From: Sanguinoderma infundibulare
Taxonomy: Eukaryota > Basidiomycota > Agaricomycetes > Polyporales > Polyporaceae
NCBI GenBank assembly: GCA_032821775.1
Contig: JAVLRN010000008.1
Coordinates: forward strand, 2,294,001 to 2,358,000
Reading direction: 5' to 3'
Length of the DNA: 64,000 nt
In this document: positions 1 through 64,000 of the stretch, in pieces
How the letters are laid out: each line of letters begins with the position of its first letter
Numbering within the stretch: position 1 is the stretch's first letter
Made by a program: the position numbers and the translations under genes
Notes under the pieces: generated by a model
Database searches by the model: none
What the model saw: only the letters and a program-made list of their open reading frames with translations
What the model was told of the DNA's origin: nothing

Positions 1-628
1 GGGTATGTCCCGACACTCGAAAGGAACGCAGTCATCCATGCCGTCCCAAGCGACCAGCCTGCAAGCACGAGACCGCCGGTGTTGGCGGCGGCGTGAGCAG
101 GCGGGGGACGATTCTCCACAACGAAGGAAACGAGTAGCTTGTACAGGTCGACCGCGGCGTCTTTCATGAACGCCACCATCTCAGGGCGCGCCGCAGGAGC
201 ACCGGTCATGGCGCTGACGGTGGTCGTCAAGAGAAGCGCTCGTTCTTCAGTCGTGTAGGCGGCGGCTCCAGGATAGTCGCGTCTGTTGACGAGGACGACG
301 CGGGCGTTGTGTACGTGTGCGAGAGGCACGAGCTTCATGAAAATCTCTGCGTCATGGGGAGGTGATCCGATTAGATCAGATAGGAACATTGGCGAGAGTC
401 ATGCTCACGACTGTGCCATCCCAGGCCGTGGAGGATGACGATGGTAGTGTAGTCTGAGCTGCCTTCGGGGGCACCAGAATCGCGGAAGATATGAAGGCCA
501 GTCGGCTCCTGCATGATAAGGGAAGTGAGCGAGGAAGAAGAGGTGAATAAGTCACTTGCGAACTTGGCTCCGTACCTCATAAATCTCTGGATTCCCGGAT
601 GGTCCAGAGCTCCCACTAGAGCGATCAT
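1..628 (-). CDS. Alpha/beta hydrolase-fold protein, 5' part (3' end outside window)
   Basis: Two exons are visible on the minus strand: 409-628 (start ATG at 626-628) and from 346 down past position 1. The intron 347-408 has a GTGAGC donor and a GCAG acceptor, and the phase is kept across it. The first exon carries ILHGLGWHS, the oxyanion-loop HG motif of alpha/beta hydrolases. The second has NRRDYPG, and further on GWSLGT, which fits the G-x-S-x-G nucleophile elbow. The acid and histidine of the triad would lie beyond the window edge. I see no signal peptide, so a cytosolic esterase or hydrolase-like role is likely. Substrate is unknown. The family call rests on motif order only. Confidence 0.75.
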
Positions 629-1473
629 CGGCTAGGGCAAAAGTGGGACCCCGACAAGCATCGGTCACGTCGCCAAGCCAAACTGCGACTAAACGCCGTC
701 AGTCCAATGGTAGAGAGCCCTGATATCGCATGCTGGTAACAACCCGCTGAGGACTAATCGGACCCTGTGTAGAGGCCTGATGGTATGACCTCTGGCCGCA
801 CCTGGCGGGTGTGATGCATGGATAGGTAAGCTAGCCGCCCCCATCGGATAAAACACCATTCGCAGAGAAACCCGACAAGCATCGGAGACCTGGGAAAGGC
901 GTCGAAGTCATCTAGACGGCATAAATGAAATGGTATTCATACTGACATTCGTCGACCGCCTGGATTGACAGATTTGCGTCTACCGTGATGGACGGATAAC
1001 CCGACCCGGCAACAGGTACGGCCTATGCGTTCGTCGCTAAAGTGGCAGACAGATTAGCGTAGAAAACCGTTCAAGTCCTCGGAGACGCGTACCATGGCAG
1101 CAAAAGTTGAAATTAATAACACGTAGACCAACTACGTAGCGTGGTTCTGTTGTGCATCCTCCGCTTAAATTATGACAGATGCGTCAATGGCGCGCTCTGG
1201 GGACTGTCCCTGAGGCGGAAGTAATGTGCGTTACGAGGTTCTCCGCTATTCAGCCATAAAGAAACTGATTCAGAGCTCATCGTTATGGACTCTGACGGAC
1301 TTACGGGGAAGGGAGATGCGTTCAACGGCGAACTTGAAGGTTTGCAAAAGATGGTCAGCAACAGCCAAATATAGTAATGAGCGCTTTGATGAAGTGAGTT
1401 AAGGGCAGGTTGGAGCTCCTTAGGGCAGGTGTGCCACCAGGTTGTCAAGGGATCACCAGCTTTTACCAGCCAT
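629..1473. other. Intergenic stretch, no supported gene
   Basis: Only short open frames without family motifs or convincing splice structure occur here. The stretch lies upstream of the minus-strand hydrolase gene and of the plus-strand F-box gene, so it should hold both promoters. I see no clear TATA element or repeat. Confidence 0.5.
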
Positions 1474-1625
1474 CATCGAGCGCTGTCGGTCCAAGATCGA
1501 GCTCAAGACGGTGTACATCTCCCACCCTGACTGTGTTGTGAACGTCCTCTGACGTTGCTTCAGCACGGTCAGGGTGGAAGATGAACACCGTCTTGAGCTC
1601 AATCTTCGACCAACAATGCTCGATG
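1474..1625. repeat. Long imperfect inverted repeat (62-bp arms, 28-bp loop)
   Basis: Arm 1474-1535 is the reverse complement of arm 1564-1625, with 54 of 62 positions pairing. The loop is 1536-1563. The central core ACACCGTCTTGAGCTC is identical in both arms. A transcript on either strand would fold into a long hairpin. It lies about 330 bp upstream of the F-box start codon. It has no TIR element features, and I see no target duplication. Confidence 0.85.
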
Positions 1626-1954
1626 CATGAGGCGATCACCTTGGTGTTGGCGAGGGAGAGCTGCGATGATCTACGCAACCAAGGCTACTGTTCAGCCAAT
1701 CTTCAAGGCCCAGATGAGGACCACCCAGCCACTACTGACTTGAACAGTCAGAACACGTCTTTGTCGGCGAGGCGGTCCTCGGGCTGTGCCAAATTCAGTA
1801 AGGTGCACATTGATGAAGGGCAGATCACAGCCACATGAGGGTGCACGCCCGCCGTACATCGCTCCACAACGTCTCTTGCTCTTAACGTTCACGAAGTTGC
1901 AACCACCCTTCAAGTTCTTACGCCGTTCACAACCCAACAGGCCGCCTTTCCACG

Positions 1955-4490
1955 ATGAAGAGACATCGCGTCGTCGGGAAGTTGTCAGAGCTGATGAACA
2001 TGCCATTGGATGTTTTCCTCGAGGTCAGTTCAAGGCGACAGGCCTGTGCAATCAAGTGTGCTCACATCGTCTCTGCAGGTTGCTTCTCACCTTCATCCCT
2101 TGGATCTCCTCCATGTTGCTCGCACATCCAAGTCGCTGCGCGCGGTCGTTTTCTCCCGCAATAGCGCTTCCGCTTGGATCGCTAGCATGAGCGCTATCGA
2201 AAACCTACCCGACTGTCCTGCGGACTTGGATTTGCCTGCGTACGCAGCGCTCCTGTTTGACAAACACTGTTTCGTAAGTGCTACTCGTCTCGCATGACGA
2301 TAGAGGATGCTTAACATGTGAACGCAGCTATGCGGTGCGGGTCGAGCGACGTGGGTCGACTACGCGATCCGGCTGAGACTTTGTAAGGAGTGTTGTCAGG
2401 CCAAGTAAGTCCACGCGCAGCAGTTGGATCATTTCAACGAACACAGTTTCTGATAAGTTCTCCGACAGCATCCAGAAAGGCTCAAACATACTTGGAGAAG
2501 ATGCAACGAGGCTTCGCTTTCTTGGCTGCGTGCCTTGCGAAACCGGGAACAGTACGTTAGTCCCGTGTTGCATCTAAAGAAAACCGAAAACGCTAAGTGA
2601 ACATTGACAGATTATAAAGAAGCGAACAAGCTCGTGGATCCCAAGCACCATCGTCCGAGCAATAAGTACTTTGTTCCACAAGTGCAAGAGCTCGTTAAGA
2701 CGCTCGATGAGGCGGGCGATGAAGGTATCAAACAGCTAGAGATGGAGCTCACCGCGAACATCCAAAGGAGGCATCTGGTAAGCGCTACACGCAGAAACTC
2801 GCGGTCGCCGTAACGTCTTCTGTACTGATCGAATGCCCGCCGTCAGCATACTGCGATGGTGTTGCTCTGGAAGAAGGAAGTTGCTGATAGGAAAGTGGCC
2901 TCGGACGCAATGATGGCCGCGGAATGGCACTCCAAGTCAGTTTTTAGATCCCTCGCCTCTGCTATAGTGTTCTCGGTCTGAGATCGTGAGCATCAGTGTC
3001 GTCGAGAAGCTCAAAGACCTTGGGCATCCGGAAGAGGACTTCCCCACGACTGATGAGGAGTGGGACAAGCTGGCCAAACAACCAAAGGAGCTCACGGAAC
3101 GTGGTACGTCGCCGCTGTCGCCCTCTCCATGTCTACAACGATTGAGATATCCGCCAGCGTGGAACAGTATCCGTCCTAAGCTCGAGGAGAAGATAGCCGT
3201 AATCCGCGAGAAGAGAATCCAGACGGCGTATCAAGAGCGGCTTAATTGCCGCTTCGAAACCATCTCTAAGTATTATGAAGACTTCATCACCACCAATGCC
3301 TCACCGGAAGACCTCCTGCTGATGCCAAACGCGTACGACGGCGCGCGTCTTCCTTGTCTCAGAGCCCTCGCGGAACAGAACAACGGAGAAGGACCAGTGT
3401 CGAAAGACCACTTTCTCGCAGTGTCGCACCAGATCCTCACTGACGCGAAGGCGTATCAGTCGCAAGCAAAGGAGCAGCTCACGGCAATTCTGCGCCAGTC
3501 CGTCCCCCGGATCGGAGATGACGTCTCTGCCGACGACGCACTCCAACAGTGCTGCGCCTACTTTGCCTGCAAGATGGCCGGATGTTGGACTTGGCCCCGA
3601 CCCAAGCGCACTTACCCCGAGCTACATGCTCACTGGCGCGAAACGCATCCCAGCGTCGAATGGATGGGATGGCTGGAGAAGGGTAGTGGGGACAGATACA
3701 GGGCTGTTGAGGTTTCTTTGCACATGCATATAACCGCGACAGACGTTTTGACCGCGGTGGGGATCCCGCTCGACACCACCTATCGCGCGCTCGACGAATG
3801 GGTGCGAAGTGGGCGGTTGTACTGCGCGTGCGAGGATCCGACCATGCCACTCCCTGCGGAACTGGGGTGGGTCCGGCTGGTGAGTCCATCGCCTCTTTGC
3901 CGGTCACATCCCGGTATCGAGCTGGTAATGTGCAAACGATCTCTTTCGCAGGTGGAGCACGTCGTGTTGCACTTGGAGGAACATAGCTTCCGGACATGTG
4001 AAAAGTAAGACCCGCCGCATGCTCAAGCATTCATGGATCATCATTGAACTTCCCACAGGGACGCACTCCGGACGCAGAAGAAGCACGACCACGTCCTCGA
4101 CTCTGGCCACTGTCTTGAGCCGGGGTCCGCGTGCTGCATCAAATTCCTCGCCGAGGACGCGGACAGATCTCCTGCCTCCGCACGCGTCGCGCTCGACGAC
4201 GCGCTGCGCGCGAAGGTCGAGGAACGCATCGCTGCCCGCCCTGACCCGAACGCCGTGCTCTCGTGTCGTGTATGCAAAGCGCTGACGAGAAAGGGACGGT
4301 ATGAGAACACTCGGTTTCATGCACGGCTCGGCCAGAGTCCGGAGGAGATCGTGTGGCATTTGCGTACTTGGTGCGTGTCCGACTTGTGTTTGGTAGCGCT
4401 TGCGGCTCGTTATTGGCTGACTGGCTGGCGCACACTTACAGCCACGCGAAGGAGTTCGAGAAGCGAGATATCGTGTTTCGCGTGTTTTAG
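1955..4490 (+). CDS. F-box domain protein, 11 exons
   Basis: Exons: 1955-2023, 2079-2273, 2328-2404, 2469-2551, 2611-2777, 2847-2935, 2997-3103, 3158-3879, 3952-4004, 4059-4370, 4442-4490. All junctions are GT-AG and keep phase, giving 640 aa. Residues about 12-45 form an F-box (LSELMNMPLDVFLEV, then SHLHPLDLLHVARTSKSLR after intron 1), as in the large Agaricomycete F-box families that recruit targets to SCF ubiquitin ligases. A Cys-rich patch follows (LCGAGRATW, LCKECCQ). The C-terminal third has Cys/His pairs (CRVCKAL, WHLRTCHAKEF) that could bind zinc. The target is unknown. The last exon and its flank are duplicated in inverted orientation near 25.9 kb. Confidence 0.85.
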
Positions 4491-5377
4491 TAATCATCAA
4501 GTAATGCACCCGGCTCAAACCTACGGCGAGGCACCGTGCCTCAATCACGGATGCCTGCCTTGAACGAATGAACGCACCAGCGAGAAACTCCTTCTCGACA
4601 ATTACTCCCTCAAGGGCCTCAACCCCACCGCACACGATGGTTGCGGCACCGTTCCCAGTTGTCGTTGACACGACATGGCGTCCGCACACAACGATCAACT
4701 GCGTGCGTCGTACACAGGTCGAAACGGAGCTCATGGCCCGCCCGAGCTCCGGAGCAATCGCGTGTCGGATATGTAAGTGGACGGCAGTGCAAGAGTGGCT
4801 ACATGTGAAGTTGTCGAAGTTACCGAAGTGACCGCAGGTGAAGTGACCGGAGGTGGAGTGGCACTTGTGGCATGATGAACGTCATCTGGAGATAACCGCC
4901 TAGAGGATTTCGGACTAGTTAGCTGACGATATGCCCCCCTTTCGGTGATAGATTGGAGAAGTGGTTCAACGACTCGGGTGAGCTGTATGTTCTGGATATT
5001 CTCGTTTTAGCTGATCACGATGTCCGGTATCGTGGAACAGAAGTCGAGGAGACACTGTGTGGGCATGCGGTTCACCACACGGCAGGTGAGGTCTTGTTGC
5101 TCTCCGCTGTCAAACTTCCTGTGGTGACCACATTGCCTTTGACCTTCTCAGAATCAGACCTTCTGATTTTGCCTGCTGATTCTGAACTTGAACAGCACAA
5201 TAGAAATAGTAACGTGGTATCGCGCACTGCACTAAGTGTGGTCTCAACAGTCGCCGGATGTGGTCGACGCTGTATTTAGCACTTCTTAGGTTTGTGCGGT
5301 ATGTTGGTGATCCGCCCGTCTGCACACGTTAATAAAAGGGCGTGTTGAGCCACCGATGCGCCTGTCCCAGTGTTGCT
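4491..5377. other. Intergenic stretch, partly duplicated near 24.4 kb
   Basis: No gene is supported. The 108-codon open frame at 4953-5279 has no recognisable motif and no splice context. Sequence around 4668-4760 (TGGCGTC..GCAC, then CGGAGCTCAT and TCCGGA) is recognisable in reverse complement at about 24410-24495, between the duplicated F-box end and the second membrane-protein copy. The end of this stretch should hold the promoter of the membrane protein gene. Confidence 0.6.
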
Positions 5378-6889
5378 ATGTTGACTCTGAGCGAAGCCGC
5401 AATATATTCGATTACCTTCGAGGCCCTCCTCTACGGTGAGTGGTAGCCATTCCGTTCATCCGAGTGGCCATCCGTGTACGATAATCATTACATAACAGGG
5501 TTTTCCCTCTTGCTGTTCATATTCACCGTATGTATTCTCACCGCCAAGCGTCACTGCCGTCACTTGAACTTCAAAATGCTTCTGGCGGCATCTGCCCTGT
5601 TTCTTCTGTCCACCGTGGTGCGTGACGCGCTTTTGAAGACCGAGTACCGTATTCTAATATGGTACTGTAGGTGATGGTTGCAACCATTGTCCGGATTCAT
5701 CAGGGGTTCATCAGCGTCGGTCCCTCTCTGCCCGGAGGACCCGAGCAGTACTTTGCCGACATCTCTCGGATACCATGCTTGTTGAAGTCCGCCGTATATC
5801 TCATTCAGCCCCTCATATTTGATGGCATCGTGGTACTGCATGATCCCCTTCTGAAGTTGTCTCTTCAAAATTGACAATGGCGTTTCCTAGATTTATCGCG
5901 CATACGTAGTGTGGCAAAATATCTACGTCGTTGTATTGCCGATTATGGGATGGCTGGGGATGGTTGGTAGGTGTTTCGCTTCTCATGGTATTTTCGCTCA
6001 ACGAGCATGCTGCATCTCCAGCCTTATCAATTGGGACAGAAATTGTGACGCAGCTTGAATCCCGCGCCCCGAATATATTCAATACTCGCGATGAGGAATG
6101 GGTCCCAGCTCTTTATGGCTTGACCTTTGCGACCAATCTCTTGTCTACCGGTTGGTCACTATGTAGCTCTCGACTATTTTCAACGGCTGACACCAAGTAG
6201 GTCTCTTGGCATTCAAAATTTGGCAAGTGGCTCGCGAGTCGGCGCAGTGTTGCCCCAATAACGGCTTGACGCCTATCTTCCGGGCGATTGTTGAGAGCGG
6301 AGCAATATATTCCATCGCCATGGCTGCCGGATTGATTACCTACATGGTGCATTCGAATGCTGTTTGGATAGTGATGGACTTGGTGAGTTGCAGCCTCGGT
6401 TGTCTACGCTTCCCCCTTTCTTTTACGGCGCCATCAATGCGAGCCGCGAGGACCACCTCGCCGTCGCGGCTATGACCGCCTATCCTAAACAATGTATTGA
6501 TACTCACGGCATAACACTTTCAGACCTCCCCGATCATATGCATAGTGTTCAACCTGATCATTGTGCGCGTTCGACTGGCCGCCAATCACAAGATCCTGGA
6601 CTACGGAGCAGCTCAAGGTCCCGGCACCTGGTGTGTGGAGACTTCCCCGAGTGGACAGGACACCCATCATGCACGCGGGCACTACAACGCCTCGCATGAA
6701 ATACAGGATCTTACCATTGAAATCACGCAGCTGATAAAAGGCACTGGTGATGCGTCGGGCACCGCTGCGGAGAATGGTGCCACTGGTACCGGAGTCTTGT
6801 CGACAGGTGGTCTGGAACGAAAAACAGAAGAGGGGGACGCGAGCATCTCGAATCTTCCCCTACCGCAAGTGCCACTGTACGCACAATGA
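5378..6889 (+). CDS. Fungal multi-pass membrane protein, copy 1
   Basis: Exons: 5378-5435, 5499-5617, 5671-5832, 5891-5966, 6022-6150, 6201-6382, 6524-6889, giving 363 aa in phase. The protein starts MLTLSEAA and has about six to seven hydrophobic segments (for example FSLLLFIFTVCIL, LLAASALFLLSTV, VVLPIMGWLGM, SPIICIVFNLIIV). The loop SLPGGPEQYFAD lies between segments 2 and 3. A hydrophilic C-terminal tail of roughly 110 residues follows. I recognise this architecture from Agaricomycete membrane protein families of unknown function; no catalytic motif is visible. A decayed inverted paralogue lies at 22431-23825. Copy 1 keeps all splice sites and an open frame, so it is probably the functional one. 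Confidence 0.8.
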
Positions 6890-7330
6890 GCGACGAATGT
6901 GAGGGTATGTGTCATTCTGCCTGCTTTAGGAGCGAATTTTGAAAACTGATGGAAAGGTCCTTGTACACATAGCGCGGCACCTGCTGCATCAGGGTCCTGA
7001 ATGAAGACGCGGACACGCACAACGCATGGTTGTAAAACTTCACTGTCAACACGGTGTGTCGCATACGAAGGGGGAGGCCCATCCCGCAGTCCGTGCTGTC
7101 AGTGTAGTCATGGCAAGGCGTTCGAGAAGAGACATCCTATGTATTCATCAAGATCAATTCTAGCGCCCGAGCAGTGTTCGTGATGCTCCAGTTTTTATTT
7201 GGTTGTGTATTGTGGTGTTGTATATTCCCGTGTACGTTATGCAAGATTAACGAATCACCGCGGATGTTCCGGCGCATGCAGTGGACCAAAATCCCTGCGC
7301 AAAACGTTCATGCCTCATGGCCGCAAACGC
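6890..7330. other. Intergenic stretch
   Basis: No supported gene. It separates the end of the membrane protein gene from tRNA-Glu. The short open frames here have no coding signature. Confidence 0.5.
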
Positions 7331-7401
7331 TCCGATACGGGGAATCGAACCCCGAGCTACCGCGTGAAAGGCGGTAATGTTAGCCGTTACACCATATCGG
7401 A
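7331..7401 (-). tRNA. tRNA-Glu (anticodon TTC)
   Basis: On the minus strand the sequence folds as a cloverleaf. The acceptor TCCGATA pairs with TATCGGA. The anticodon stem ACCGC/GCGGT encloses the loop CTTTCAC (anticodon TTC). The T arm is CGGGGTTCGATTCCCCG. The A box (GGTGTAACGGCTA) and B box (GGTTCGATTCC) match Pol III internal promoters, and the sequence closely resembles fungal tRNA-Glu. No intron and no encoded CCA. Confidence 0.95.
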
Positions 7402-7581
7402 CTGTAATGAAGGCCGTTATATATGTACATATCTGTATAACCGTTCTGTCCTCTGATTCTGCACAAGCCTGTCTACGCGGATAACACACGAGTACATTCT
7501 TCTAAACTACCCGCTACCCCAACAAAACCGGTCGCCTTAGAAAAGCCGCAACCCACTCATCATGGTGACCGCGACGCCAAG

Positions 7582-9772
7582 CTACCGTTCGCCCCTCCGC
7601 TCGCTCACTACCGCCTCCATCCACATGAACACAACCTGCTCCAACATCAGCTCCCACCCGTCCTCCATCCTGGCGACGAGCGTGGCGTCGAAGATGACGG
7701 CATCGTCGGGAGCGATTCCAGCGGGGAAGGTAATTGTGGACGCTATCGGCGACACGACCGGCGTGCCGTCGGCCGCGGGTGTGCCGGGATGCGGACTTGC
7801 GTCTCTACGTTTGCTGCTCGGCATGGCGATCGGGAGCTCGTATCGTAGCTTCAGTGCGCTGACGTTGAAACGTGTGAGCACAGGACGATAACGATAACGA
7901 GAGAGAACATACGCAGCCCACAGTCGCAGGTTGTCTGTGCGACGGAACGTCCATCCGCGCTTTCCCCCCTCGCCGCCACCCTCACCTTGGGCTTCTTCTA
8001 GGGCGGCAATGTCGTGTATGGCGTCCTTGCTCACGTACCCCCACGGTTTTCGTGATCTGCGGACTCCGGTGTTGTAGGCATTGCAAAGGACTTGGCCCGA
8101 TGAGAGTGCTCGGATGATGTTGGCGTGTTCGGATGAGGACAGTGGCAACAATCGAAGTAATGTGGCCGGCAGTAGCGCGACAAGAAGGGCATGCAAGCGT
8201 CCTAAAGACGCGTATGAGTTTAGATTACCTGTAGCATCAGGATGGACTCACCATATTCGTCATCTGGGAAGCTCGACCGCTTGGCCCAAGGAGGGAGCTC
8301 ATCATCGTCAATCGCTTCCTCCTCTTGGATCGACTCCATCTCGTCGGGCTCTTCAGTCACGACCATGTTCCGCATCGCATCGACCATGCCGACAGAGACG
8401 ACGCGGCGCTTCGTCTGCCCTGAGCTTCCTCCAGACCCAATCGCATCCCCGGCACTGACCCTTCGTCCCCTCGACCGTGCTTCCCTATCCAGCCTCTCCT
8501 TCCTCTCCTTCTCGCGCTCCCACCCCCTCTTCCCCTCCTTCGTCCCTCCAAACAGCACATCGTCCACCGCATCGAGATACTTCCCCACCATCTCCCTCTC
8601 CCGCTGCAGATCCTCCATCTTCATGTCCTGCTGGTACAACCACCCCCCTCCCAGAACGAGCCGCTCGTCCCACCGCTCCCGCTTCTCGCGATCCTCCTCG
8701 CTCATGGTGTTGAAGTCGTCCGACTCGTCGTCCCAAACCGCCACCTGCCGCGTCCGTCCGCCGACATCGATGAACGAGACCGACACGGACGTGTCCCCGT
8801 CCAGATACTCAGCGTCCTCTAGGTTAGACGATGGCGACGCGCCTCTTGATATCGGACCCGTGTTCGTCTCGTTCGACGAGCCCCCAAAGTCGCTCTGCGC
8901 GTCGTATGCGTCGTGGTGGAGCGGCAGCCGCGCCCGCTCCTCGAGCTCGCGCAGGACCGCGAGCACCTCGAGCGCGCGCCCGCGGATGCGCGTGTCCGGC
9001 GAGTTCGGCTGCGACGCCTGTCGCCTGGGCAGCGGCGCGCTCGAGAGCGTGTTCGGCCGGAAATGCGCCTTGTTCTGCGGCACGGAGTGGTCGTCGGGGA
9101 GGGAGACGAGGTAGTTCCGGACGCTGCGCACCGCGCGCGTCGTCGTCTTGAGAAGGTCGAGGACGTCGACGTTCGACGACAGGTGTCTGATCCCCGCGAC
9201 CCCCAGCAGGTTCGGGTCCGGCTCGGTCTGTTGCCTGCGCTGCTGCGGATCGAGGTCCCAGCCGGACGCGACGGAGATGAGGTCGTCGATGACCCCCGGG
9301 CGGAGGCTCTCAGGATCGGTCTCGAACGTCTTGACGTATGGTGGGAACGTGGGTTGGATGGATGGTGGGACAGCGGGGGAAGGAGGGAGGACGAGCGAGG
9401 GCCCACGGTTGTGTCGCATCTCGAGCGTGGCGAGCCCGCCAATCGCAGGTACCATTTTGCGATTCGGTTTCTTCAAGGGGCTCGGAGAGGGTCAGTACGG
9501 ACAACATAGGCCAATTTCGAGCGAAATCGGCGGACGTACTCGCTCTGAGCAGCGATCCCAGTCTTGGTGAAGTAGTGCTGCAGGTACTCGATGCTTCCCA
9601 GGGCCATCACGCTCTCCCGCTTGGCCGCGCTGCGACTGAACGGTTTCTGAGGCTTGTTCGTACTGTTCATGTTCGGGTAAAAGGCAACCAGTCGCCGACG
9701 CTTCTGGCTTCCGGAGGAGGATGGGTCGGGGGTGGGGGAGGTATCTGGTGGAGACGTTCCCGGGGTATCCAT
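7582..9772 (-). CDS. Uncharacterised 693-aa fungal protein, 3 exons
   Basis: Exons on the minus strand: 9540-9772, 8252-9480, 7582-8201; introns 9481-9539 and 8202-8251 are GT-AG and in phase. The N-terminus is Ser/Pro-rich (MDTPGTSPPDTSPTPDPSSS) with a basic patch QKRRRL. The middle is charged and probably disordered, with a coiled-coil-like run (MKMEDLQREREMVGKYLDAV). The C-terminal 200 residues look globular and conserved (LSSGQVLCNAYNTGVRRSRK, PWGYVSKDAIHDI, RRTDNLRLWAAYVLSRYRYR). The spacing loosely recalls a calponin-homology-like helical domain, but this is weak inference. Cytoplasmic or cortical; no signal peptide or membrane segment. Confidence 0.7.
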
Positions 9773-10212
9773 GATCGAGAGGTATAGCTTGTGATTGAGT
9801 TGAGTGGAGTGCTGGCGCTACAGTTGTTTTGTTACACAGTAAAGCAAGATCGGAGCTAAGTACTTGTTGAAGCGGAAGTCGTGAATAGCGTTAGCGAAGC
9901 AGCAGGCGATGATGGTGGTACACAGCGAACCAGCACAAAGACGCTCTCGCATATGCGGATGCCCGATCTTTCAGCCCGGCTCAACTATAATCAACTCATC
10001 TCGCGACCATCGTGCCCTCAGATCCATCACACGGTACGGATGCGAGCACGGACAACTCGGACGGGTGAGCGAGTGAGGATGTATTTAGAGCGATATTACG
10101 GTAAGATATAAGCAACAGTCACATAGCATCCCAAACGCAAGTCCTCGCCATAACGACAATCCGACCACGCGAGCAGGCCACGCGGCGCAACGACGACAGC
10201 ACGACAAGAAAG
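9773..10212. other. Intergenic stretch between two tandem minus-strand genes
   Basis: No gene supported. It should contain the promoter of the 693-aa protein gene and the 3' UTR of TOM70. The open frame 9881-10111 has no coding features. Confidence 0.5.
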
Positions 10213-12699
10213 TTAAAGCATCCGCGCCATCTGCCCAAGGTGGGCAGCCATGTCAGGGTAGGCGTTCATGAACTGCACCTGGGCCTCCGTAGCCTGCAGA
10301 AACGAAACAAGTGTTAGCATCGAGAAGCGATGATAAAGGCGACGATGAGGCAGCAAGACGGGAAACAACACTTACAAACTGGTAGGTCAGCGCGGCGACG
10401 AGCTCAGGCTCGCTCCTCGCGAGCTGGATCTGCTTCTCGAACATCTTCATCGCAATGTCGATCTTGCCCTGCTGCAGGCTCAGCTGCGCCAGTGTCGCGA
10501 CCGCCGCCTCACACTCGGGGTCGACTTCCAGAGCCTCTTGGCAGCACTTCTCCGCCGCCTCGAGATCCTGCCGCCACTGGAAGAGCGAGAGACCCTTGTT
10601 GACCATCGGGAGAACGTTCATCGGAGGCGGCCTGCCAAACAATGGCGTCAGGTCGGAACAGAGTACACACACACCAAGCGAACAGACTTACTTCGCGCGT
10701 TCGATCTCCACCGCGCGATCGAACTTCTCTATGGCGTCCGGGTAGCGCTGCTGATCCAAAAGCAGTTCACCGCTACAGCATCATCAGTCTACCGTCCCAG
10801 AGAAGGCAGCACCGACAGTACGCACTAGTAATTTTGCGGCTCGCTGCGCTCAGGGAACGCCTTGAGCGTCCTCCGGAACGTCGCCATGCTGTTCGCGAGG
10901 TTGCCAGACTTGTACTGCGCGACCGCGAGCTGAATGTGGCTGAACACGAACTTGTCGTCTAGCTCGGTCGACTTCGTGTAGTTCTCGGCCGCCTCCGTGA
11001 ACTCGTTCATGATGAACAGCACCTGCCCGCGGTGGTAATAAATATCCGGGTCCTCCGGGTTGTGCTTGATGGCCTCTTCGAAGCACTCGAATGCCTTCTT
11101 CGGGTCTCCCTGTTCCATCCACACGCTCGCGATCTTGACCCACGTTTGCGTGAGGGAAGGCTGGAGCTCGAGCGACGCCAGAAAGTCCTCCTTCGCGCCC
11201 TCGACCTCAGTCATGAGGAACTTGAACGTGCCGCGGAGGTTCAGGGCTTCCGCCTTGCCGCCGTCCCAAGAGATGCCCTGCTCGATCGCCTCGTTGACGA
11301 GCGTGAAGGCGTGTGCGTAATCGGCCGCGCCGAGCGCCTCGAGCGCGAGGACGAGGGTATTGTCGCCGGTGGTGTGCTTCTCCGGTAGTTCGGGAAGAGG
11401 TCGTGAGCGGAAGGCACCGAAGTACGCTGACGTGAACATGTGGGAAGGGAGCCGCTTCTCGCGGACCTGCGACATGCATGGTTGGCACACGGCGACTAGG
11501 CGAGTTGGCACGCAGAACTCACGGAAAGAATGCCTTGCGCCTTTCCGGTCGCAAGCTTTTTGAGGACCCGTTCGACCGACTCCGAGGCAGACATGTCCTG
11601 GAAATTGTTCAGGATGGCCGCGGCGGTGAAGTCTACGTACGGTTGGTTGGAATGCATGCACCGCAAGAGGGAGCGAAAGAAACGCACCTCGCAAGGCCTC
11701 CTCATATCGCTCAAGCACCTCCAGGGCGGTTGCGCGGCGGTTGAGGGCCTTGACGTATTTTCGATCCAAAGCAAGAGCGGCGCCGCAGTCCTCGACAACC
11801 TTGTCGTGTTGTGGAGGGTTCAGGTTGACATAACACGCGGCGCGGTTGGAGAAGAAGACGGGTTCAGGTTTGGGAGTAACTGCGATTGCACGAGTGTAGA
11901 AATCAATGGCCGTCGGGAACTTGCGCTGCTGGTACGCGGCATTGCCTTTAGCCTTGAGTGATGCGGCAATCCTTGTTCGCTCCTAGGACAGGTAAGGTCC
12001 GGTATAATCTGACGTTTGGCCGATGGGCACTTACTTCTTCTGGAAGAGCAGCGATATCCTCAGCAGTGTACTCCTTGTCCTCTAGAGTGCAAGATCAGTA
12101 TGGTACTCGTCTTACTGCGTTACGTTATATGTTGGACGTTAGACCAAAGCCGTCGCGCGGCAAATACGCATATAGCGCATGGTTGATCTCGTGAAGAGGC
12201 CCACATATCGTGCATTAATGGCGAGAAGGCGAAGTACGCCGTCCGAACCCGCCATACTCCCCGCGATGGCCCTTTGCTACGACGTCAAACAAACGTCCAG
12301 GTGGGTGTCACTTTGACGGGTTCGAGGTCGTGCGAGGGTCGCGATGCGGTGGCTCTTGGGATGCAACGATGCGCGTTACTCACCTTCCTCGGCCGTGGCA
12401 GGCTTCGCCTTCCGTTCCTCGAGGATGGGGCCGTCGTCGTCCTTGACCGTCTTCCGCTTCTTGCTCTTCTTTTTGTCCTTCTTGCCCTCCCCCTTCTCTA
12501 CGTCACCTCCGGGAGCGCGCGAAGTCGAGGCGTAATACGCGACACCGCCGACGGCGACGACAGCGGCAGCAGTGGCGAGCAAGACGGCATGCTTGTGCTC
12601 AGAGACGAAGTTCTGGACGCGCTCGACGACGCCCTGGGACGACGTGGAGGAGGACATGATGGTGGGCGGAGGGATGCGCGTGCTCGGCACACTCGACAT
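10213..12699 (-). CDS. TOM70: Mitochondrial import receptor TOM70
   Basis: Eight exons on the minus strand: 12384-12699, 12035-12081, 11688-11982, 11523-11632, 10826-11466, 10692-10772, 10376-10631, 10213-10293, giving 608 aa (594 from the second Met at 12657). Yeast Tom70 has 617. An N-terminal hydrophobic anchor ([20 protein letters not shown]) is followed by a Lys-rich linker ([17 protein letters not shown]), as expected for an outer-membrane protein with a cytosolic receptor domain. Tetratricopeptide repeats follow, for example [56 protein letters not shown] and [19 protein letters not shown]. The protein binds chaperone-bound precursors for transfer to the TOM pore. Intron 1 (12082-12383, 302 nt) is long for this genome. 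It shares a 178-bp intergenic region with DPH2. Confidence 0.95.
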
Positions 12700-12877
12700 C
12701 TCGCGCCAGAATTTTGGGCCGGCTCTGGCCCTAGTCTAGGGTTCCCGATGACAAAATAACCCTAACCTCGCCCGATCGCCTGTCTGACTCAAAAATCTTG
12801 CGTCGATCGACCTCCAGCTTGCTTGCCGCACGAAAAAGTGGTTAACACTCTCCGCCAGCAGGAGACACGACGGCAGT
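12700..12877. promoter_or_regulatory. Bidirectional promoter region between TOM70 and DPH2
   Basis: The start codons of the divergent TOM70 (-) and DPH2 (+) genes are 178 bp apart, so this short interval must hold both transcription starts. No TATA box or CCAAT motif stands out. Confidence 0.6.
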
Positions 12878-14963
12878 ATGGCAGAAGTGGCCACCTTCTC
12901 CGCGTCGGGGGCAGACGCCATCACCCGAACGATAGATCTGGAGGAAGAGATTCCCGACGCCCTTCCTCCGGATCAGTTCGAGGCCACCTACGACATCGCC
13001 CGCACGACAGAAGAGATCGAGAGAGGAGACTACAAGAGAGTGAGCCCGCCGATTTTGCAGTGAATTATGGACAGTTTTGACCGCCTCTATGGCAGATCGC
13101 GTTACAATTTCCAGACGAACTCCTGCCCCATTCTGTACCGATATTCCGGGCACTCAAGTCCAAGGCGACAGAAGGCAGAGAATTTTACGTTCTCGCAGAT
13201 ACGTCGTATGGAAGGTAGGTCCCACCAATGCTGCACTGTTTTCATCGCTCATCCGGATGCCATGGCAGCTGTTGCGTCGATGAGGTCGCCGCACAACACG
13301 TAGATGCAGACGCATTGGTTCACTACGGTCATGCTTGCATGAGTCAGTGCGTTTGTGCGCGAGGTCGTGTGTCGTTATTATATTCTAACGCTTGATCTAG
13401 GACATCCCGATTGCCCGTCATCTATGTCCTGGGGAGAAAGCCCGTCGACCCATCACATTGTGTTGAAAGCCTCGCACAGGCGGCCGCAAATCTCTCTGCG
13501 AAACAAAGCATACTGCTCAAGTATGATGTGGCCTATGCTCATCAATCTGGTACGGAAGAAATAGTTGTCTCGATTGCAACGTAGCAAACTGACGGTCAAC
13601 CGTTGGCAGATGCAATCATTGAGTCACTGAAGAACAAGCTTCACCCCTCGACACGAATACTACACACACCCCTTCCTTTCATCGCGCAACCCACTGGACA
13701 GCATCGCACACCACACCGGCCCCCAGCAGCTGACGCGGACTCGTCAGCAGAACCTGATGCGGCTCCCGAGAACAGCGCAATCTTGTACATCGGCGGAGAG
13801 AGCCTGACGCTCACAAACCTGCTCCTCACGCATGCATCTTACGAGGTTCGATTCATTTCCCCCGTCCAGGCATGACGAGCCGAGCCGACCGCTCACAAAC
13901 TACATGCCAGGTCTACACATACGACCCCAAGACCCGTCTCGCACGGTTAGAATCCGGGCGCACAAACAAGCTCCTCATGCGCCGCTATGCCCTCGTCCAA
14001 AAGGCCCGAGATGCAGACGTCGTCGGCATCCTCGTCGGCACCCTCGGCGTCGGTCCGTCCCCCTCCTTCTCCACCCTCCCCGTCCCACCTCACTCACCTC
14101 ACCTCACCGCAAACAGCGAACTACCTCCCGCTCATCGCCCACCTGCGCACCATCCTCAAGCGCGCGCACAAGAAGTCGTACACGATCAGCGTCGGGAAGC
14201 TCAACCCCGCCAAGCTCGCCAACTTCCTCGAGGTCGAGGCCTTCGTGCTCGTCGCGTGCCCCGAGAACAGCGTGCTCGACGCCAAGGAGTTCCTCCGGCC
14301 GATCGTGACCCCGTACGAGCTCGAGGTCGCGCTCCAGTCGACGCAGGCCTGGACGGGGCGGTACGTGCTCGACTTCGAGCAGCTCCTGAGTGAGCAGAAG
14401 GAAGGATCGAACGGTATGTATTTCCGTGCTCTTGCGTCCCCCGTCCCCATCTAGAAATAGCTCACGGTTCGGTAATGATTACTGTAGGTGCTGCGGAAGA
14501 TGGAGATGGCGCGGAAGAGTCCGCGGATCCAGACCAGCCCGTATTTTCGCTCGTCAGTGGGAAGTACAGGCACGCGAAGCGCTATGGCGGTAAGACCACT
14601 TTGCCATTCTCCCCCGGGCACCAATTTGGCCCACTGCGAATTGCCTTTTGATGGGTTGCGCTCGCACGCAGGCATGGACGAGATCGCGGCGAACGGAGAT
14701 GGAGATTCGTCGGCAGTTGTCCTCCGCAATCAGGAGAACGCACTGTCGAAGATGAGCGAGAGCGCTGCTGGTACGTACTCCAGTTCTCGTCTTCGCTGAG
14801 GTGTTCAAGTGCTGACATGCCCCGTTCCTTCAAAGCGCAATTCCTCCAACAACGTACATACCGCGGGCTCGAGACTCGCATCGGCCAGGACGCGCCGAGC
14901 TTGCTCGAGCAAGGCCGAAGCGGCATCGCGCGAGGGTACGGTGACGATCACCGTGAAGGTTGA
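12878..14963 (+). CDS. DPH2: Diphthamide biosynthesis protein 2 (Dph2)
   Basis: Ten exons: 12878-13039, 13095-13213, 13269-13346, 13401-13549, 13610-13845, 13911-14052, 14117-14413, 14488-14589, 14672-14770, 14836-14963; all phases agree and give 503 aa. Recognisable stretches are [28 protein letters not shown] and [20 protein letters not shown], followed by [40 protein letters not shown] and [10 protein letters not shown]. These match the Dph1/Dph2 fold. With Dph1, Dph2 forms the radical [4Fe-4S] enzyme that transfers the aminocarboxypropyl group of SAM to a histidine of elongation factor 2, the first step of diphthamide synthesis in the cytosol. The SCC and GHAC cysteines are in the usual cluster region. 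The acceptor-proximal YRGLETRIG near the C-terminus is also typical. Confidence 0.93.
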
Positions 14964-15188
14964 GTTGACGTTCTAAAGAGTGCGCCAGCAGTAGTACGGA
15001 GCCGGAGACAGACTTCGGAATCCAAAATGTATTAGTACACAGTACATGCGTAAACGGGTGGGGGGATGTACACCAGAATACACAGATCATAACGATACGT
15101 CAAAGCAATGCGAAGGCGGAGGACAGCGGAGGGTAAAGCACAGCAGCGCGCTGAGGTGGCGGTTATAACGTACAGAGCGCCAGATAAT

Positions 15189-16874
15189 CTACAGCCGCCA
15201 CCTGCGCTCACCGGGAGCAAGCCGCTTGTTCTGGTAAATATAGAACAGCCGGAGGGACATGACGAGGATGGCGCCTGCGATGAGGAAGCCGGCGTTCGTG
15301 AAGTGGCCCGTCGGGAATCCGGGTGCTTCGGAATCCTTGTAGATGTATATTCCTGCCGGCACATTAGCGCCATCGACGTCGCGGTCAACATGACATGACT
15401 TTACCGATGATTTGGCCAAGTTGCCCAAACGCGACATTCAACGGGATCGCCAGCGTGGCGGCGCCCGTGCTCCTCAGGTTCGCCGTCAACCAACTCAGCG
15501 TACACGGAATGCATGCGAATGCAAAGGACAGCGCGAAGCACAAGAACACGTAACGTGCGACGAACGCGTCCGAGGGCAGTGCACCTGTTGGATGGCGAGG
15601 TGAGCTGGCGAGCACGGAACAGAAGCTTCGCGGGAGCCATACCTTGCACGATGTAGCTCGCCCCAGCTATGAGCATCGAGAAGAACGTCGCCATCGCCCT
15701 CACCTCGTACTTGTCCGCGATCCACGACACCGCGACCGTCACTACGAAGCCGACCGCGTAAGGAGGTACAGTGAAGAGCTGTGCGTCCAGGCCCCCGAAC
15801 CCCAAGCCGGCCACGATGGTCGGCGCGAACAGAGAATTGCTCGAGAACGGGACCGAGATCGAGATGAACGCGATGTAGTGAGCGTACAGGCGCCAGTCCA
15901 CGAGCGTCGCCTTCGCCTCCTCCCACTTAATCCTGTCGCTCCCGAGCGACGCGACGCCCTTGATGCGCTCCGTCTCGAGCTCCCGCTCCGCGTCCGACAG
16001 CCACGAAACCGTCTCGGGGTAGTCGGGGAAGAAGACCGCGCAGAGAATCGCGGCGAAGCACGAGGGCGCGCCCTCGATGAGGAAGAGCCAGCGCCAGGCC
16101 TCGAGTCCGTGCACCATATTCAGGTGCTTCCCGATCCCAAAAGCGATCGCGCCTCCGAAGGCGCCCCCCAAGGACGAGCAGGCGACGATGAGAGCGATGC
16201 GAACCGCGCGCTCCTCTGGGCGGTACCAGAACGTGATTACGTAGACCAGTCCGGGGAATAAGCCTGATTCGAACGCCCCGAGGAAGAAGCGGACGGCGAC
16301 AAGGCTACTAAAGTTCTTCACGGCGGCGAGGAGTATGGTCATAGCGCCCCAGCAGAACATCATGAGCGCCATCCAACGCGAGGGCCGGAACTTCCTGAGC
16401 ATATAGTTGTACGGCGTCTGGATGATGGTGAACGCTACGATGAAGATCATGAGCGCGACGAGGTACTGCTTGTTCGAGATCTTCAGAGTCTGCACGAGGG
16501 AGTCGCCCTGTTCGCGGTTGAGCACCTTCGCGTTGCCCTGTACAGCAGGCCTGGTAAGTATGGTGGCAAAAGAAAGTGCCCGGCGGAAGCATGCTCACGA
16601 TGTTCGATTTATCGATGAACAATAGCAAGTGCATAATCATCGCCACGGGAATGATATGCATATCGATCCGCCTTACTAGCCTGCGGCCATGCACGGTCAG
16701 CAATCCATTCAACGAACGCGCACCAATCACTACCACACTATCAGTTCAAACGCACCTCCGTTCTGCCGCCTTGTCCACCACATACTCCGAATTCGAGCCC
16801 TTGCTCGACACAGAATCCGTAGCCGAGAGAGGCGGCTTCTCGACGTCTCCAACAATATTCGTTGGACTGTCCAT
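15189..16874 (-). CDS. MFS transporter, anion:cation symporter (allantoate permease-like) family
   Basis: Exons on the minus strand: 16756-16874, 16599-16680, 15643-16537, 15405-15584, 15189-15352, giving 479 aa with consistent GT-AG phases. The hydrophilic N-terminus leads into LVRRIDMHIIPVAMIMHLLL and FIDKSNIGNAKV, the hallmark of the Dal5/Tna1-type family. Further segments include IQTPYNYMLRKFRPSRWM, AVRFFLGAFESGLFPGLVYV (the conserved R-x-x-x-G-x-x-E motif) and GWWRWLFLIEG-like EAWRWLFLIEGAPSCF. About twelve membrane spans are predicted by eye. Such proteins import carboxylates, allantoate, nicotinate, biotin or peptides at the plasma membrane. Substrate cannot be told. Convergent with DPH2. 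Confidence 0.9.
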
Positions 16875-18327
16875 CGTCAAGCGACTTCCCTGATATTGTG
16901 CGGGCATTTACGAGCCGTAAATCGAGCTGAAGGTGGGTACGTGAGCGATCGAACAGCGGTGCAAGAAGTGGCACCGTGGACGGTGAAGGGAGTGGGGTCC
17001 GCTCGCTTAACAATCTTCGGCCGCACTAGTCATATAAATACGCCATACCCCCCCGGTGCTTAGATGATCCCAAAGCAGGTCATCGTTCCCGGTCAAGTTA
17101 TACGAACCTAAGCGCTGCGAAACGCATGGCGTACGGCGAGGGCTTCTGAACACATCATCACCATCTTTTTATTAGTGATCCCTGGAAGCTATAACAAACG
17201 TGGCTCGCTTCTCCCACCTTCAGATATCCGTGCTTTCAAAACAGCATGGGGCCAAATCCGGCGAAGTTGCGTCTAAGTTGCGTCGGCCTACACGATGTCC
17301 GCGGCAAGCCGGGGGCCGAGAATATTCGTTGGTCCAACGGGGGGAACACAAGAAAGGTTTGGTGAGTCCAATCGGCCAGGGTTGCGCCTGCAATTTGGCG
17401 CCGCGCTTGGTTCTCCCCTAGATGGACTTGGGCGGCCAACTTGTCCTATGTGGGGAGTCGCGTGTGTCGGAAATAGGGGACGAAAGTATCGTTAGAGTAT
17501 ATTCAGTATCAAGCAGCGTAAAAGAGTGCCTTGATTCACAACGCAGCCACGATCAGAAAACGGAAGGCCAGACGGCTAGAGGAAGGGAGATTCAGGGATG
17601 AACACGAGCCAGGACTGTGGGTGTCGTGTGAGAGCGGCTGGAAATCATGGCCGGGCCAGGAGATCACCCGGCTATCTGGTGAGTACGACAGTTGCTAGTG
17701 TGCATATATGCACTCACTGGCCTTGTAGCATATGGCAATCGGTGATAGGCGCGCCCTGAGGATTCCGAGGCGAGGTTGGCAGGCTTCGAAGTTGACGCGA
17801 CTACTTGGGGACAGTTGGTAGTGGGAGTCGCTGGGGTGGAGGGGCACACGCATTTTCTCGAGGAATTTGTGGGGTGCCTGTATATGCGTTCTGAATGTTG
17901 TGATGGCTTCTCGACAAACATTATGCACGGCGTTAATGATGATTGTCAAGTCCTGGGGGAGCCGAACGTGCTGCGATAGCGCTGATTGCCCAACGAAGCT
18001 TTTTCCAAAGTCAGTGACGAACGCGGAAGGGGAGAAGCAATAGACCGAAAACTTGCCTTGCCATTGGCATCGCCTAGCAGGCCGTGTGTTCTGAGGGTTT
18101 TCCAAAATCCCCAGGAATTGGGCTGAAGTGCGATAACTCCGGAAATCGCGAGTAGGGTAACACGCAACTAAACACTGGAAGCGCACATCGCAACCCTGTT
18201 CTTGAACCACCCAGGAACTGAAGAGGAGAGATATGCGATGCGAGAACGACATGGATACCGGAGAGGAGAGTAATAGGATTATAACACGGTATATTATACG
18301 ACCTGGAAGGGGCAGGTCAAGGTATAG
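16875..18327. other. Intergenic stretch, no supported gene
   Basis: The longest open frame is a 185-codon minus-strand run (17695-18252) without motif, splice signal or typical codon pattern; I treat it as chance. The left end should hold the MFS gene promoter. No repeat was seen. Confidence 0.5.
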
Positions 18328-18797
18328 TCAAATAAAAGTAGTGACGGAACGGACCTTGGGAGCCAAACTAACGATCTTTCCCCACCCCTTCATACGGAGA
18401 TCTGCACTGACGACCCCACCAATGCGCGTGCCAAGCATCTCGCGCTTGTTGTTCAGGAGCACGGCAGCGTTGTCGTCGAACCGGATGAAACGGCCGTCTG
18501 GACGGCGGACCGCCTTCCGTGTGCGGACAATCACGGCGCGGCGAATGTCCCCCTGGCGGACCTTGGGTGCGGAGGCAGAGGCTTGGCCAGAAATGGGGCG
18601 AGCACGCTTGACGACGCAGACGATCTCGTCGCCGACGCTGCCCCAGCCGTTGTTGACCTTTTGCTTGAGGACGTTGACACACTCGACGAGGAGCGCCCCA
18701 GAGTTGTCTATGACCTGTCGAGCGCGGAGTTTGAGCACGAGCAAGAAAAAGAAACAAGTAGAGAACATGCATTGAGAGTGCCTTTGAGGCCGATCAT
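18328..18797 (-). CDS. MRPL38: Mitochondrial large-subunit ribosomal protein uL14m
   Basis: Two exons: 18771-18797 (9 codons, MIGLKGTLN) and 18328-18714, giving 137 aa; the yeast homologue Mrpl38 has 138. The body shows the uL14 signature: [64 protein letters not shown] and [14 protein letters not shown]. uL14 contacts the subunit interface of the mitoribosome. The only junction that restores the expected start VIDNSGA is an intron 18715-18770 beginning GCATGT and ending ACAG, a GC-AG intron. Alternative GT donors give wrong frames. The last residues after LAPKV may be altered if a further intron exists. Confidence 0.88.
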
Positions 18798-19032
18798 GGG
18801 TCGTCTGTGGGTGGAGGGAGGGAGCAAGGGACGGGTTGGCGTCGACCTGGCACTAATTGAATTATGCACTTAAATTACCAGATAAGATGTGCGATATGCC
18901 AAATGCGGCCTCGTGGCGAGGTGATCTGTGGGCGCTTGACTGCCTGTTCTGCTTGGCCGTGGACTAGACGGTCTCCTGGTCTCCCCGATTGCCGTCTGAT
19001 TCCGCCTCCTCGTCCTCTGCAAGGCATACAAA

Positions 19033-21644
19033 ATGTCAAGCCGTCGGGGAAGCTCGACAGTGCTGCTCCCGTCGGGACAAAGTGTTGCAACCTTCACAAA
19101 GCACAGCGCGGACGATGAAGGGCTTCCGCATGCAACCAAGAAGTACGTCACTCCAGACACTCCCGGTCGAGGACTGGAATACGATCCTTGTCGATCATAG
19201 GACCATGGCGGATCATCTCCGCAAATACGAGGCCTTGTATGTCTTGCTTTGCTCCTCATTTCCCAATCCTGATCCGCGGCGCGCGTGTAGGTTTAACTTG
19301 ACCCCGCAACGAATGCGCATGATCGTGGAGGCATTCAAGGACTCGTTAGAGCTTGGTCTCGCAAAGTATGGTCAGGTCGTGGTGAGTACTTGCCTTAGAA
19401 TGCTATCAAGTTAATACCCATAATGTCCGTCCAACGGTAGCCCATGATTCCAACATACGTCTTCGGATGGCCAACTGGTCAAGAGTCAGGAAACTTCCTT
19501 GCCGTTGACTTGGGTGAGTTTATCCTTTTGGCATCCCACATACTACGCATTCGCCCTATGTGGTCATACAAGTCGCCTCGCGCGCGGAAACTCTCCTTCC
19601 GAGTATGCTTGGTACCGTTTCGTGTCCGAAGCGCTGTCCCCGGCGCATTGTACCTTTGCGCGCGCCGGACCAGTGGCTACAGACCGGCTATATGCGAGCG
19701 TCATGACAGCATATAGCGCTTTACATTATTCCGTGAACGCGCCGAATTTTCTTTCGACGCCTATTTCATGGTACCATGGCCGCGGCCCAACTGAATGGAA
19801 CACTTAATGAATTTCTTCATTCCTGTAAGCTTAGTTGAGGGCTCCAGGTCTCATGATCACCGTGATGCGCTTGCGTCATAGCCTCAGAGCCTCTCGCTGG
19901 ACGTACCAACCTCCCCAGGCTTTCCCACTGACATGCCGGAACCCGTGAAATTGAGACCTTGATCAAGGGACTCGAGCTCTCTGTTATAGTCGACTATATA
20001 CGCAAAGGATGTCGGGCGGGGGACGCGCGTGGCGACCGGCGCGCTGGTCACTGTGCATTTGTTTGGCCGTTCAAGCACCGATGTTAATGAACGCCAAAAC
20101 TCATTCAATTTTCTTCGCAGGTGGTACGAACCTACGTGTCTGTCTTGTCACCCTTGAGGGGAAAGGCAAGTTCGAAATCACACAAGCCAAGTACCGTCTC
20201 TCCGAGGAGCAGAAGCAGGACGAGGGACAGAAACTTTTCGACTTCTGTGGAGAGTGCTTGAAGGCCTTCGTCGATGCAAACCAGGACTCGGGCCTTATCC
20301 CGAAAGGCTGCATCCTTCCTCTCGGTTTCACGGTGCGTTGAGCGCTCGTCATCTCGCATCGCACCGTATGCTCAATCTTACCGTAGTTCTCCTATCCATG
20401 CTCGTATGTTGTCCGATCGGCACACCTCGATTCCAACTCACGTCTTCGTTTAGACAAGATCGCATCGACCACGGCGTGCTCATCCGGTGGACGAAGGGTT
20501 TCGGTGCGCCAAACACTGAAGGCCATAACGTCGTCGAAATGTTCCGTAAATCTCTCGCGAAGCACGTACGCGATTACTTTGATGTTTCATTTACTGTTCG
20601 TTAGCTTACCTGAGCCTCCTGCAGTCCGTGCCTGCCGAGATTGTCGCACTCACGTGTGACACAACTGGCACACTCATCGCGTCGCACTACGTTAACCCCA
20701 AGACGCGCATCGCGTGTATTTTCGGCACGGGTTGTAATGCGGCCTACATGGAGAAGGTGAAGGACATCCCCAAGATCGCCAACCTCGGCATCGACCCCGA
20801 ATCCGAGATGGCCATCAACTGCGAATGGGTAAGCCCCCCAACTCTTTCAGTTGCTACACCGTGGTTGATGAACAGTGCGATTGCATAGGGTGCGTTCGAT
20901 TCGTTCGAGCATGAGAACCTGCCCCGGACAAAGTACGACCAGATCATCGATGAGGCCTCCAACAAGCCTGGTGAGCAGGCGTTCGAGAAGCTTATCTCCG
21001 GGCGATACCTCGGCGAGATCATGCGGCTCATCATCTGTGAGCTCATCGACGAGGGTGTCCTGTTCTTGGGTCAGAACACGTACAAGATCGAGATCCCGTA
21101 CTCATTCGACACCGCGTTCCTGTCCCTCATGGAGATGGACCCGACGGACGAGCTGTTGATGATCATCGGTATCTTCAACCACTTCTTCGCCCTCGAGACG
21201 ACACTCGCGGAGCGCCAGTTTTTCCGCGCTCTGGCGAAACTTGTCGGACGTCGGGCCGCGCGCCTTAGCGCCTGTGGCATCGCCGCGATCGTGAGCAAGA
21301 TGGGCTACCTCGAGCAGGGCTGTGCGGTCGGTGCGGATGGATCCCTGTACAACGTCCGTAACCCTTTATTTTGTGTCTGCTGGCGAGTTTAACGGACATG
21401 CACGCAATCAGAAATACCCCATGTTCCCGGAGCGTGTACACGAGGGCCTGTTCGACATCTTCGGCGAGAAGGGAAAGTAAGCGACTCCCGTTCTGCCTGC
21501 TCCCCCCAAGTCGCCTGTGTGCTGACATGCATGCTTAGGAACATCGTCACCTACCGTGCAGAGGACGGCAGCGGTATCGGTAGCGCCATTGTCGCCGCGA
21601 TGACCAAGGTCCGCAAGGACGCCCAGATTTACCCCAACCTATGA
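19033..21644 (+). CDS. Hexokinase
   Basis: Eleven exons: 19033-19142, 19201-19236, 19291-19381, 19441-19513, 20121-20332, 20387-20403, 20454-20565, 20625-20828, 20889-21353, 21412-21476, 21539-21644; all in phase, 496 aa. Motifs: AVDLGGTNLRVCLVT (ATP phosphate-1, about residues 99-113), LPLGFTFSYPC (sugar loop), ALTCDTTGTLIASHY with the catalytic Asp near residue 229, and FGTGCNAAYME, SKMGYLEQGCAVGADGSLY and GIGSAIVAAM near the C-terminus. It phosphorylates glucose and other hexoses in the cytosol and in some fungi also acts in glucose repression. The N-terminal exon (MSSRRGSSTVLLPSG) is inferred from phase and is less certain than the core; an alternative start is MADHLRKYEAL. The intron 19514-20120 is 607 nt, and exon 6 is only 17 nt. 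Confidence 0.95.
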
Positions 21645-22430
21645 GCGCCCCCCTTGGACGTCCACAGCCTGTCCGGTGACCGGTCTCCTTGAGAAGGAAG
21701 AGATTCTTCGCGGGTACGGAGGAGGAATTAAACGGAATTGCATATATCAATACAGTGTACCCGTACTGCGCGAGTCCGACCTTGTACAACCACATGGCAC
21801 CTCATCCTGTACGTACTACGTATGATAGAAGGACGTTTTACGACGTCCGTGTACCAACGCACTGTTTAACACTCTGTCGAGGGAGGCCCTTGCCACCGGC
21901 ACAGCGTTTGCGGTTGGGCGCAGTGTAGTGCCGCGTCAAAATTCGCCCCTACAGCAGGCGGAACGGCACATACCTCATGCCTGCGCACATTCGTCGCTCG
22001 TTGTGCGTACGCGACTTGCGACTCGGACGGGCGAATTTACGAAATGCTCTCCTTATGTGGGCGATATACTGAGTAATAATCAAAATTCAGGCCTTGTAGC
22101 GACAAGTGGGGGTCTACGCGGGGTTTTGCTGCCAAGTTGGCCCGTATGAGCTGAAGTCATGCACCGCTTTTCGACATGTTGCAAACCTAGACTGTAGAGA
22201 GAGCATGATTGACGCAAGTTCTCGGAGGGACCGTGCTGAACGACATGTCGAGGCGTCGTCAAGAAATCGACAAGCGTTGAGATCGAGTCCTCCCGACAAG
22301 TGTCGCCAGTGACTTGCAACTCTTCGTCGCAGCGCCCGATTCTGTTGAAGTTCGGGGGGAGCCACTGAGCTCTGCAAACGCATAAAGAGCAAAAGTACAT
22401 GCGAAACGAGGTATATAAACTGCGTGATGA
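21645..22430. other. Intergenic stretch between hexokinase and duplicated membrane-protein relic
   Basis: No gene supported on either strand. The first part is the hexokinase 3' UTR. Short open frames at 22080-22473 overlap in several frames and have no motif. Confidence 0.5.
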
Positions 22431-23825
22431 CTAAGCATGTCCATATTGGACTTGTACCCACGAGACTACGCAATCCCAGGTTCCAACAGATTCATCTCCA
22501 GGGTTCTCTATCACTTGCGTGATTTCAATGGTAAGGTCCGGTATCTCATACGAGATGTTGTGGGGGCCGTGCGCGATATGATGGATGCCGTGTCCGTTTG
22601 GAGGAGCCTCGACGCGCCATGTGCCGGGACTTTGAGCTGCTCCGTAGTCCAGGGTTCTGTGATCGGCCGCCAGTCGAACGCGGACGATGATCAGGTTGAA
22701 TACTATGCATATCAATGAAGATAACTGGAAACGTGTCAATTGATCGTTACGATACACAGGAGGAAGTAGCAAGGACGTGGAGGCTGCCGAAAGCCTTTGG
22801 AGAAGGAGCGCGAGATCAACGCACCAAATCCATCAATAGCTACGCAGCATATGAATGCATGGCGAAGGTAATCAATCCAGCAGCCATAGCGACAGAATAA
22901 ATCGCTCCACTCTCAACAATCGCCCGGAGGATAGGTGTCAGTTTGCCGCTACCGGGACAATACCGCGCCGACTCGCGAGCCACTTGCCAAATTTTGAATG
23001 CCAAGAGACCTACTTGGTGTCAGCCATTGAAAATAGTCGAGAGCTACATAGCTACCTACCGGTAGACAAGAGATTGGTGGCAAGAGTCAAACCGTAAAGA
23101 GCTGTGACCCATTCCGCATCGCGAGTATCTAAGATATTCGGTGCGCGGGATTCAAGCTGCATCATAATCGTTGCCCCAATCGATAAGGCTAGAAACGCAG
23201 CATGGTCATTGAGAGAAAATACGATGAGAAGCGAAACACCTACCAACCATCCCCAGCCATCCCAAAATGGGCAACACGACGACATAGATATTTTGCCAGA
23301 CGACGTATGCTCGATAAATTTAGGAAACGTCATTGTCAATTTTGAAGAGACAACTTCAGAAGGGGATCATGCAGTACCACGATTCCCTCAAATATGAGTG
23401 GCTGAATGACATATACGACGGACTTCAACAACCACGGTATCCGCGAGACGTCAGCAAAGTACTGCTCGGGTCCCCCGGGCAGAGAGGGACCGATGCTGAT
23501 GAACTCCTGATAAATCCGGACAATGCTTGCAACCATCACCTACAGTACCATATTAGAATACGGTACCCAGGCTTCAATAGCGCGTCAAGCACCACGGTGG
23601 ACAGAAGAAACAGGGCAGATGCCGCCAGAAGCATTTTGAAGTTCAAGTGACGGCTGCGACGGTTGGCGACGAGAATCCAGATGGTGAAAATAAACAGGAG
23701 AAGGGAGAATCCTTTTGTTGATCATTGTTATACAGGGATGATAATGAATGGCATGGCTACCACTCACCATAGAGGATGCCCTCGAAGGTGGTCGAAAATA
23801 TTGCGGCTTCACTCAGAGTCAGCAT
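22431..23825 (-). pseudogene. Membrane protein, copy 2 (inverted duplicate, decayed)
   Basis: The minus strand reproduces the gene at 5378-6889 from MLTLSEAA to the cytosolic tail. Coding stretches are close to identical, for example LNFKMLLAASALFLLSTV and SLPGGPEQYFAD. Two lesions are visible. The acceptor of the intron after IFEGIV reads TTCCTAA where copy 1 has TTCCTAG. A TAG stop follows MHSYAA, where copy 1 has a Trp-containing segment (AVWIV). The last exon stays open to 22431 but its tail diverges after EITQ. It is best read as a pseudogene. The copy sits next to the duplicated F-box end, in the same relative order as copy 1. Confidence 0.85.
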
Positions 23826-24848
23826 AGCGACACACGGAGACTACGAGGTGGAGGAGTGATTGGCTCACCCTTTCGTTATATAATGTGTGGTCATCACCAG
23901 GCTCTGTATCTTGTGGAAAGCTGAGCAGCACACGGCCGGTGCAAAAATCATGGGCCCATCTAACGAAGATGGCGCCCACTGCGTGTCACTTGCCACAGTT
24001 CCGGGCTACCAAAGACGCTGCACAGCATCAGCATAGTCTGTCGACCATCATACTTATACGAACAAACAGAGTGCGGACCACATTCGGGCACTCATGAAGT
24101 CAGAAGGCTGAATCTGCAAAGTCCTTTGGTCAAATACACGGAGACCTGTGGCAATAGGATGACAGCGGAGAGAGGAAGGTGGGACTGCGTCTTGCGGGGC
24201 TTATCGAGCCAAATCTTCGACCTAGGCAGCCATATCGTCAACCTTCAACATTCTAGATGAGTCGCTCATAGCGCAGGTACCAGCGCACAGGTGCATCCAA
24301 CCTCCGGTTGCTCCGGCAGCTCGACATGCCTTTAACGCAGCCGAACTTTCACCGCCGCCTTCCTCGCCAACCAACACGCCTGTCATTGACTGCTTCCGGA
24401 CCCCGGCGTACAATATTAATGAGCTCCGTTCCGATCGGTGCACGGCGTACGCATGCGCAATCGATGGGTGTACGTGCAGACGCCACTTCCACATCGATGG
24501 CCGCTAGGAAGAACCTGGTGCTGCAGCCTCCGCGCAATCAGGGTGAGGGAGTGGCTGTCGACGTGAATGTGGCTTGAGGTCCCGTGTTTTTCGAAACAGT
24601 GGTTGCCTGTAGGAGAAAGAGGGATCAGCCTGGGTGGCGGTGAAAAGGACGCCGCAGACGCCTTCTGTTCTGGAACGTCTGCCCGTCATACACGCGATGG
24701 TTATTTCAAATCTGGTGGAGATGGAGATGCCGGAGGAGGAGGGTACGGTCAGAATAGACTCAAATGGCCGAGTGTCCAGGAGGTTTCATGACCTGCGCCT
24801 TTGCGCTTCGCGGTCGACAATGCTGTGCCAAGACAGACCACGGCTAGT
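23826..24848. other. Stretch between membrane-protein relic and TIR element
   Basis: No gene supported. About 24410-24495 matches, in reverse complement, the sequence downstream of the F-box gene (about 4668-4760), so this is the middle of the inverted duplication. The open frames at 24222-24577 on both strands fall in this relic and are not credible genes. Confidence 0.6.
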
Positions 24849-25045
24849 GTAGAGTCTACACACGCCTTTGCAAGTGCGCGGTTTATTATACCGACCGCAC
24901 TTGCAAGTGCGCGGCCCGCGTGTCCCCGTCCCCTCCCTTCTCCTGTCCCCTCTTCTCCGGCCTCTGGTTTGTATTTATGGCCCTGCTATAAGCGCATCTT
25001 GTACATCTTTTCGTATACAATCGTAATTGATTAATTTTCAAAAAT

Positions 25046-25128
25046 TTACCACCATCCGGACTTGAACCAAGGACCGCCGAACATCTCACTAACAACATAT
25101 TTTACCACTACGCCACTACTTCTTTGTA
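25046..25128 (-). ncRNA. Degenerate tRNA-like module (left, copy A)
   Basis: Minus strand: A box TGGCGTAGTGG and B box GGTTCAAGTCC are 36 nt apart, the spacing of a tRNA-type Pol III promoter. The acceptor stem and anticodon arm do not fold well, so it is a SINE-type head rather than a working tRNA. Transcription would run outward through the left TIR. Confidence 0.6.
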
Positions 25129-25529
25129 CCTGTTGTGGGGAGAACACATATAACACATACTTATAGCCCCGATGCTCGTGTCCGCGCTGATGCAAGTGAC
25201 TGCGCCGCCTGATTCAAGTGACTGCCGATCTGATGGAAGTGCCTCGCCCTGATGCCAAGTGTCTCACCCCTGATGCAAGCGTCCTCCGGGAGTGGCCCAT
25301 AAGCGCATGAAGTCCCAGTGGGGTAGTACTTGCAGTTGGCCCCAATATTTACAAGTCCATGGCAGTGCTCAGCCCTGGAAGGTATCTGATAGAGAGCATA
25401 TGCACCAAGAACTCATTGAACACTTTCCAGAGTGTGCAATTGCATGAGGGCGCCTCCATCTGGGGATCAGGCGCAGGTTCATGCTGAGTCATCACACTAC
25501 ATAGCGCAAATGATACCATTACTCCCAAA

Positions 25530-25615
25530 GAGTATGTAGACTAGTGGATTGGAGTACTGTTTAAACTGTGTAGAGGGCTTGTATTGCTCGGGGTTCGAGC
25601 CCCCGTTTTGCCATT
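25530..25615 (+). ncRNA. Degenerate tRNA-like module (right, copy A)
   Basis: Plus strand: A box TAGACTAGTGG and B box GGTTCGAGCCC, 44 nt apart. The T arm (CGGGGGTTCGAGCCCCCG-like) pairs well, but the rest of the cloverleaf is poor. Transcription would run outward through the right TIR. Confidence 0.6.
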
Positions 25616-25865
25616 GTCTTTTCTTTCGCGGCCCGACAATCGCGCGCCTCCGACAATCGCGCGATGGTTGCCCCTGTCTACCCCGCCCGCCATCACCGCC
25701 CAGCCCTTTCCGGATCTCCCCGCGCACTTGCAAGTGCGGCCGGTATAATAAACCGCGCACTTGCAAAAGCCTGTGTAGACGGCTCGGCTAGTATATCGCA
25801 ACTTCAGCCAGCTTGCTCAGTTCTCAGCCGTGGAGCGACTCGGAAATGCTCTAACACCTGAGGGT

Positions 25866-26010
25866 TAAGTCGTGTGCATTAGTTAATGACTACTAAAATA
25901 CGCGAAACACGATATCTCGCTTCTCAAACTCTTTCGCATGGCTGTAAGTGCGCGCCACCCGTCAGCCATAAAGAGTCGCCAATGCTACCAAGAGACAAAC
26001 GCTTGTTCAG
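25866..26010 (-). pseudogene. Fragment of an F-box paralogue (last intron and last exon)
   Basis: Reading the minus strand, the end of the last intron (GGCTGAC..GGCGCGCACTTACAG) and the exon for CHAKEFEKRDIVFRVF plus TAG are found, almost as at 4400-4490. The following TAATGCAC is also shared. Upstream exons are missing, so only the tail of a duplicated F-box gene remains. Confidence 0.85.
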
Positions 26011-26049
26011 GCGCCTTGAAAGATTCGGAAAGTAGTCATCCAGATCCTC

Positions 26050-26115
26050 ATTGGCCAGAGCCTAACACTAGAGCAGTGAACGATTGGCCAGAGCCTAGCA
26101 CTAGAGCAGTGAACG
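26050..26115. repeat. 33-bp tandem duplication
   Basis: Two adjacent copies of a unit starting ATTGGCCAGAGCCTA (26050-26082 and 26083-26115) differ at one base. It lies just beyond the stop codon of the HET gene and beside the F-box relic. Confidence 0.85.
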
Positions 26116-27805
26116 ATTCTCGAATACGATCTTTACGTAGTCAAGATGTGATAACGGTGTGGATACAAGGAGTCACTTGTGGCGCATTTCGTTTATAATC
26201 CGACCGAGGCGGTCGAGAGGGGTCAAGTGCTCCCTCAATCGAGCGCATAGTTTTCGAGGTGATGGCAAAGACTCCGAAACCGGGCCAGAGGGTTGTTCAA
26301 CGAGGGACTGGGGTGCTAGCGACGGCAGCGAAGACGGATCAAAATGCAAGTTAGAGTATAAGTATGGAATGTCAATGGAGTAGACCTTCAAGGCAGGGCG
26401 ATTGGGGTGGGGTGTGGGGTCTGTACTGGACCATTTGGAACCTTCGAGGTCGAGAGTGACGACGAAATGTCGACCCCCCGGCGAGTCCGTGTAGGAAGTG
26501 CTCTCGAGCCGCAGAGCGTAGTCTTCCCGGGCCGCTGTCCCGATGAGGAAGACCGCAGGTTGCCTCCTCTCCTCCACGTCCATTAGGTGTATGTTCGATC
26601 CGAGTCCGCACCCAGCGCTCGGACCCCCCAAACGCTCCTGGTTTGCACGAACAAGACCGGGCCCCCGGTCGGGGGTTACGTACGATCGGGCAAGGCTGAG
26701 GCCCAGGGTGCGAAACGTGTCGGCCGGGTCAAGAATGCCCCGGACGAAAAAGACATCGATCCACAAGTCTTGGGGCCACCAAACGAACACCTTGCATCTG
26801 CATAGAACGCCGAATACTACCACCAGGGTCTCCATACGTTTGGCGTTCATGAACAGAATGGTCAACGTGGGTCCTCCAGGTGAACTTGAAGTCCGCCAGG
26901 CATCCCCAGTGGTCTTGAATGTAAAGCGGTAGTCCTTGTACTCGATGTAGCGGGTACTATGATACACAGATGGAGTAAAGCCGTGGTATTCCAGACGATG
27001 GAAGACCCAACAGGGGATTTCGAGAACAATCTTCTGGAATTCAAGCGGTAGAGGTTGCAGAAGACCTGGCATCGTGGCGTTCGACGTATCGTGGTGTGTG
27101 ATGGCCTCAATCCTGAGCTCTTGATGGTAGATGGGTTTGCGGTGGAGCAATCCAAGCCCGATTGAAGCGAGTGGCAAAATCGCCCCCCGAGAATAAGCCG
27201 GTGCGTTGGAGGACCTCGGACTCGCGGTCCTCTGCCCTACCCGCGTGAAGGCCAAGTCCTGCGGAGGGTCATCCTCATGAGCGGGGGCGCCTGAAGCTGG
27301 CCGCGCAAGGAACAGAAATATGACGGTATCCTCGTTAGCGGTTGTAGTACAAGCCAGCGCTGCGGCTTGCAGGACCATATCGCCGAAGGTGGAGAGGAAG
27401 TCGGAGGACATGGGAAGACGGAGGGTGATGCCGTTCGCGGAGAACGTGCATTTGTAGTCGACGGCTCGACCGAAGACCTGGGTGTACCGACTTGGATCGA
27501 GTCGCCGGATCCCAGAGGATTGCGAAAAGTCAGCGGGGGAAGTCGCAAGGAGCCCACTGTTTCTAGACTCCGAGAGGGTCAATCTAATGGGGGAAAGTGG
27601 AGAATCGGCGGCATCAAGAGCGACGTCGAAGTCGCGGTGTATTGGACCCCAAACGAAGATGCTCTGGTCGGGGCAAACGGCGATTACCTCCTTCTGAAGC
27701 CGCAAGAAGGCCTTCTCGCCGCCCTCCCCGTAAATGACAGGCATGTTGACGCCAAATAGTCCCATCAGGGAGTATGCGCGATCCTCGGGACGGGTAGTCA
27801 CCCGT

Positions 27806-28795
27806 TGATACACTATCCCAGGGCCTGTGTACAGTCAGGACGACCACGGGCTGAGGGAGGCGAGGTCGGAGCGACGTCGCCGGTGCGGAGGGCGAGTACG
27901 GTCTCGAGTTCCCTTTGGTCGCGATCGTAACCAGTGCCGAGGAGAAGAGAGGGGAAAGAGCGTGTGGTGTCGAAGGTCGAAAGTCGCGGTAAAAGTCGCG
28001 CGACGAGTCGCTGTCGCTGTCGCAAATCGGTCGATCGGTGGTCGCTGTCGCAAGTCGCAATCGCAGTCGCTAGCTACACCCGACAGAGGACGATGTCGAG
28101 TCGCACTTGCTCGTCGGAGAAATGAGAGGTAAAGGGTGGGGGTCCAAGATTGTCTGCCCAAACGGCAACGAGTGGGGTTAAGTACATCGGTAACCGGTAG
28201 CTACACGCGACGCCCATAGCCTAGCCTGCCTCGCGGTGGCGAGCGATCACAAAACCAGCGTCGGAAACCCTCTGGAACTCCAGCGATCGGCGCGCGACCG
28301 CGACCGGATTGGGCGACCACCGTCGGCTTGTCTTGGCGGATCGCGATCGCTGTCGCGCAGTCGCGCGACTCGTCGGTTTCCGGTTGTCGCGACCCGTACC
28401 TGCTGCATAAGTAACCTTTCGTGAGGGACGATCTGCGACCAGTCGCGCAACGCGACGGAGAGAGCAACTGTGTGACTTAACTTGTGGCCCGCCGCCGTGC
28501 GACCGTAGGGACGGTCGGGGACAGGCCGAGTCGCGACACCGATCGTGGCCGAATACTTTTGGTACCCTTCGACGGCCTAGTCTTGGTGCGGCGGCATCGC
28601 ACGTGCCCGGCTTCTTCGGCTCTCGTCGGTACCGGACCCGGTTAACAGGCCGGGCCGCCACCACGTGTGTCCGAATCGCGCAGCCCAGAGACGCCAATGA
28701 GCCGGCAGCCGCCGAGACGTCGGTCGAGTCACCTCGGTCGTCCGAATGGAGCAATTGCGTCGGGCTCCGCGGTCGGAAGCGTCGGGTGCGCATCA
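27806..28795 (-). repeat. 3' LTR of the Ty3 element
   Basis: 990 bp, matched base for base by 38475-39464 except one seen difference near 28694/39363. It starts TGATGCGC and ends GTGTATCA on the minus strand. It contains a GTCGC-rich run at about 27985-28075. Confidence 0.95.
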
Positions 28796-28808
28796 CCTCC
28801 CCCTCACT
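28796..28808 (-). other. Polypurine tract
   Basis: AGTGAGGGGGAGG on the minus strand directly abuts the 3' LTR, the expected place of the plus-strand DNA primer in reverse transcription. Confidence 0.85.
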
Positions 28809-29146
28809 GGGATCTCGACCGTCCTCGGTCGCCGCGAGGAAGCTGCGTGGTACTGGTGCCGTCACCGCGCGATCTTCTCTTCTCGGCCACTTGACAGACG
28901 GCGATCCTCGCTAGACGCGCTTCTCGCGCTTCTCGACGAAAACGGTAACCCTTCGACCCGCCGCGCGACAAAAGACCGCCCCGAACTGGTGATCCCGCGA
29001 CTCCAGGCGTGCGATGGGGGTAGGCCCAGGATGCTGGCGCCGCCATCGCGCGTCACATAAGAGCCGTCGCCTGGTGGGTCTTCGTCCGTGCTCCCCTCCA
29101 ACCTCGCCCCTCGGTTCTTCTTCCTCTCCTCGTCTCACCATCTCCC

Positions 29147-31385
29147 ATGTCCGACCCCAAAGGCAAGTCCCGCGCCACCGGCGACGACACCTCCCAGGTC
29201 GCGCGCGACGGCGCCAAAGCCAACCTCGACATCCTCCTCGACTACTTGGACGGGAACCCCCCAGAGACCGACGACGACCGCGAGGCGGGACTCCAAAACG
29301 CGTCGGACAACCTGGTATGTCGTCTGTCGCTGTGTCCCTCCATGTTCAGGCTGACTTCGTTTTCTCGTCGCAGGACGCTTGGCTCGGTGCAGGAGCGGAC
29401 GCCGACGCGGTCGCTGCCGTCGCCGACCGCGTTGTCTTGTCGTTCGCGGACTGGTTCAGCTCGGTCGCACACGCGTGGCCGTCCTGGCTCAGCCCCATCC
29501 TCCGGGAGGGATACCTGCGCCTGGCCGCCCGTCAGATCGCCGATGCCCAACGCGTCGCCCGGAAGGCCGACGTGATGGCCAAGGCGCGCGAGCGCGCCGC
29601 CAAAAAGGCCGCCCGCCAGGCCGCTCTTCCTCCCATGCCCGACGTCCTCGCCGGCGTCGCCGCCCCTCCTCCTCCTCCGTCCTCTGCTGCCAAGTCGCAG
29701 CACCCTTCCGCCGCCGTCGCCGTCACCACGTCCTCCCAGCACTCCTCCGCTGCCGTTGCCGCGACTCTTGCCCCGGTGTCGTCCGCGTCGCGCTCGGGCG
29801 CTGTCGCTGCCGACGCCGTCGCCGGCCAGGCTCCCGAGTCGCCGTCCGCCGAGTCGCCGCCGCCCCGCGTTCGCCCTCGCGTTCGCCGCAAGCGCGGCCT
29901 GGTGGATCGCAGCTCCGTGGAGTCGGCCGAAGTCGCCGGGGAGAAGGCCGCGCCGCCCAAGAAGACGCGCCGCGATCCAGAGGTCGCTGGTGCCGTCGTC
30001 GCACCGCCCGCGCTGGCGCGCCCCGCCCCCATCGAGCTCGGTTCCTCTGAAGACGAACCCCGTCGGCCCGAGATCCCCAAAGTCGAGCTGGGGAAGCGGA
30101 AGTCGGCAGCCGACACTCAACCGCGGCCCGCGTCGCCTCCTCGCCCAGACCCCGCGCTGTCGGCGGTAAGTGACTTGTCGCCGCTCTTTCCCCCTTTGTC
30201 GCTGCTGATCGCTGTCGCAGTGCGACCGCTGCTCCGGCTACGCCCGGATCGAGTGCGTCCTCCGGCGTGGGGAGGTTCGGTGCGAAAAATGTCGCAAGGA
30301 CAAGAAGGGCTGCGAGTACGACTCACAGCGGTACAGCGAGTGGTTTGACGACTCCAAGCTCAAGCGCGGTAAGTCGCCCAGCCCCTCCTATCGCCGCGAC
30401 CGCTGACCTTGTTCCAGGTCGCATGGCCGTCCGCCCGTCGCTCCACCAAGTCGAGCGGGGCAACGCAAAGGGGTGGGAGCTCGCCGCTGATGGCTCCATC
30501 GTCGCGGTCGCTCCTCCGGACATCGAGGGCCCGGCCGTCGCCGACCCTCCCCCCAAGGCTCCAAAGCCCCGCAAGGCCAAGAAGCCGGCGCCCGCTGTCG
30601 CCGGCCCTCCTCCTGCCGCGGGTCCTTCCACACGTCGCGCCGCGGCGGTCCCTGGGCCTGTTGCTGGTGCTGCGACCCGTCGCGCCGGCGACGCTCTCCC
30701 TCCCGTCATCAGCCCCGAGACGCGTCGCATCCTCGACGCTCGTGTGCCTGTCGCGGTCCCTTCCTCGCGTGTCGCCCACGCTCCTCCCCCCGCCGCTGGT
30801 CCTTCGTCTCGCCCTGCCGCGCCGATCCCCGCCCATCCTCCTCGGCCGGCCTACGCCACGGGCTTCCGCATCCCCACGCCGACTATGCGCCTCCGTCGCC
30901 AACTCGCCGGGGAGGGCTTCCCTCTCCTCGCGTCCTCTGCCAACCGGCACGTCGCTGGCCTCGGCGGCGCGACCGCTGGACTGGGCGCCGACGACCTCGC
31001 CGGTGCTGGTCTGTCGGAGGACCGGCAGACGTACATCCGTGCCCTCCGAGCGGAGAACGCCTTCGTCGCGGGTCGCATTGAGGTCCTGCTGGAGCTCCAG
31101 CAGTACCTGCATGAGCTAGAGCTCATCGCGACTGGGAAGGAGTGGGGCGCCGACGACTACGAGGCCGACGACTACGACGAGCGCGAGCGCGAGCCCACTA
31201 GTCGGGGGGGCGATGACGACGACGACGATGACGCGTCATACGTCCCGTCGGAGGACGAGCGGGAGCCGGTCATCCAGGCGCCTGTCGCGCAGGGGCCCGT
31301 CGCAGAGGCGCCAGTCGCAGAGGAGCCTGTCGCTGAGCCGTCGGAAGGCCAGGAGGACGCGTTGAATGGCGAAGGGGACGAGTAG
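29147..31385 (+). CDS. Antisense gene inside the retrotransposon: Zn2Cys6-like, low-complexity protein
   Basis: Exons: 29147-29314, 29374-30165, 30221-30368, 30418-31385; three GT-AG introns, all phases agree, 691 aa. The N-terminal part has a helical segment (DAVAAVADRVVLSFADWFSS) and an Ala/Lys-rich helix (KARERAAKKAARQ). A long Pro/Ala/Ser-rich region with basic patches (RVRPRVRRKRG, PKKTRRD) follows. Residues about 321-355 hold CDRCSGYARIEC, then CEKCRKDKKGC: C-x2-C-x7-C-x8-C-x2-C-x6-C, close to the fungal Zn2Cys6 pattern (usually x6 between the second and third Cys). The C-terminus has a coiled-coil-like run (RALRAENAFVAGRIEVLLEL) and an acidic tail. It is transcribed against gag-pol, between pol and the 3' LTR. 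DNA or RNA binding is inferred from the Cys motif only. Confidence 0.8.
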
Positions 31386-31919
31386 GTGGAGTCCAGTCGC
31401 GCCGTGGTCGCACCACGTCGGACACTGATTTTCTTCCCAGTTTTCTTTCTTGGACTTGCATGTGTATGTAGGCGCGCTCTCTTCCCGTCTCGTCGCTAGT
31501 TTTCTTGCTGTATGTCGTATGTCGCCGTCGCTATCTCGGTCGCAGTATCGCAGTCGCTATCGCAGTGTCGCAGTCGTTATCGCAGTGTCGCAATCGCTGG
31601 TCGCAGTCGTCTTCGCTATCTTGTCGCCTGTAGCTTATATCCGTCAATAATAATATCTCTCCTTTGGTTCTAGACGCGTGAATGACAAAAGTATTTCCCC
31701 GAGGGAAAGGCTCAGCGTGGAATCCTTCATCACCAGAAAACCCTCGCCATCGCGACAAAGCCACGATGGAAAATCGGTCGCAAAGGTGCGTCCGAGGTCG
31801 CAAAGAATATAAACGAAAGACTATGAAGTGGCGATTGGGGGGGGTATGCGAAAGATGAAAAGAGCGCAATATGGAAGATATGGAAGCGGATCACAAATGA
31901 AAACCGATACTCAGCTCGA
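31386..31919. other. Interval between antisense gene and pol, with GTCGC-type simple repeat
   Basis: Both reading units end here (convergent). At about 31525-31620 a run of degenerate TCGCAGTCGCTATCGCAGTG-type units forms a short satellite. No open frame with coding features. 3' ends of the convergent transcripts probably overlap here. Confidence 0.7.
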
Positions 31920-34900
31920 CTAGTCCGTGTCGCCCACCCCGTCGCTGCCGTTCAGCGATATCGCATCGCCAGTCGGACGATCGTCCTCGACACCCGCGTC
32001 GTCGGCGTTCTTCATGTCCTCGAACCGCTTTTGCGAGATGTCGAGGAGCTCGTCGGCGATGCCGATTGATTGTCGCGCGAGGTAGGGGAGGAGTCGGAAG
32101 GCCGCGACTGGTCGGTGAAAGACCGTCCCATCGAGTTCGCAGATGACGTACGCTCCCCCGCGGTTGCGGGTGAGGACGACAAGCGGCCCGAGGTATCGTG
32201 GTCGCATCTTGCGGTTGAGGGCCTTCTCGATCTGCGTGTGTCGGAGGAGGACAAGGTCGCCGCGTTTGAAGTCGAAGTCGCGGATGGTTGTCGCGTGGTC
32301 GCGCTCGAACTTGTACGCTGCTCGAAGTCGCGCTCGGTAGACGTCGGACTGGAGGTCGGCGATCTGGTCTTGCCGCTTCTGGAGCGCTGTCGCGCGCTGC
32401 GTGATGAGATCGGTCGTCGACAGGATCGAGTCGGGCGGTGGGAGCAGATAGGTTGCTTCTCCGATGTCGAATGGCAGGATCGGATGACAACCTGTAGCCG
32501 CGAAGTATGGTGAGCAGCCCATGCGACGTCGCGTAGTTACTCTTTCTGCCCAGAAGGCGAAATGAGCGACTTGCGACCACTTGGTCTCGTCGCCGTCGGC
32601 GGCCTTGAACAGAACCTGTCGCACGTCGAAGTGGGGTCGCTCGACGATGCCGTTCGCCCGCGAGTTGTAGCCGCTGATTCGGATATGTCGGAGGTGATAC
32701 TTGCGCGCGAGGTAGCCAGCCGCTTTGACGAAAGCCGCGCCGTTGTCGGTGACGATCTCTGCGAGGCCACCCCAGCGACAGATGACGTCTTGGAACAGCC
32801 AGTCGCCGAGGGTCTTCTCGGTCTCGACGCGGAGCATGCGCCACTCCGGGTAGTGCGAGATCGCGCAGCGCGCCTGGACGATGTACTTGAAGCCGCCGGA
32901 GGCGGGCATGTGCATGGTGTCGATGTGGACTCGCGCGAACAGTGGTGCGGGTGTCGCGACCGTCGGCGGAATGAGGACCTGTCGCGTCTGTCTCGTCTGG
33001 CAGAGATGGCAAGTGCGAACATACCAAGTGACGTCCTCCCGAAGGGACGGCCACCAGAATCGCTCCGCGATGAACTGCAACGTCGCATAATTGCCGCAAT
33101 GACCTATGTCGTCGTGTGCCTGTCGGAGGATCGCGAGTCGCTGGCCGAGGCCGACTACGAGCTTGTGTGCGCCGTGCGAGTCCTTTCGCCACAGTCGGTC
33201 GCCGTCGACGAAGTGCTGCTGGCAGTACTTGATAAACTGCGGGTACGCCTTGTCGGAGATGTCGCTCGGTTGTCGGAGGTCGCGGAGCCACCTCTTGACC
33301 TTGTCGAGTCGCTCGTTCGCTCGCCGAGTGAAGTCGGAAGTCGGAATGTCGCTCGACGTGGTCGCAGTGTCGCTTGTCGGTTCCTGGTCGGTCGGTCCCT
33401 CCCCCTCACTGAGATCTCGACCGTCCCCGGTCGGAGACGCGATCGTGAAAAGTTGCAGGGGAGAGGCGCGTTGTCGCGGTCGCGTCGGCAGCATCTGGTG
33501 CAGGAAGCCGTGGACTTTGTCGATCCAGTCCTCGAAGCCGTCGTCGTCGTCGCGCGGCTCGTCGCCCGGTTGTGATGGTCGCCGCGACAACCCGTCGGGC
33601 CCGTGCGACGTTCCAGGGACGTGCACTAGAGTGAAGTGGAACGTTAGTATCGCGACGATCCAACGGTTAATGCTAGCGCTCGGAGAAATGTCAGGGTTCT
33701 GGAGCATGCCCTGAATGTATCGCGCGTCGACCTCGACGACGAGGTTTCGAACACCGATCAAGTAGACCTTGAGGTTCTGCAGGGCGCGATAGAGGCCGTA
33801 GATCTCGAGCTTCGGTTGCGAGAATCGCGCCTCCCTGTCGTTGAGCGTTATTGATCCGAAGCGACTGTAGTACCGCTTGCGCGGGTCGTCGATGTCGCAC
33901 TGGCAGAGGTGGAAGCCGACCGCGATGTAGGAGGTATCGACGGCGAGGATGACGGCCGCGCCCGACTCGTAGTCGATCGCGCGGAGCGCCGGCGACTCGA
34001 TGACCGCCTTCTTGAGGTCCTCCTGCGCACGGAGTTGCTCGTCGCCGAACTCGAAGGGGACGTCCTTCCGCGTGAGCTTCACGAGTGGCCAGGCGCGCTT
34101 CGCGAAGTTTCGAATGAAAAGTCGCAGGACGCCGACCGTGCCTATGAACGCGCGGATCTCCGATATGTTCCCGCACGGTCCCCAGTTGACGATGAGGGCG
34201 ACGCGCGACTGTTCGGGTTGTCGCCCGATCGGAGTGCATCGCTGGCCGATGACGATGTTCTCGATGTCGATGGGCATCGACTTCGGCCCGGAGTAGGTGC
34301 CGCCGGCGTGGCTCATGCGTGTGACGATGCGATTCTGGTTGTCGAAGTGCTCCTTGACGAAGCGACGAACGCCGGGGTTGCGCGGGATGGTCTCGTACTT
34401 GCCGTCGCGGTCGCGATAGTCGGATTTCGGTCCCTTGCCGGGGACATCGTCGATATACGGTACTGTCCACTCCGGGATCTCGGGCTGCAAGATGTAAGTG
34501 ACGTCGTCGTGGAAGATAGGTACCGAGTTACACCACCCCATCGGGAGGGTGCAGTGTCGCAACGCGCCGAACGGAGTCTGGAAGGTCGTGAGGTCGCGCG
34601 ACGACTTTGCGATCAGTCGCTCGTCGTAGCCGACGTAGAGGTCGTACATCGAGCCGCACGGTCGCCCGCCGAACTGCTCGGCGAGATAGTCGGGCGTCGG
34701 AGTTACGCCCGAGTGCGCGATCGTGACCTTGTTGAGTGGCTCGAGGCTGTGGACGATGCGCGGCTTCCCGTCCTTTTTCGCGACGCAGAACCAGCGACCG
34801 CGATACGACGAATTCGACGGCTCGTACACGCCGGCGGCGATCTTGCGCTTGATGATGTCGCAGACCTCCTTGTAGAGACCCGGCGGGATTGGGATGTTCT

Positions 34901-35399
34901 TCTGGACCCACGGCGTGTGCGGTACGACCGGAAAATCGACCGGTGGGAAGAACTCGGGTTTGAAGCAGCCGCGCTCCTCGTCGGTCCATGCGAACGCCTC
35001 GTTGTGGACGCACATGAAGTAGTGGAGGAGCTTGCGCTCTTCGGGCCAGAGAAAGTCGGGTCGCAGCTTCTTGTCGAGGGCCTCCATGCGTTCGCGGGTG
35101 TAGCGACCGGTCGGGACGAAGTCAGGGGGATGATCGGGGAGGATCGGCATGTTCGCGAGCGGGTCGCCGGTGATGTTGCGCACGACGCGAAACTGTTCGG
35201 GGCACGAGCCTAGGACAGGTCGCACCTTGCGCGCGACCGGTTTGTACTTCTTCTTGGTGACGAGGCCTTTCGTAACGGGGTCGCGCGTAGTGAGGAAAAC
35301 GTTCGCGGGGGTATCTTGCGATCGCGGCGCGAAGTAGCCGCGACCGTTTTTGGTCGGAAACGAGAATACGAAAGAAGGTGAGGAAGAACAGGGGCGCAT
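31920..35399 (-). CDS. pol: Ty3 pol: reverse transcriptase, RNase H, integrase
   Basis: From the first Met at 35399 the frame codes 1,159 residues, but the same frame is open upstream to the end of gag (35719 and slightly beyond), so translation probably enters by frameshift. RT: RGRWFCVAKKDGKPRIVHSL, FQTPFGALRHCTLPMGWCNS, and the active site YIDDVPGKGP near residue 315. RNase H: ILAVDTSYIAVGFHL near 486. Integrase: zinc finger HDDIGHCGN...CHLCQ (about 764-796), then catalytic Asp in ARVHIDTMHM (about 826), IVTDNGAAF (about 885) and Glu in NGIVERPHFD (about 916). A C-terminal SH3-like part follows (KRGDLVLLRHT). No chromodomain seen. All key catalytic residues are present, so the element may be active. 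Confidence 0.95.
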   Translation of the reverse strand: MRPCSSSPSFVFSFPTKNGRGYFAPRSQDTPANVFLTTRDPVTKGLVTKKKYKPVARKVRPVLGSCPEQFRVVRNITGDPLANMPILPDHPPDFVPTGRYTRERMEALDKKLRPDFLWPEERKLLHYFMCVHNEAFAWTDEERGCFKPEFFPPVDFPVVPHTPWVQKNIPIPPGLYKEVCDIIKRKIAAGVYEPSNSSYRGRWFCVAKKDGKPRIVHSLEPLNKVTIAHSGVTPTPDYLAEQFGGRPCGSMYDLYVGYDERLIAKSSRDLTTFQTPFGALRHCTLPMGWCNSVPIFHDDVTYILQPEIPEWTVPYIDDVPGKGPKSDYRDRDGKYETIPRNPGVRRFVKEHFDNQNRIVTRMSHAGGTYSGPKSMPIDIENIVIGQRCTPIGRQPEQSRVALIVNWGPCGNISEIRAFIGTVGVLRLFIRNFAKRAWPLVKLTRKDVPFEFGDEQLRAQEDLKKAVIESPALRAIDYESGAAVILAVDTSYIAVGFHLCQCDIDDPRKRYYSRFGSITLNDREARFSQPKLEIYGLYRALQNLKVYLIGVRNLVVEVDARYIQGMLQNPDISPSASINRWIVAILTFHFTLVHVPGTSHGPDGLSRRPSQPGDEPRDDDDGFEDWIDKVHGFLHQMLPTRPRQRASPLQLFTIASPTGDGRDLSEGEGPTDQEPTSDTATTSSDIPTSDFTRRANERLDKVKRWLRDLRQPSDISDKAYPQFIKYCQQHFVDGDRLWRKDSHGAHKLVVGLGQRLAILRQAHDDIGHCGNYATLQFIAERFWWPSLREDVTWYVRTCHLCQTRQTRQVLIPPTVATPAPLFARVHIDTMHMPASGGFKYIVQARCAISHYPEWRMLRVETEKTLGDWLFQDVICRWGGLAEIVTDNGAAFVKAAGYLARKYHLRHIRISGYNSRANGIVERPHFDVRQVLFKAADGDETKWSQVAHFAFWAERVTTRRRMGCSPYFAATGCHPILPFDIGEATYLLPPPDSILSTTDLITQRATALQKRQDQIADLQSDVYRARLRAAYKFERDHATTIRDFDFKRGDLVLLRHTQIEKALNRKMRPRYLGPLVVLTRNRGGAYVICELDGTVFHRPVAAFRLLPYLARQSIGIADELLDISQKRFEDMKNADDAGVEDDRPTGDAISLNGSDGVGDTD

Positions 35400-35718
35400 A
35401 AAGGAGAGAGAGAGGGCGATGTCGAGAGAGGGAGACGGAGGAGGAACTGGAGACGCGAGGAGAGAGAAAGAGTCCGAGGTCGCAGTGGTCGGCGGTGTCG
35501 CCGGTGTCGCCGCGCTTGTCGCACGACATTTTTCGCTAGTAGTTGTGAGATTAGTTGAGAAATAGACGGCCGCGCGATCGTGCAGTTGATCGCAGGCCGA
35601 TAAATAGAGAGCTGGGATAGGAATAGAGTCGTCAGCGATGCGGGTATATGCAGAGATAATGGGGCCCCCTGGTGTGTCGTCGATGACGAGGGCGTAGTCG
35701 CCGTCGGGCGACCCGTCC

Positions 35719-37962
35719 TCAAACGGATTCGGCGCGCTTGCTGTCGATGCGAAACCGAAAGGTCGGCTGTCCTCGCGGTCGCGTCGGGATGGTCACAACT
35801 TGTCGCGTGTTCGGGCATTCGAGCGTGATCGTCTGGTCTTCATTGTTGAAGTTCTTGATGACGCTCCGCGTCAGGACGTCGAAGGGGCGACCGAGGAGCA
35901 AGTCGTAGGGCGCGTTGCGAATGACGTGAACCTGTAGGTAAAGCGTAATACCGCCGACGAGGAAGGGCACATTGCGAACAATACCTAGCGACGGGTCGAC
36001 CGCGCCGTTCGCCGACTGCATATACAGCTGCACCGTCGGGTCGTAGGAGAGCGCCGCGTGGTGGCAGAGGCCCTCGGAGATCGAGACGATTTGCGCACCG
36101 CCATCCAAGGTTCCCTCGACGTCGATCTTACCATCGAGACAACCGACGATCGAGCGAAGCGCATACGACTCCTTTGCGACCACGAGCGGCTGCGGCTCTT
36201 GGCCGGGGCCGAGTCGCGAGAGGTAGACGTCGTACGGGTCGGGGACTACCAGCGCACCCGGCTCCAGGGGTTCGCCGCGACAGGACCGCGCAGTCGCGAG
36301 TTCGTCGTCGCTGGTCGCATCGGCGAAGGTGACTGTGCGCGGCTCGGTCGGTACGCGCTTTGGGGTGATTGCCTCGCGGAACTTGGCGCGCACGTCGGGA
36401 GCGATGCAGAGGAGCTCCTCGACAGAGAGCGTGATCGCCGGTGTCTTCATCGCGCGCGAGTAGACCTCGTCGATCAACTTGGGCTGGTAGACCGGGACCG
36501 TGTTGCGATACGCTGGATCGCGCTCTTTACCGCTCGCTGGTCGCGGTGTTGCGCCGACATTGGTCGTCCGTGGCGGCGCATAAGTCGCGTCGCGGGCTCC
36601 CGCGAACGGGTGCTCTGGCGCCGCTCCTTGTCGCGTGGCCGGGGTCGGTGGTCGCAGGATGGTGACCGGCCGTGCTGGCGCGGCCGCCACGGTTGCCCTG
36701 GTCGCGGCTGGGGCCGACGCCCTCATTCCGGAACCGCTGGTGGTCGCTACCGTGGGGCCCCCGTTGGGAACCTCCTCGACTCTTGCTGCCGGTCGCGGTC
36801 GCCGGGGAACGGTCGTGATCTCAACTCCATCGAACTTCTCTCTTGCTTGTCGGAGGGCGAAGATCTCATGCTCGAGTTGGGCGATGCGGTCGCTGGTCGC
36901 GTCAGGCGTCGGGGCCGCCGGTGCGACCTGGAAGAGGAGCTGGCCTACAGGCGCCGTCGCGTTGCGCCGGTGCCACTCATAGGCGCGGTCGCGCATAGTC
37001 AGGCCCGGTAGGTTGCGCGGTACGAATTGCCCATTAGGCAAGACAACCTTCCCATCGTTGTTCCGCGCAATGCGACCCGCGTTGATGTCCTCGTCGACGA
37101 ACCGGCAGGTGCGAACCTGGCAGCCCGCGTCACCGCAGTAGTGGCAGAAGCCCATCGGCGGCGGTCGCCCGTAATCGGCACGCTGTGGTGGTCCCGCTGG
37201 TCCTGCCCCGGCACCATTGTCGCGTATTGCCTGCGCCATCATTCGGAAGAAAGGCTCGACATCTTCCAGCTTGATACCTGTCGCTGTCGGAGTCGCCGTC
37301 GCCGTCGCAACCGCTGGTGCTACCGGCGTCGCCGTCGCTGTCGTCGACGTCCCGTGAAGCACGAATCGTGCCGCCTCGAGGACGTCTCGGAGGGCGTAGG
37401 GGTCGTCGGGGTGGTGGTCGACGAACTTGATCTGAAGTCGCTGAGCCACCTGATCCCATAGGGGCGGTCGAATGCCACGCGCGAAGAGTCGCGACTGTTC
37501 CAGTACCGACAATCGCTGGTGCTGTATCAAATAGGTAGTCATAACGAGGAAGTCCCGATGAAAACTGGAGAGTTCACCGAGCGTCGTGATCGGTGTCGCC
37601 GCGCGACCTGCGACCAGATTATCCACGTCGGCGACCGAGTACTTGCGAGCCTCATCCGCGCCGGGGTATAGCTCGGCCACGCTCGTCTTCCACTGTTCGA
37701 ACGTGTACGCGTCCTCGTACGAGGGGAGCGACTCCCACAAATCGGCGACCTCGACCTCGAGATAACGAATCGCCCATCGTTTGCGTGGTCGGCCAGTGGC
37801 GACCTGGCACCTGTCGAAGAGCGCGTCGAGGTCTTGCCAAAAGCCACGCAAGGTTCTTGGTCGCTCGGGGTCGAATACCGGCGCAGTCGCGTGGTTGCGC
37901 GCGGGCATCGCGGGTGGCGGGTGCGCTGCTGGCTGCGGCGCTTGAAGATCGGGGGGATCCAT
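35719..37962 (-). CDS. gag: Ty3 gag and aspartic protease
   Basis: 747 codons from the first Met at 37962. The capsid-like part includes LRGFWQDLDALFDRCQVATG, WAIRYLEVEVADLWESLP and FEQWKTSVAELYPGADEARK. A zinc knuckle near residues 274-288 reads CHYCGDAGCQVRTC, C-x2-C-x4-C-x4-C, with Cys in place of the usual His. The protease near residue 619 has LDGGAQIVS, Gly replacing the usual Ser/Thr after the catalytic Asp, followed by APYDLLLGRPF. The frame is also open for 145 codons upstream of 37962 without any ATG, and the translated extension looks coding. It ends in TGA at 35719, where the pol frame continues in +1. Confidence 0.9.
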   Translation of the reverse strand: MDPPDLQAPQPAAHPPPAMPARNHATAPVFDPERPRTLRGFWQDLDALFDRCQVATGRPRKRWAIRYLEVEVADLWESLPSYEDAYTFEQWKTSVAELYPGADEARKYSVADVDNLVAGRAATPITTLGELSSFHRDFLVMTTYLIQHQRLSVLEQSRLFARGIRPPLWDQVAQRLQIKFVDHHPDDPYALRDVLEAARFVLHGTSTTATATPVAPAVATATATPTATGIKLEDVEPFFRMMAQAIRDNGAGAGPAGPPQRADYGRPPPMGFCHYCGDAGCQVRTCRFVDEDINAGRIARNNDGKVVLPNGQFVPRNLPGLTMRDRAYEWHRRNATAPVGQLLFQVAPAAPTPDATSDRIAQLEHEIFALRQAREKFDGVEITTVPRRPRPAARVEEVPNGGPTVATTSGSGMRASAPAATRATVAAAPARPVTILRPPTPATRQGAAPEHPFAGARDATYAPPRTTNVGATPRPASGKERDPAYRNTVPVYQPKLIDEVYSRAMKTPAITLSVEELLCIAPDVRAKFREAITPKRVPTEPRTVTFADATSDDELATARSCRGEPLEPGALVVPDPYDVYLSRLGPGQEPQPLVVAKESYALRSIVGCLDGKIDVEGTLDGGAQIVSISEGLCHHAALSYDPTVQLYMQSANGAVDPSLGIVRNVPFLVGGITLYLQVHVIRNAPYDLLLGRPFDVLTRSVIKNFNNEDQTITLECPNTRQVVTIPTRPRGQPTFRFRIDSKRAESV

Positions 37963-38453
37963 CGCGAGCGACGAGAGTTCGCTGAGTGGTGTGAACGGGG
38001 AAACTTGTAGTGACGCTGTCGAGGGTGTCGCAGCGATATCCGGCGACAGCGGGAGGGGAACGTCTGTCCAGTAATCGGGCGAAGGAGGGAGTGGAACGTC
38101 TTCCCAGGGTTCTGGCGACGGTGGCAGGGGAAATTCGCCGGGAATCGCGCTCGGCGTCGCGCGTCTCGCTCTAGACCTAACCGTCGTGGAAGATGTCGCG
38201 GACGAAGAGTCGGAAGAAGAGGGTCTGTTATCGAGTGCATCGATACCGCGATCGAGGGCGCGAGAGAGGGAATAGAGTATGCGACTGTATCGGGCCTCGT
38301 CGCCGAGCTGAAGTCCAAGGTCGGTGACTCTATGCGCGCGAGCGACAAGTAGCTCGTGTGCGAGCGACGAACGCGAAGGAGTGGAAGGTGTCAGCGTGGC
38401 ACTGTATGAGAGTTACGGGATCGCACCAAAGGCGGAGGCGAGATCTATACTCC
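37963..38453 (-). other. ATG-less open extension of gag and 5' leader
   Basis: The gag frame stays open from a TAA near 38410 to the first Met at 37962. The translation has globular-looking text (HELLVARAHRVTDLGLQLGD, ARYSRILYSLSRALDRGIDA) and Pro-rich repeats (PEPWEDVPLP, PDYWTDVPLP). An ACG codon at 38395-38397 in the context GCCACGC could be a non-AUG start or a mutated ATG. Confidence 0.6.
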
Positions 38454-38471
38454 CCCTCGCGGTGGGCTCCA
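38454..38471 (-). other. Candidate primer-binding site
   Basis: TGGAGCCCACCGCGAGGG on the minus strand starts three bases after the 5' LTR. The leading TGG would pair with a tRNA CCA end. Which tRNA is used cannot be told. Confidence 0.55.
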
Positions 38472-38474
38472 AAA

Positions 38475-39464
38475 TGATACACTATCCCAGGGCCTGTGTA
38501 CAGTCAGGACGACCACGGGCTGAGGGAGGCGAGGTCGGAGCGACGTCGCCGGTGCGGAGGGCGAGTACGGTCTCGAGTTCCCTTTGGTCGCGATCGTAAC
38601 CAGTGCCGAGGAGAAGAGAGGGGAAAGAGCGTGTGGTGTCGAAGGTCGAAAGTCGCGGTAAAAGTCGCGCGACGAGTCGCTGTCGCTGTCGCAAATCGGT
38701 CGATCGGTGGTCGCTGTCGCAAGTCGCAATCGCAGTCGCTAGCTACACCCGACAGAGGACGATGTCGAGTCGCACTTGCTCGTCGGAGAAATGAGAGGTA
38801 AAGGGTGGGGGTCCAAGATTGTCTGCCCAAACGGCAACGAGTGGGGTTAAGTACATCGGTAACCGGTAGCTACACGCGACGCCCATAGCCTAGCCTGCCT
38901 CGCGGTGGCGAGCGATCACAAAACCAGCGTCGGAAACCCTCTGGAACTCCAGCGATCGGCGCGCGACCGCGACCGGATTGGGCGACCACCGTCGGCTTGT
39001 CTTGGCGGATCGCGATCGCTGTCGCGCAGTCGCGCGACTCGTCGGTTTCCGGTTGTCGCGACCCGTACCTGCTGCATAAGTAACCTTTCGTGAGGGACGA
39101 TCTGCGACCAGTCGCGCAACGCGACGGAGAGAGCAACTGTGTGACTTAACTTGTGGCCCGCCGCCGTGCGACCGTAGGGACGGTCGGGGACAGGCCGAGT
39201 CGCGACACCGATCGTGGCCGAATACTTTTGGTACCCTTCGACGGCCTAGTCTTGGTGCGGCGGCATCGCACGTGCCCGGCTTCTTCGGCTCTCGTCGGTA
39301 CCGGACCCGGTTAACAGGCCGGGCCGCCACCACGTGTGTCCGAATCGCGCAGCCCAGAGACGCCAACGAGCCGGCAGCCGCCGAGACGTCGGTCGAGTCA
39401 CCTCGGTCGTCCGAATGGAGCAATTGCGTCGGGCTCCGCGGTCGGAAGCGTCGGGTGCGCATCA
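38475..39464 (-). repeat. 5' LTR of the Ty3 element
   Basis: 990 bp, nearly identical to 27806-28795. It joins the HET gene at CCGT on its outer side and the candidate primer-binding site on its inner side. Confidence 0.95.
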
Positions 39465-40240
39465 CCGTCTCGCAGCCCACGACATCCGGTGAGCCACGCT
39501 CATCTTCTCCTTGTGGATCGGATCGAGGAGTACGCCAGAGTCTATGCCTGTGCATTCAGAAAGGGGTTCGACGAGAGAACGCCTCGTTCCAACCAGACCC
39601 CACAAAGCCGACAGAAAGACGACATGTTTCGGTGCCACGAGCTCCTGAAGTGTCCAGCCCCGCATGTGCCACTTGCTCTTTCGGAACAGAGAAGAGGAAG
39701 AGAATGGGTTGTCGTCGTCGGGTACATCGAAGAGGTAGGCGTAGCAGACGTGGGCGGCGCGGTACCACGCATACATGGAGTTGATGGCCTCGGAGAGTTC
39801 GGCGCTGCTGCTCTTGTCGATGCAGCAGGTATCGAGCCACGCCCACTCGTAGCCGTCTTCGACCGCCAGTCTGCAGAATTGGCGAACCTTCTCAGGGGCA
39901 AGAGTGAGAGGGTCCTCCCCAGAGGCGCGACATTTCTCGCACAAGTCTCTGATGCTCTGGAAGCTGTACGTCTTGTCGGCGTCCTGCCAGACATGGGAGA
40001 GGATGACGTAGCGGACTTCCTTGGGATTGGTGAACTCCCGCAACTCCAACGTCCTCGTGTTCAACAACCACATCCTGGCGCCTTCAACGCCAACAGTGCA
40101 TCAGATGTCGTGAAACCGAGAGAAGATATCGTTACTCACCGGTCGTGATGCGAGCACACCGCACTGGGACCTATCGCTACCCAGTCACGGTCGTTGACTT
40201 CAAGCTGGGTGCTCGCTGTAACGAGTCAGCAATAGTTCAG

Positions 40241-41176
40241 GTAGAGTCTACACACGCCTTTGCAAGTGCGCGGTTTATTATACTGACCGCACTTGCAAGT
40301 GCGCGGCCCGCGTGTCCCCGTCCCCTCCCTTCTCCTGTCCCCTCTTCTCCGGCCTCTGGTTTGTATTTATGGCCCTGCTATAAGCGCATCTTGTACATCT
40401 TTTCGTATACAATCGTAATTGATTAATTTTCAAAAATTTACCACCATCCGGACTTGAACCAAGGACCGCCGAACATCTCACTAACAACATATTTTACCAC
40501 TACGCCACTACTTCTTTGTACCTGTTGTGGGGAGAACACATATAACACATACTTATAGCCCCGATGCTCGTGTCCGCGCTGATGCAAGTGACTGCGCCGC
40601 CTGATTCAAGTGACTGCCGATCTGATGGAAGTGCCTCGCCCTGATGCCAAGTGTCTCACCCCTGATGCAAGCGTCCTCCGGGAGTGGCCCATAAGCGCAT
40701 GAAGTCCCAGTGGGGTAGTACTTGCAGTTGGCCCCAATATTTACAAGTCCATGGCAGTGCTCAGCCCTGGAAGGTATCTGATAGAGAGCATATGCACCAA
40801 GAACTCATTGAACACTTTCCAGAGTGTGCAATTGCATGAGGGCGCCTCCATCTGGGGATCAGGCGCAGGTTCATGCTGAGTCATCACACTACATAGCGCA
40901 AATGATACCATTACTCCCAAAGAGTATGTAGACTAGTGGATTGGAGTACTGTTTAAACTGTGTAGAGGGCTTGTATTGCTCGGGGTTCGAGCCCCCGTTT
41001 TGCCATTGTCTTTTCTTTCGCGGCCCGACAATCGCGCGCCTCCGACAATCGCGCGACGGTTGCCCCTGTCTACCCCGCCCGCCATCACCGCCCAGCCCTT
41101 TCCGGATCTCCCCGCGCACTTGCAAGTGCGGCCGGTATAATAAACCGCGCACTTGCAAAAGCCTGTGTAGACGGCT
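40241..41176. mobile_element. 936-bp TIR element with two divergent tRNA-like modules, copy B
   Basis: Same length and almost the same sequence as 24849-25784; differences seen include TATACTGACC for TATACCGACC in the left TIR and GCGCGACGG for GCGCGATGG near the right end. Flanks read TAGTTCAG (40233-40240) and CAGTTCAG (41177-41184), a 7 of 8 match consistent with an 8-bp target duplication. tRNA-type boxes are at 40450-40460 and 40497-40507 (minus strand) and at 40929-40939 and 40984-40994 (plus strand). It lies shortly upstream of the HET gene start. Confidence 0.88.
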
Positions 41177-43499
41177 CAGTTCAGCGACTGTCAATCCGAT
41201 GAAGCGCATTCAGGACACCTACCAGGACAGCGTTGAGTGAGAAGGGGTTTGGCTGGGAGACCTAGCCTTCGAGGTACCTAATATGAGCCACCACACGCAC
41301 CCTTGATTTGAAGACACATAATCGCGCGGGCAGTGCGGTGGTTCCTGCAACCTGTCTATCTCTTGTCAGCTTCTGATTGGTCTCTGATTGGTACTAGGAC
41401 ACTTACATTCCGAACAGACATAAAGTTAGATGAAGTCATAGCATCTATCCACTTAGCGGCGTCCGGCGTCCGATTACACGCGCATGGGCCACAGCCATAC
41501 ATCATCACACTGTGTTGTCCATTACTGCGAAGGAGAAGGTCAAAACACCGCTATGCAGTGTTCTTTATTATAAAGACAGACTTCGAATTCCGCTGAGTGG
41601 AAGAGCGATGAACCAATCAGAAAGGGCGCAGACTGAGAATGAGAAAAATGGATACTCACCTGTACCCGTGTCCGCGCGGGGACGTTTGGAAGTCGAGACA
41701 TCTCTTGCTCGACCTAACTCGGACTGAATCATGGGCAACGGTCTCTCTCAGGTTCGGCCAGTCCGTGCACTATACTGTTTGAGAACGGTATCTATGCTGT
41801 CGTCTATCCAGAGGAGGCCTAGGGAGCGGGAGGAAAGCGGCGGGTCTGCCTCCGAGTCGGGCGGGCGTTACGGGGACCGGATGTCAAATGTGATGCCCGT
41901 CTTCTTGAACTTCTTCCCATCGCTCCTCGAGGAGACACAGTGCGTCAGCATCCCATATACATCACTTCATTAGGACAGGTCTACCAAAAGACGGACTTAG
42001 GAGCCCCGCGGATACCAAGCAGCCTCCCAGGGCTGTTCCGACAATGCGGGCAGTTCCCTCCTCGCATACTCCCCAAGCCTTTCATCATCGTAACAGAAAC
42101 CGAGCATAGCAGGGCTGGCTTTCGATTGGGCCTCTCTGCACGTCGCCTCTGGAAGGAGGACGAGGGCTGGCGGTGACAACCGCGAGGACGACCATGGTGC
42201 CGCGTGCGCAATGAGGCCGCCGCCTGTGACGCCCCAACGTACAGACAAGCGCGCATGCGTTGTTTTCAGGCGCTCCGATTATCGATGGTCTCCTCCACCT
42301 CCTTCCTCGAACGGATTCAGTTGTCCCGCTTGTATTGTCTAGACCTTCCTTTCATCAGATCAGTGCCTCTTTCCAAAGTGGCCACTCTGGGAAAATTTGG
42401 TCTGCTGGCATCCAGACCCTTCGCCGTGGCGACGCGCAACTGACGTGGACTGCCCGCTCTCGCAAACACGCAGGCTGAGGCGTACTTAATCCAATCTGTA
42501 GTGGGCAGAGCTGAATATGATGTTGAACAGATGTACTTCGACTACAAATGACAACACTGACTGAAACTGAACAACTTTCGGCGCCAATCTGCCGCGTGGA
42601 TACTGAACCGTCAACGGGAGATGGTTAGTCACAGCTGCCACGTGTAGGCCCATACCACCCTGAACACCCTGCAGACCGAAAGCTTTCTCCAGAGGCAGAA
42701 TAGCCACCATTTCCTGAGGTAGGAGAACGCAAGCAGCTGGAGAACGTCAATTTTTGAAGCCCCGCCGGCGGCATCTCGAGGGCGGTGCTGCCACCCGCAA
42801 GATGACAAGACAACAAGATCATGAGTACACGTCCCTTGTATATGCAGTAGTTCTTCCGTTGTAGCTCAACGATTTCTGGGTCACAGGGATGTCTCAGTTC
42901 GGCTATTTCGCACCCATGCGTCTATTAGGACGATCATTTTTACGGCGAGTAGTATCGTTCCAGCATCAGATACGATGCCCCCAGCTCGAATTATCGGCCA
43001 CGGTTGTCTTGGATAAAGTAGCATAAGCGTAGCCGTGGACGAGCATGCAAAAGGACCCAGAGAGTGCCTGTGAGTGTTGGGGTATTCGGTCGCCTGTGCG
43101 ACTGGGCCACACTGACAATAGAATCGATAGGCCACTCCAGTGGCCCGCACGTTAGCGCACTAGTGTGCATCAGCAAGAGTGGCCCACTCCCACTCCTTGA
43201 ACGTATAAAAGAACAGGCCCAACTCGCGTCGTGTCTCCAACAGCCCCGGACCCGACTCTCGACCGAATACGCCTATTGAAGCTCCGCGCGCCACTCTCCG
43301 CCTAACGCGTTGACCCCGCTTTCCCTGGCCCCTGCAACATTCCCGCTATTGTCCGCTGAATCAACCGTTTTCCCCGACACACCACGGCGCCTAGATCGTT
43401 AACGCTCTTGTCTCCCTTCCACTACCATCTCGCCTCGCGCCCTTCATCGCGCCTGCTTTCCCGCTCCCCGCACATACACATCCCTCCCATACACTCAAC
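41177..43499. other. Long intergenic stretch; promoter of the 43.5-kb gene at its end
   Basis: No gene is supported in 2.3 kb; open frames are short and lack motifs. A TATA-like element TATAAAAG is at 43204-43211, about 290 bp before the start codon at 43500, followed by a pyrimidine-rich leader (about 43270-43480) typical of fungal promoters. Confidence 0.55.
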
Positions 43500-46477
43500 A
43501 TGCCGGTCATGACCAGGACAAGGACCAGACGTTCCACTCGCATCGCAGATGGTGAGTACCCCGTCGTTTGAGCCGAACGCGTCGGGCATCCCATAACCAT
43601 CGTCGTCGGACCACCCAGCCACCGCCGCCAATGCCCCCGCTCCTGCTCCAGCTCCCGTCCCCGCCGCCACCAACGACACCCAAGCAGCTCAAGGGGACCC
43701 TTCGTCACCCCGTCGGACGCGTTCTGGGAAAGTTCTGGGACAGGTTGCCGCTGTAGCCACGAAGCTCACTAGAGGTCGCCGAGGACGCAAGGCCACCGCC
43801 GCCCAGGAAGTGACAGGAACGGCTGAGGACAATAATGGGTAAGTAAAACATTGCTTCTACTTCTGGGATTCCTCTCAACGCCGCGTTCTTCATCTTCAGC
43901 GTCGTCCCAACCACAGACGCCGCTCCCGCTCCCCAACCACTACCAGCGCCCGCCACACGCAAACGAGGGGCAAAGGCCCCAAAGAAACAAGCAAACAAGG
44001 CAGAGACGGTAGCTGAAGTAGTGTGAGTGTTGATATACTCGTGTTCTCGTGTTTACGTCGTGTTCATGGTCTGGTTGGGCAGTCCTGCCGGGTCCTCAAC
44101 CGTCGCACCTGCTCCAGCGCCCGCCCCGAGGAAGCGTGCGGCAACCACAAAGCGAACGAAGTCTACCAGGGCTAAATCAAACAAGGGCAAGTCTAAGGCA
44201 ATCGAACCGGTGGTTGACGACGTCCCCGCCCCGACCTCACCCCAACCACTGAAGGCAGAGGAGGATATCGACCGCGTCTCCGAAGGCTTGCGCGAGGTGA
44301 ACTCCACTGTCCTTGGGGACGACAAGATCGTGAAGGCCGCATCACTCGAGTACGAGAGCCTCGCCTTCTGCGACACCAAGCTCCCTCTCTGGAAAGTGCC
44401 CCGCTATGCACTCGGCCTCCTCCACCACACGCGCGTGCGGAAGCAGACACCTATTCCCGGCCTCGAGGATGATGGATATGAAACGGAGGTGGTTGAACAG
44501 CCCGATGTCCCGGAGACTGACTACGACGCGGCCGTGCGGAATCGGCTCAATTTCAACCCATTCGTGCTTCCCTCCGTCCTTAGTGCCCGGCGCAAGAAGA
44601 ACCGTGCTCCCGTCGCCTCCACGTCGAGGAGTGCCTTGTCTGCCCGTTCGAAGAAGGAGCGGCGACAACCCCAACTCCAATCCCAATCCCAACCTCCAGC
44701 GGCGTCAACCTCTACGGCTGAACGCGAGCCAGTCCCTCCCCTGCGTTCCGACGAGGTCAACGGGGACCGCCCCGAAGATAACCAGACCGGAACTCAGCAA
44801 CCCCAACAACAGCCAGCTGCGTCAACGTCGTCCGCCAGCCAGGCCGCTCCCGCTTCCCGCAAGCACGTACCTCTCCGGCGACACGGCGCGTTCAACTGGG
44901 GTTCCCCCAATGGTTCTCGCCGCACGCACATACCTCTCCAGAAGCACGCCGCCGTCAACCTAGGGCTGCCTGAAAACTGGAGAGAGGTAGGCCAGCCCTC
45001 GCGAGACAGGGCGCGGGCCGTGGTCGCGGCTCTGCAACGGGCTCGCAACGAGGCCCCTCTAGTCGTGAGCGGCGACGCTGCCGCGGCATCAGCGAGCACG
45101 GCTGCTCCCGCGGCGGGTCCCAGCGCGAGCACGGCCGCTCCCGCCGCGGGTTCCAGCGTGAGCACGGCCGCTCCCGTCGCGGGTCCCAGCGCGAGCACGG
45201 CCGCTCCGGCTGCGGCTCCTAGCGCAAGCACCGCGCCCGTCGCGGCCGGGGCGAAGGTCTCGCCGACGTCTTCAACCGATTCCGCGGACCTGGAAGAGGT
45301 TGAGGCCTCCATCCGCATCGATGATAACGAAGAAGAGGATCCCGCCGGACCAACCCTCGAACTCCCCGGTCCTGTTCAGCGCGAGCCCGACCTTCCCTCG
45401 GGTGAGGAGCAAGCAGATGCGGCCGCCGCGCCATCCTCCCGTGCCACATCTTCCCTCACACGACAGCATGCGGCCATCTTCGACTCGCAGGGACACGTGG
45501 TCCCCGCATATAACGAGGTCAACGCGGAGGTCATCGAGGCGGTCATGGAGCGCACTGCAGACGATCTCGAGGCCGCACGCGCCCTGCGCGCTGTCAAAGC
45601 CGAGCGGGATGGGCAGGACCCCCAGGACTTGCGCATCGTCCCTCTTACGCGCTACCGATCGCGCTCCGACGAGGATGAGATCGTCGAGAAGATCGTCTCA
45701 AGCGTCCTGCTCGCGGTCGAGGAGGAGGAACGCGCCGCGCGCAAGCGGACGTCGGACGTCGATGTCTCAGTCGCGGGACACGAGCCCGCTCCCGTTGCGT
45801 CGACGTCCCAGCCCCAAACTGAGACGACACTCCCCGGCAAGCCCAAGTCAGCGGGGATGAACATCTTCGCGGCGCGGGCCCCGGCCTCCAGCGAGAAAGG
45901 GAAGGGCAAGGGAAAGGGAAAAGGCAAGGGCAAGAAGCCGAAGGGCAGGAAAAACGGTCGCAAGTCGATCGACCATGTCGTCCCCGAATCCGCGCCGCCC
46001 TCGCCCTCGCCCTCCCCAGACAAGGGCAAGAAGCGCGCGCGCGAGCCCGAACCCGAGGGGCCTAGGCTCTGGGGATACACGGCGTCGACGGGGCCGATGA
46101 ACTCCCGCGTGTCGGTCGTACCCCTCGTCCCTCCCCCGCCAAAGCGCCGGAGGATGTCCCAGGAGGAAGATGGCGATGCAGGTGTCCCGCCGAATCCCGC
46201 GCCTGAGCCTGCACTTGCGCCTGAACCTCCATCCTCACCTGCGCCTGTCTTCCTCCATGCGTCTGCCCCTTCTCCCGCCCCCGCCCCCGCCCCCGCTCCC
46301 GTGCCCGATGTCCAGGACGCGCCTGCGCCATCCCTGGAGGCATCCACGCAGGAGACCCGGATCGTGCGCTTGAAGCGTTCTCGAGAGGAGTTCGAAGAGG
46401 GCTCCTCCCGCACGCGCGCGTCGGCAGACGAGCGACCTAAGAAGAAGACGCGCCGCAACGATCCCGACGTCGAGTAA
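43500..46477 (+). CDS. Low-complexity, basic, probably nuclear protein of unknown function
   Basis: Exons: 43500-43551, 43619-43838, 43900-44022, 44083-46477; three GT-AG introns in phase, about 929 aa. The N-terminus is very basic (MPVMTRTRTRRSTRIAD, TRGRRGRKATA, RKRGAKAPKKQANK), suggesting chromatin or nuclear localisation. A more ordered stretch (LEYESLAFCDTKLPLWKVPR, YALGLLHHTRVRKQTPIPG) follows. About residues 480-540 are five copies of an 11-residue unit like AGPSASTAAPA. Later there are charged patches, a Gly/Lys run (GKGKGKGKGKGKKPKGRKNG) and an alternating Pro/Ala tail ending KKKTRRNDPDVE. No enzyme or DNA-binding fold is recognised. It could be an orphan gene of the lineage. Confidence 0.7.
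45099..45250 (+). repeat. 33-bp coding minisatellite
   Basis: About five head-to-tail units, each coding an 11-residue block like AGPSASTAAPA, inside the gene at 43500-46477. Such in-frame repeats vary in number between strains. Confidence 0.8.
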
Positions 46478-47129
46478 AGTTTGTTTATATTCATGGGGAC
46501 CTGTGTAGTTTAGTGTACATCTAGATCCACGCTGACGTTCAGTGTGTCGGACTCGTGTCGTGTTTGTAACTTGTTACGTGTACAGTGTTGTAAAGCTTTC
46601 GCCACGGATAGTCTTCGTTCGGATGTTTGTATGTCGACTGGGGCTTTGTATACCTGATTGCCCCTCGCGCGTTTCGAATTGATTTTAGGGCTGTTTTTCG
46701 GTTAATGGTGTTGCCTCGTGTGAACTACGTGGTCAGCTTGCCCCGTGGATATTTCACAGACAACGGTCAAGGATACCGGCGGCGCGGTAAACTATGCGGG
46801 TCGACCGTTATGTATATCTATGTATGCGAGCAGTTCTGCAACTTCGACAGTCTGGCAGTAGAACACTCGTACCGCTTAGAGTTAAAATAGAGCAACCGAT
46901 GGAGTTGCATCTGTACTTGATCTGGACAGATACGTACTTGAGGGAACACGGGTACAAGGAACGGCAAAAAAGACACAGGCAGACGTCCTTGATGGTTTGA
47001 CTCGCACCTAGTCCGAGACGTGATGGTGACTATTCGCAGAGGTCTTCAGATACAACAAGCAGACCGAGCGCACCAACTAAGCCCCATCATGCGGCATCCT
47101 TTGTTAGTCCTGCTTTTCTCTGCCACAGA
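46478..47129. other. Intergenic stretch
   Basis: 3' flank of the low-complexity gene and of the convergent disrupted gene. No supported feature; the open frame 46627-46890 has no coding signature. Confidence 0.5.
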
Positions 47130-47665
47130 TCACTCTGCGACTTCCGCCTCGGCATGCTGTGCTTCCTTCTCGGTCTTGAACTTGTGATACTCGATCTTCC
47201 AGTTCAAGATCGCAGTGGCGAGCTAATCAGAGGACATCAGTGTCCGATAAGCACCAGAACGCGGTATAGATCCTTACCACATGCCCCCTCTTCGTTTGCG
47301 CGACGCGAGTCTTGACGAACGCGACGCTCAAAGGCCCCAAGCGCGCCAAGTCGAACACTTGCGCGACATGAGGAGCATAGTAACATTGAGTAGTGTCGTA
47401 AAACCAGACATCCTCCAGATGCTTGGCATTTTCGACGATGGGACGATGAGACCTGATTAATGGAGGACCGTCACGAGGTGACTGGGTTCAAAGCGATATA
47501 GATGGGCACGAATACTCACGGTTACGCACGATGAAAAGCTTGGTATGCCAATATGGGGGCCTCCGGTTGGGGGCGGGGAAGACAAAAGGTGCTCACACAA
47601 AGATGGTGGGAGGAAGGAAGGGGATGGGCGACGGGTGCTCTGAATACAGGTATATGTAGGCAGAG
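47130..47665 (-). pseudogene. 3' part of a host gene interrupted by the chromovirus
   Basis: Two 3' exons are clear: 47278-47452 and 47130-47222, joined by a GTAAGG...TTAG intron. They code SHRPIVENAKHLEDVWFYD, TTQCYYAPHVAQVFDLARLG, PLSVAFVKTRVAQTKRGHV and LATAILNWKIEYHKFKTEKE, ending EVAE. An upstream exon piece (about 47590-47665) reads AYIYLYSEHPSPIPFLPP. On the far side of the element, 53317-53345 continues it upstream as FAAGVNFS after a CGTTAG acceptor. I do not recognise the family; it looks like a small soluble or mitochondrial protein. The exon between 47452 and 47590 is uncertain. Confidence 0.6.
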
Positions 47666-47882
47666 TGGAAGGAGACGCAGTCTCCAACACTCGGAACACA
47701 AGAACAGGAACAGGATCTGATATCGTGTGAGTAAAGACTGGATACATGTGTGCATGATACGTACCTGATATCGTGTGAGTAAAGACTGGAGAGCACGATA
47801 TCAGGTGGTCTGGATAATATATAGTATGTGTATGTAATCAGAAGCATCCCGAGTAAGGCAGGAGGAGACCGTATGCCTTACA
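47666..47882 (-). repeat. 3' LTR of the chromovirus
   Basis: 217 bp, TG...CA ends, identical to the other LTR. It contains two direct copies of TGATATCGTGTGAGTAAAGA and an inverted pair CCTGATATCGTG / CACGATATCAGG that can form a 12-bp stem. Confidence 0.95.
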
Positions 47883-47910
47883 CTCCTCCACCCTCTGAAA
47901 AAAGCGTAAT

Positions 47911-50900
47911 CTACTGGGGAGGGAAATGTTGTATCAAGTCCGGGTTGCGCTGTATGTAATCGTCCAATGCTGCGAGGTCTTTGCATTCCGAGCCAGGGAG
48001 CCATGAGTCGTGGGAGTCCGGAAAACCTTTCCAATGTACGAGGAAACTAAAGCCACGACCGCGTCGGCGATGGTCGAGTATGCTCTCGACCTCTTGTTCT
48101 TCAACGCCGTTGTCGGTGAGAATGGGAGGAGGGGGATTGAATGCACGAGAAGGGAATAAGGAGTTGTTGTTTGCTGTGTATGGTTTTAATAAGGAAGCGT
48201 GAAAGGTAGGGAAAATGTTCATAGAAGACGGAAGTTGTAAAGTGTAAGCAGACCAGTCCGGGAACGCATGTAATATTTTATAAGGGCCATCGTAACGTAC
48301 TATGAATTTTGCGACCCGGTTATCACCGCGCTGCATGTACGCCTGCCGGCGATGAAGAGTAGAGAGTAGCACCTCGTCGCCGACCTTGTAACCGGGATCC
48401 GCAACTTGTCCACGATTCGCAGCGACCATCTGGGCAAGCTTCGCGGCGTGTAGCAGATCTTGTGCTTCCATGACATCCGTTTGTATGCTGTCGATCAGGG
48501 CTCTGGTGCGGGTAGCTTCGGCGGGTGTGGATTGAGCGGTTTGCTGAACATCGGCATCGAAGATGGGGGGAAGGACGCGTGGTTGACGGCCGATATGCAG
48601 CTGGAAGCGGGAAAACCCAGTGGAGTCGTTGACGGCGGACATGATTGCAAAGCGAACACGGGGCAGAGCGCGCGCCCAGCCGCGTTGATCGCGTTGAACG
48701 TGGTACCGGATAGCCTGAATGACCGTCTTGTTCGTCCGCTCGGACGCGCCGTCGGTTTGAGGATGATACGACGTCGACATCTTGAGTTTGACCCCCGATA
48801 GGATGTGGAGGGCGCGCCAGAAGGCAGAGACAAAGAGTTTGTCGCGATCGGAAACGATATCGGCGGGCAAGCCGTTTTCGCAATACCAGTGGTCAAAAAA
48901 CTGGACGGTGAATTGTTCAGCAGAGATGTCGGTACATGTGGGGATAAGGCGTAAGTCCGCGCCGAGACGGTCGGTGACTGTAGCGATACAGTTGAAGCCA
49001 TCGTCTTCGGGCAGAGGGCCGATGAAGTCGATTGCAATGGAATTGCCGCGTGCGTCGGGGATAGGCAAGGGATGCATGGGTCCTGCAGGTTTCGACGTGG
49101 TACTCTTGTTTCGTTGGCAGCCTTCGCACGCCGGGATGTACATCTTCGCTAGCTCTTTCCGCATTTTTGGCCAGTAGTACGCGTCCCGAAGGTAGGCATA
49201 TGACTTGTCAAATCCGAAGTGTCCCATAGCATTGTGCGCGCACCTAAAGAGGCCTTCCCGAACATGAGGGACGCGCGGGATCGCGAGACGGTCGCCGACA
49301 AAGAGGAGACCATTCCGTTCGGAGATACCGAGGGAGCCGACGTTGTCGCGTAGCCGTAGACACCACTTGTCCTTGTTATACCCGTTTCGGATCGCGTTCA
49401 GCCAGGCAGGGTCAGTGGCAACACGTAGAGTGGCAGGGACAGCAGGAATGGGGCAGAGGGTAGGATAGTCGCGCATTGCACGAGAAGCGGCACGTAACAA
49501 ACGTATAGTCGCCGTGGGCACGACCAGGCGGTCGTCAGGCGTACGAGATAGAGCGTCGGCTGCAGCATTTTGGTCTCCGGGAACGTACTTGATCTTGAAG
49601 TCGTATTGCGCCAAGAATTCCTGCCACCGCTGCTGCCGCCGTGAGAGGTTCTTCTGCCGCTCGAAGTTTTCGAGCGTGCGATGGTCAGTGTACACCGTGA
49701 ATGGAACGCCGATCAAGTCGACGCGCCATTTATCGAGAGCACGGATGATGGCTAAGAGCTCCTTCTCATGAACGGGGTAGTTCAGTTCCGCTCCCTTGAG
49801 GGGAGCAGAGTCGAACGCCACAGGACGCGCTGTCTCCATGGTGGGGCCGAAGGAAAGGACAGCACCAGTTCGAAAGTCGCTGGCATCACAAGAGACGAAT
49901 ATCGCGTTATCGCCCAGGGAGTCATGGTCGATAACTGTGAGGCATTCGGGACTGCAGACGAGCTTCTTGATGCTATCGAACGCGGCCTGATGATCGATGG
50001 TCCATCCAGGCCAAGCGCGGTCAGCGTCCTTGGTGGTGAGGAGGTTGAGTACGCGAGTGTGATCGGCGAGATTGGATAAAAAAGACGCTACGTATCGAAC
50101 GAGGCCTAGAAAGGCACGAACTTCGGTGGCGCTCCGTGGAATGGGCCAGTTCACGATTTTCTCGACCTTTTTGCCATTGGGTTCGATGCCGCGCTGGGAT
50201 ATGTGATGGCCAAGGAAGTCGAGCTCGAGTAAGAAGAGGGCGGTCTTCTTGGGTGATACGAAGAGGTTGGCCTCTCGTAAGGCGGTGAGGATCAACTCAA
50301 CATGACGGCGGTGTTCGGCGAGATTCTGTGACCATATAATAATGTCATCAAGGTATACATGGCAGAATTTACCAATGTACGGCCGCAGAGCGGCGTTCAT
50401 GCGCCGTTGATGCGTCGAGGGAGCGTTTCGACAACCTTGAGGCATTACCGTCCATTCGTATAACCCGAAGGGAGTCGTGACGGCCGTGTACTTGATATCG
50501 TCTGGATGTACGCGTGTTTGAAAGTAGGAATCCGTCATGTCGAGCTTGCCCCAGATCTTGCCCTTGCCACAATCAGCGAGGATATCGCTGATTTTCGGAA
50601 GCGGATGCATATCCGGCACCGTGTTCGCATTGAGGACGCGATAATCGTTGACCCACCTCGGACGTGCGTTTGGATCCGTTTTCGGAACGAGGAAGGCAGG
50701 GGACGCGTATGGACTGTCTGAAGGTCGTATTCGCCCGGCTGCGAGATGCTCGTCGAGGAGGGTCTTCCAGACCTCACGGTACTTTTTCGGGCAGTCATAT
50801 TGCCTGCGGGATATGATCATGTTAGCGTCCTTGAGGACGAAGCGATGGTAAACGTCTGTGGGCAGGGTCTCGAGGGGCGGCAAGCCAGATGGAAAGCGGT

Positions 50901-52620
50901 CTGCATACTTTGCCTTCATCGCTGCGTTTTCGAGTTCAAGGGCCTCCACAGTCGCCAAGAACTCTACTCGCGCACGAACGGCGTTCGCAGCATGCGCGAA
51001 TCCATCTACAACTGACGCGTCCGCAGTTATGCGTCTGTCAGCTGTACGCTGCTCAAGCTCCCGCAAGACACAGCACTCCGCGGCACGTCTCTCCACGTAC
51101 GCGGCCGTGCGAGCCTCGAGCGCGAGCTGGCGGCGGGCAGAGGGGGAAGGTAAGGGGGAAAGTGGCTTGGGAGGCGGCGTGAGGAGGTCACGACCTGTCT
51201 TCTTGTCATACAGGCGACGAGATGAATGATCTTCAACGATATGATTCGATTCGAGCCAGGTTTTGCCTAGGATTACAGGTGCGCATAGGTCGTCGACGAC
51301 CAATGCGCGGGAGACAAGAGACGACCATGATAGGTCTGGTAACGTAGCCGCGAACTTGACACACTCATCGGACTCCACACAAACACCACCATCCTTTCCC
51401 CACGCGTCTCCCATACGATGCTTTTTGGGTAGTTTGCGGAAGGCTTTGCCCATTTTGAGGGCGACGTCGCGCCTAATCAGCACTGGGCCAGCACCTCCGT
51501 CTATCAGCATGTCGTATACCGGAGAATCAGGATAAGGGGAGAGACGCGCGCGGAGGAAGGTCTGTTCGGCGAAGAGCGGAGGGACGTACGAGCTTTCAGA
51601 GTCGGTTCCCGTGCCTAGGATACCCGTGGTGTAGGCGGGCGGCGAGACGACGCGGCCGACGGCCGCGGCGACATGAACGACGTCCTCGGTGTCGGAATCG
51701 TCGGCGTGGTCCGTGACCGCCGCGACACGAGCGTTCTGGCGTGCGTTTTCATTCGGGCGTGCGTTGTCCTTGCGCGGGGCAAGCTTCGGGTACGTGGTGG
51801 TGAGGGGAACATAGTTCGTGCCGTCAGGGAAGCCGTTGGGACAGTTACGGGAGGTGTGAGTACGTTTGTCGAAGACGTTGAGCTCGCGGCACTTGAAGCA
51901 GCCGTTGTTATTCTCGAGGATGTAACGTTCATCGAGAGTGAGGGCAGGTGGGGCGGGTTTGGCAGGAGGATAGACGCGGCTTCCCATGGATCTAGGCTGG
52001 TTGCGACGGCCGTTGTTGTTGCCGAGAAGGGTGCGCACCTGAGTTTTGACAGCCGTCGAGCTTTGTACAGCCTGCGTGAGGCGGCGCTCGTCAATCTTCG
52101 CAACCGCAGACTTCCACCTGATAAAGTCGGGTTCGTCGCGGACGGCGTCAGTTTCGATGAGGGTGCTCAGCGTTTCGCAGCAGTTGGAAGTGAGGAGGAG
52201 GCGTAATCCATCGTCATCGAAGAACTCCCTGGTAGGGAGAAGGAGAGCATTGAGGCGGTCAATTTCGAGAGCGAAATCGAAGAATGATTGTTCCTCGCGT
52301 TGTATCTTCCTCATGATCTGCTTCTTGATGTGTCCGGCCCAACCGGTGGGGAGGAAATGCTCGCGGAGCTCGGCCGCGAACTGCTCGAATGGCATGCCGT
52401 CGAACCGGAGGCTAGCGCAGTCGTACCAGGTGCGAATGACGGAGTTTTCGAACCCCATGGAGGCCTTGAATGTCTGCTCGTCCGCGGGAATCGCGCGATC
52501 GCGGAAAAACTTGTTGCATCCCGATTCCCAAGCGTTGATGACACCCGGCGTGAGCGCGCCCTCGCTAATGATGGGGGCGGCCTTCGAACGCATGGTAAGC
52601 GTGGCTTCTGTGGAGGACAT
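47911..52620 (-). CDS. Chromovirus gag-pol polyprotein
   Basis: 1,569 codons from the first in-frame ATG at 52620 (MSSTEATLTM); the frame is open a further 150 codons upstream without ATG, to 53070. Order with approximate residues from that Met: capsid (WESGCNKFFRDRAIPADEQT, about 30), zinc knuckle CFKCRELNVFDKRTHTSRNC (C-x2-C-x10-H-x4-C, unusually long), protease MLIDGGAGPVLI (about 371) with PVILGKTWLES, RT with YLDDIIIWSQ (about 756), RNase H VSCDASDFRTGAVL, integrase zinc finger HNAMGHFG...CEGCQ (from about 1128), catalytic IDFIGPL, IVSDRDKLF and GASERTNKT (about 1197, 1257, 1292), and a chromodomain EEQEVESILDHRRRGRGFSF...VHWKGFPDSHDSWLP (about 1510-1553). All catalytic residues look intact. 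Confidence 0.96.
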   Translation of the reverse strand: MSSTEATLTMRSKAAPIISEGALTPGVINAWESGCNKFFRDRAIPADEQTFKASMGFENSVIRTWYDCASLRFDGMPFEQFAAELREHFLPTGWAGHIKKQIMRKIQREEQSFFDFALEIDRLNALLLPTREFFDDDGLRLLLTSNCCETLSTLIETDAVRDEPDFIRWKSAVAKIDERRLTQAVQSSTAVKTQVRTLLGNNNGRRNQPRSMGSRVYPPAKPAPPALTLDERYILENNNGCFKCRELNVFDKRTHTSRNCPNGFPDGTNYVPLTTTYPKLAPRKDNARPNENARQNARVAAVTDHADDSDTEDVVHVAAAVGRVVSPPAYTTGILGTGTDSESSYVPPLFAEQTFLRARLSPYPDSPVYDMLIDGGAGPVLIRRDVALKMGKAFRKLPKKHRMGDAWGKDGGVCVESDECVKFAATLPDLSWSSLVSRALVVDDLCAPVILGKTWLESNHIVEDHSSRRLYDKKTGRDLLTPPPKPLSPLPSPSARRQLALEARTAAYVERRAAECCVLRELEQRTADRRITADASVVDGFAHAANAVRARVEFLATVEALELENAAMKAKYADRFPSGLPPLETLPTDVYHRFVLKDANMIISRRQYDCPKKYREVWKTLLDEHLAAGRIRPSDSPYASPAFLVPKTDPNARPRWVNDYRVLNANTVPDMHPLPKISDILADCGKGKIWGKLDMTDSYFQTRVHPDDIKYTAVTTPFGLYEWTVMPQGCRNAPSTHQRRMNAALRPYIGKFCHVYLDDIIIWSQNLAEHRRHVELILTALREANLFVSPKKTALFLLELDFLGHHISQRGIEPNGKKVEKIVNWPIPRSATEVRAFLGLVRYVASFLSNLADHTRVLNLLTTKDADRAWPGWTIDHQAAFDSIKKLVCSPECLTVIDHDSLGDNAIFVSCDASDFRTGAVLSFGPTMETARPVAFDSAPLKGAELNYPVHEKELLAIIRALDKWRVDLIGVPFTVYTDHRTLENFERQKNLSRRQQRWQEFLAQYDFKIKYVPGDQNAAADALSRTPDDRLVVPTATIRLLRAASRAMRDYPTLCPIPAVPATLRVATDPAWLNAIRNGYNKDKWCLRLRDNVGSLGISERNGLLFVGDRLAIPRVPHVREGLFRCAHNAMGHFGFDKSYAYLRDAYYWPKMRKELAKMYIPACEGCQRNKSTTSKPAGPMHPLPIPDARGNSIAIDFIGPLPEDDGFNCIATVTDRLGADLRLIPTCTDISAEQFTVQFFDHWYCENGLPADIVSDRDKLFVSAFWRALHILSGVKLKMSTSYHPQTDGASERTNKTVIQAIRYHVQRDQRGWARALPRVRFAIMSAVNDSTGFSRFQLHIGRQPRVLPPIFDADVQQTAQSTPAEATRTRALIDSIQTDVMEAQDLLHAAKLAQMVAANRGQVADPGYKVGDEVLLSTLHRRQAYMQRGDNRVAKFIVRYDGPYKILHAFPDWSAYTLQLPSSMNIFPTFHASLLKPYTANNNSLFPSRAFNPPPPILTDNGVEEQEVESILDHRRRGRGFSFLVHWKGFPDSHDSWLPGSECKDLAALDDYIQRNPDLIQHFPPQ

Positions 52621-53099
52621 GGTTGTGGAGTGGGTATATGCGGTCGGGAAGGCAGGTTTTGGGGGAACAGATGATGCAATTGAGGAGAATGAGCTGTCTG
52701 GACTATCGTCTGGGGTGCAGGGGCGGGTGTATGCGCGGGAATTCGATGGGGGAGCGTCGGCAACAGTGTCGGGGTGGGTGTATGCGGCAGTTGACGGAGG
52801 GTTTACGGGGCCTGGGGACGGGGGCGTCGAATAATCCGGGATAGAGACGACCGGGGATGGGCAGCTGAGAAAAGATAGCGAGGAGAACTCACTATCCACC
52901 GGGGAGGGTTCTGATGATTCGGCGTTGACGCCGTCGTCTACGCCACCCAAAGCAGCGTAGCGGCCCCGAGTGATGCGATTACCGGGGATCTGCAGCAGCC
53001 GAGAATGGCTGTCCCAGTACGACGTCGGGGGCGTCGCAGACAGGGTGGCAGCTACCGGGAAAACCGGCAACGCAGACCTGTTCGTAGTTCAAAAAAAAG
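52621..53099 (-). other. 5' leader of the chromovirus, open but without ATG
   Basis: Between the 5' LTR and the first ATG the gag frame remains open for 150 codons. The translation is Ser/Pro/Thr-rich and repeats AYTHP, AYTRP and AYTHS. It may be a non-AUG N-terminal extension or simply an unselected open leader. Confidence 0.5.
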
Positions 53100-53316
53100 T
53101 GGAAGGAGACGCAGTCTCCAACACTCGGAACACAAGAACAGGAACAGGATCTGATATCGTGTGAGTAAAGACTGGATACATGTGTGCATGATACGTACCT
53201 GATATCGTGTGAGTAAAGACTGGAGAGCACGATATCAGGTGGTCTGGATAATATATAGTATGTGTATGTAATCAGAAGCATCCCGAGTAAGGCAGGAGGA
53301 GACCGTATGCCTTACA
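53100..53316 (-). repeat. 5' LTR of the chromovirus
   Basis: 217 bp, identical to 47666-47882; its outer side carries the CAGAG target duplication (53317-53321). Confidence 0.95.
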
Positions 53317-53705
53317 CAGAGAAGTTGACGCCGGCGGCGAACTAACGGCCTCGTGACAGCACGCCGCACTGTCCCCAGCGACTTACCGTCGTCCTTGTAG
53401 CATACGCTGTCCGAGCATGCTGTCCAGGTGGTCTAGACGCGTATCTGCACGCTGCCCCACGGGTGGACGCGTTTGGCGATGGAGCACATGACCGTGTTTA
53501 CGGCGGAGGACACTGGGCGGCTAGTGCCAGCGCTCGGTGCCCAAATTAGGCAGGGGAGGGAATCAGGAGAGGATTATTGGAAGTGGTCCGACGCAAATAT
53601 GCGCTGCACCAACATCCCACTCTCGAGCACAGTCGAGACCGTCGACGAGGCCATCCACGACGGGGCTGGAGCTTTCCTCATCATCCTCAAAAGCCCTCGC
53701 CCACC
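53317..53705. other. 5' fragment of the interrupted gene and shared upstream region
   Basis: Minus strand: an acceptor CGTTAG at about 53346 precedes codons for FAAGVNFS, which run into the insertion. A GTAAGTC donor lies at about 53388. The start of that gene is not certain. The rest is the upstream region of squalene epoxidase on the plus strand. Confidence 0.5.
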
Positions 53706-55438
53706 ATGACCGCCTCCCGAAACCCCCGCGACGCCATGTGGTCGCTCTCGTACGACATCCTCATCGTCGGTGCTGGCGTCGCCGGCTGCGCCCTCGCCCA
53801 CTCCCTCTCCGCTGCTGCTGTCAAGCGCAACCGGCCCCTCCGCATATGTCTCCTCGAACGGTCCCTTGCCGAGCCTGACAGGATCGTCGGCGAGCTCCTC
53901 CAACCTGGCGGAATCATGGCGCTCAAGGATCTCGGCATGGAGGACTGCGTGGAAGGGATTGACGCCATCCCCACTTACGGCTACTGCGTTTTCCTCGACG
54001 GCAACCCCGTACACATCCCCTACCCCGACGGTCACGAGGGATGCGCCTTCCATCATGGTCGATTCATACAGCAGCTCCGCAAGAAGGCCAAAGCCGCCGA
54101 GTGCGTCGAGGTCATCGAAGCCACTGTGTCCGAGCTCATCGAGTGTCCCCTGACTGGCCGCATACTTGGCGTCCGGGCCACACGCAAGGAGGAGGGCGCG
54201 GTCGAGAAGGAGGCCTTCTTTGCAGACCTGACCGTCATCGCCGACGGCTGCTTCTCCAACTTCCGGAACAAGGTCTTGGGCAACGCGGCCTACCAGGGCG
54301 TCACCAAGAGTCACTTCGTTGGCATGGTGCTCGAGGACGCGACACTTCCGATCCCCAAGCACGGCACCGTCATGCTCGTGAAGGGGTACGGGCCGGTCTT
54401 GTCGTACCAAATCGGCACGCGCGAGACCCGGATACTGATCGACATGAAGCACCCTCCGCCGTCAAACTTGGAGGTGCGTCCTCCACCTCGTTCCTCCTTT
54501 CATTCCTCTCCTTCATACGTCGGCGTGCATGTGCTCTACTCCAGGAGATCATCCGAAACGACATCATCCCTCAACTCCCCGCCGCCCTTCACCTCCCCGC
54601 ACAAAAAGCGCTAGACGAAGATCGCCTCCGGCGCATGCCCAATACCTTCCTCCCTCCAGCACAACAAGGCAAAAGGACCAGGGAGGGCGCCCTGCTCCTC
54701 GGAGACTCGTGGAACATGCGCCATCCGCTGACCGGCGGTGGTATGACGTGCGCATTCAACGATGTTGTCATTCTCCGCGACCTGCTTCTCGACGTCAAGG
54801 ACCTTGCGGATTGGGACGAGATCTCGAGGGTGCTGAACAAATGGTTTTGGGCACGGAAGCCGCTTGCGTCGACGGTGAACATCCTGAGCATTGCTTTGTA
54901 CGACCTGTTCGGTGCGGATGGTACGTCGCGCACATACTTTATACAAACACCGTCCTCCTTCGCTTTTGGCCTCCACTGACCCATACTCTCCCACAGATCC
55001 GTGCCTTGAGGTGCTTCGGATAGGTTGCTTCAAGTACTTCGAGCTCGGTGGCGCATGCGTCCGCGAGCCCGTCACTCTGCTTGCTGCGTACGTTTCTCCG
55101 CCCCCTTGCGCCTCCCTCATACTTACGTCGCTTCTCCTTTGGATAGCATCGAGCAGGCGCCGGTCCTCCTCTTCCGGCATTTCTTTACCGTCGCGTTCTA
55201 CTCCATCTGGGTGCTCTTCACCCACCCGCGGCGTGTCGGCACATCGGCGGACGGGAAGCCGCTCCATCGACGTCCGCGTCCGGACGAATGGCCGTTGTTG
55301 GCGCTCAAGAGCGTACAGGTGGTGCGTATCGCTCCTAACTTCGCAAGCCTTTGCTCATTGCGTTCTATCCTCCCCACGCAGTTCTACACGGCATGCGTGG
55401 TGTTCCTGCCGGTTCTGTGGACGGAAGTCCGTTCGTAA
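53706..55438 (+). CDS. ERG1: Squalene monooxygenase (squalene epoxidase)
   Basis: Exons: 53706-54473, 54545-54920, 54997-55087, 55147-55321, 55382-55438; GT-AG introns in phase, 488 aa, close to yeast Erg1 (496). FAD-binding Rossmann motif: YDILIVGAGVAGCALAHSL near residues 18-36. Second motif: GELLQPGGIMALKDLGMEDC. Near residues 305-323 the sequence LLGDSWNMRHPLTGGGMT contains the conserved GD and NMRHPLTGGGM elements (Ser after GD where Ala is usual). The C-terminus is hydrophobic (FRHFFTVAFYSIWVLF, FYTACVVFLPVLW), anchoring it in the ER or lipid-droplet membrane. It converts squalene to 2,3-oxidosqualene in ergosterol synthesis. The frame is open upstream, but the Met at 53706 fits the family. 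Confidence 0.95.
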
Positions 55439-56244
55439 GACAGCGTTGGAACCGCTGAAGCCTTGCGCCTAGACATCTTATAAGGCGGTCAGGCAGACAA
55501 CGATTCACGATTACAGTTACGGTTACAGGTACAGTTACAGTGCGTAGATTGTAGCGTATATTCCCCCATGTAATGTATACCCCCCGCCCGCGCGTTTGGT
55601 TGGATACCGGGCGCTGCTACATAATGGATGGACGCTATGGCTGCCTTACGACCCTTGGACGTATTGTCTGATGAAAGATGGACTTTAAGCGCGAACAAGG
55701 ACGGGCTGTCGGAACTCGCTACGACTAGACTCTGACAAGGCTAGACAACCCCGGCCCTGGGAGCTACCCCGATCTGCAGCTCCATGCGATGATGAGCTGA
55801 GAGGGTGAATGTTCGAACATCCGTGTGCATATATAGCATACAGTACAGGGTGCGCCTAAGTGCCCCAAAATGATGGAAAGACGTCTGACGACTCCCGAGG
55901 CCGCGTTCAAATTCGGCATACTCCGATCGCAGTCTGATATCTACTCGCCCACCTTTGCCCACACGCTCGCACTTTCCCCCGTCTTCGGTCGTTGTTCCCT
56001 CCCACTGAGGTGTGTTGCAGCTACGCTTTGTGCAGACATTCATTACTGATATTCGTATTTAACGGCCTTTAGATACTGCGTCTCGTTAATAGGTGCGTCG
56101 CTCGCGGGCGACGTGTTACAGGCAGCCTACCTCCTGCTTGGTGGTGAGCCTCCCAGACGCGCTTCATCTTGTCGTTGCCGTTGCCAATTTTGTGTTGGGG
56201 GTCGTAACAGCGCCCAGTCGCGAGTCACTCGATAGAAGTAGGAT
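55439..56244. other. Intergenic stretch
   Basis: 3' flank of ERG1 and upstream flank of the HET fragment. No gene supported; minus-strand open frames at 55489-56043 lack motifs. Confidence 0.5.
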
Positions 56245-56720
56245 CTAGAGCTTTGCTGACCCCCAATGTGCCCGCTATGTCATCCTCTCCCACGTCTGGC
56301 AGAACGACGACAAGACGTACAGTTTCCAAAGCATCAAAGCCTTGCACGAGCGATGTCTCGAGTCTATGGGGGATCCTCTCGTTCTCGCCCCCGAGAAGGT
56401 CCGCAACGTCTGCGTGGTAGCGGCCGAAGAAGGCTACGAGTGGGCATGGCTCGATACGTGCTGCATTGACAAGAGCAGCAGCGCCGAGCTCGCCGAGGCC
56501 ATCAACTCGATGTATGCTTGGTATGAGGCCGCGAAGATCTGCTATGCGTACCTCTTCGACGTCGGCGACGAGACAACCCACTCGACGCCTCTTCCGCTTT
56601 TGCACGAGCAAATGGCACACACGGGTCTGGACTCTACAGGAGCTCGTCGCGTCGGAACGCGTGGTCTTCATGTCGGCCGCATGGCATCTGCGTGCGCAGC
56701 TCCAAGTCCTCTGTATTGCC
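56245..56720 (+). pseudogene. HET-domain gene fragment with frameshift
   Basis: The first frame reads YVILSHVWQNDDKTYSFQSI, AAEEGYEWAWLDTCCIDK, SSSAELAEAINSMYAWYEAA and KICYAYLFDV, the HET core. Near 56590-56605 the homology jumps to another frame (SKWHTRVWTLQELVASERVV, FMSAAWHLRAQL). No start matching MWLLNT is present, and the remainder of the protein is missing. It is a truncated, frameshifted relative of the intact gene that follows on the same strand. Confidence 0.85.
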
Positions 56721-57180
56721 CCGCTTCGATTTCACTACGTTTACTTGGCACATGCACGCAGCACCACAGCCAGTGCCTTATCCCGTTCGGTGCCGAGCGC
56801 TGCAGGATGAGTGAATTATGTTATTCCAGGTACGTAAGTATATAGTGCAACAATCGATGGTGCTGATAACGGGACAAGTGATGCGCGCCGGAGCTCATAC
56901 TTATACGGCTTCTCACGCGTGTACTCGGATTCCCAGCTACACTCCATCTTCCTACGACTCACCGTGGTGAGTGCCTCGATGTATTTCATGATAGGCATGG
57001 CGGACATGGCCATTGACGCTTCTCTTGCGGTTGACAGCGGTGACTACGTATCACTTTGAACCTGTGCTCGGATTGCGATCATATTCCACATCTCGTGAGT
57101 GGGCTGTTCTGCACGTAGCGCAGCTTTCTCCCGTGCGACTGAACAATAGCTAATGTCTGATTGGCTTTGCAGGAGACAAA
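56721..57180. other. Intergenic stretch upstream of the intact HET gene
   Basis: No gene supported; likely promoter of the HET gene at 57181. The short open frames lack motifs. Confidence 0.5.
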
Positions 57181-59289
57181 ATGTGGTTGCTAAACACGAA
57201 GACCTTGGAGTTACGCGAGTTCACAGACCCCGGAAGGATTCGCTTCGCTATCCTCTCCCACGTCTGGGAGGAAGACGACAAGAAGTACACCTTCCAGATA
57301 ATCAAAGCCCTGCACGACAAGTGCCTCGATACTCAGGAGGATCCTCTCCCTCTTGCCCCGGACAAAGTGCGCGCATTCTGCATCCTAGCGGCCGAGGAGG
57401 GCTACGAGTGGGCTTGGCTCGACACCTGCTGTATCGACAAAAGCAGCAGCGCCGAGCTCTCCGAGGCCATCAACTCGATGTTTGCGTGGTACAGGGCCGC
57501 CGACATCTGCTACGCCTACCTCTTCGACGTCCCCGATGACGACGATCCATTTGGCTCCTCGTCCAGCTTTCGCAGGAGCAAGTGGCATACGCGCGGGTGG
57601 ACGCTCCAGGAGCTCGTCGCACCGGAGAATGTCATATTCCTGTCGAGGTCATGGTACCGCATTGGAACCAAGGTCACCTTCTCAGGTCTCCTCCATGAGC
57701 TCACTGGAGCACCCCGCTGGGTCTTTAGTTCACGCGCCTCCCAGTGGATGGGTTCCTTGAGCGTGGCCCACCGCATGTCATGGGCCGCTAATCGTGTCAC
57801 CACCCGGGAGGAGGACCGCGCGTATTCCCTGATGGGGATCTTCGGAATCAGTATGCCTGTTGTATACGGCGAAGGCGGCGAACGCGCGTTTCTCCGGCTG
57901 CAGAGGGAGATTGTCAACGTGTGGCCTGACCAGAGCATCTTCGCTTGGGGTCCAATCCTTCCCGACTTCGACCTCGCTCTCAATCGCGCCTTCGATCCCC
58001 AGCCAACGGTCCAGTCAACATGTCGCGACCACAACGGACGTCAGTTTCGCGCCGCTCTCTTTGCGTCGTCGCCAGATGACTTCGAGCACTCTGTCGATAT
58101 CACGCCGCTCCGTCCCGAGCAGTACGCCAGGTTCTTTCGGCACGCCATCGACTTCAATTGCACCTACTCGGCGAAGGACGTTACACTCCGGCTCCCTGTT
58201 GCCCGTTCTCCGATCGTGTCTGCCTGTGGATGGCACTTGCACCCCGCCGCCCTCGCGTGTACCACCACCAGCGACGATACTGTTCTGGTGCTCCTGTTCC
58301 TGAGTCGGATGGAGCTCCTCGATCACCAGGATAGGCCCGTGAGGACGGAGGAACTCATCTTCGGCTCCATCGGATTGTCGAGGCTGTCGAGGCTGCAGGA
58401 CCAGCAAGATGACCATGCTGGCTCAGTCGCGTGCGGGTCGGGGTACGAAGACTGGGAGTGGGTTTGCTATCGAGGGGCGTTATTGCGGCTGCCGCAGTGC
58501 GACAGGAAGGAGGACGAGACCGCGAATCCTGTCGAGGAGTCCAGTGTCCGTGTCCTCCACTCACTCCACCATCGAAAGCTGAGAATCGAACTTCCGCCCC
58601 CTGCGCATGATGCGGACGAGCCTCTCCGGGAGGTACGATATCCGGGTCGGTACGCGTTTGAAATCCCCCAGTGGGTACTTCAGCGCCTGAGCGGTATCCA
58701 CGGCTTCGTCCTTGTCCCAGGATCCCGGTCTCCCAATAACACCATCAAACCGCAGCAGCATCGGCGAGGCTTCATCAAGAGAGGCGTCGTGGATATCGGT
58801 TCGCATCCAGACGATCATCCCATCTTCTCCGTGAAGTTTAGAAACGCTGCCCGGAATGAAACGTTGGTGTTGTCCTTCGGCGTTGGGTGCAGATGTCGTG
58901 CGCTGTCTGCCGCGATGCCCGAAGACGTCAATTGGACCGATTGGTGGATCAAAGCGTTCCTCTCCTCGGGTGTTATGCACGACGGAAATCTTCCGATGGA
59001 TGACTCCTCCGCTCTCCAGCCCTGGATCACAGCCGCTGAACGGTCGCAGCGACAGTGCACACACACGCATATCTTCCGAGCCTCTCCGGCCGAGTCGGAC
59101 GATAGTCACGGATATGATCAACTCACGGTCTTCTCCACCAAGCCGGGCGACGATGGTGCGGATGCGGTGCGGACGGTTCGTGTGCGATGCGTTATCTCTA
59201 GCAACCGGTGGACGTTGTCGGAGGTGACGGACATGACTATCGTTGTAGACCTGGCTGATGCGGTAGACTCTAACTTGCGACTTGTCTAG
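57181..59289 (+). CDS. HET-domain protein, intact
   Basis: A single exon of 702 aa starting MWLLNTKTLELREFTDPG. The HET core occupies about residues 20-150: RFAILSHVWEEDDKKYTFQI, EWAWLDTCCIDKSSSAELSE, MFAWYRAADICYAYLFDVPD, and KWHTRGWTLQELVAPENVIF. A conserved region follows (SVAHRMSWAANRVTTREEDR, AYSLMGIFGISMPVVYGEGG, RAFLRLQREIVNVWPDQSIF). The C-terminal 430 residues are typical of Agaricomycete HET proteins and match no known nucleotide-binding or repeat domain. HET proteins mediate self/non-self recognition and cell death on fusion, with an N-terminal TIR-like enzyme domain suggested for the family. The layout matches the gene disrupted at 26173-40073. Confidence 0.93.
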   Translation: MWLLNTKTLELREFTDPGRIRFAILSHVWEEDDKKYTFQIIKALHDKCLDTQEDPLPLAPDKVRAFCILAAEEGYEWAWLDTCCIDKSSSAELSEAINSMFAWYRAADICYAYLFDVPDDDDPFGSSSSFRRSKWHTRGWTLQELVAPENVIFLSRSWYRIGTKVTFSGLLHELTGAPRWVFSSRASQWMGSLSVAHRMSWAANRVTTREEDRAYSLMGIFGISMPVVYGEGGERAFLRLQREIVNVWPDQSIFAWGPILPDFDLALNRAFDPQPTVQSTCRDHNGRQFRAALFASSPDDFEHSVDITPLRPEQYARFFRHAIDFNCTYSAKDVTLRLPVARSPIVSACGWHLHPAALACTTTSDDTVLVLLFLSRMELLDHQDRPVRTEELIFGSIGLSRLSRLQDQQDDHAGSVACGSGYEDWEWVCYRGALLRLPQCDRKEDETANPVEESSVRVLHSLHHRKLRIELPPPAHDADEPLREVRYPGRYAFEIPQWVLQRLSGIHGFVLVPGSRSPNNTIKPQQHRRGFIKRGVVDIGSHPDDHPIFSVKFRNAARNETLVLSFGVGCRCRALSAAMPEDVNWTDWWIKAFLSSGVMHDGNLPMDDSSALQPWITAAERSQRQCTHTHIFRASPAESDDSHGYDQLTVFSTKPGDDGADAVRTVRVRCVISSNRWTLSEVTDMTIVVDLADAVDSNLRLV

Positions 59290-59977
59290 AAAGGAACCGC
59301 GTTGTCAGCGAGCCCGAGCGATGGGGAATGACTACTCTGCCTGATTACTAGTAACCATTAACATACCGTACAGAAGGTAGTCATTATGGTCCTCTTCAAC
59401 GCTTCATGCACCTCGCACACTGTGTATTCGGTACCGACTGGCCGAACACGACGTTCATCAACTCAGTGGTAGAGACTCGAGAGAGCTCTAGGTTGGTCGG
59501 TTTCCAGCGTAAGCCCAAGTGGGAAGCGCCATCGCAGGTGACACACAAAGAGGTTTGTTTAAATATTGTATATTTTTAGGAGCATAGAACAGGTGCAACA
59601 GCGAGTCTCTGCCCATTCAAGGGAGGGCGCGGGGTACAACCTAGCCTTCCTTGGGTCGTCGTAGATAACGTACGTCCGCCCTGCCTTTGTGGCTGGAAGT
59701 GCAGGAGTGTCGCTGCTGGTTGCCCCAGCAGCAACCGAAACTCCCCCCGGGACGCGAGTCCCACCAACGCCCGAGACTCGCTGCGCGTGCCTGTCCCGTA
59801 AGTAAAGCAACTACGGCCACGGGCCACTGTGAACGCGATACACTGGACATGGAGCAGCTAGCGGGATATACACGCCCCAAACACGCGCACGGACAAGGAC
59901 GAGCATGAAGTACACACGATGTAATCCCAGGGAATGTCTTGCCAACTTGTTGCACGTTGGGTCTTGATTATAAGCTT
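59290..59977. other. Intergenic stretch
   Basis: 3' flank of the HET gene and sequence before the tandem array. No supported gene; overlapping minus-strand open frames at 59559-59955 have no motif. Confidence 0.5.
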
Positions 59978-60870
59978 GAATGACCGTTTGGGTCTACCGC
60001 GTTGGCGGCGTCGAGTCGAGTTGCCGAAGGTGTCGCCTGAGGGACGAACCAGAGCCGCCAGCCACTAGAAGGTTATCACAGGGATCGCCAGCAACCAGGA
60101 CACCGCTAAAGCCGGAGTGGACGCAAGCGTCGAAGAGGTCGCCACAGTAGTCCAGTCCGAGCGTTCCAGAGATCGGAAGTAGACGACCGCCAGAGGACGT
60201 ACGAAGCGAGAGACAAGCAAGTACTCAACCACCGAGGCGCCACCAAAGACGAAGGCGAAGCCAACAACGCGCGTATCTTGCTCGGGTCTGAATGGTAACC
60301 TTCGATGACCGTTTGGGTCTACCGCATTGGCGGCGTTGAGTTGCCTAAGGTATTACTAGGGGACGCCAGTAGAGTCGCAAGCACCTAGGACAGTGTTACG
60401 AGTGTCGGATACGTCGCCACAGAGGGCAAGCGTCGTAGAGGTCAGAAACAGACGAGAGCCAGAGGACGTACGAAGCCGAAGACAACCACTCGACTATTGC
60501 CAAAGATAGATACCAAGCCAACCACCGCGTGGCCTCTTGAACAGCGTTGAGAGAAATCTTGAATGACCGTTTGGGTCTACCGCATTGGCGGTGTCGAGTT
60601 GCCTAAGGTTCGTCCTGGAGGGAGCTCCGAGAGTCGCCAGGACCAGTAATAGGACAACCTCGAAGAAGGAGTCGCACAATTTATTTGCATTGATGGCGCC
60701 TGATACGTTGCCACAGTTTTTGAGGGGAAGAATGGTAGAGGACAGAGGTAGATAAGGGCCGGAGGACGTACGAAGCGGCTGACAAGCGAGTACTCAACCA
60801 CCAAACCACAGTGACCGCCAAAGATGAAGACGAAGTCAAGCACAGCGTGGACCGAGACCACAGTGAGAGT
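59978..60870. repeat. Degenerate tandem array, about three units of 260-325 bp
   Basis: The anchor GACCGTTTGGGTCTACCGC recurs at 59982-60000, 60307-60325 and 60565-60583, each followed by related text (GTTGGCGGCGT, then GAGGACGTACGAAGC). On the minus strand the units keep remnants of one protein: VVEYLLVSRFVRPLAVVYF, VVVFGFVRPLALVCF and VVEYSLVSRFVRPPALIYL. Stops and indels differ between units, so it is a decayed tandem duplication of a short gene or gene end. Confidence 0.75.
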
Positions 60871-62335
60871 ATCCTGAGATCGAGCTAAGCACATACAGAC
60901 GGTGGGCGGCGAGGTCGAACCCGAGTCTTCTGTGGTTGGTGGTTGTGGCTTGTCGCGTGTCGTCGAGAGGTGGCAACGCTGACGATGTTGTAGGACGATG
61001 AGCGACGAGGAAATCATTGAGTGGAGGAGCGGAGGGCCTGTGAAGGGGAAGAAGGTAAGATGCATTGGCGGATTGGACAAGTAGTTGCGGTTTAAGTAGG
61101 TTGAGGGGGAGAGGCGCGCAGGTCAGCGCTTGAAACTCCGCAAGGCGCGGCGGACAATCGTTGTCCCAAAAAGGCAGGTCACTTTCCATTCTCGGCGGCG
61201 GAAAGTCCCGCCTCGGATCGGTGGTGCCAGCCGCAATTGCGAGACGGCAGCGGCTGACTCTCTGGACGACGCTGAGTCCCGACGTCATGATCGTGGCTGG
61301 ACGTCTTCCTGCAGGCTCCTTCAAGAATGCGAAGAGGGAGAATGAGGACGCGACGCATGGCAGCGGCTGCCACCAGAGGTTACTGGTATGTATAATGTTC
61401 GTTACCCGAACTGATCATCGGTTTGGGAAAGTGGACCCACAACTGGAGGCAAAAATTCCATCGACATATATGCGAGCTACTCAAGAGCCCGTCGGTGGAG
61501 AGGGTCGCGGCGGTCTCGGGGCTGACACCTTCTGTGTCTCCCAACGGAGGCCACGCTGCGCGAGAACAGAGGTTCTTGAGCTTGCGGTCTGCACTAAAAT
61601 CCGGACCGACGACTCGTGAGGGGCATGTGGCGGGAACACGGGGATAAACTAGCCGTCATAGCCACACGCATCGTTCGCTCGCCATATACCCGCGACGCTG
61701 CCATCGCCTGAGGTGAGCAGGACGCTCGTACCGCGCGTCCCGAGTGCCAAGAGGAGCACAGGCCCTGTTACAGCGCAACGTGTCGATAAGTCGGGAACGA
61801 GGTGAGAAGGGGAGGTACAAGATGCTCACTCTGCGACCTCCGGCGGAACGGTGTTCTCGTCTGCGCCAAAGCTCGTCGTGAGCACCGGAGGCGAGCCGTC
61901 CTGCTCAAGGACGAAGCTGACGAGGTCCGTTATGGACGGTAAAAGTCGTTTGGGTCCGAGCCCCCGGTGGAGATGAACTATACAGAGACGCTCGATGGGG
62001 CCCGACGGTGTATTGTGTTTCGAGGGTCTGCCATTAGACGAGAGCATTGGTTTCCGAATCGCGAGAGTCGATCATACAAGTCAGAACGTACGGCCCCTGT
62101 CCACCATCTACGCTCTCGGCGCTGAATCTTCCGTTTTGAATGTCGACCTCGTGAGTTGCAGGAAGGCCTGTACAACACAGCACGAGTCGGATCCAGAGCT
62201 TGAGTACAGCGGCCGGAGGGGAGGAACAAGCTTAAGGCTGTTTCAGAGCGGTGTCTGAAAGCCCCATCAACCATGCCACGCGCTGAGTGTGCTGATCAGA
62301 GTGGGCGCTTGCTAGCTGACCCGGAGCTGCATGTT
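60871..62335. other. Intergenic stretch
   Basis: No gene is firmly supported. A 73-codon minus-strand frame ending at 61826 (ITDLVSFVLEQDGSPPVL, ENTVPPEVAE) has protein-like composition and could be the last exon of an unrecognised or decayed gene. Other frames overlap on both strands without motif. Confidence 0.45.
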
Positions 62336-63190
62336 CCCCTCCTCCTCTCACCATCCTCAAAAGCCCCCACCGGCCATGACTTCTCCACTGGCCACTCACG
62401 ACGCCATGTGAGCTCCTTTACCGCTTCCTGATCCTGAGGATGGCAGCAAAAGTCATCTCGTGCCATACGGACTCCCGAGAGATGGACGTTAAGCACGGCG
62501 CGGGCAGACTTGAAGGTGAGTTCTTTTGGTTGGCTTCATAACATATTCCCCTACCTTATGTCAATATGAGCACTATTCCTCCGAAACGACCATCCACGAG
62601 ATCATGCAGAATGGCATGCCAATCACAAGCCACTGAACGAATGCGCCGTCAGGAACAAATACATATCAAGAACACGCGGAGGTCAGGCGGGTTGTGGTCG
62701 CGCTGACGGCGTTGGCCCAGTTGTCCGCCAAGGAACGAGCGACGCTGGCGATCAGGGATCTCGGGGAGAGGGACGGAGGCGTGAAGGAAGGACCGCTGCT
62801 TAGAAATGCTGCTGGTGCGTATAATCTTCACTGCTTGCGTGGATGCTCCGGTGTAGAGAGTTACAGTTGTGATGGGACCGTCCCTGCCCGAGTGGAGGAG
62901 GGCTTCGTCTGGACATGGGTTAAAGGATGGGTGACGTGCGTGTTGCATGTCGGGTATTGGAATTGGTTTGGAGGTGCGTACAGTCTTTGGCACGTTTATT
63001 TATTGGATTCACCGTTGGGCTAACGGCCGGCGTGTGCGAGCAGATCAAGGTGTGGTTGAGACCGTGCGGAGCATCGTGCCTTCGCCAGGAACTGTTGCCT
63101 ATGGCATTTTACAGGCCTTGTCCTGTTGCCCAAGTTGCTTCTACAACAGATGTAGACGTCGCGGGCGAAACGCATCCACTCCCATTTTGA
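62336..63190 (+). pseudogene. Probable decayed squalene epoxidase relic
   Basis: 62349-62413 resembles the ERG1 start region (shared CATCCTCAAAAGCCC, ATGAC, CGACGCCATGTG), but the Trp codon after Met is TGA. Further on, MDVKHGAGRLE before a GTGAGT recalls the ERG1 exon 1 end (IDMKHPPPSNLE), and ACGAGATCATGCAGAA recalls the start of exon 2. Text at about 62930-63115 (VGYWNWFGGA, RRVRADQG, FYRPCPV) weakly follows exons 3-5 in order. Large internal parts are missing. The order of weak matches supports a relic; each match alone is short. Confidence 0.5.
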
Positions 63191-64000
63191 AGACGTGGCC
63201 GTGTATCATCCCTTGCTGCACAAATAAATGCGTTCAGACACGGATAGCATGAGATTGAGGAAGTCGGCCGAACGACGTCATCATCCCAGCTATTTCCCTT
63301 TGGATTGCCTGGGCGGACGCTGTTCGATCGTGCATACCAGTAATGTGAGTAGTCTACCCTTGGATATGCTTTAGCATGCCCTAATTCGATTTGGCGACAG
63401 GTATGATATCGGTTTGAGAAGGGTGCACCGGAAGGTAGACTCTCGTGTACGGATATGTTGTCACAGTGCAACCAGGTAAGTGTAGTTTTCATGCGCCTCT
63501 TAGCGGTTGTGATCACCTCGCTGAGGATGTACTGTGATGGCCTCCGTTCCACCCTAGCAGAGTCTTCTTCCGTCGAATACTTCTGCATAACCATCTCGCG
63601 CGTCGTCTGGTTTTATTTCACCATGTCAGGGACGTTAGAAGCAAGTTGGTTCGTGTATGTGACTGGTCTTTCCGTGCGGTATTTTGATACAGGCACGTAT
63701 TGCCGCGACCTGGACGTTGGTACGCGAACTGAAGTCCGACGGCTTGACATACAGCTTCCCTCATTTGGGTTGCAACAGCTCCGGTAAGGACGCTGTCTTG
63801 AGGATATCGCCGCTGCTTTCGCTCACAGGAATCTATTGCGCTATTTCTAGCCCCGTCCGCGCTTTCATCGCAGACCATTTGCGCAACACTCTCTTCTCCA
63901 TTGTCCAAGTTTTCGATCTAGCGCTATATCCCACAGAACGGTCATGCTACTCGGGTGGCACCCCAGTGGCCTTTCGAGATCTGCTTCATCATGCACCTCT
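63191..64000. other. Right edge, no supported gene
   Basis: A 110-codon plus frame (63455-63787) includes a hydrophobic run (VVWFYFTMSGTL) but no family motif; the sequence may be the 5' end of a gene continuing past the window, or non-coding. Confidence 0.4.

Follow-up and report, generated by a model that had tools for sequence, protein, structure and literature searches.

Antisense genes and modular LTR elements

Extra genes lying antisense to gag-pol are already known from LTR retrotransposons of plants and of Botrytis (PMC7264820; PMC8365987). The plant Ty3 genes of the aORF-3R type, among them those of Grande (gene23), RIRE2 and Retand, resemble the gene reported here in place and orientation. 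They are likewise present in most copies, and the available text of the same sources calls the roles of antisense genes beside the 3' LTR unknown and proposes that they are nuclear regulators (PMC7264820, PMC11963269). The antisense gene of Grande is reported to be transcribed from its own promoter and to have a nuclear product (PMC7264820). Unlike the Retand gene with its TRP28 domain, the gene described here is without TRP28; it contains a cysteine cluster, and its three introns are conserved. The available text of the plant studies tells of no exchange of the gene together with U3 (PMC7264820, PMC11963269), whereas the present gene appears to move with U3.

Boty-like elements of Botrytis cinerea, which carry the antisense gene brtn (Zhao et al. 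2011, as given in PMC8365987), also combine a fungal element with an antisense extra gene. Their host is an ascomycete, and the likeness to our element is one of description. Among retroviral antisense genes, HBZ of HTLV-1 is spliced. HBZ and APH-2 of HTLV-2 likewise are antisense genes near the 3' LTR with nuclear products (PMC11963269). Both are retroviral, and their likeness to the present gene would lie in how they work. The elements of the Tnt1 superfamily are of the Ty1/copia type. They share a backbone but differ in their U3 regions, a pattern termed 'modular evolution'; the abstract names no gene that travels with U3, unlike the cassette found here (PMC1838419). VANDAL elements, which encode VANC, are also rich in a short word of their own, at high density and in one orientation (PMC5735166). 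These are DNA transposons of Arabidopsis in which the motif is mainly non-coding and its binding has been shown (PMC5735166), whereas the word in our element also fills coding regions and is known from sequence only.

In a literature search whose reach excluded much of the subscription literature, we met no such antisense gene in a basidiomycete element, none that is exchanged along with U3, and no element that a single pentamer saturates in coding and non-coding parts alike. The original prediction for this locus concerned the gene and its carrier; the apparent exchange of cassettes and the saturation of the whole element with the pentamer GTCGC, both described below, go beyond it.

Structure of the element and its antisense gene

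The window is the whole stretch of 64,000 nucleotides that was analysed, and all coordinates without a contig label refer to it. A complete and young LTR element of the Ty3 type, 11,659 bp long, was found at 27806-39464 on the minus strand, which is its sense strand; it was delimited by its LTR pair, target-site copies, polypurine tract and primer-binding site. The 3' LTR (27806-28795) and the 5' LTR (38475-39464) are both 990 bp long and differ by one mismatch, and the target-site copies CCGT lie on the outer sides of the 3' LTR (27802-27805) and the 5' LTR (39465-39468). A primer-binding site beginning with TGG, three bases off the LTR (38455-38471), and a polypurine tract beside the 3' LTR (28796-28808) were read in the sequence on the same strand. 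The carrier is therefore the complete Ty3 retrotransposon that had been predicted. Its minus-strand open frames are pol (31920-35792, 1290 aa) and gag-protease (35722-38412, 897 aa from stop to stop). RT_RNaseH, RT_RNaseH_2 and Integrase_H2C2 were called in pol above the Pfam cut-off, and the domains follow the Ty3 order, with RVT_1 not called by Pfam, a YIDD motif found by eye, and the protease match itself (gag-asp_proteas, E 1.5e-5, 25.9 bits) under the cut-off of 28.2. The protein database holds 1274 relatives of pol at E <=1e-5 among 7053 candidates, some of which carry PF00078.

Between pol and the 3' LTR, which is the site of the aORF-3R genes, lies a plus-strand gene of four exons and 691 codons that is antisense to gag-pol. 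Its exons are 1 (29147-29314), 2 (29374-30165), 3 (30221-30368), with the cysteine cluster at 30221-30313, and 4 (30418-31385), with a conserved C-terminal stretch and an acidic tail. The predicted introns are 59 nt (29315-29373, GTATGT...CAG, phase 0), 55 nt (30166-30220, GTAAGT...CAG, phase 0) and 49 nt (30369-30417, GTAAGT...CAG, phase 1) long. The joined exons amount to 2076 nt, the only stop is the last codon and the product has 691 aa. Both the four-exon frame and the exact positions of the three GT-AG introns agree with the original prediction. Long open frames are common in this GC-rich DNA and length by itself is little proof; we hold the gene to be real because it is conserved among copies.

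Conservation among copies and linkage to the element

All copies compared come from the one genome that contains the window (48.9 Mb in 87 contigs), and the versions of the gene are labelled A (that of the window), B, C, D, E and F. The gene model was lifted to 15 A/B copies, with the interrupted copy C7:467 and C2:1167 left unlifted, and to four D copies. The GT..AG introns were retained in 19 of 19 lifted copies (15/15 A/B and 4/4 D), and the frame was open in 14 (12/15 and 2/4, respectively); the dN/dS value of D_C8_1697, where the frame is broken, was set aside. The introns run antisense to the genomic RNA, so splicing does not take them out of it and they are carried through transposition, as had been anticipated. 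The intron phases 0,0,1 are common to the diverged versions A, B and D, in spite of an identity of only 36% between the proteins of A and D. Between A and B, dN/dS of the gene was 0.259, all 13 coding gaps had lengths divisible by three, and codon position 3 accounted for 232 of the 434 substitutions. Judged from this divergence, the gene is under purifying selection. Like the plant aORF-3R genes, it is thus found in most copies and is conserved as a protein.

The genome search with pol scored the best 36 of 234 candidates, and the copy numbers that follow are lower bounds. It had been suggested that the same antisense gene be sought in other copies; related elements with no conserved frame here would have counted against the prediction. 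The reverse was observed, as the gene lies downstream on the opposite strand for 29 of the 31 pol matches that are at least 75% identical. Its distance from pol is 520-690 bases in 28 copies and 2173 bases in one, where pol is shortened at its 3' end; all of these lie within 4 kb. The remaining two matches are 5' halves of pol, which presumably belong to split copies. Searching for the gene itself gave 32 loci, of which 29 adjoin pol and three have no pol within 4 kb. One of these three, C13, is an element remnant with LTR sequence. By these comparisons the gene belongs to the element.

A second pol lineage, 45-58% identical to the pol of the window, was found at five loci among the best 36 of 234 candidates. 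At C2:1032211 an antisense gene with a cysteine cluster of its own was read directly in the equivalent place. Matches to this second antisense family also lie behind C4:1056025 and C4:2874193, that is at three of the five loci, and none is listed behind C8:284374 or C4:1040847. When the A/B/D family was compared with the second-lineage gene, 75 columns ending in the cysteine cluster were aligned, with a probability of 46% and E 2e-4. The second-lineage regions (C2:1035773-1037792, C4:1057615-1059639 and C4:2858641-2873672) are without GTCGC saturation. Further matches to this antisense family occur elsewhere in the genome.

The original prediction had also offered a captured host gene as an option. 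Such a gene, carried as passive cargo of no use to the element, would explain the ordinary spliceosomal introns. We consider this very improbable, as passive cargo would hardly be expected beside 29 of 31 related pols (the other two being 5' halves), under purifying selection and with a counterpart from another family in the equivalent place at three of five loci of the second lineage. The option also finds no support in the gene loci, 29 of 32 being beside a pol and C13 being a remnant. No stand-alone host copy was seen, the pol-less loci C12:407735-409850 and C4:3199844-3200285 lying outside the set that was fetched.

The antisense product

The product is laid out as a conserved N-terminal region, a six-cysteine cluster, a conserved C-terminal stretch and an acidic tail. 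Six cysteines with the spacing CX2CX7CX8CX2CX6C were read from the alignment in A, B and D, and the three clusters have little in common except the cysteines themselves. The cluster had been called Zn2Cys6-like. This description holds for the cysteine pattern in all three versions but not for the Pfam profile Zn_clus (PF00172), which version A matched at E 2.3 with 8.8 bits against a cut-off of 21 and version D did not match. The usual spacing of the first loop in Zn(2)-Cys(6) clusters is X6; here it is X7, and the structure model of exon 3 is of low confidence (mean pLDDT 64.5).

No Pfam family was found for the product at E <=1 and therefore no TRP28 (PF04195) domain, and a PDB profile search gave one match at E 0.5. 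Against the protein database, the spliced product had no relative at E <=0.001 among 8000 candidates scored, and residues 1-135 had none at E <=10 among 3269 candidates. Fungal pols of this lineage do occur in that database; among the 120 listed of the 1274 relatives, the named sources are Rhodonia placenta, Meripilus lineatus and Mycena chlorophos. The null result for the product therefore points to strong divergence or missing gene models and not to absence elsewhere. Viral contigs contained no relative of either pol or the antisense gene.

Probable exchange of the gene together with the adjoining LTR half

Elements A, B and D were aligned and their identity was followed in 150-base steps, with gaps counted as differences. 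From position 31706 through pol, identity was 92.7-100% for A-B and 90.7-98.0% for A-D; over 29006-31705 it was 50-90% and 8-58%, respectively. In the gene-side half of the LTR the A-D identity drops to 33% (28556-28705), and at the far end of the LTR it is 88%. The same division was observed at synonymous sites, where dS over the whole of pol was 0.072 for A-B and 0.142 for A-D and dS of the gene was 0.651 and 1.044. From the identity steps and dS ratios we delimit a cassette at 28256-31695, which comprises the gene-side LTR half (probably U3), the block of the polypurine tract and the antisense gene. Its edge is sharp near 31696 and soft within the LTR. The two LTRs of one element are identical at 99.5% in B and 96.2% in D, whereas the LTRs of A and B, and of A and D, are far less alike.

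The other versions were found on related backbones. Type E has a pol 93-96% identical to that of the window with a gene only 34-39% identical to A and 58% to D. The pol of type F is 82% identical to that of the window and its gene 46-48% to D, and for type C the values are 75% for pol and 46-60% between its gene and A. On these comparisons, the gene behaves, together with the LTR half beside it, like a cassette that can be swapped on a near-constant gag-pol.

It could be argued that nothing was exchanged and that the gene and U3 evolve in place much faster than pol. Each cassette type could indeed be one clade on the tree of the 3' part of pol, where a single clade of A copies was not rejected (AU p 0.376); a tree that keeps young A and young B copies together was also not rejected (p 0.104). 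The conflict in topology that was expected between the pol and cassette trees was not found, and the argument for exchange therefore rests on branch lengths and on the boundary. Fast evolution in place is nevertheless improbable in our view, as synonymous and non-coding sites differ too and as the ratio of gene dS to dS of the 3' part of pol depends on the pair compared. It was 0.2-1.9 in ten pairs with the same cassette and 4.2-10.9 in seven pairs with different cassettes. Since pairs with the same cassette do not show raised gene dS, the gene region is not simply faster-mutating.

Frequent recombination at a high rate has been reported among copies of one LTR family (PMC5668417). Exchange of the cassettes among elements that are almost alike in gag-pol would proceed most simply by template switching near the junction of pol and gene during reverse transcription, and a single switch near the edge would import the gene and U3 together. 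In the course of reverse transcription the U3 at the 3' end ends up in both LTRs, so a new U3 copied from there would enter both. A hairpin at the cassette edge, considered as a switching signal, was no better than in shuffled sequences (z -0.84 and -0.48).

On balance we favour the interpretation that this is the element's own spliced antisense gene, that it probably encodes a nuclear nucleic-acid-binding regulator and that it lies in a cassette exchanged together with U3. The protein would act on the LTR or the chromatin of the element, a role of the kind proposed for the plant antisense genes (PMC7264820, PMC11963269). Of the 'element-encoded regulator' that had been proposed, the encoding by the element was borne out by the linkage to 29 of 31 pols, while the regulatory role is kept as a proposal. 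The natural swaps place several gene versions, each with its own LTR half, on one near-constant backbone within one genome, and they let one ask whether each product acts solely on its own U3.

Saturation of the element with GTCGC

The pentamer GTCGC or its complement GCGAC was observed 255 times in the 11,659 bases of the element, which is 21.9/kb and 2.94 times the dinucleotide expectation of 86.6. The density is 3.8 and 4.0/kb in two host stretches of the window (ratios 1.03 and 1.14), 3.2/kb in the other Ty3 element of the window (ratio 0.86), 4.0 and 5.2/kb in two regions of the second lineage (ratios 1.40 and 0.94) and 0.6-1.4/kb at eight other reverse-transcriptase loci. The word is dense in every segment, whether coding (exons, pol and gag) or not (LTRs, introns and the intergenic part), and versions B and D are rich in it too. 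Fewer were seen in decayed copies, and in type C the density is as low as 7.3 and 4.5/kb. The bases that flank the word add little. Pol contains 73 copies; in 300 synonymous-codon shuffles the number was 33.9 (s.d. 3.7) and never exceeded 44. Furthermore, fourfold sites of pol differ in 8 of 255 comparisons inside the word, a lower share than for any other of the 34 pentamers compared, and in 178 of 1730 outside it; by pair, p was 0.068, 0.030 and 0.0024, values that are too small because the comparisons share branches. In gag the effect is weak (23/190 against 242/1371, rank 5 of 42), and its p of 0.03 is too small for the same reason.

VANC proteins bind dense short motifs of their own element (PMC5735166), and the pattern expected of such a system, a word-rich element beside host DNA and other elements that are not, is present here, with triple clusters of the word also outside these elements. 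The antisense protein might accordingly be a VANC-like anti-silencing or activating factor that binds the GTCGC copies of its element and keeps its chromatin open. The 2.94-fold excess over expectation against the low densities in host DNA and in the other Ty3 element, the presence of the word in all segments including introns, the excess in pol over codon shuffles and the conserved fourfold sites of pol all suit such a factor. We regard it as a possible but rather doubtful reading, since A, B and D have the same word and yet cysteine clusters that are alike in little but the cysteines. Other observations that do not suit it are the weak fourfold effect in gag, the low density in type C copies and the triple clusters of the word beyond these elements, which number 904 in the whole genome against 215 for the reversed word.

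The orientation of the word is also unequal, with 179 GTCGC against 76 on the strand of the gene, so that GCGAC dominates in the sense RNA. This bias counts against a VANC-like factor in so far as it would suit an RNA signal as well. The word could thus be a signal at the RNA level, for packaging or export, that Gag or a protein of the host recognises, the antisense gene being separate from it. Its density in gag and pol, both outside the cassette, would fit, but the minority orientation is enriched too (76 against about 43, half of the expectation of 86.6), and we think this explanation rather unlikely.

One further reading can be put forward tentatively, as an outside chance. The antisense gene and U3 would constitute an exchangeable specificity cassette, in which the protein reads GTCGC or the matching U3, tells self from host and activates or shields the element. 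The saturating pentamer is a concrete candidate target of the product. If this were true, the cassette types would be a retrotransposon counterpart of the immunity regions of phages, and if the pentamer and the gene are linked, these would be retrotransposons with a self-recognition code of exchangeable specificity.

Other features of the element and its surroundings

The block of the polypurine tract at the 3' LTR (from 28793 on) has a second copy within pol (33395-33444), which elements A, B and D all retain and which may be a central polypurine tract. An Rfam search of 24800-41300 gave no match.

The element splits a gene, the two pieces of which (26173-27834 and 39469-40100) both match the stretch 56258-57990. 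The split gene presumably resembles a HET-type gene; a Pfam search of the piece at 26176-27834 found no family. The split gene is flanked on either side by a repeat of about 937 bp (24849-25785 and 40241-41177), the two copies of which are near-identical and had their extent read by eye. The repeat has inverted ends of 61 nt, and ARAGORN found no tRNA in it. The second Ty3 element of the window (47664-53317) encodes a chromodomain, has a frame of 1725 aa and is bounded by short LTRs, listed at 220 nt. With pol ending 28 bases before the LTR, it has no space for an antisense gene of this kind. In addition, an inverted repeat of 772 nt was observed at 5494-6265 and 22945-23716, with 90% complementarity.
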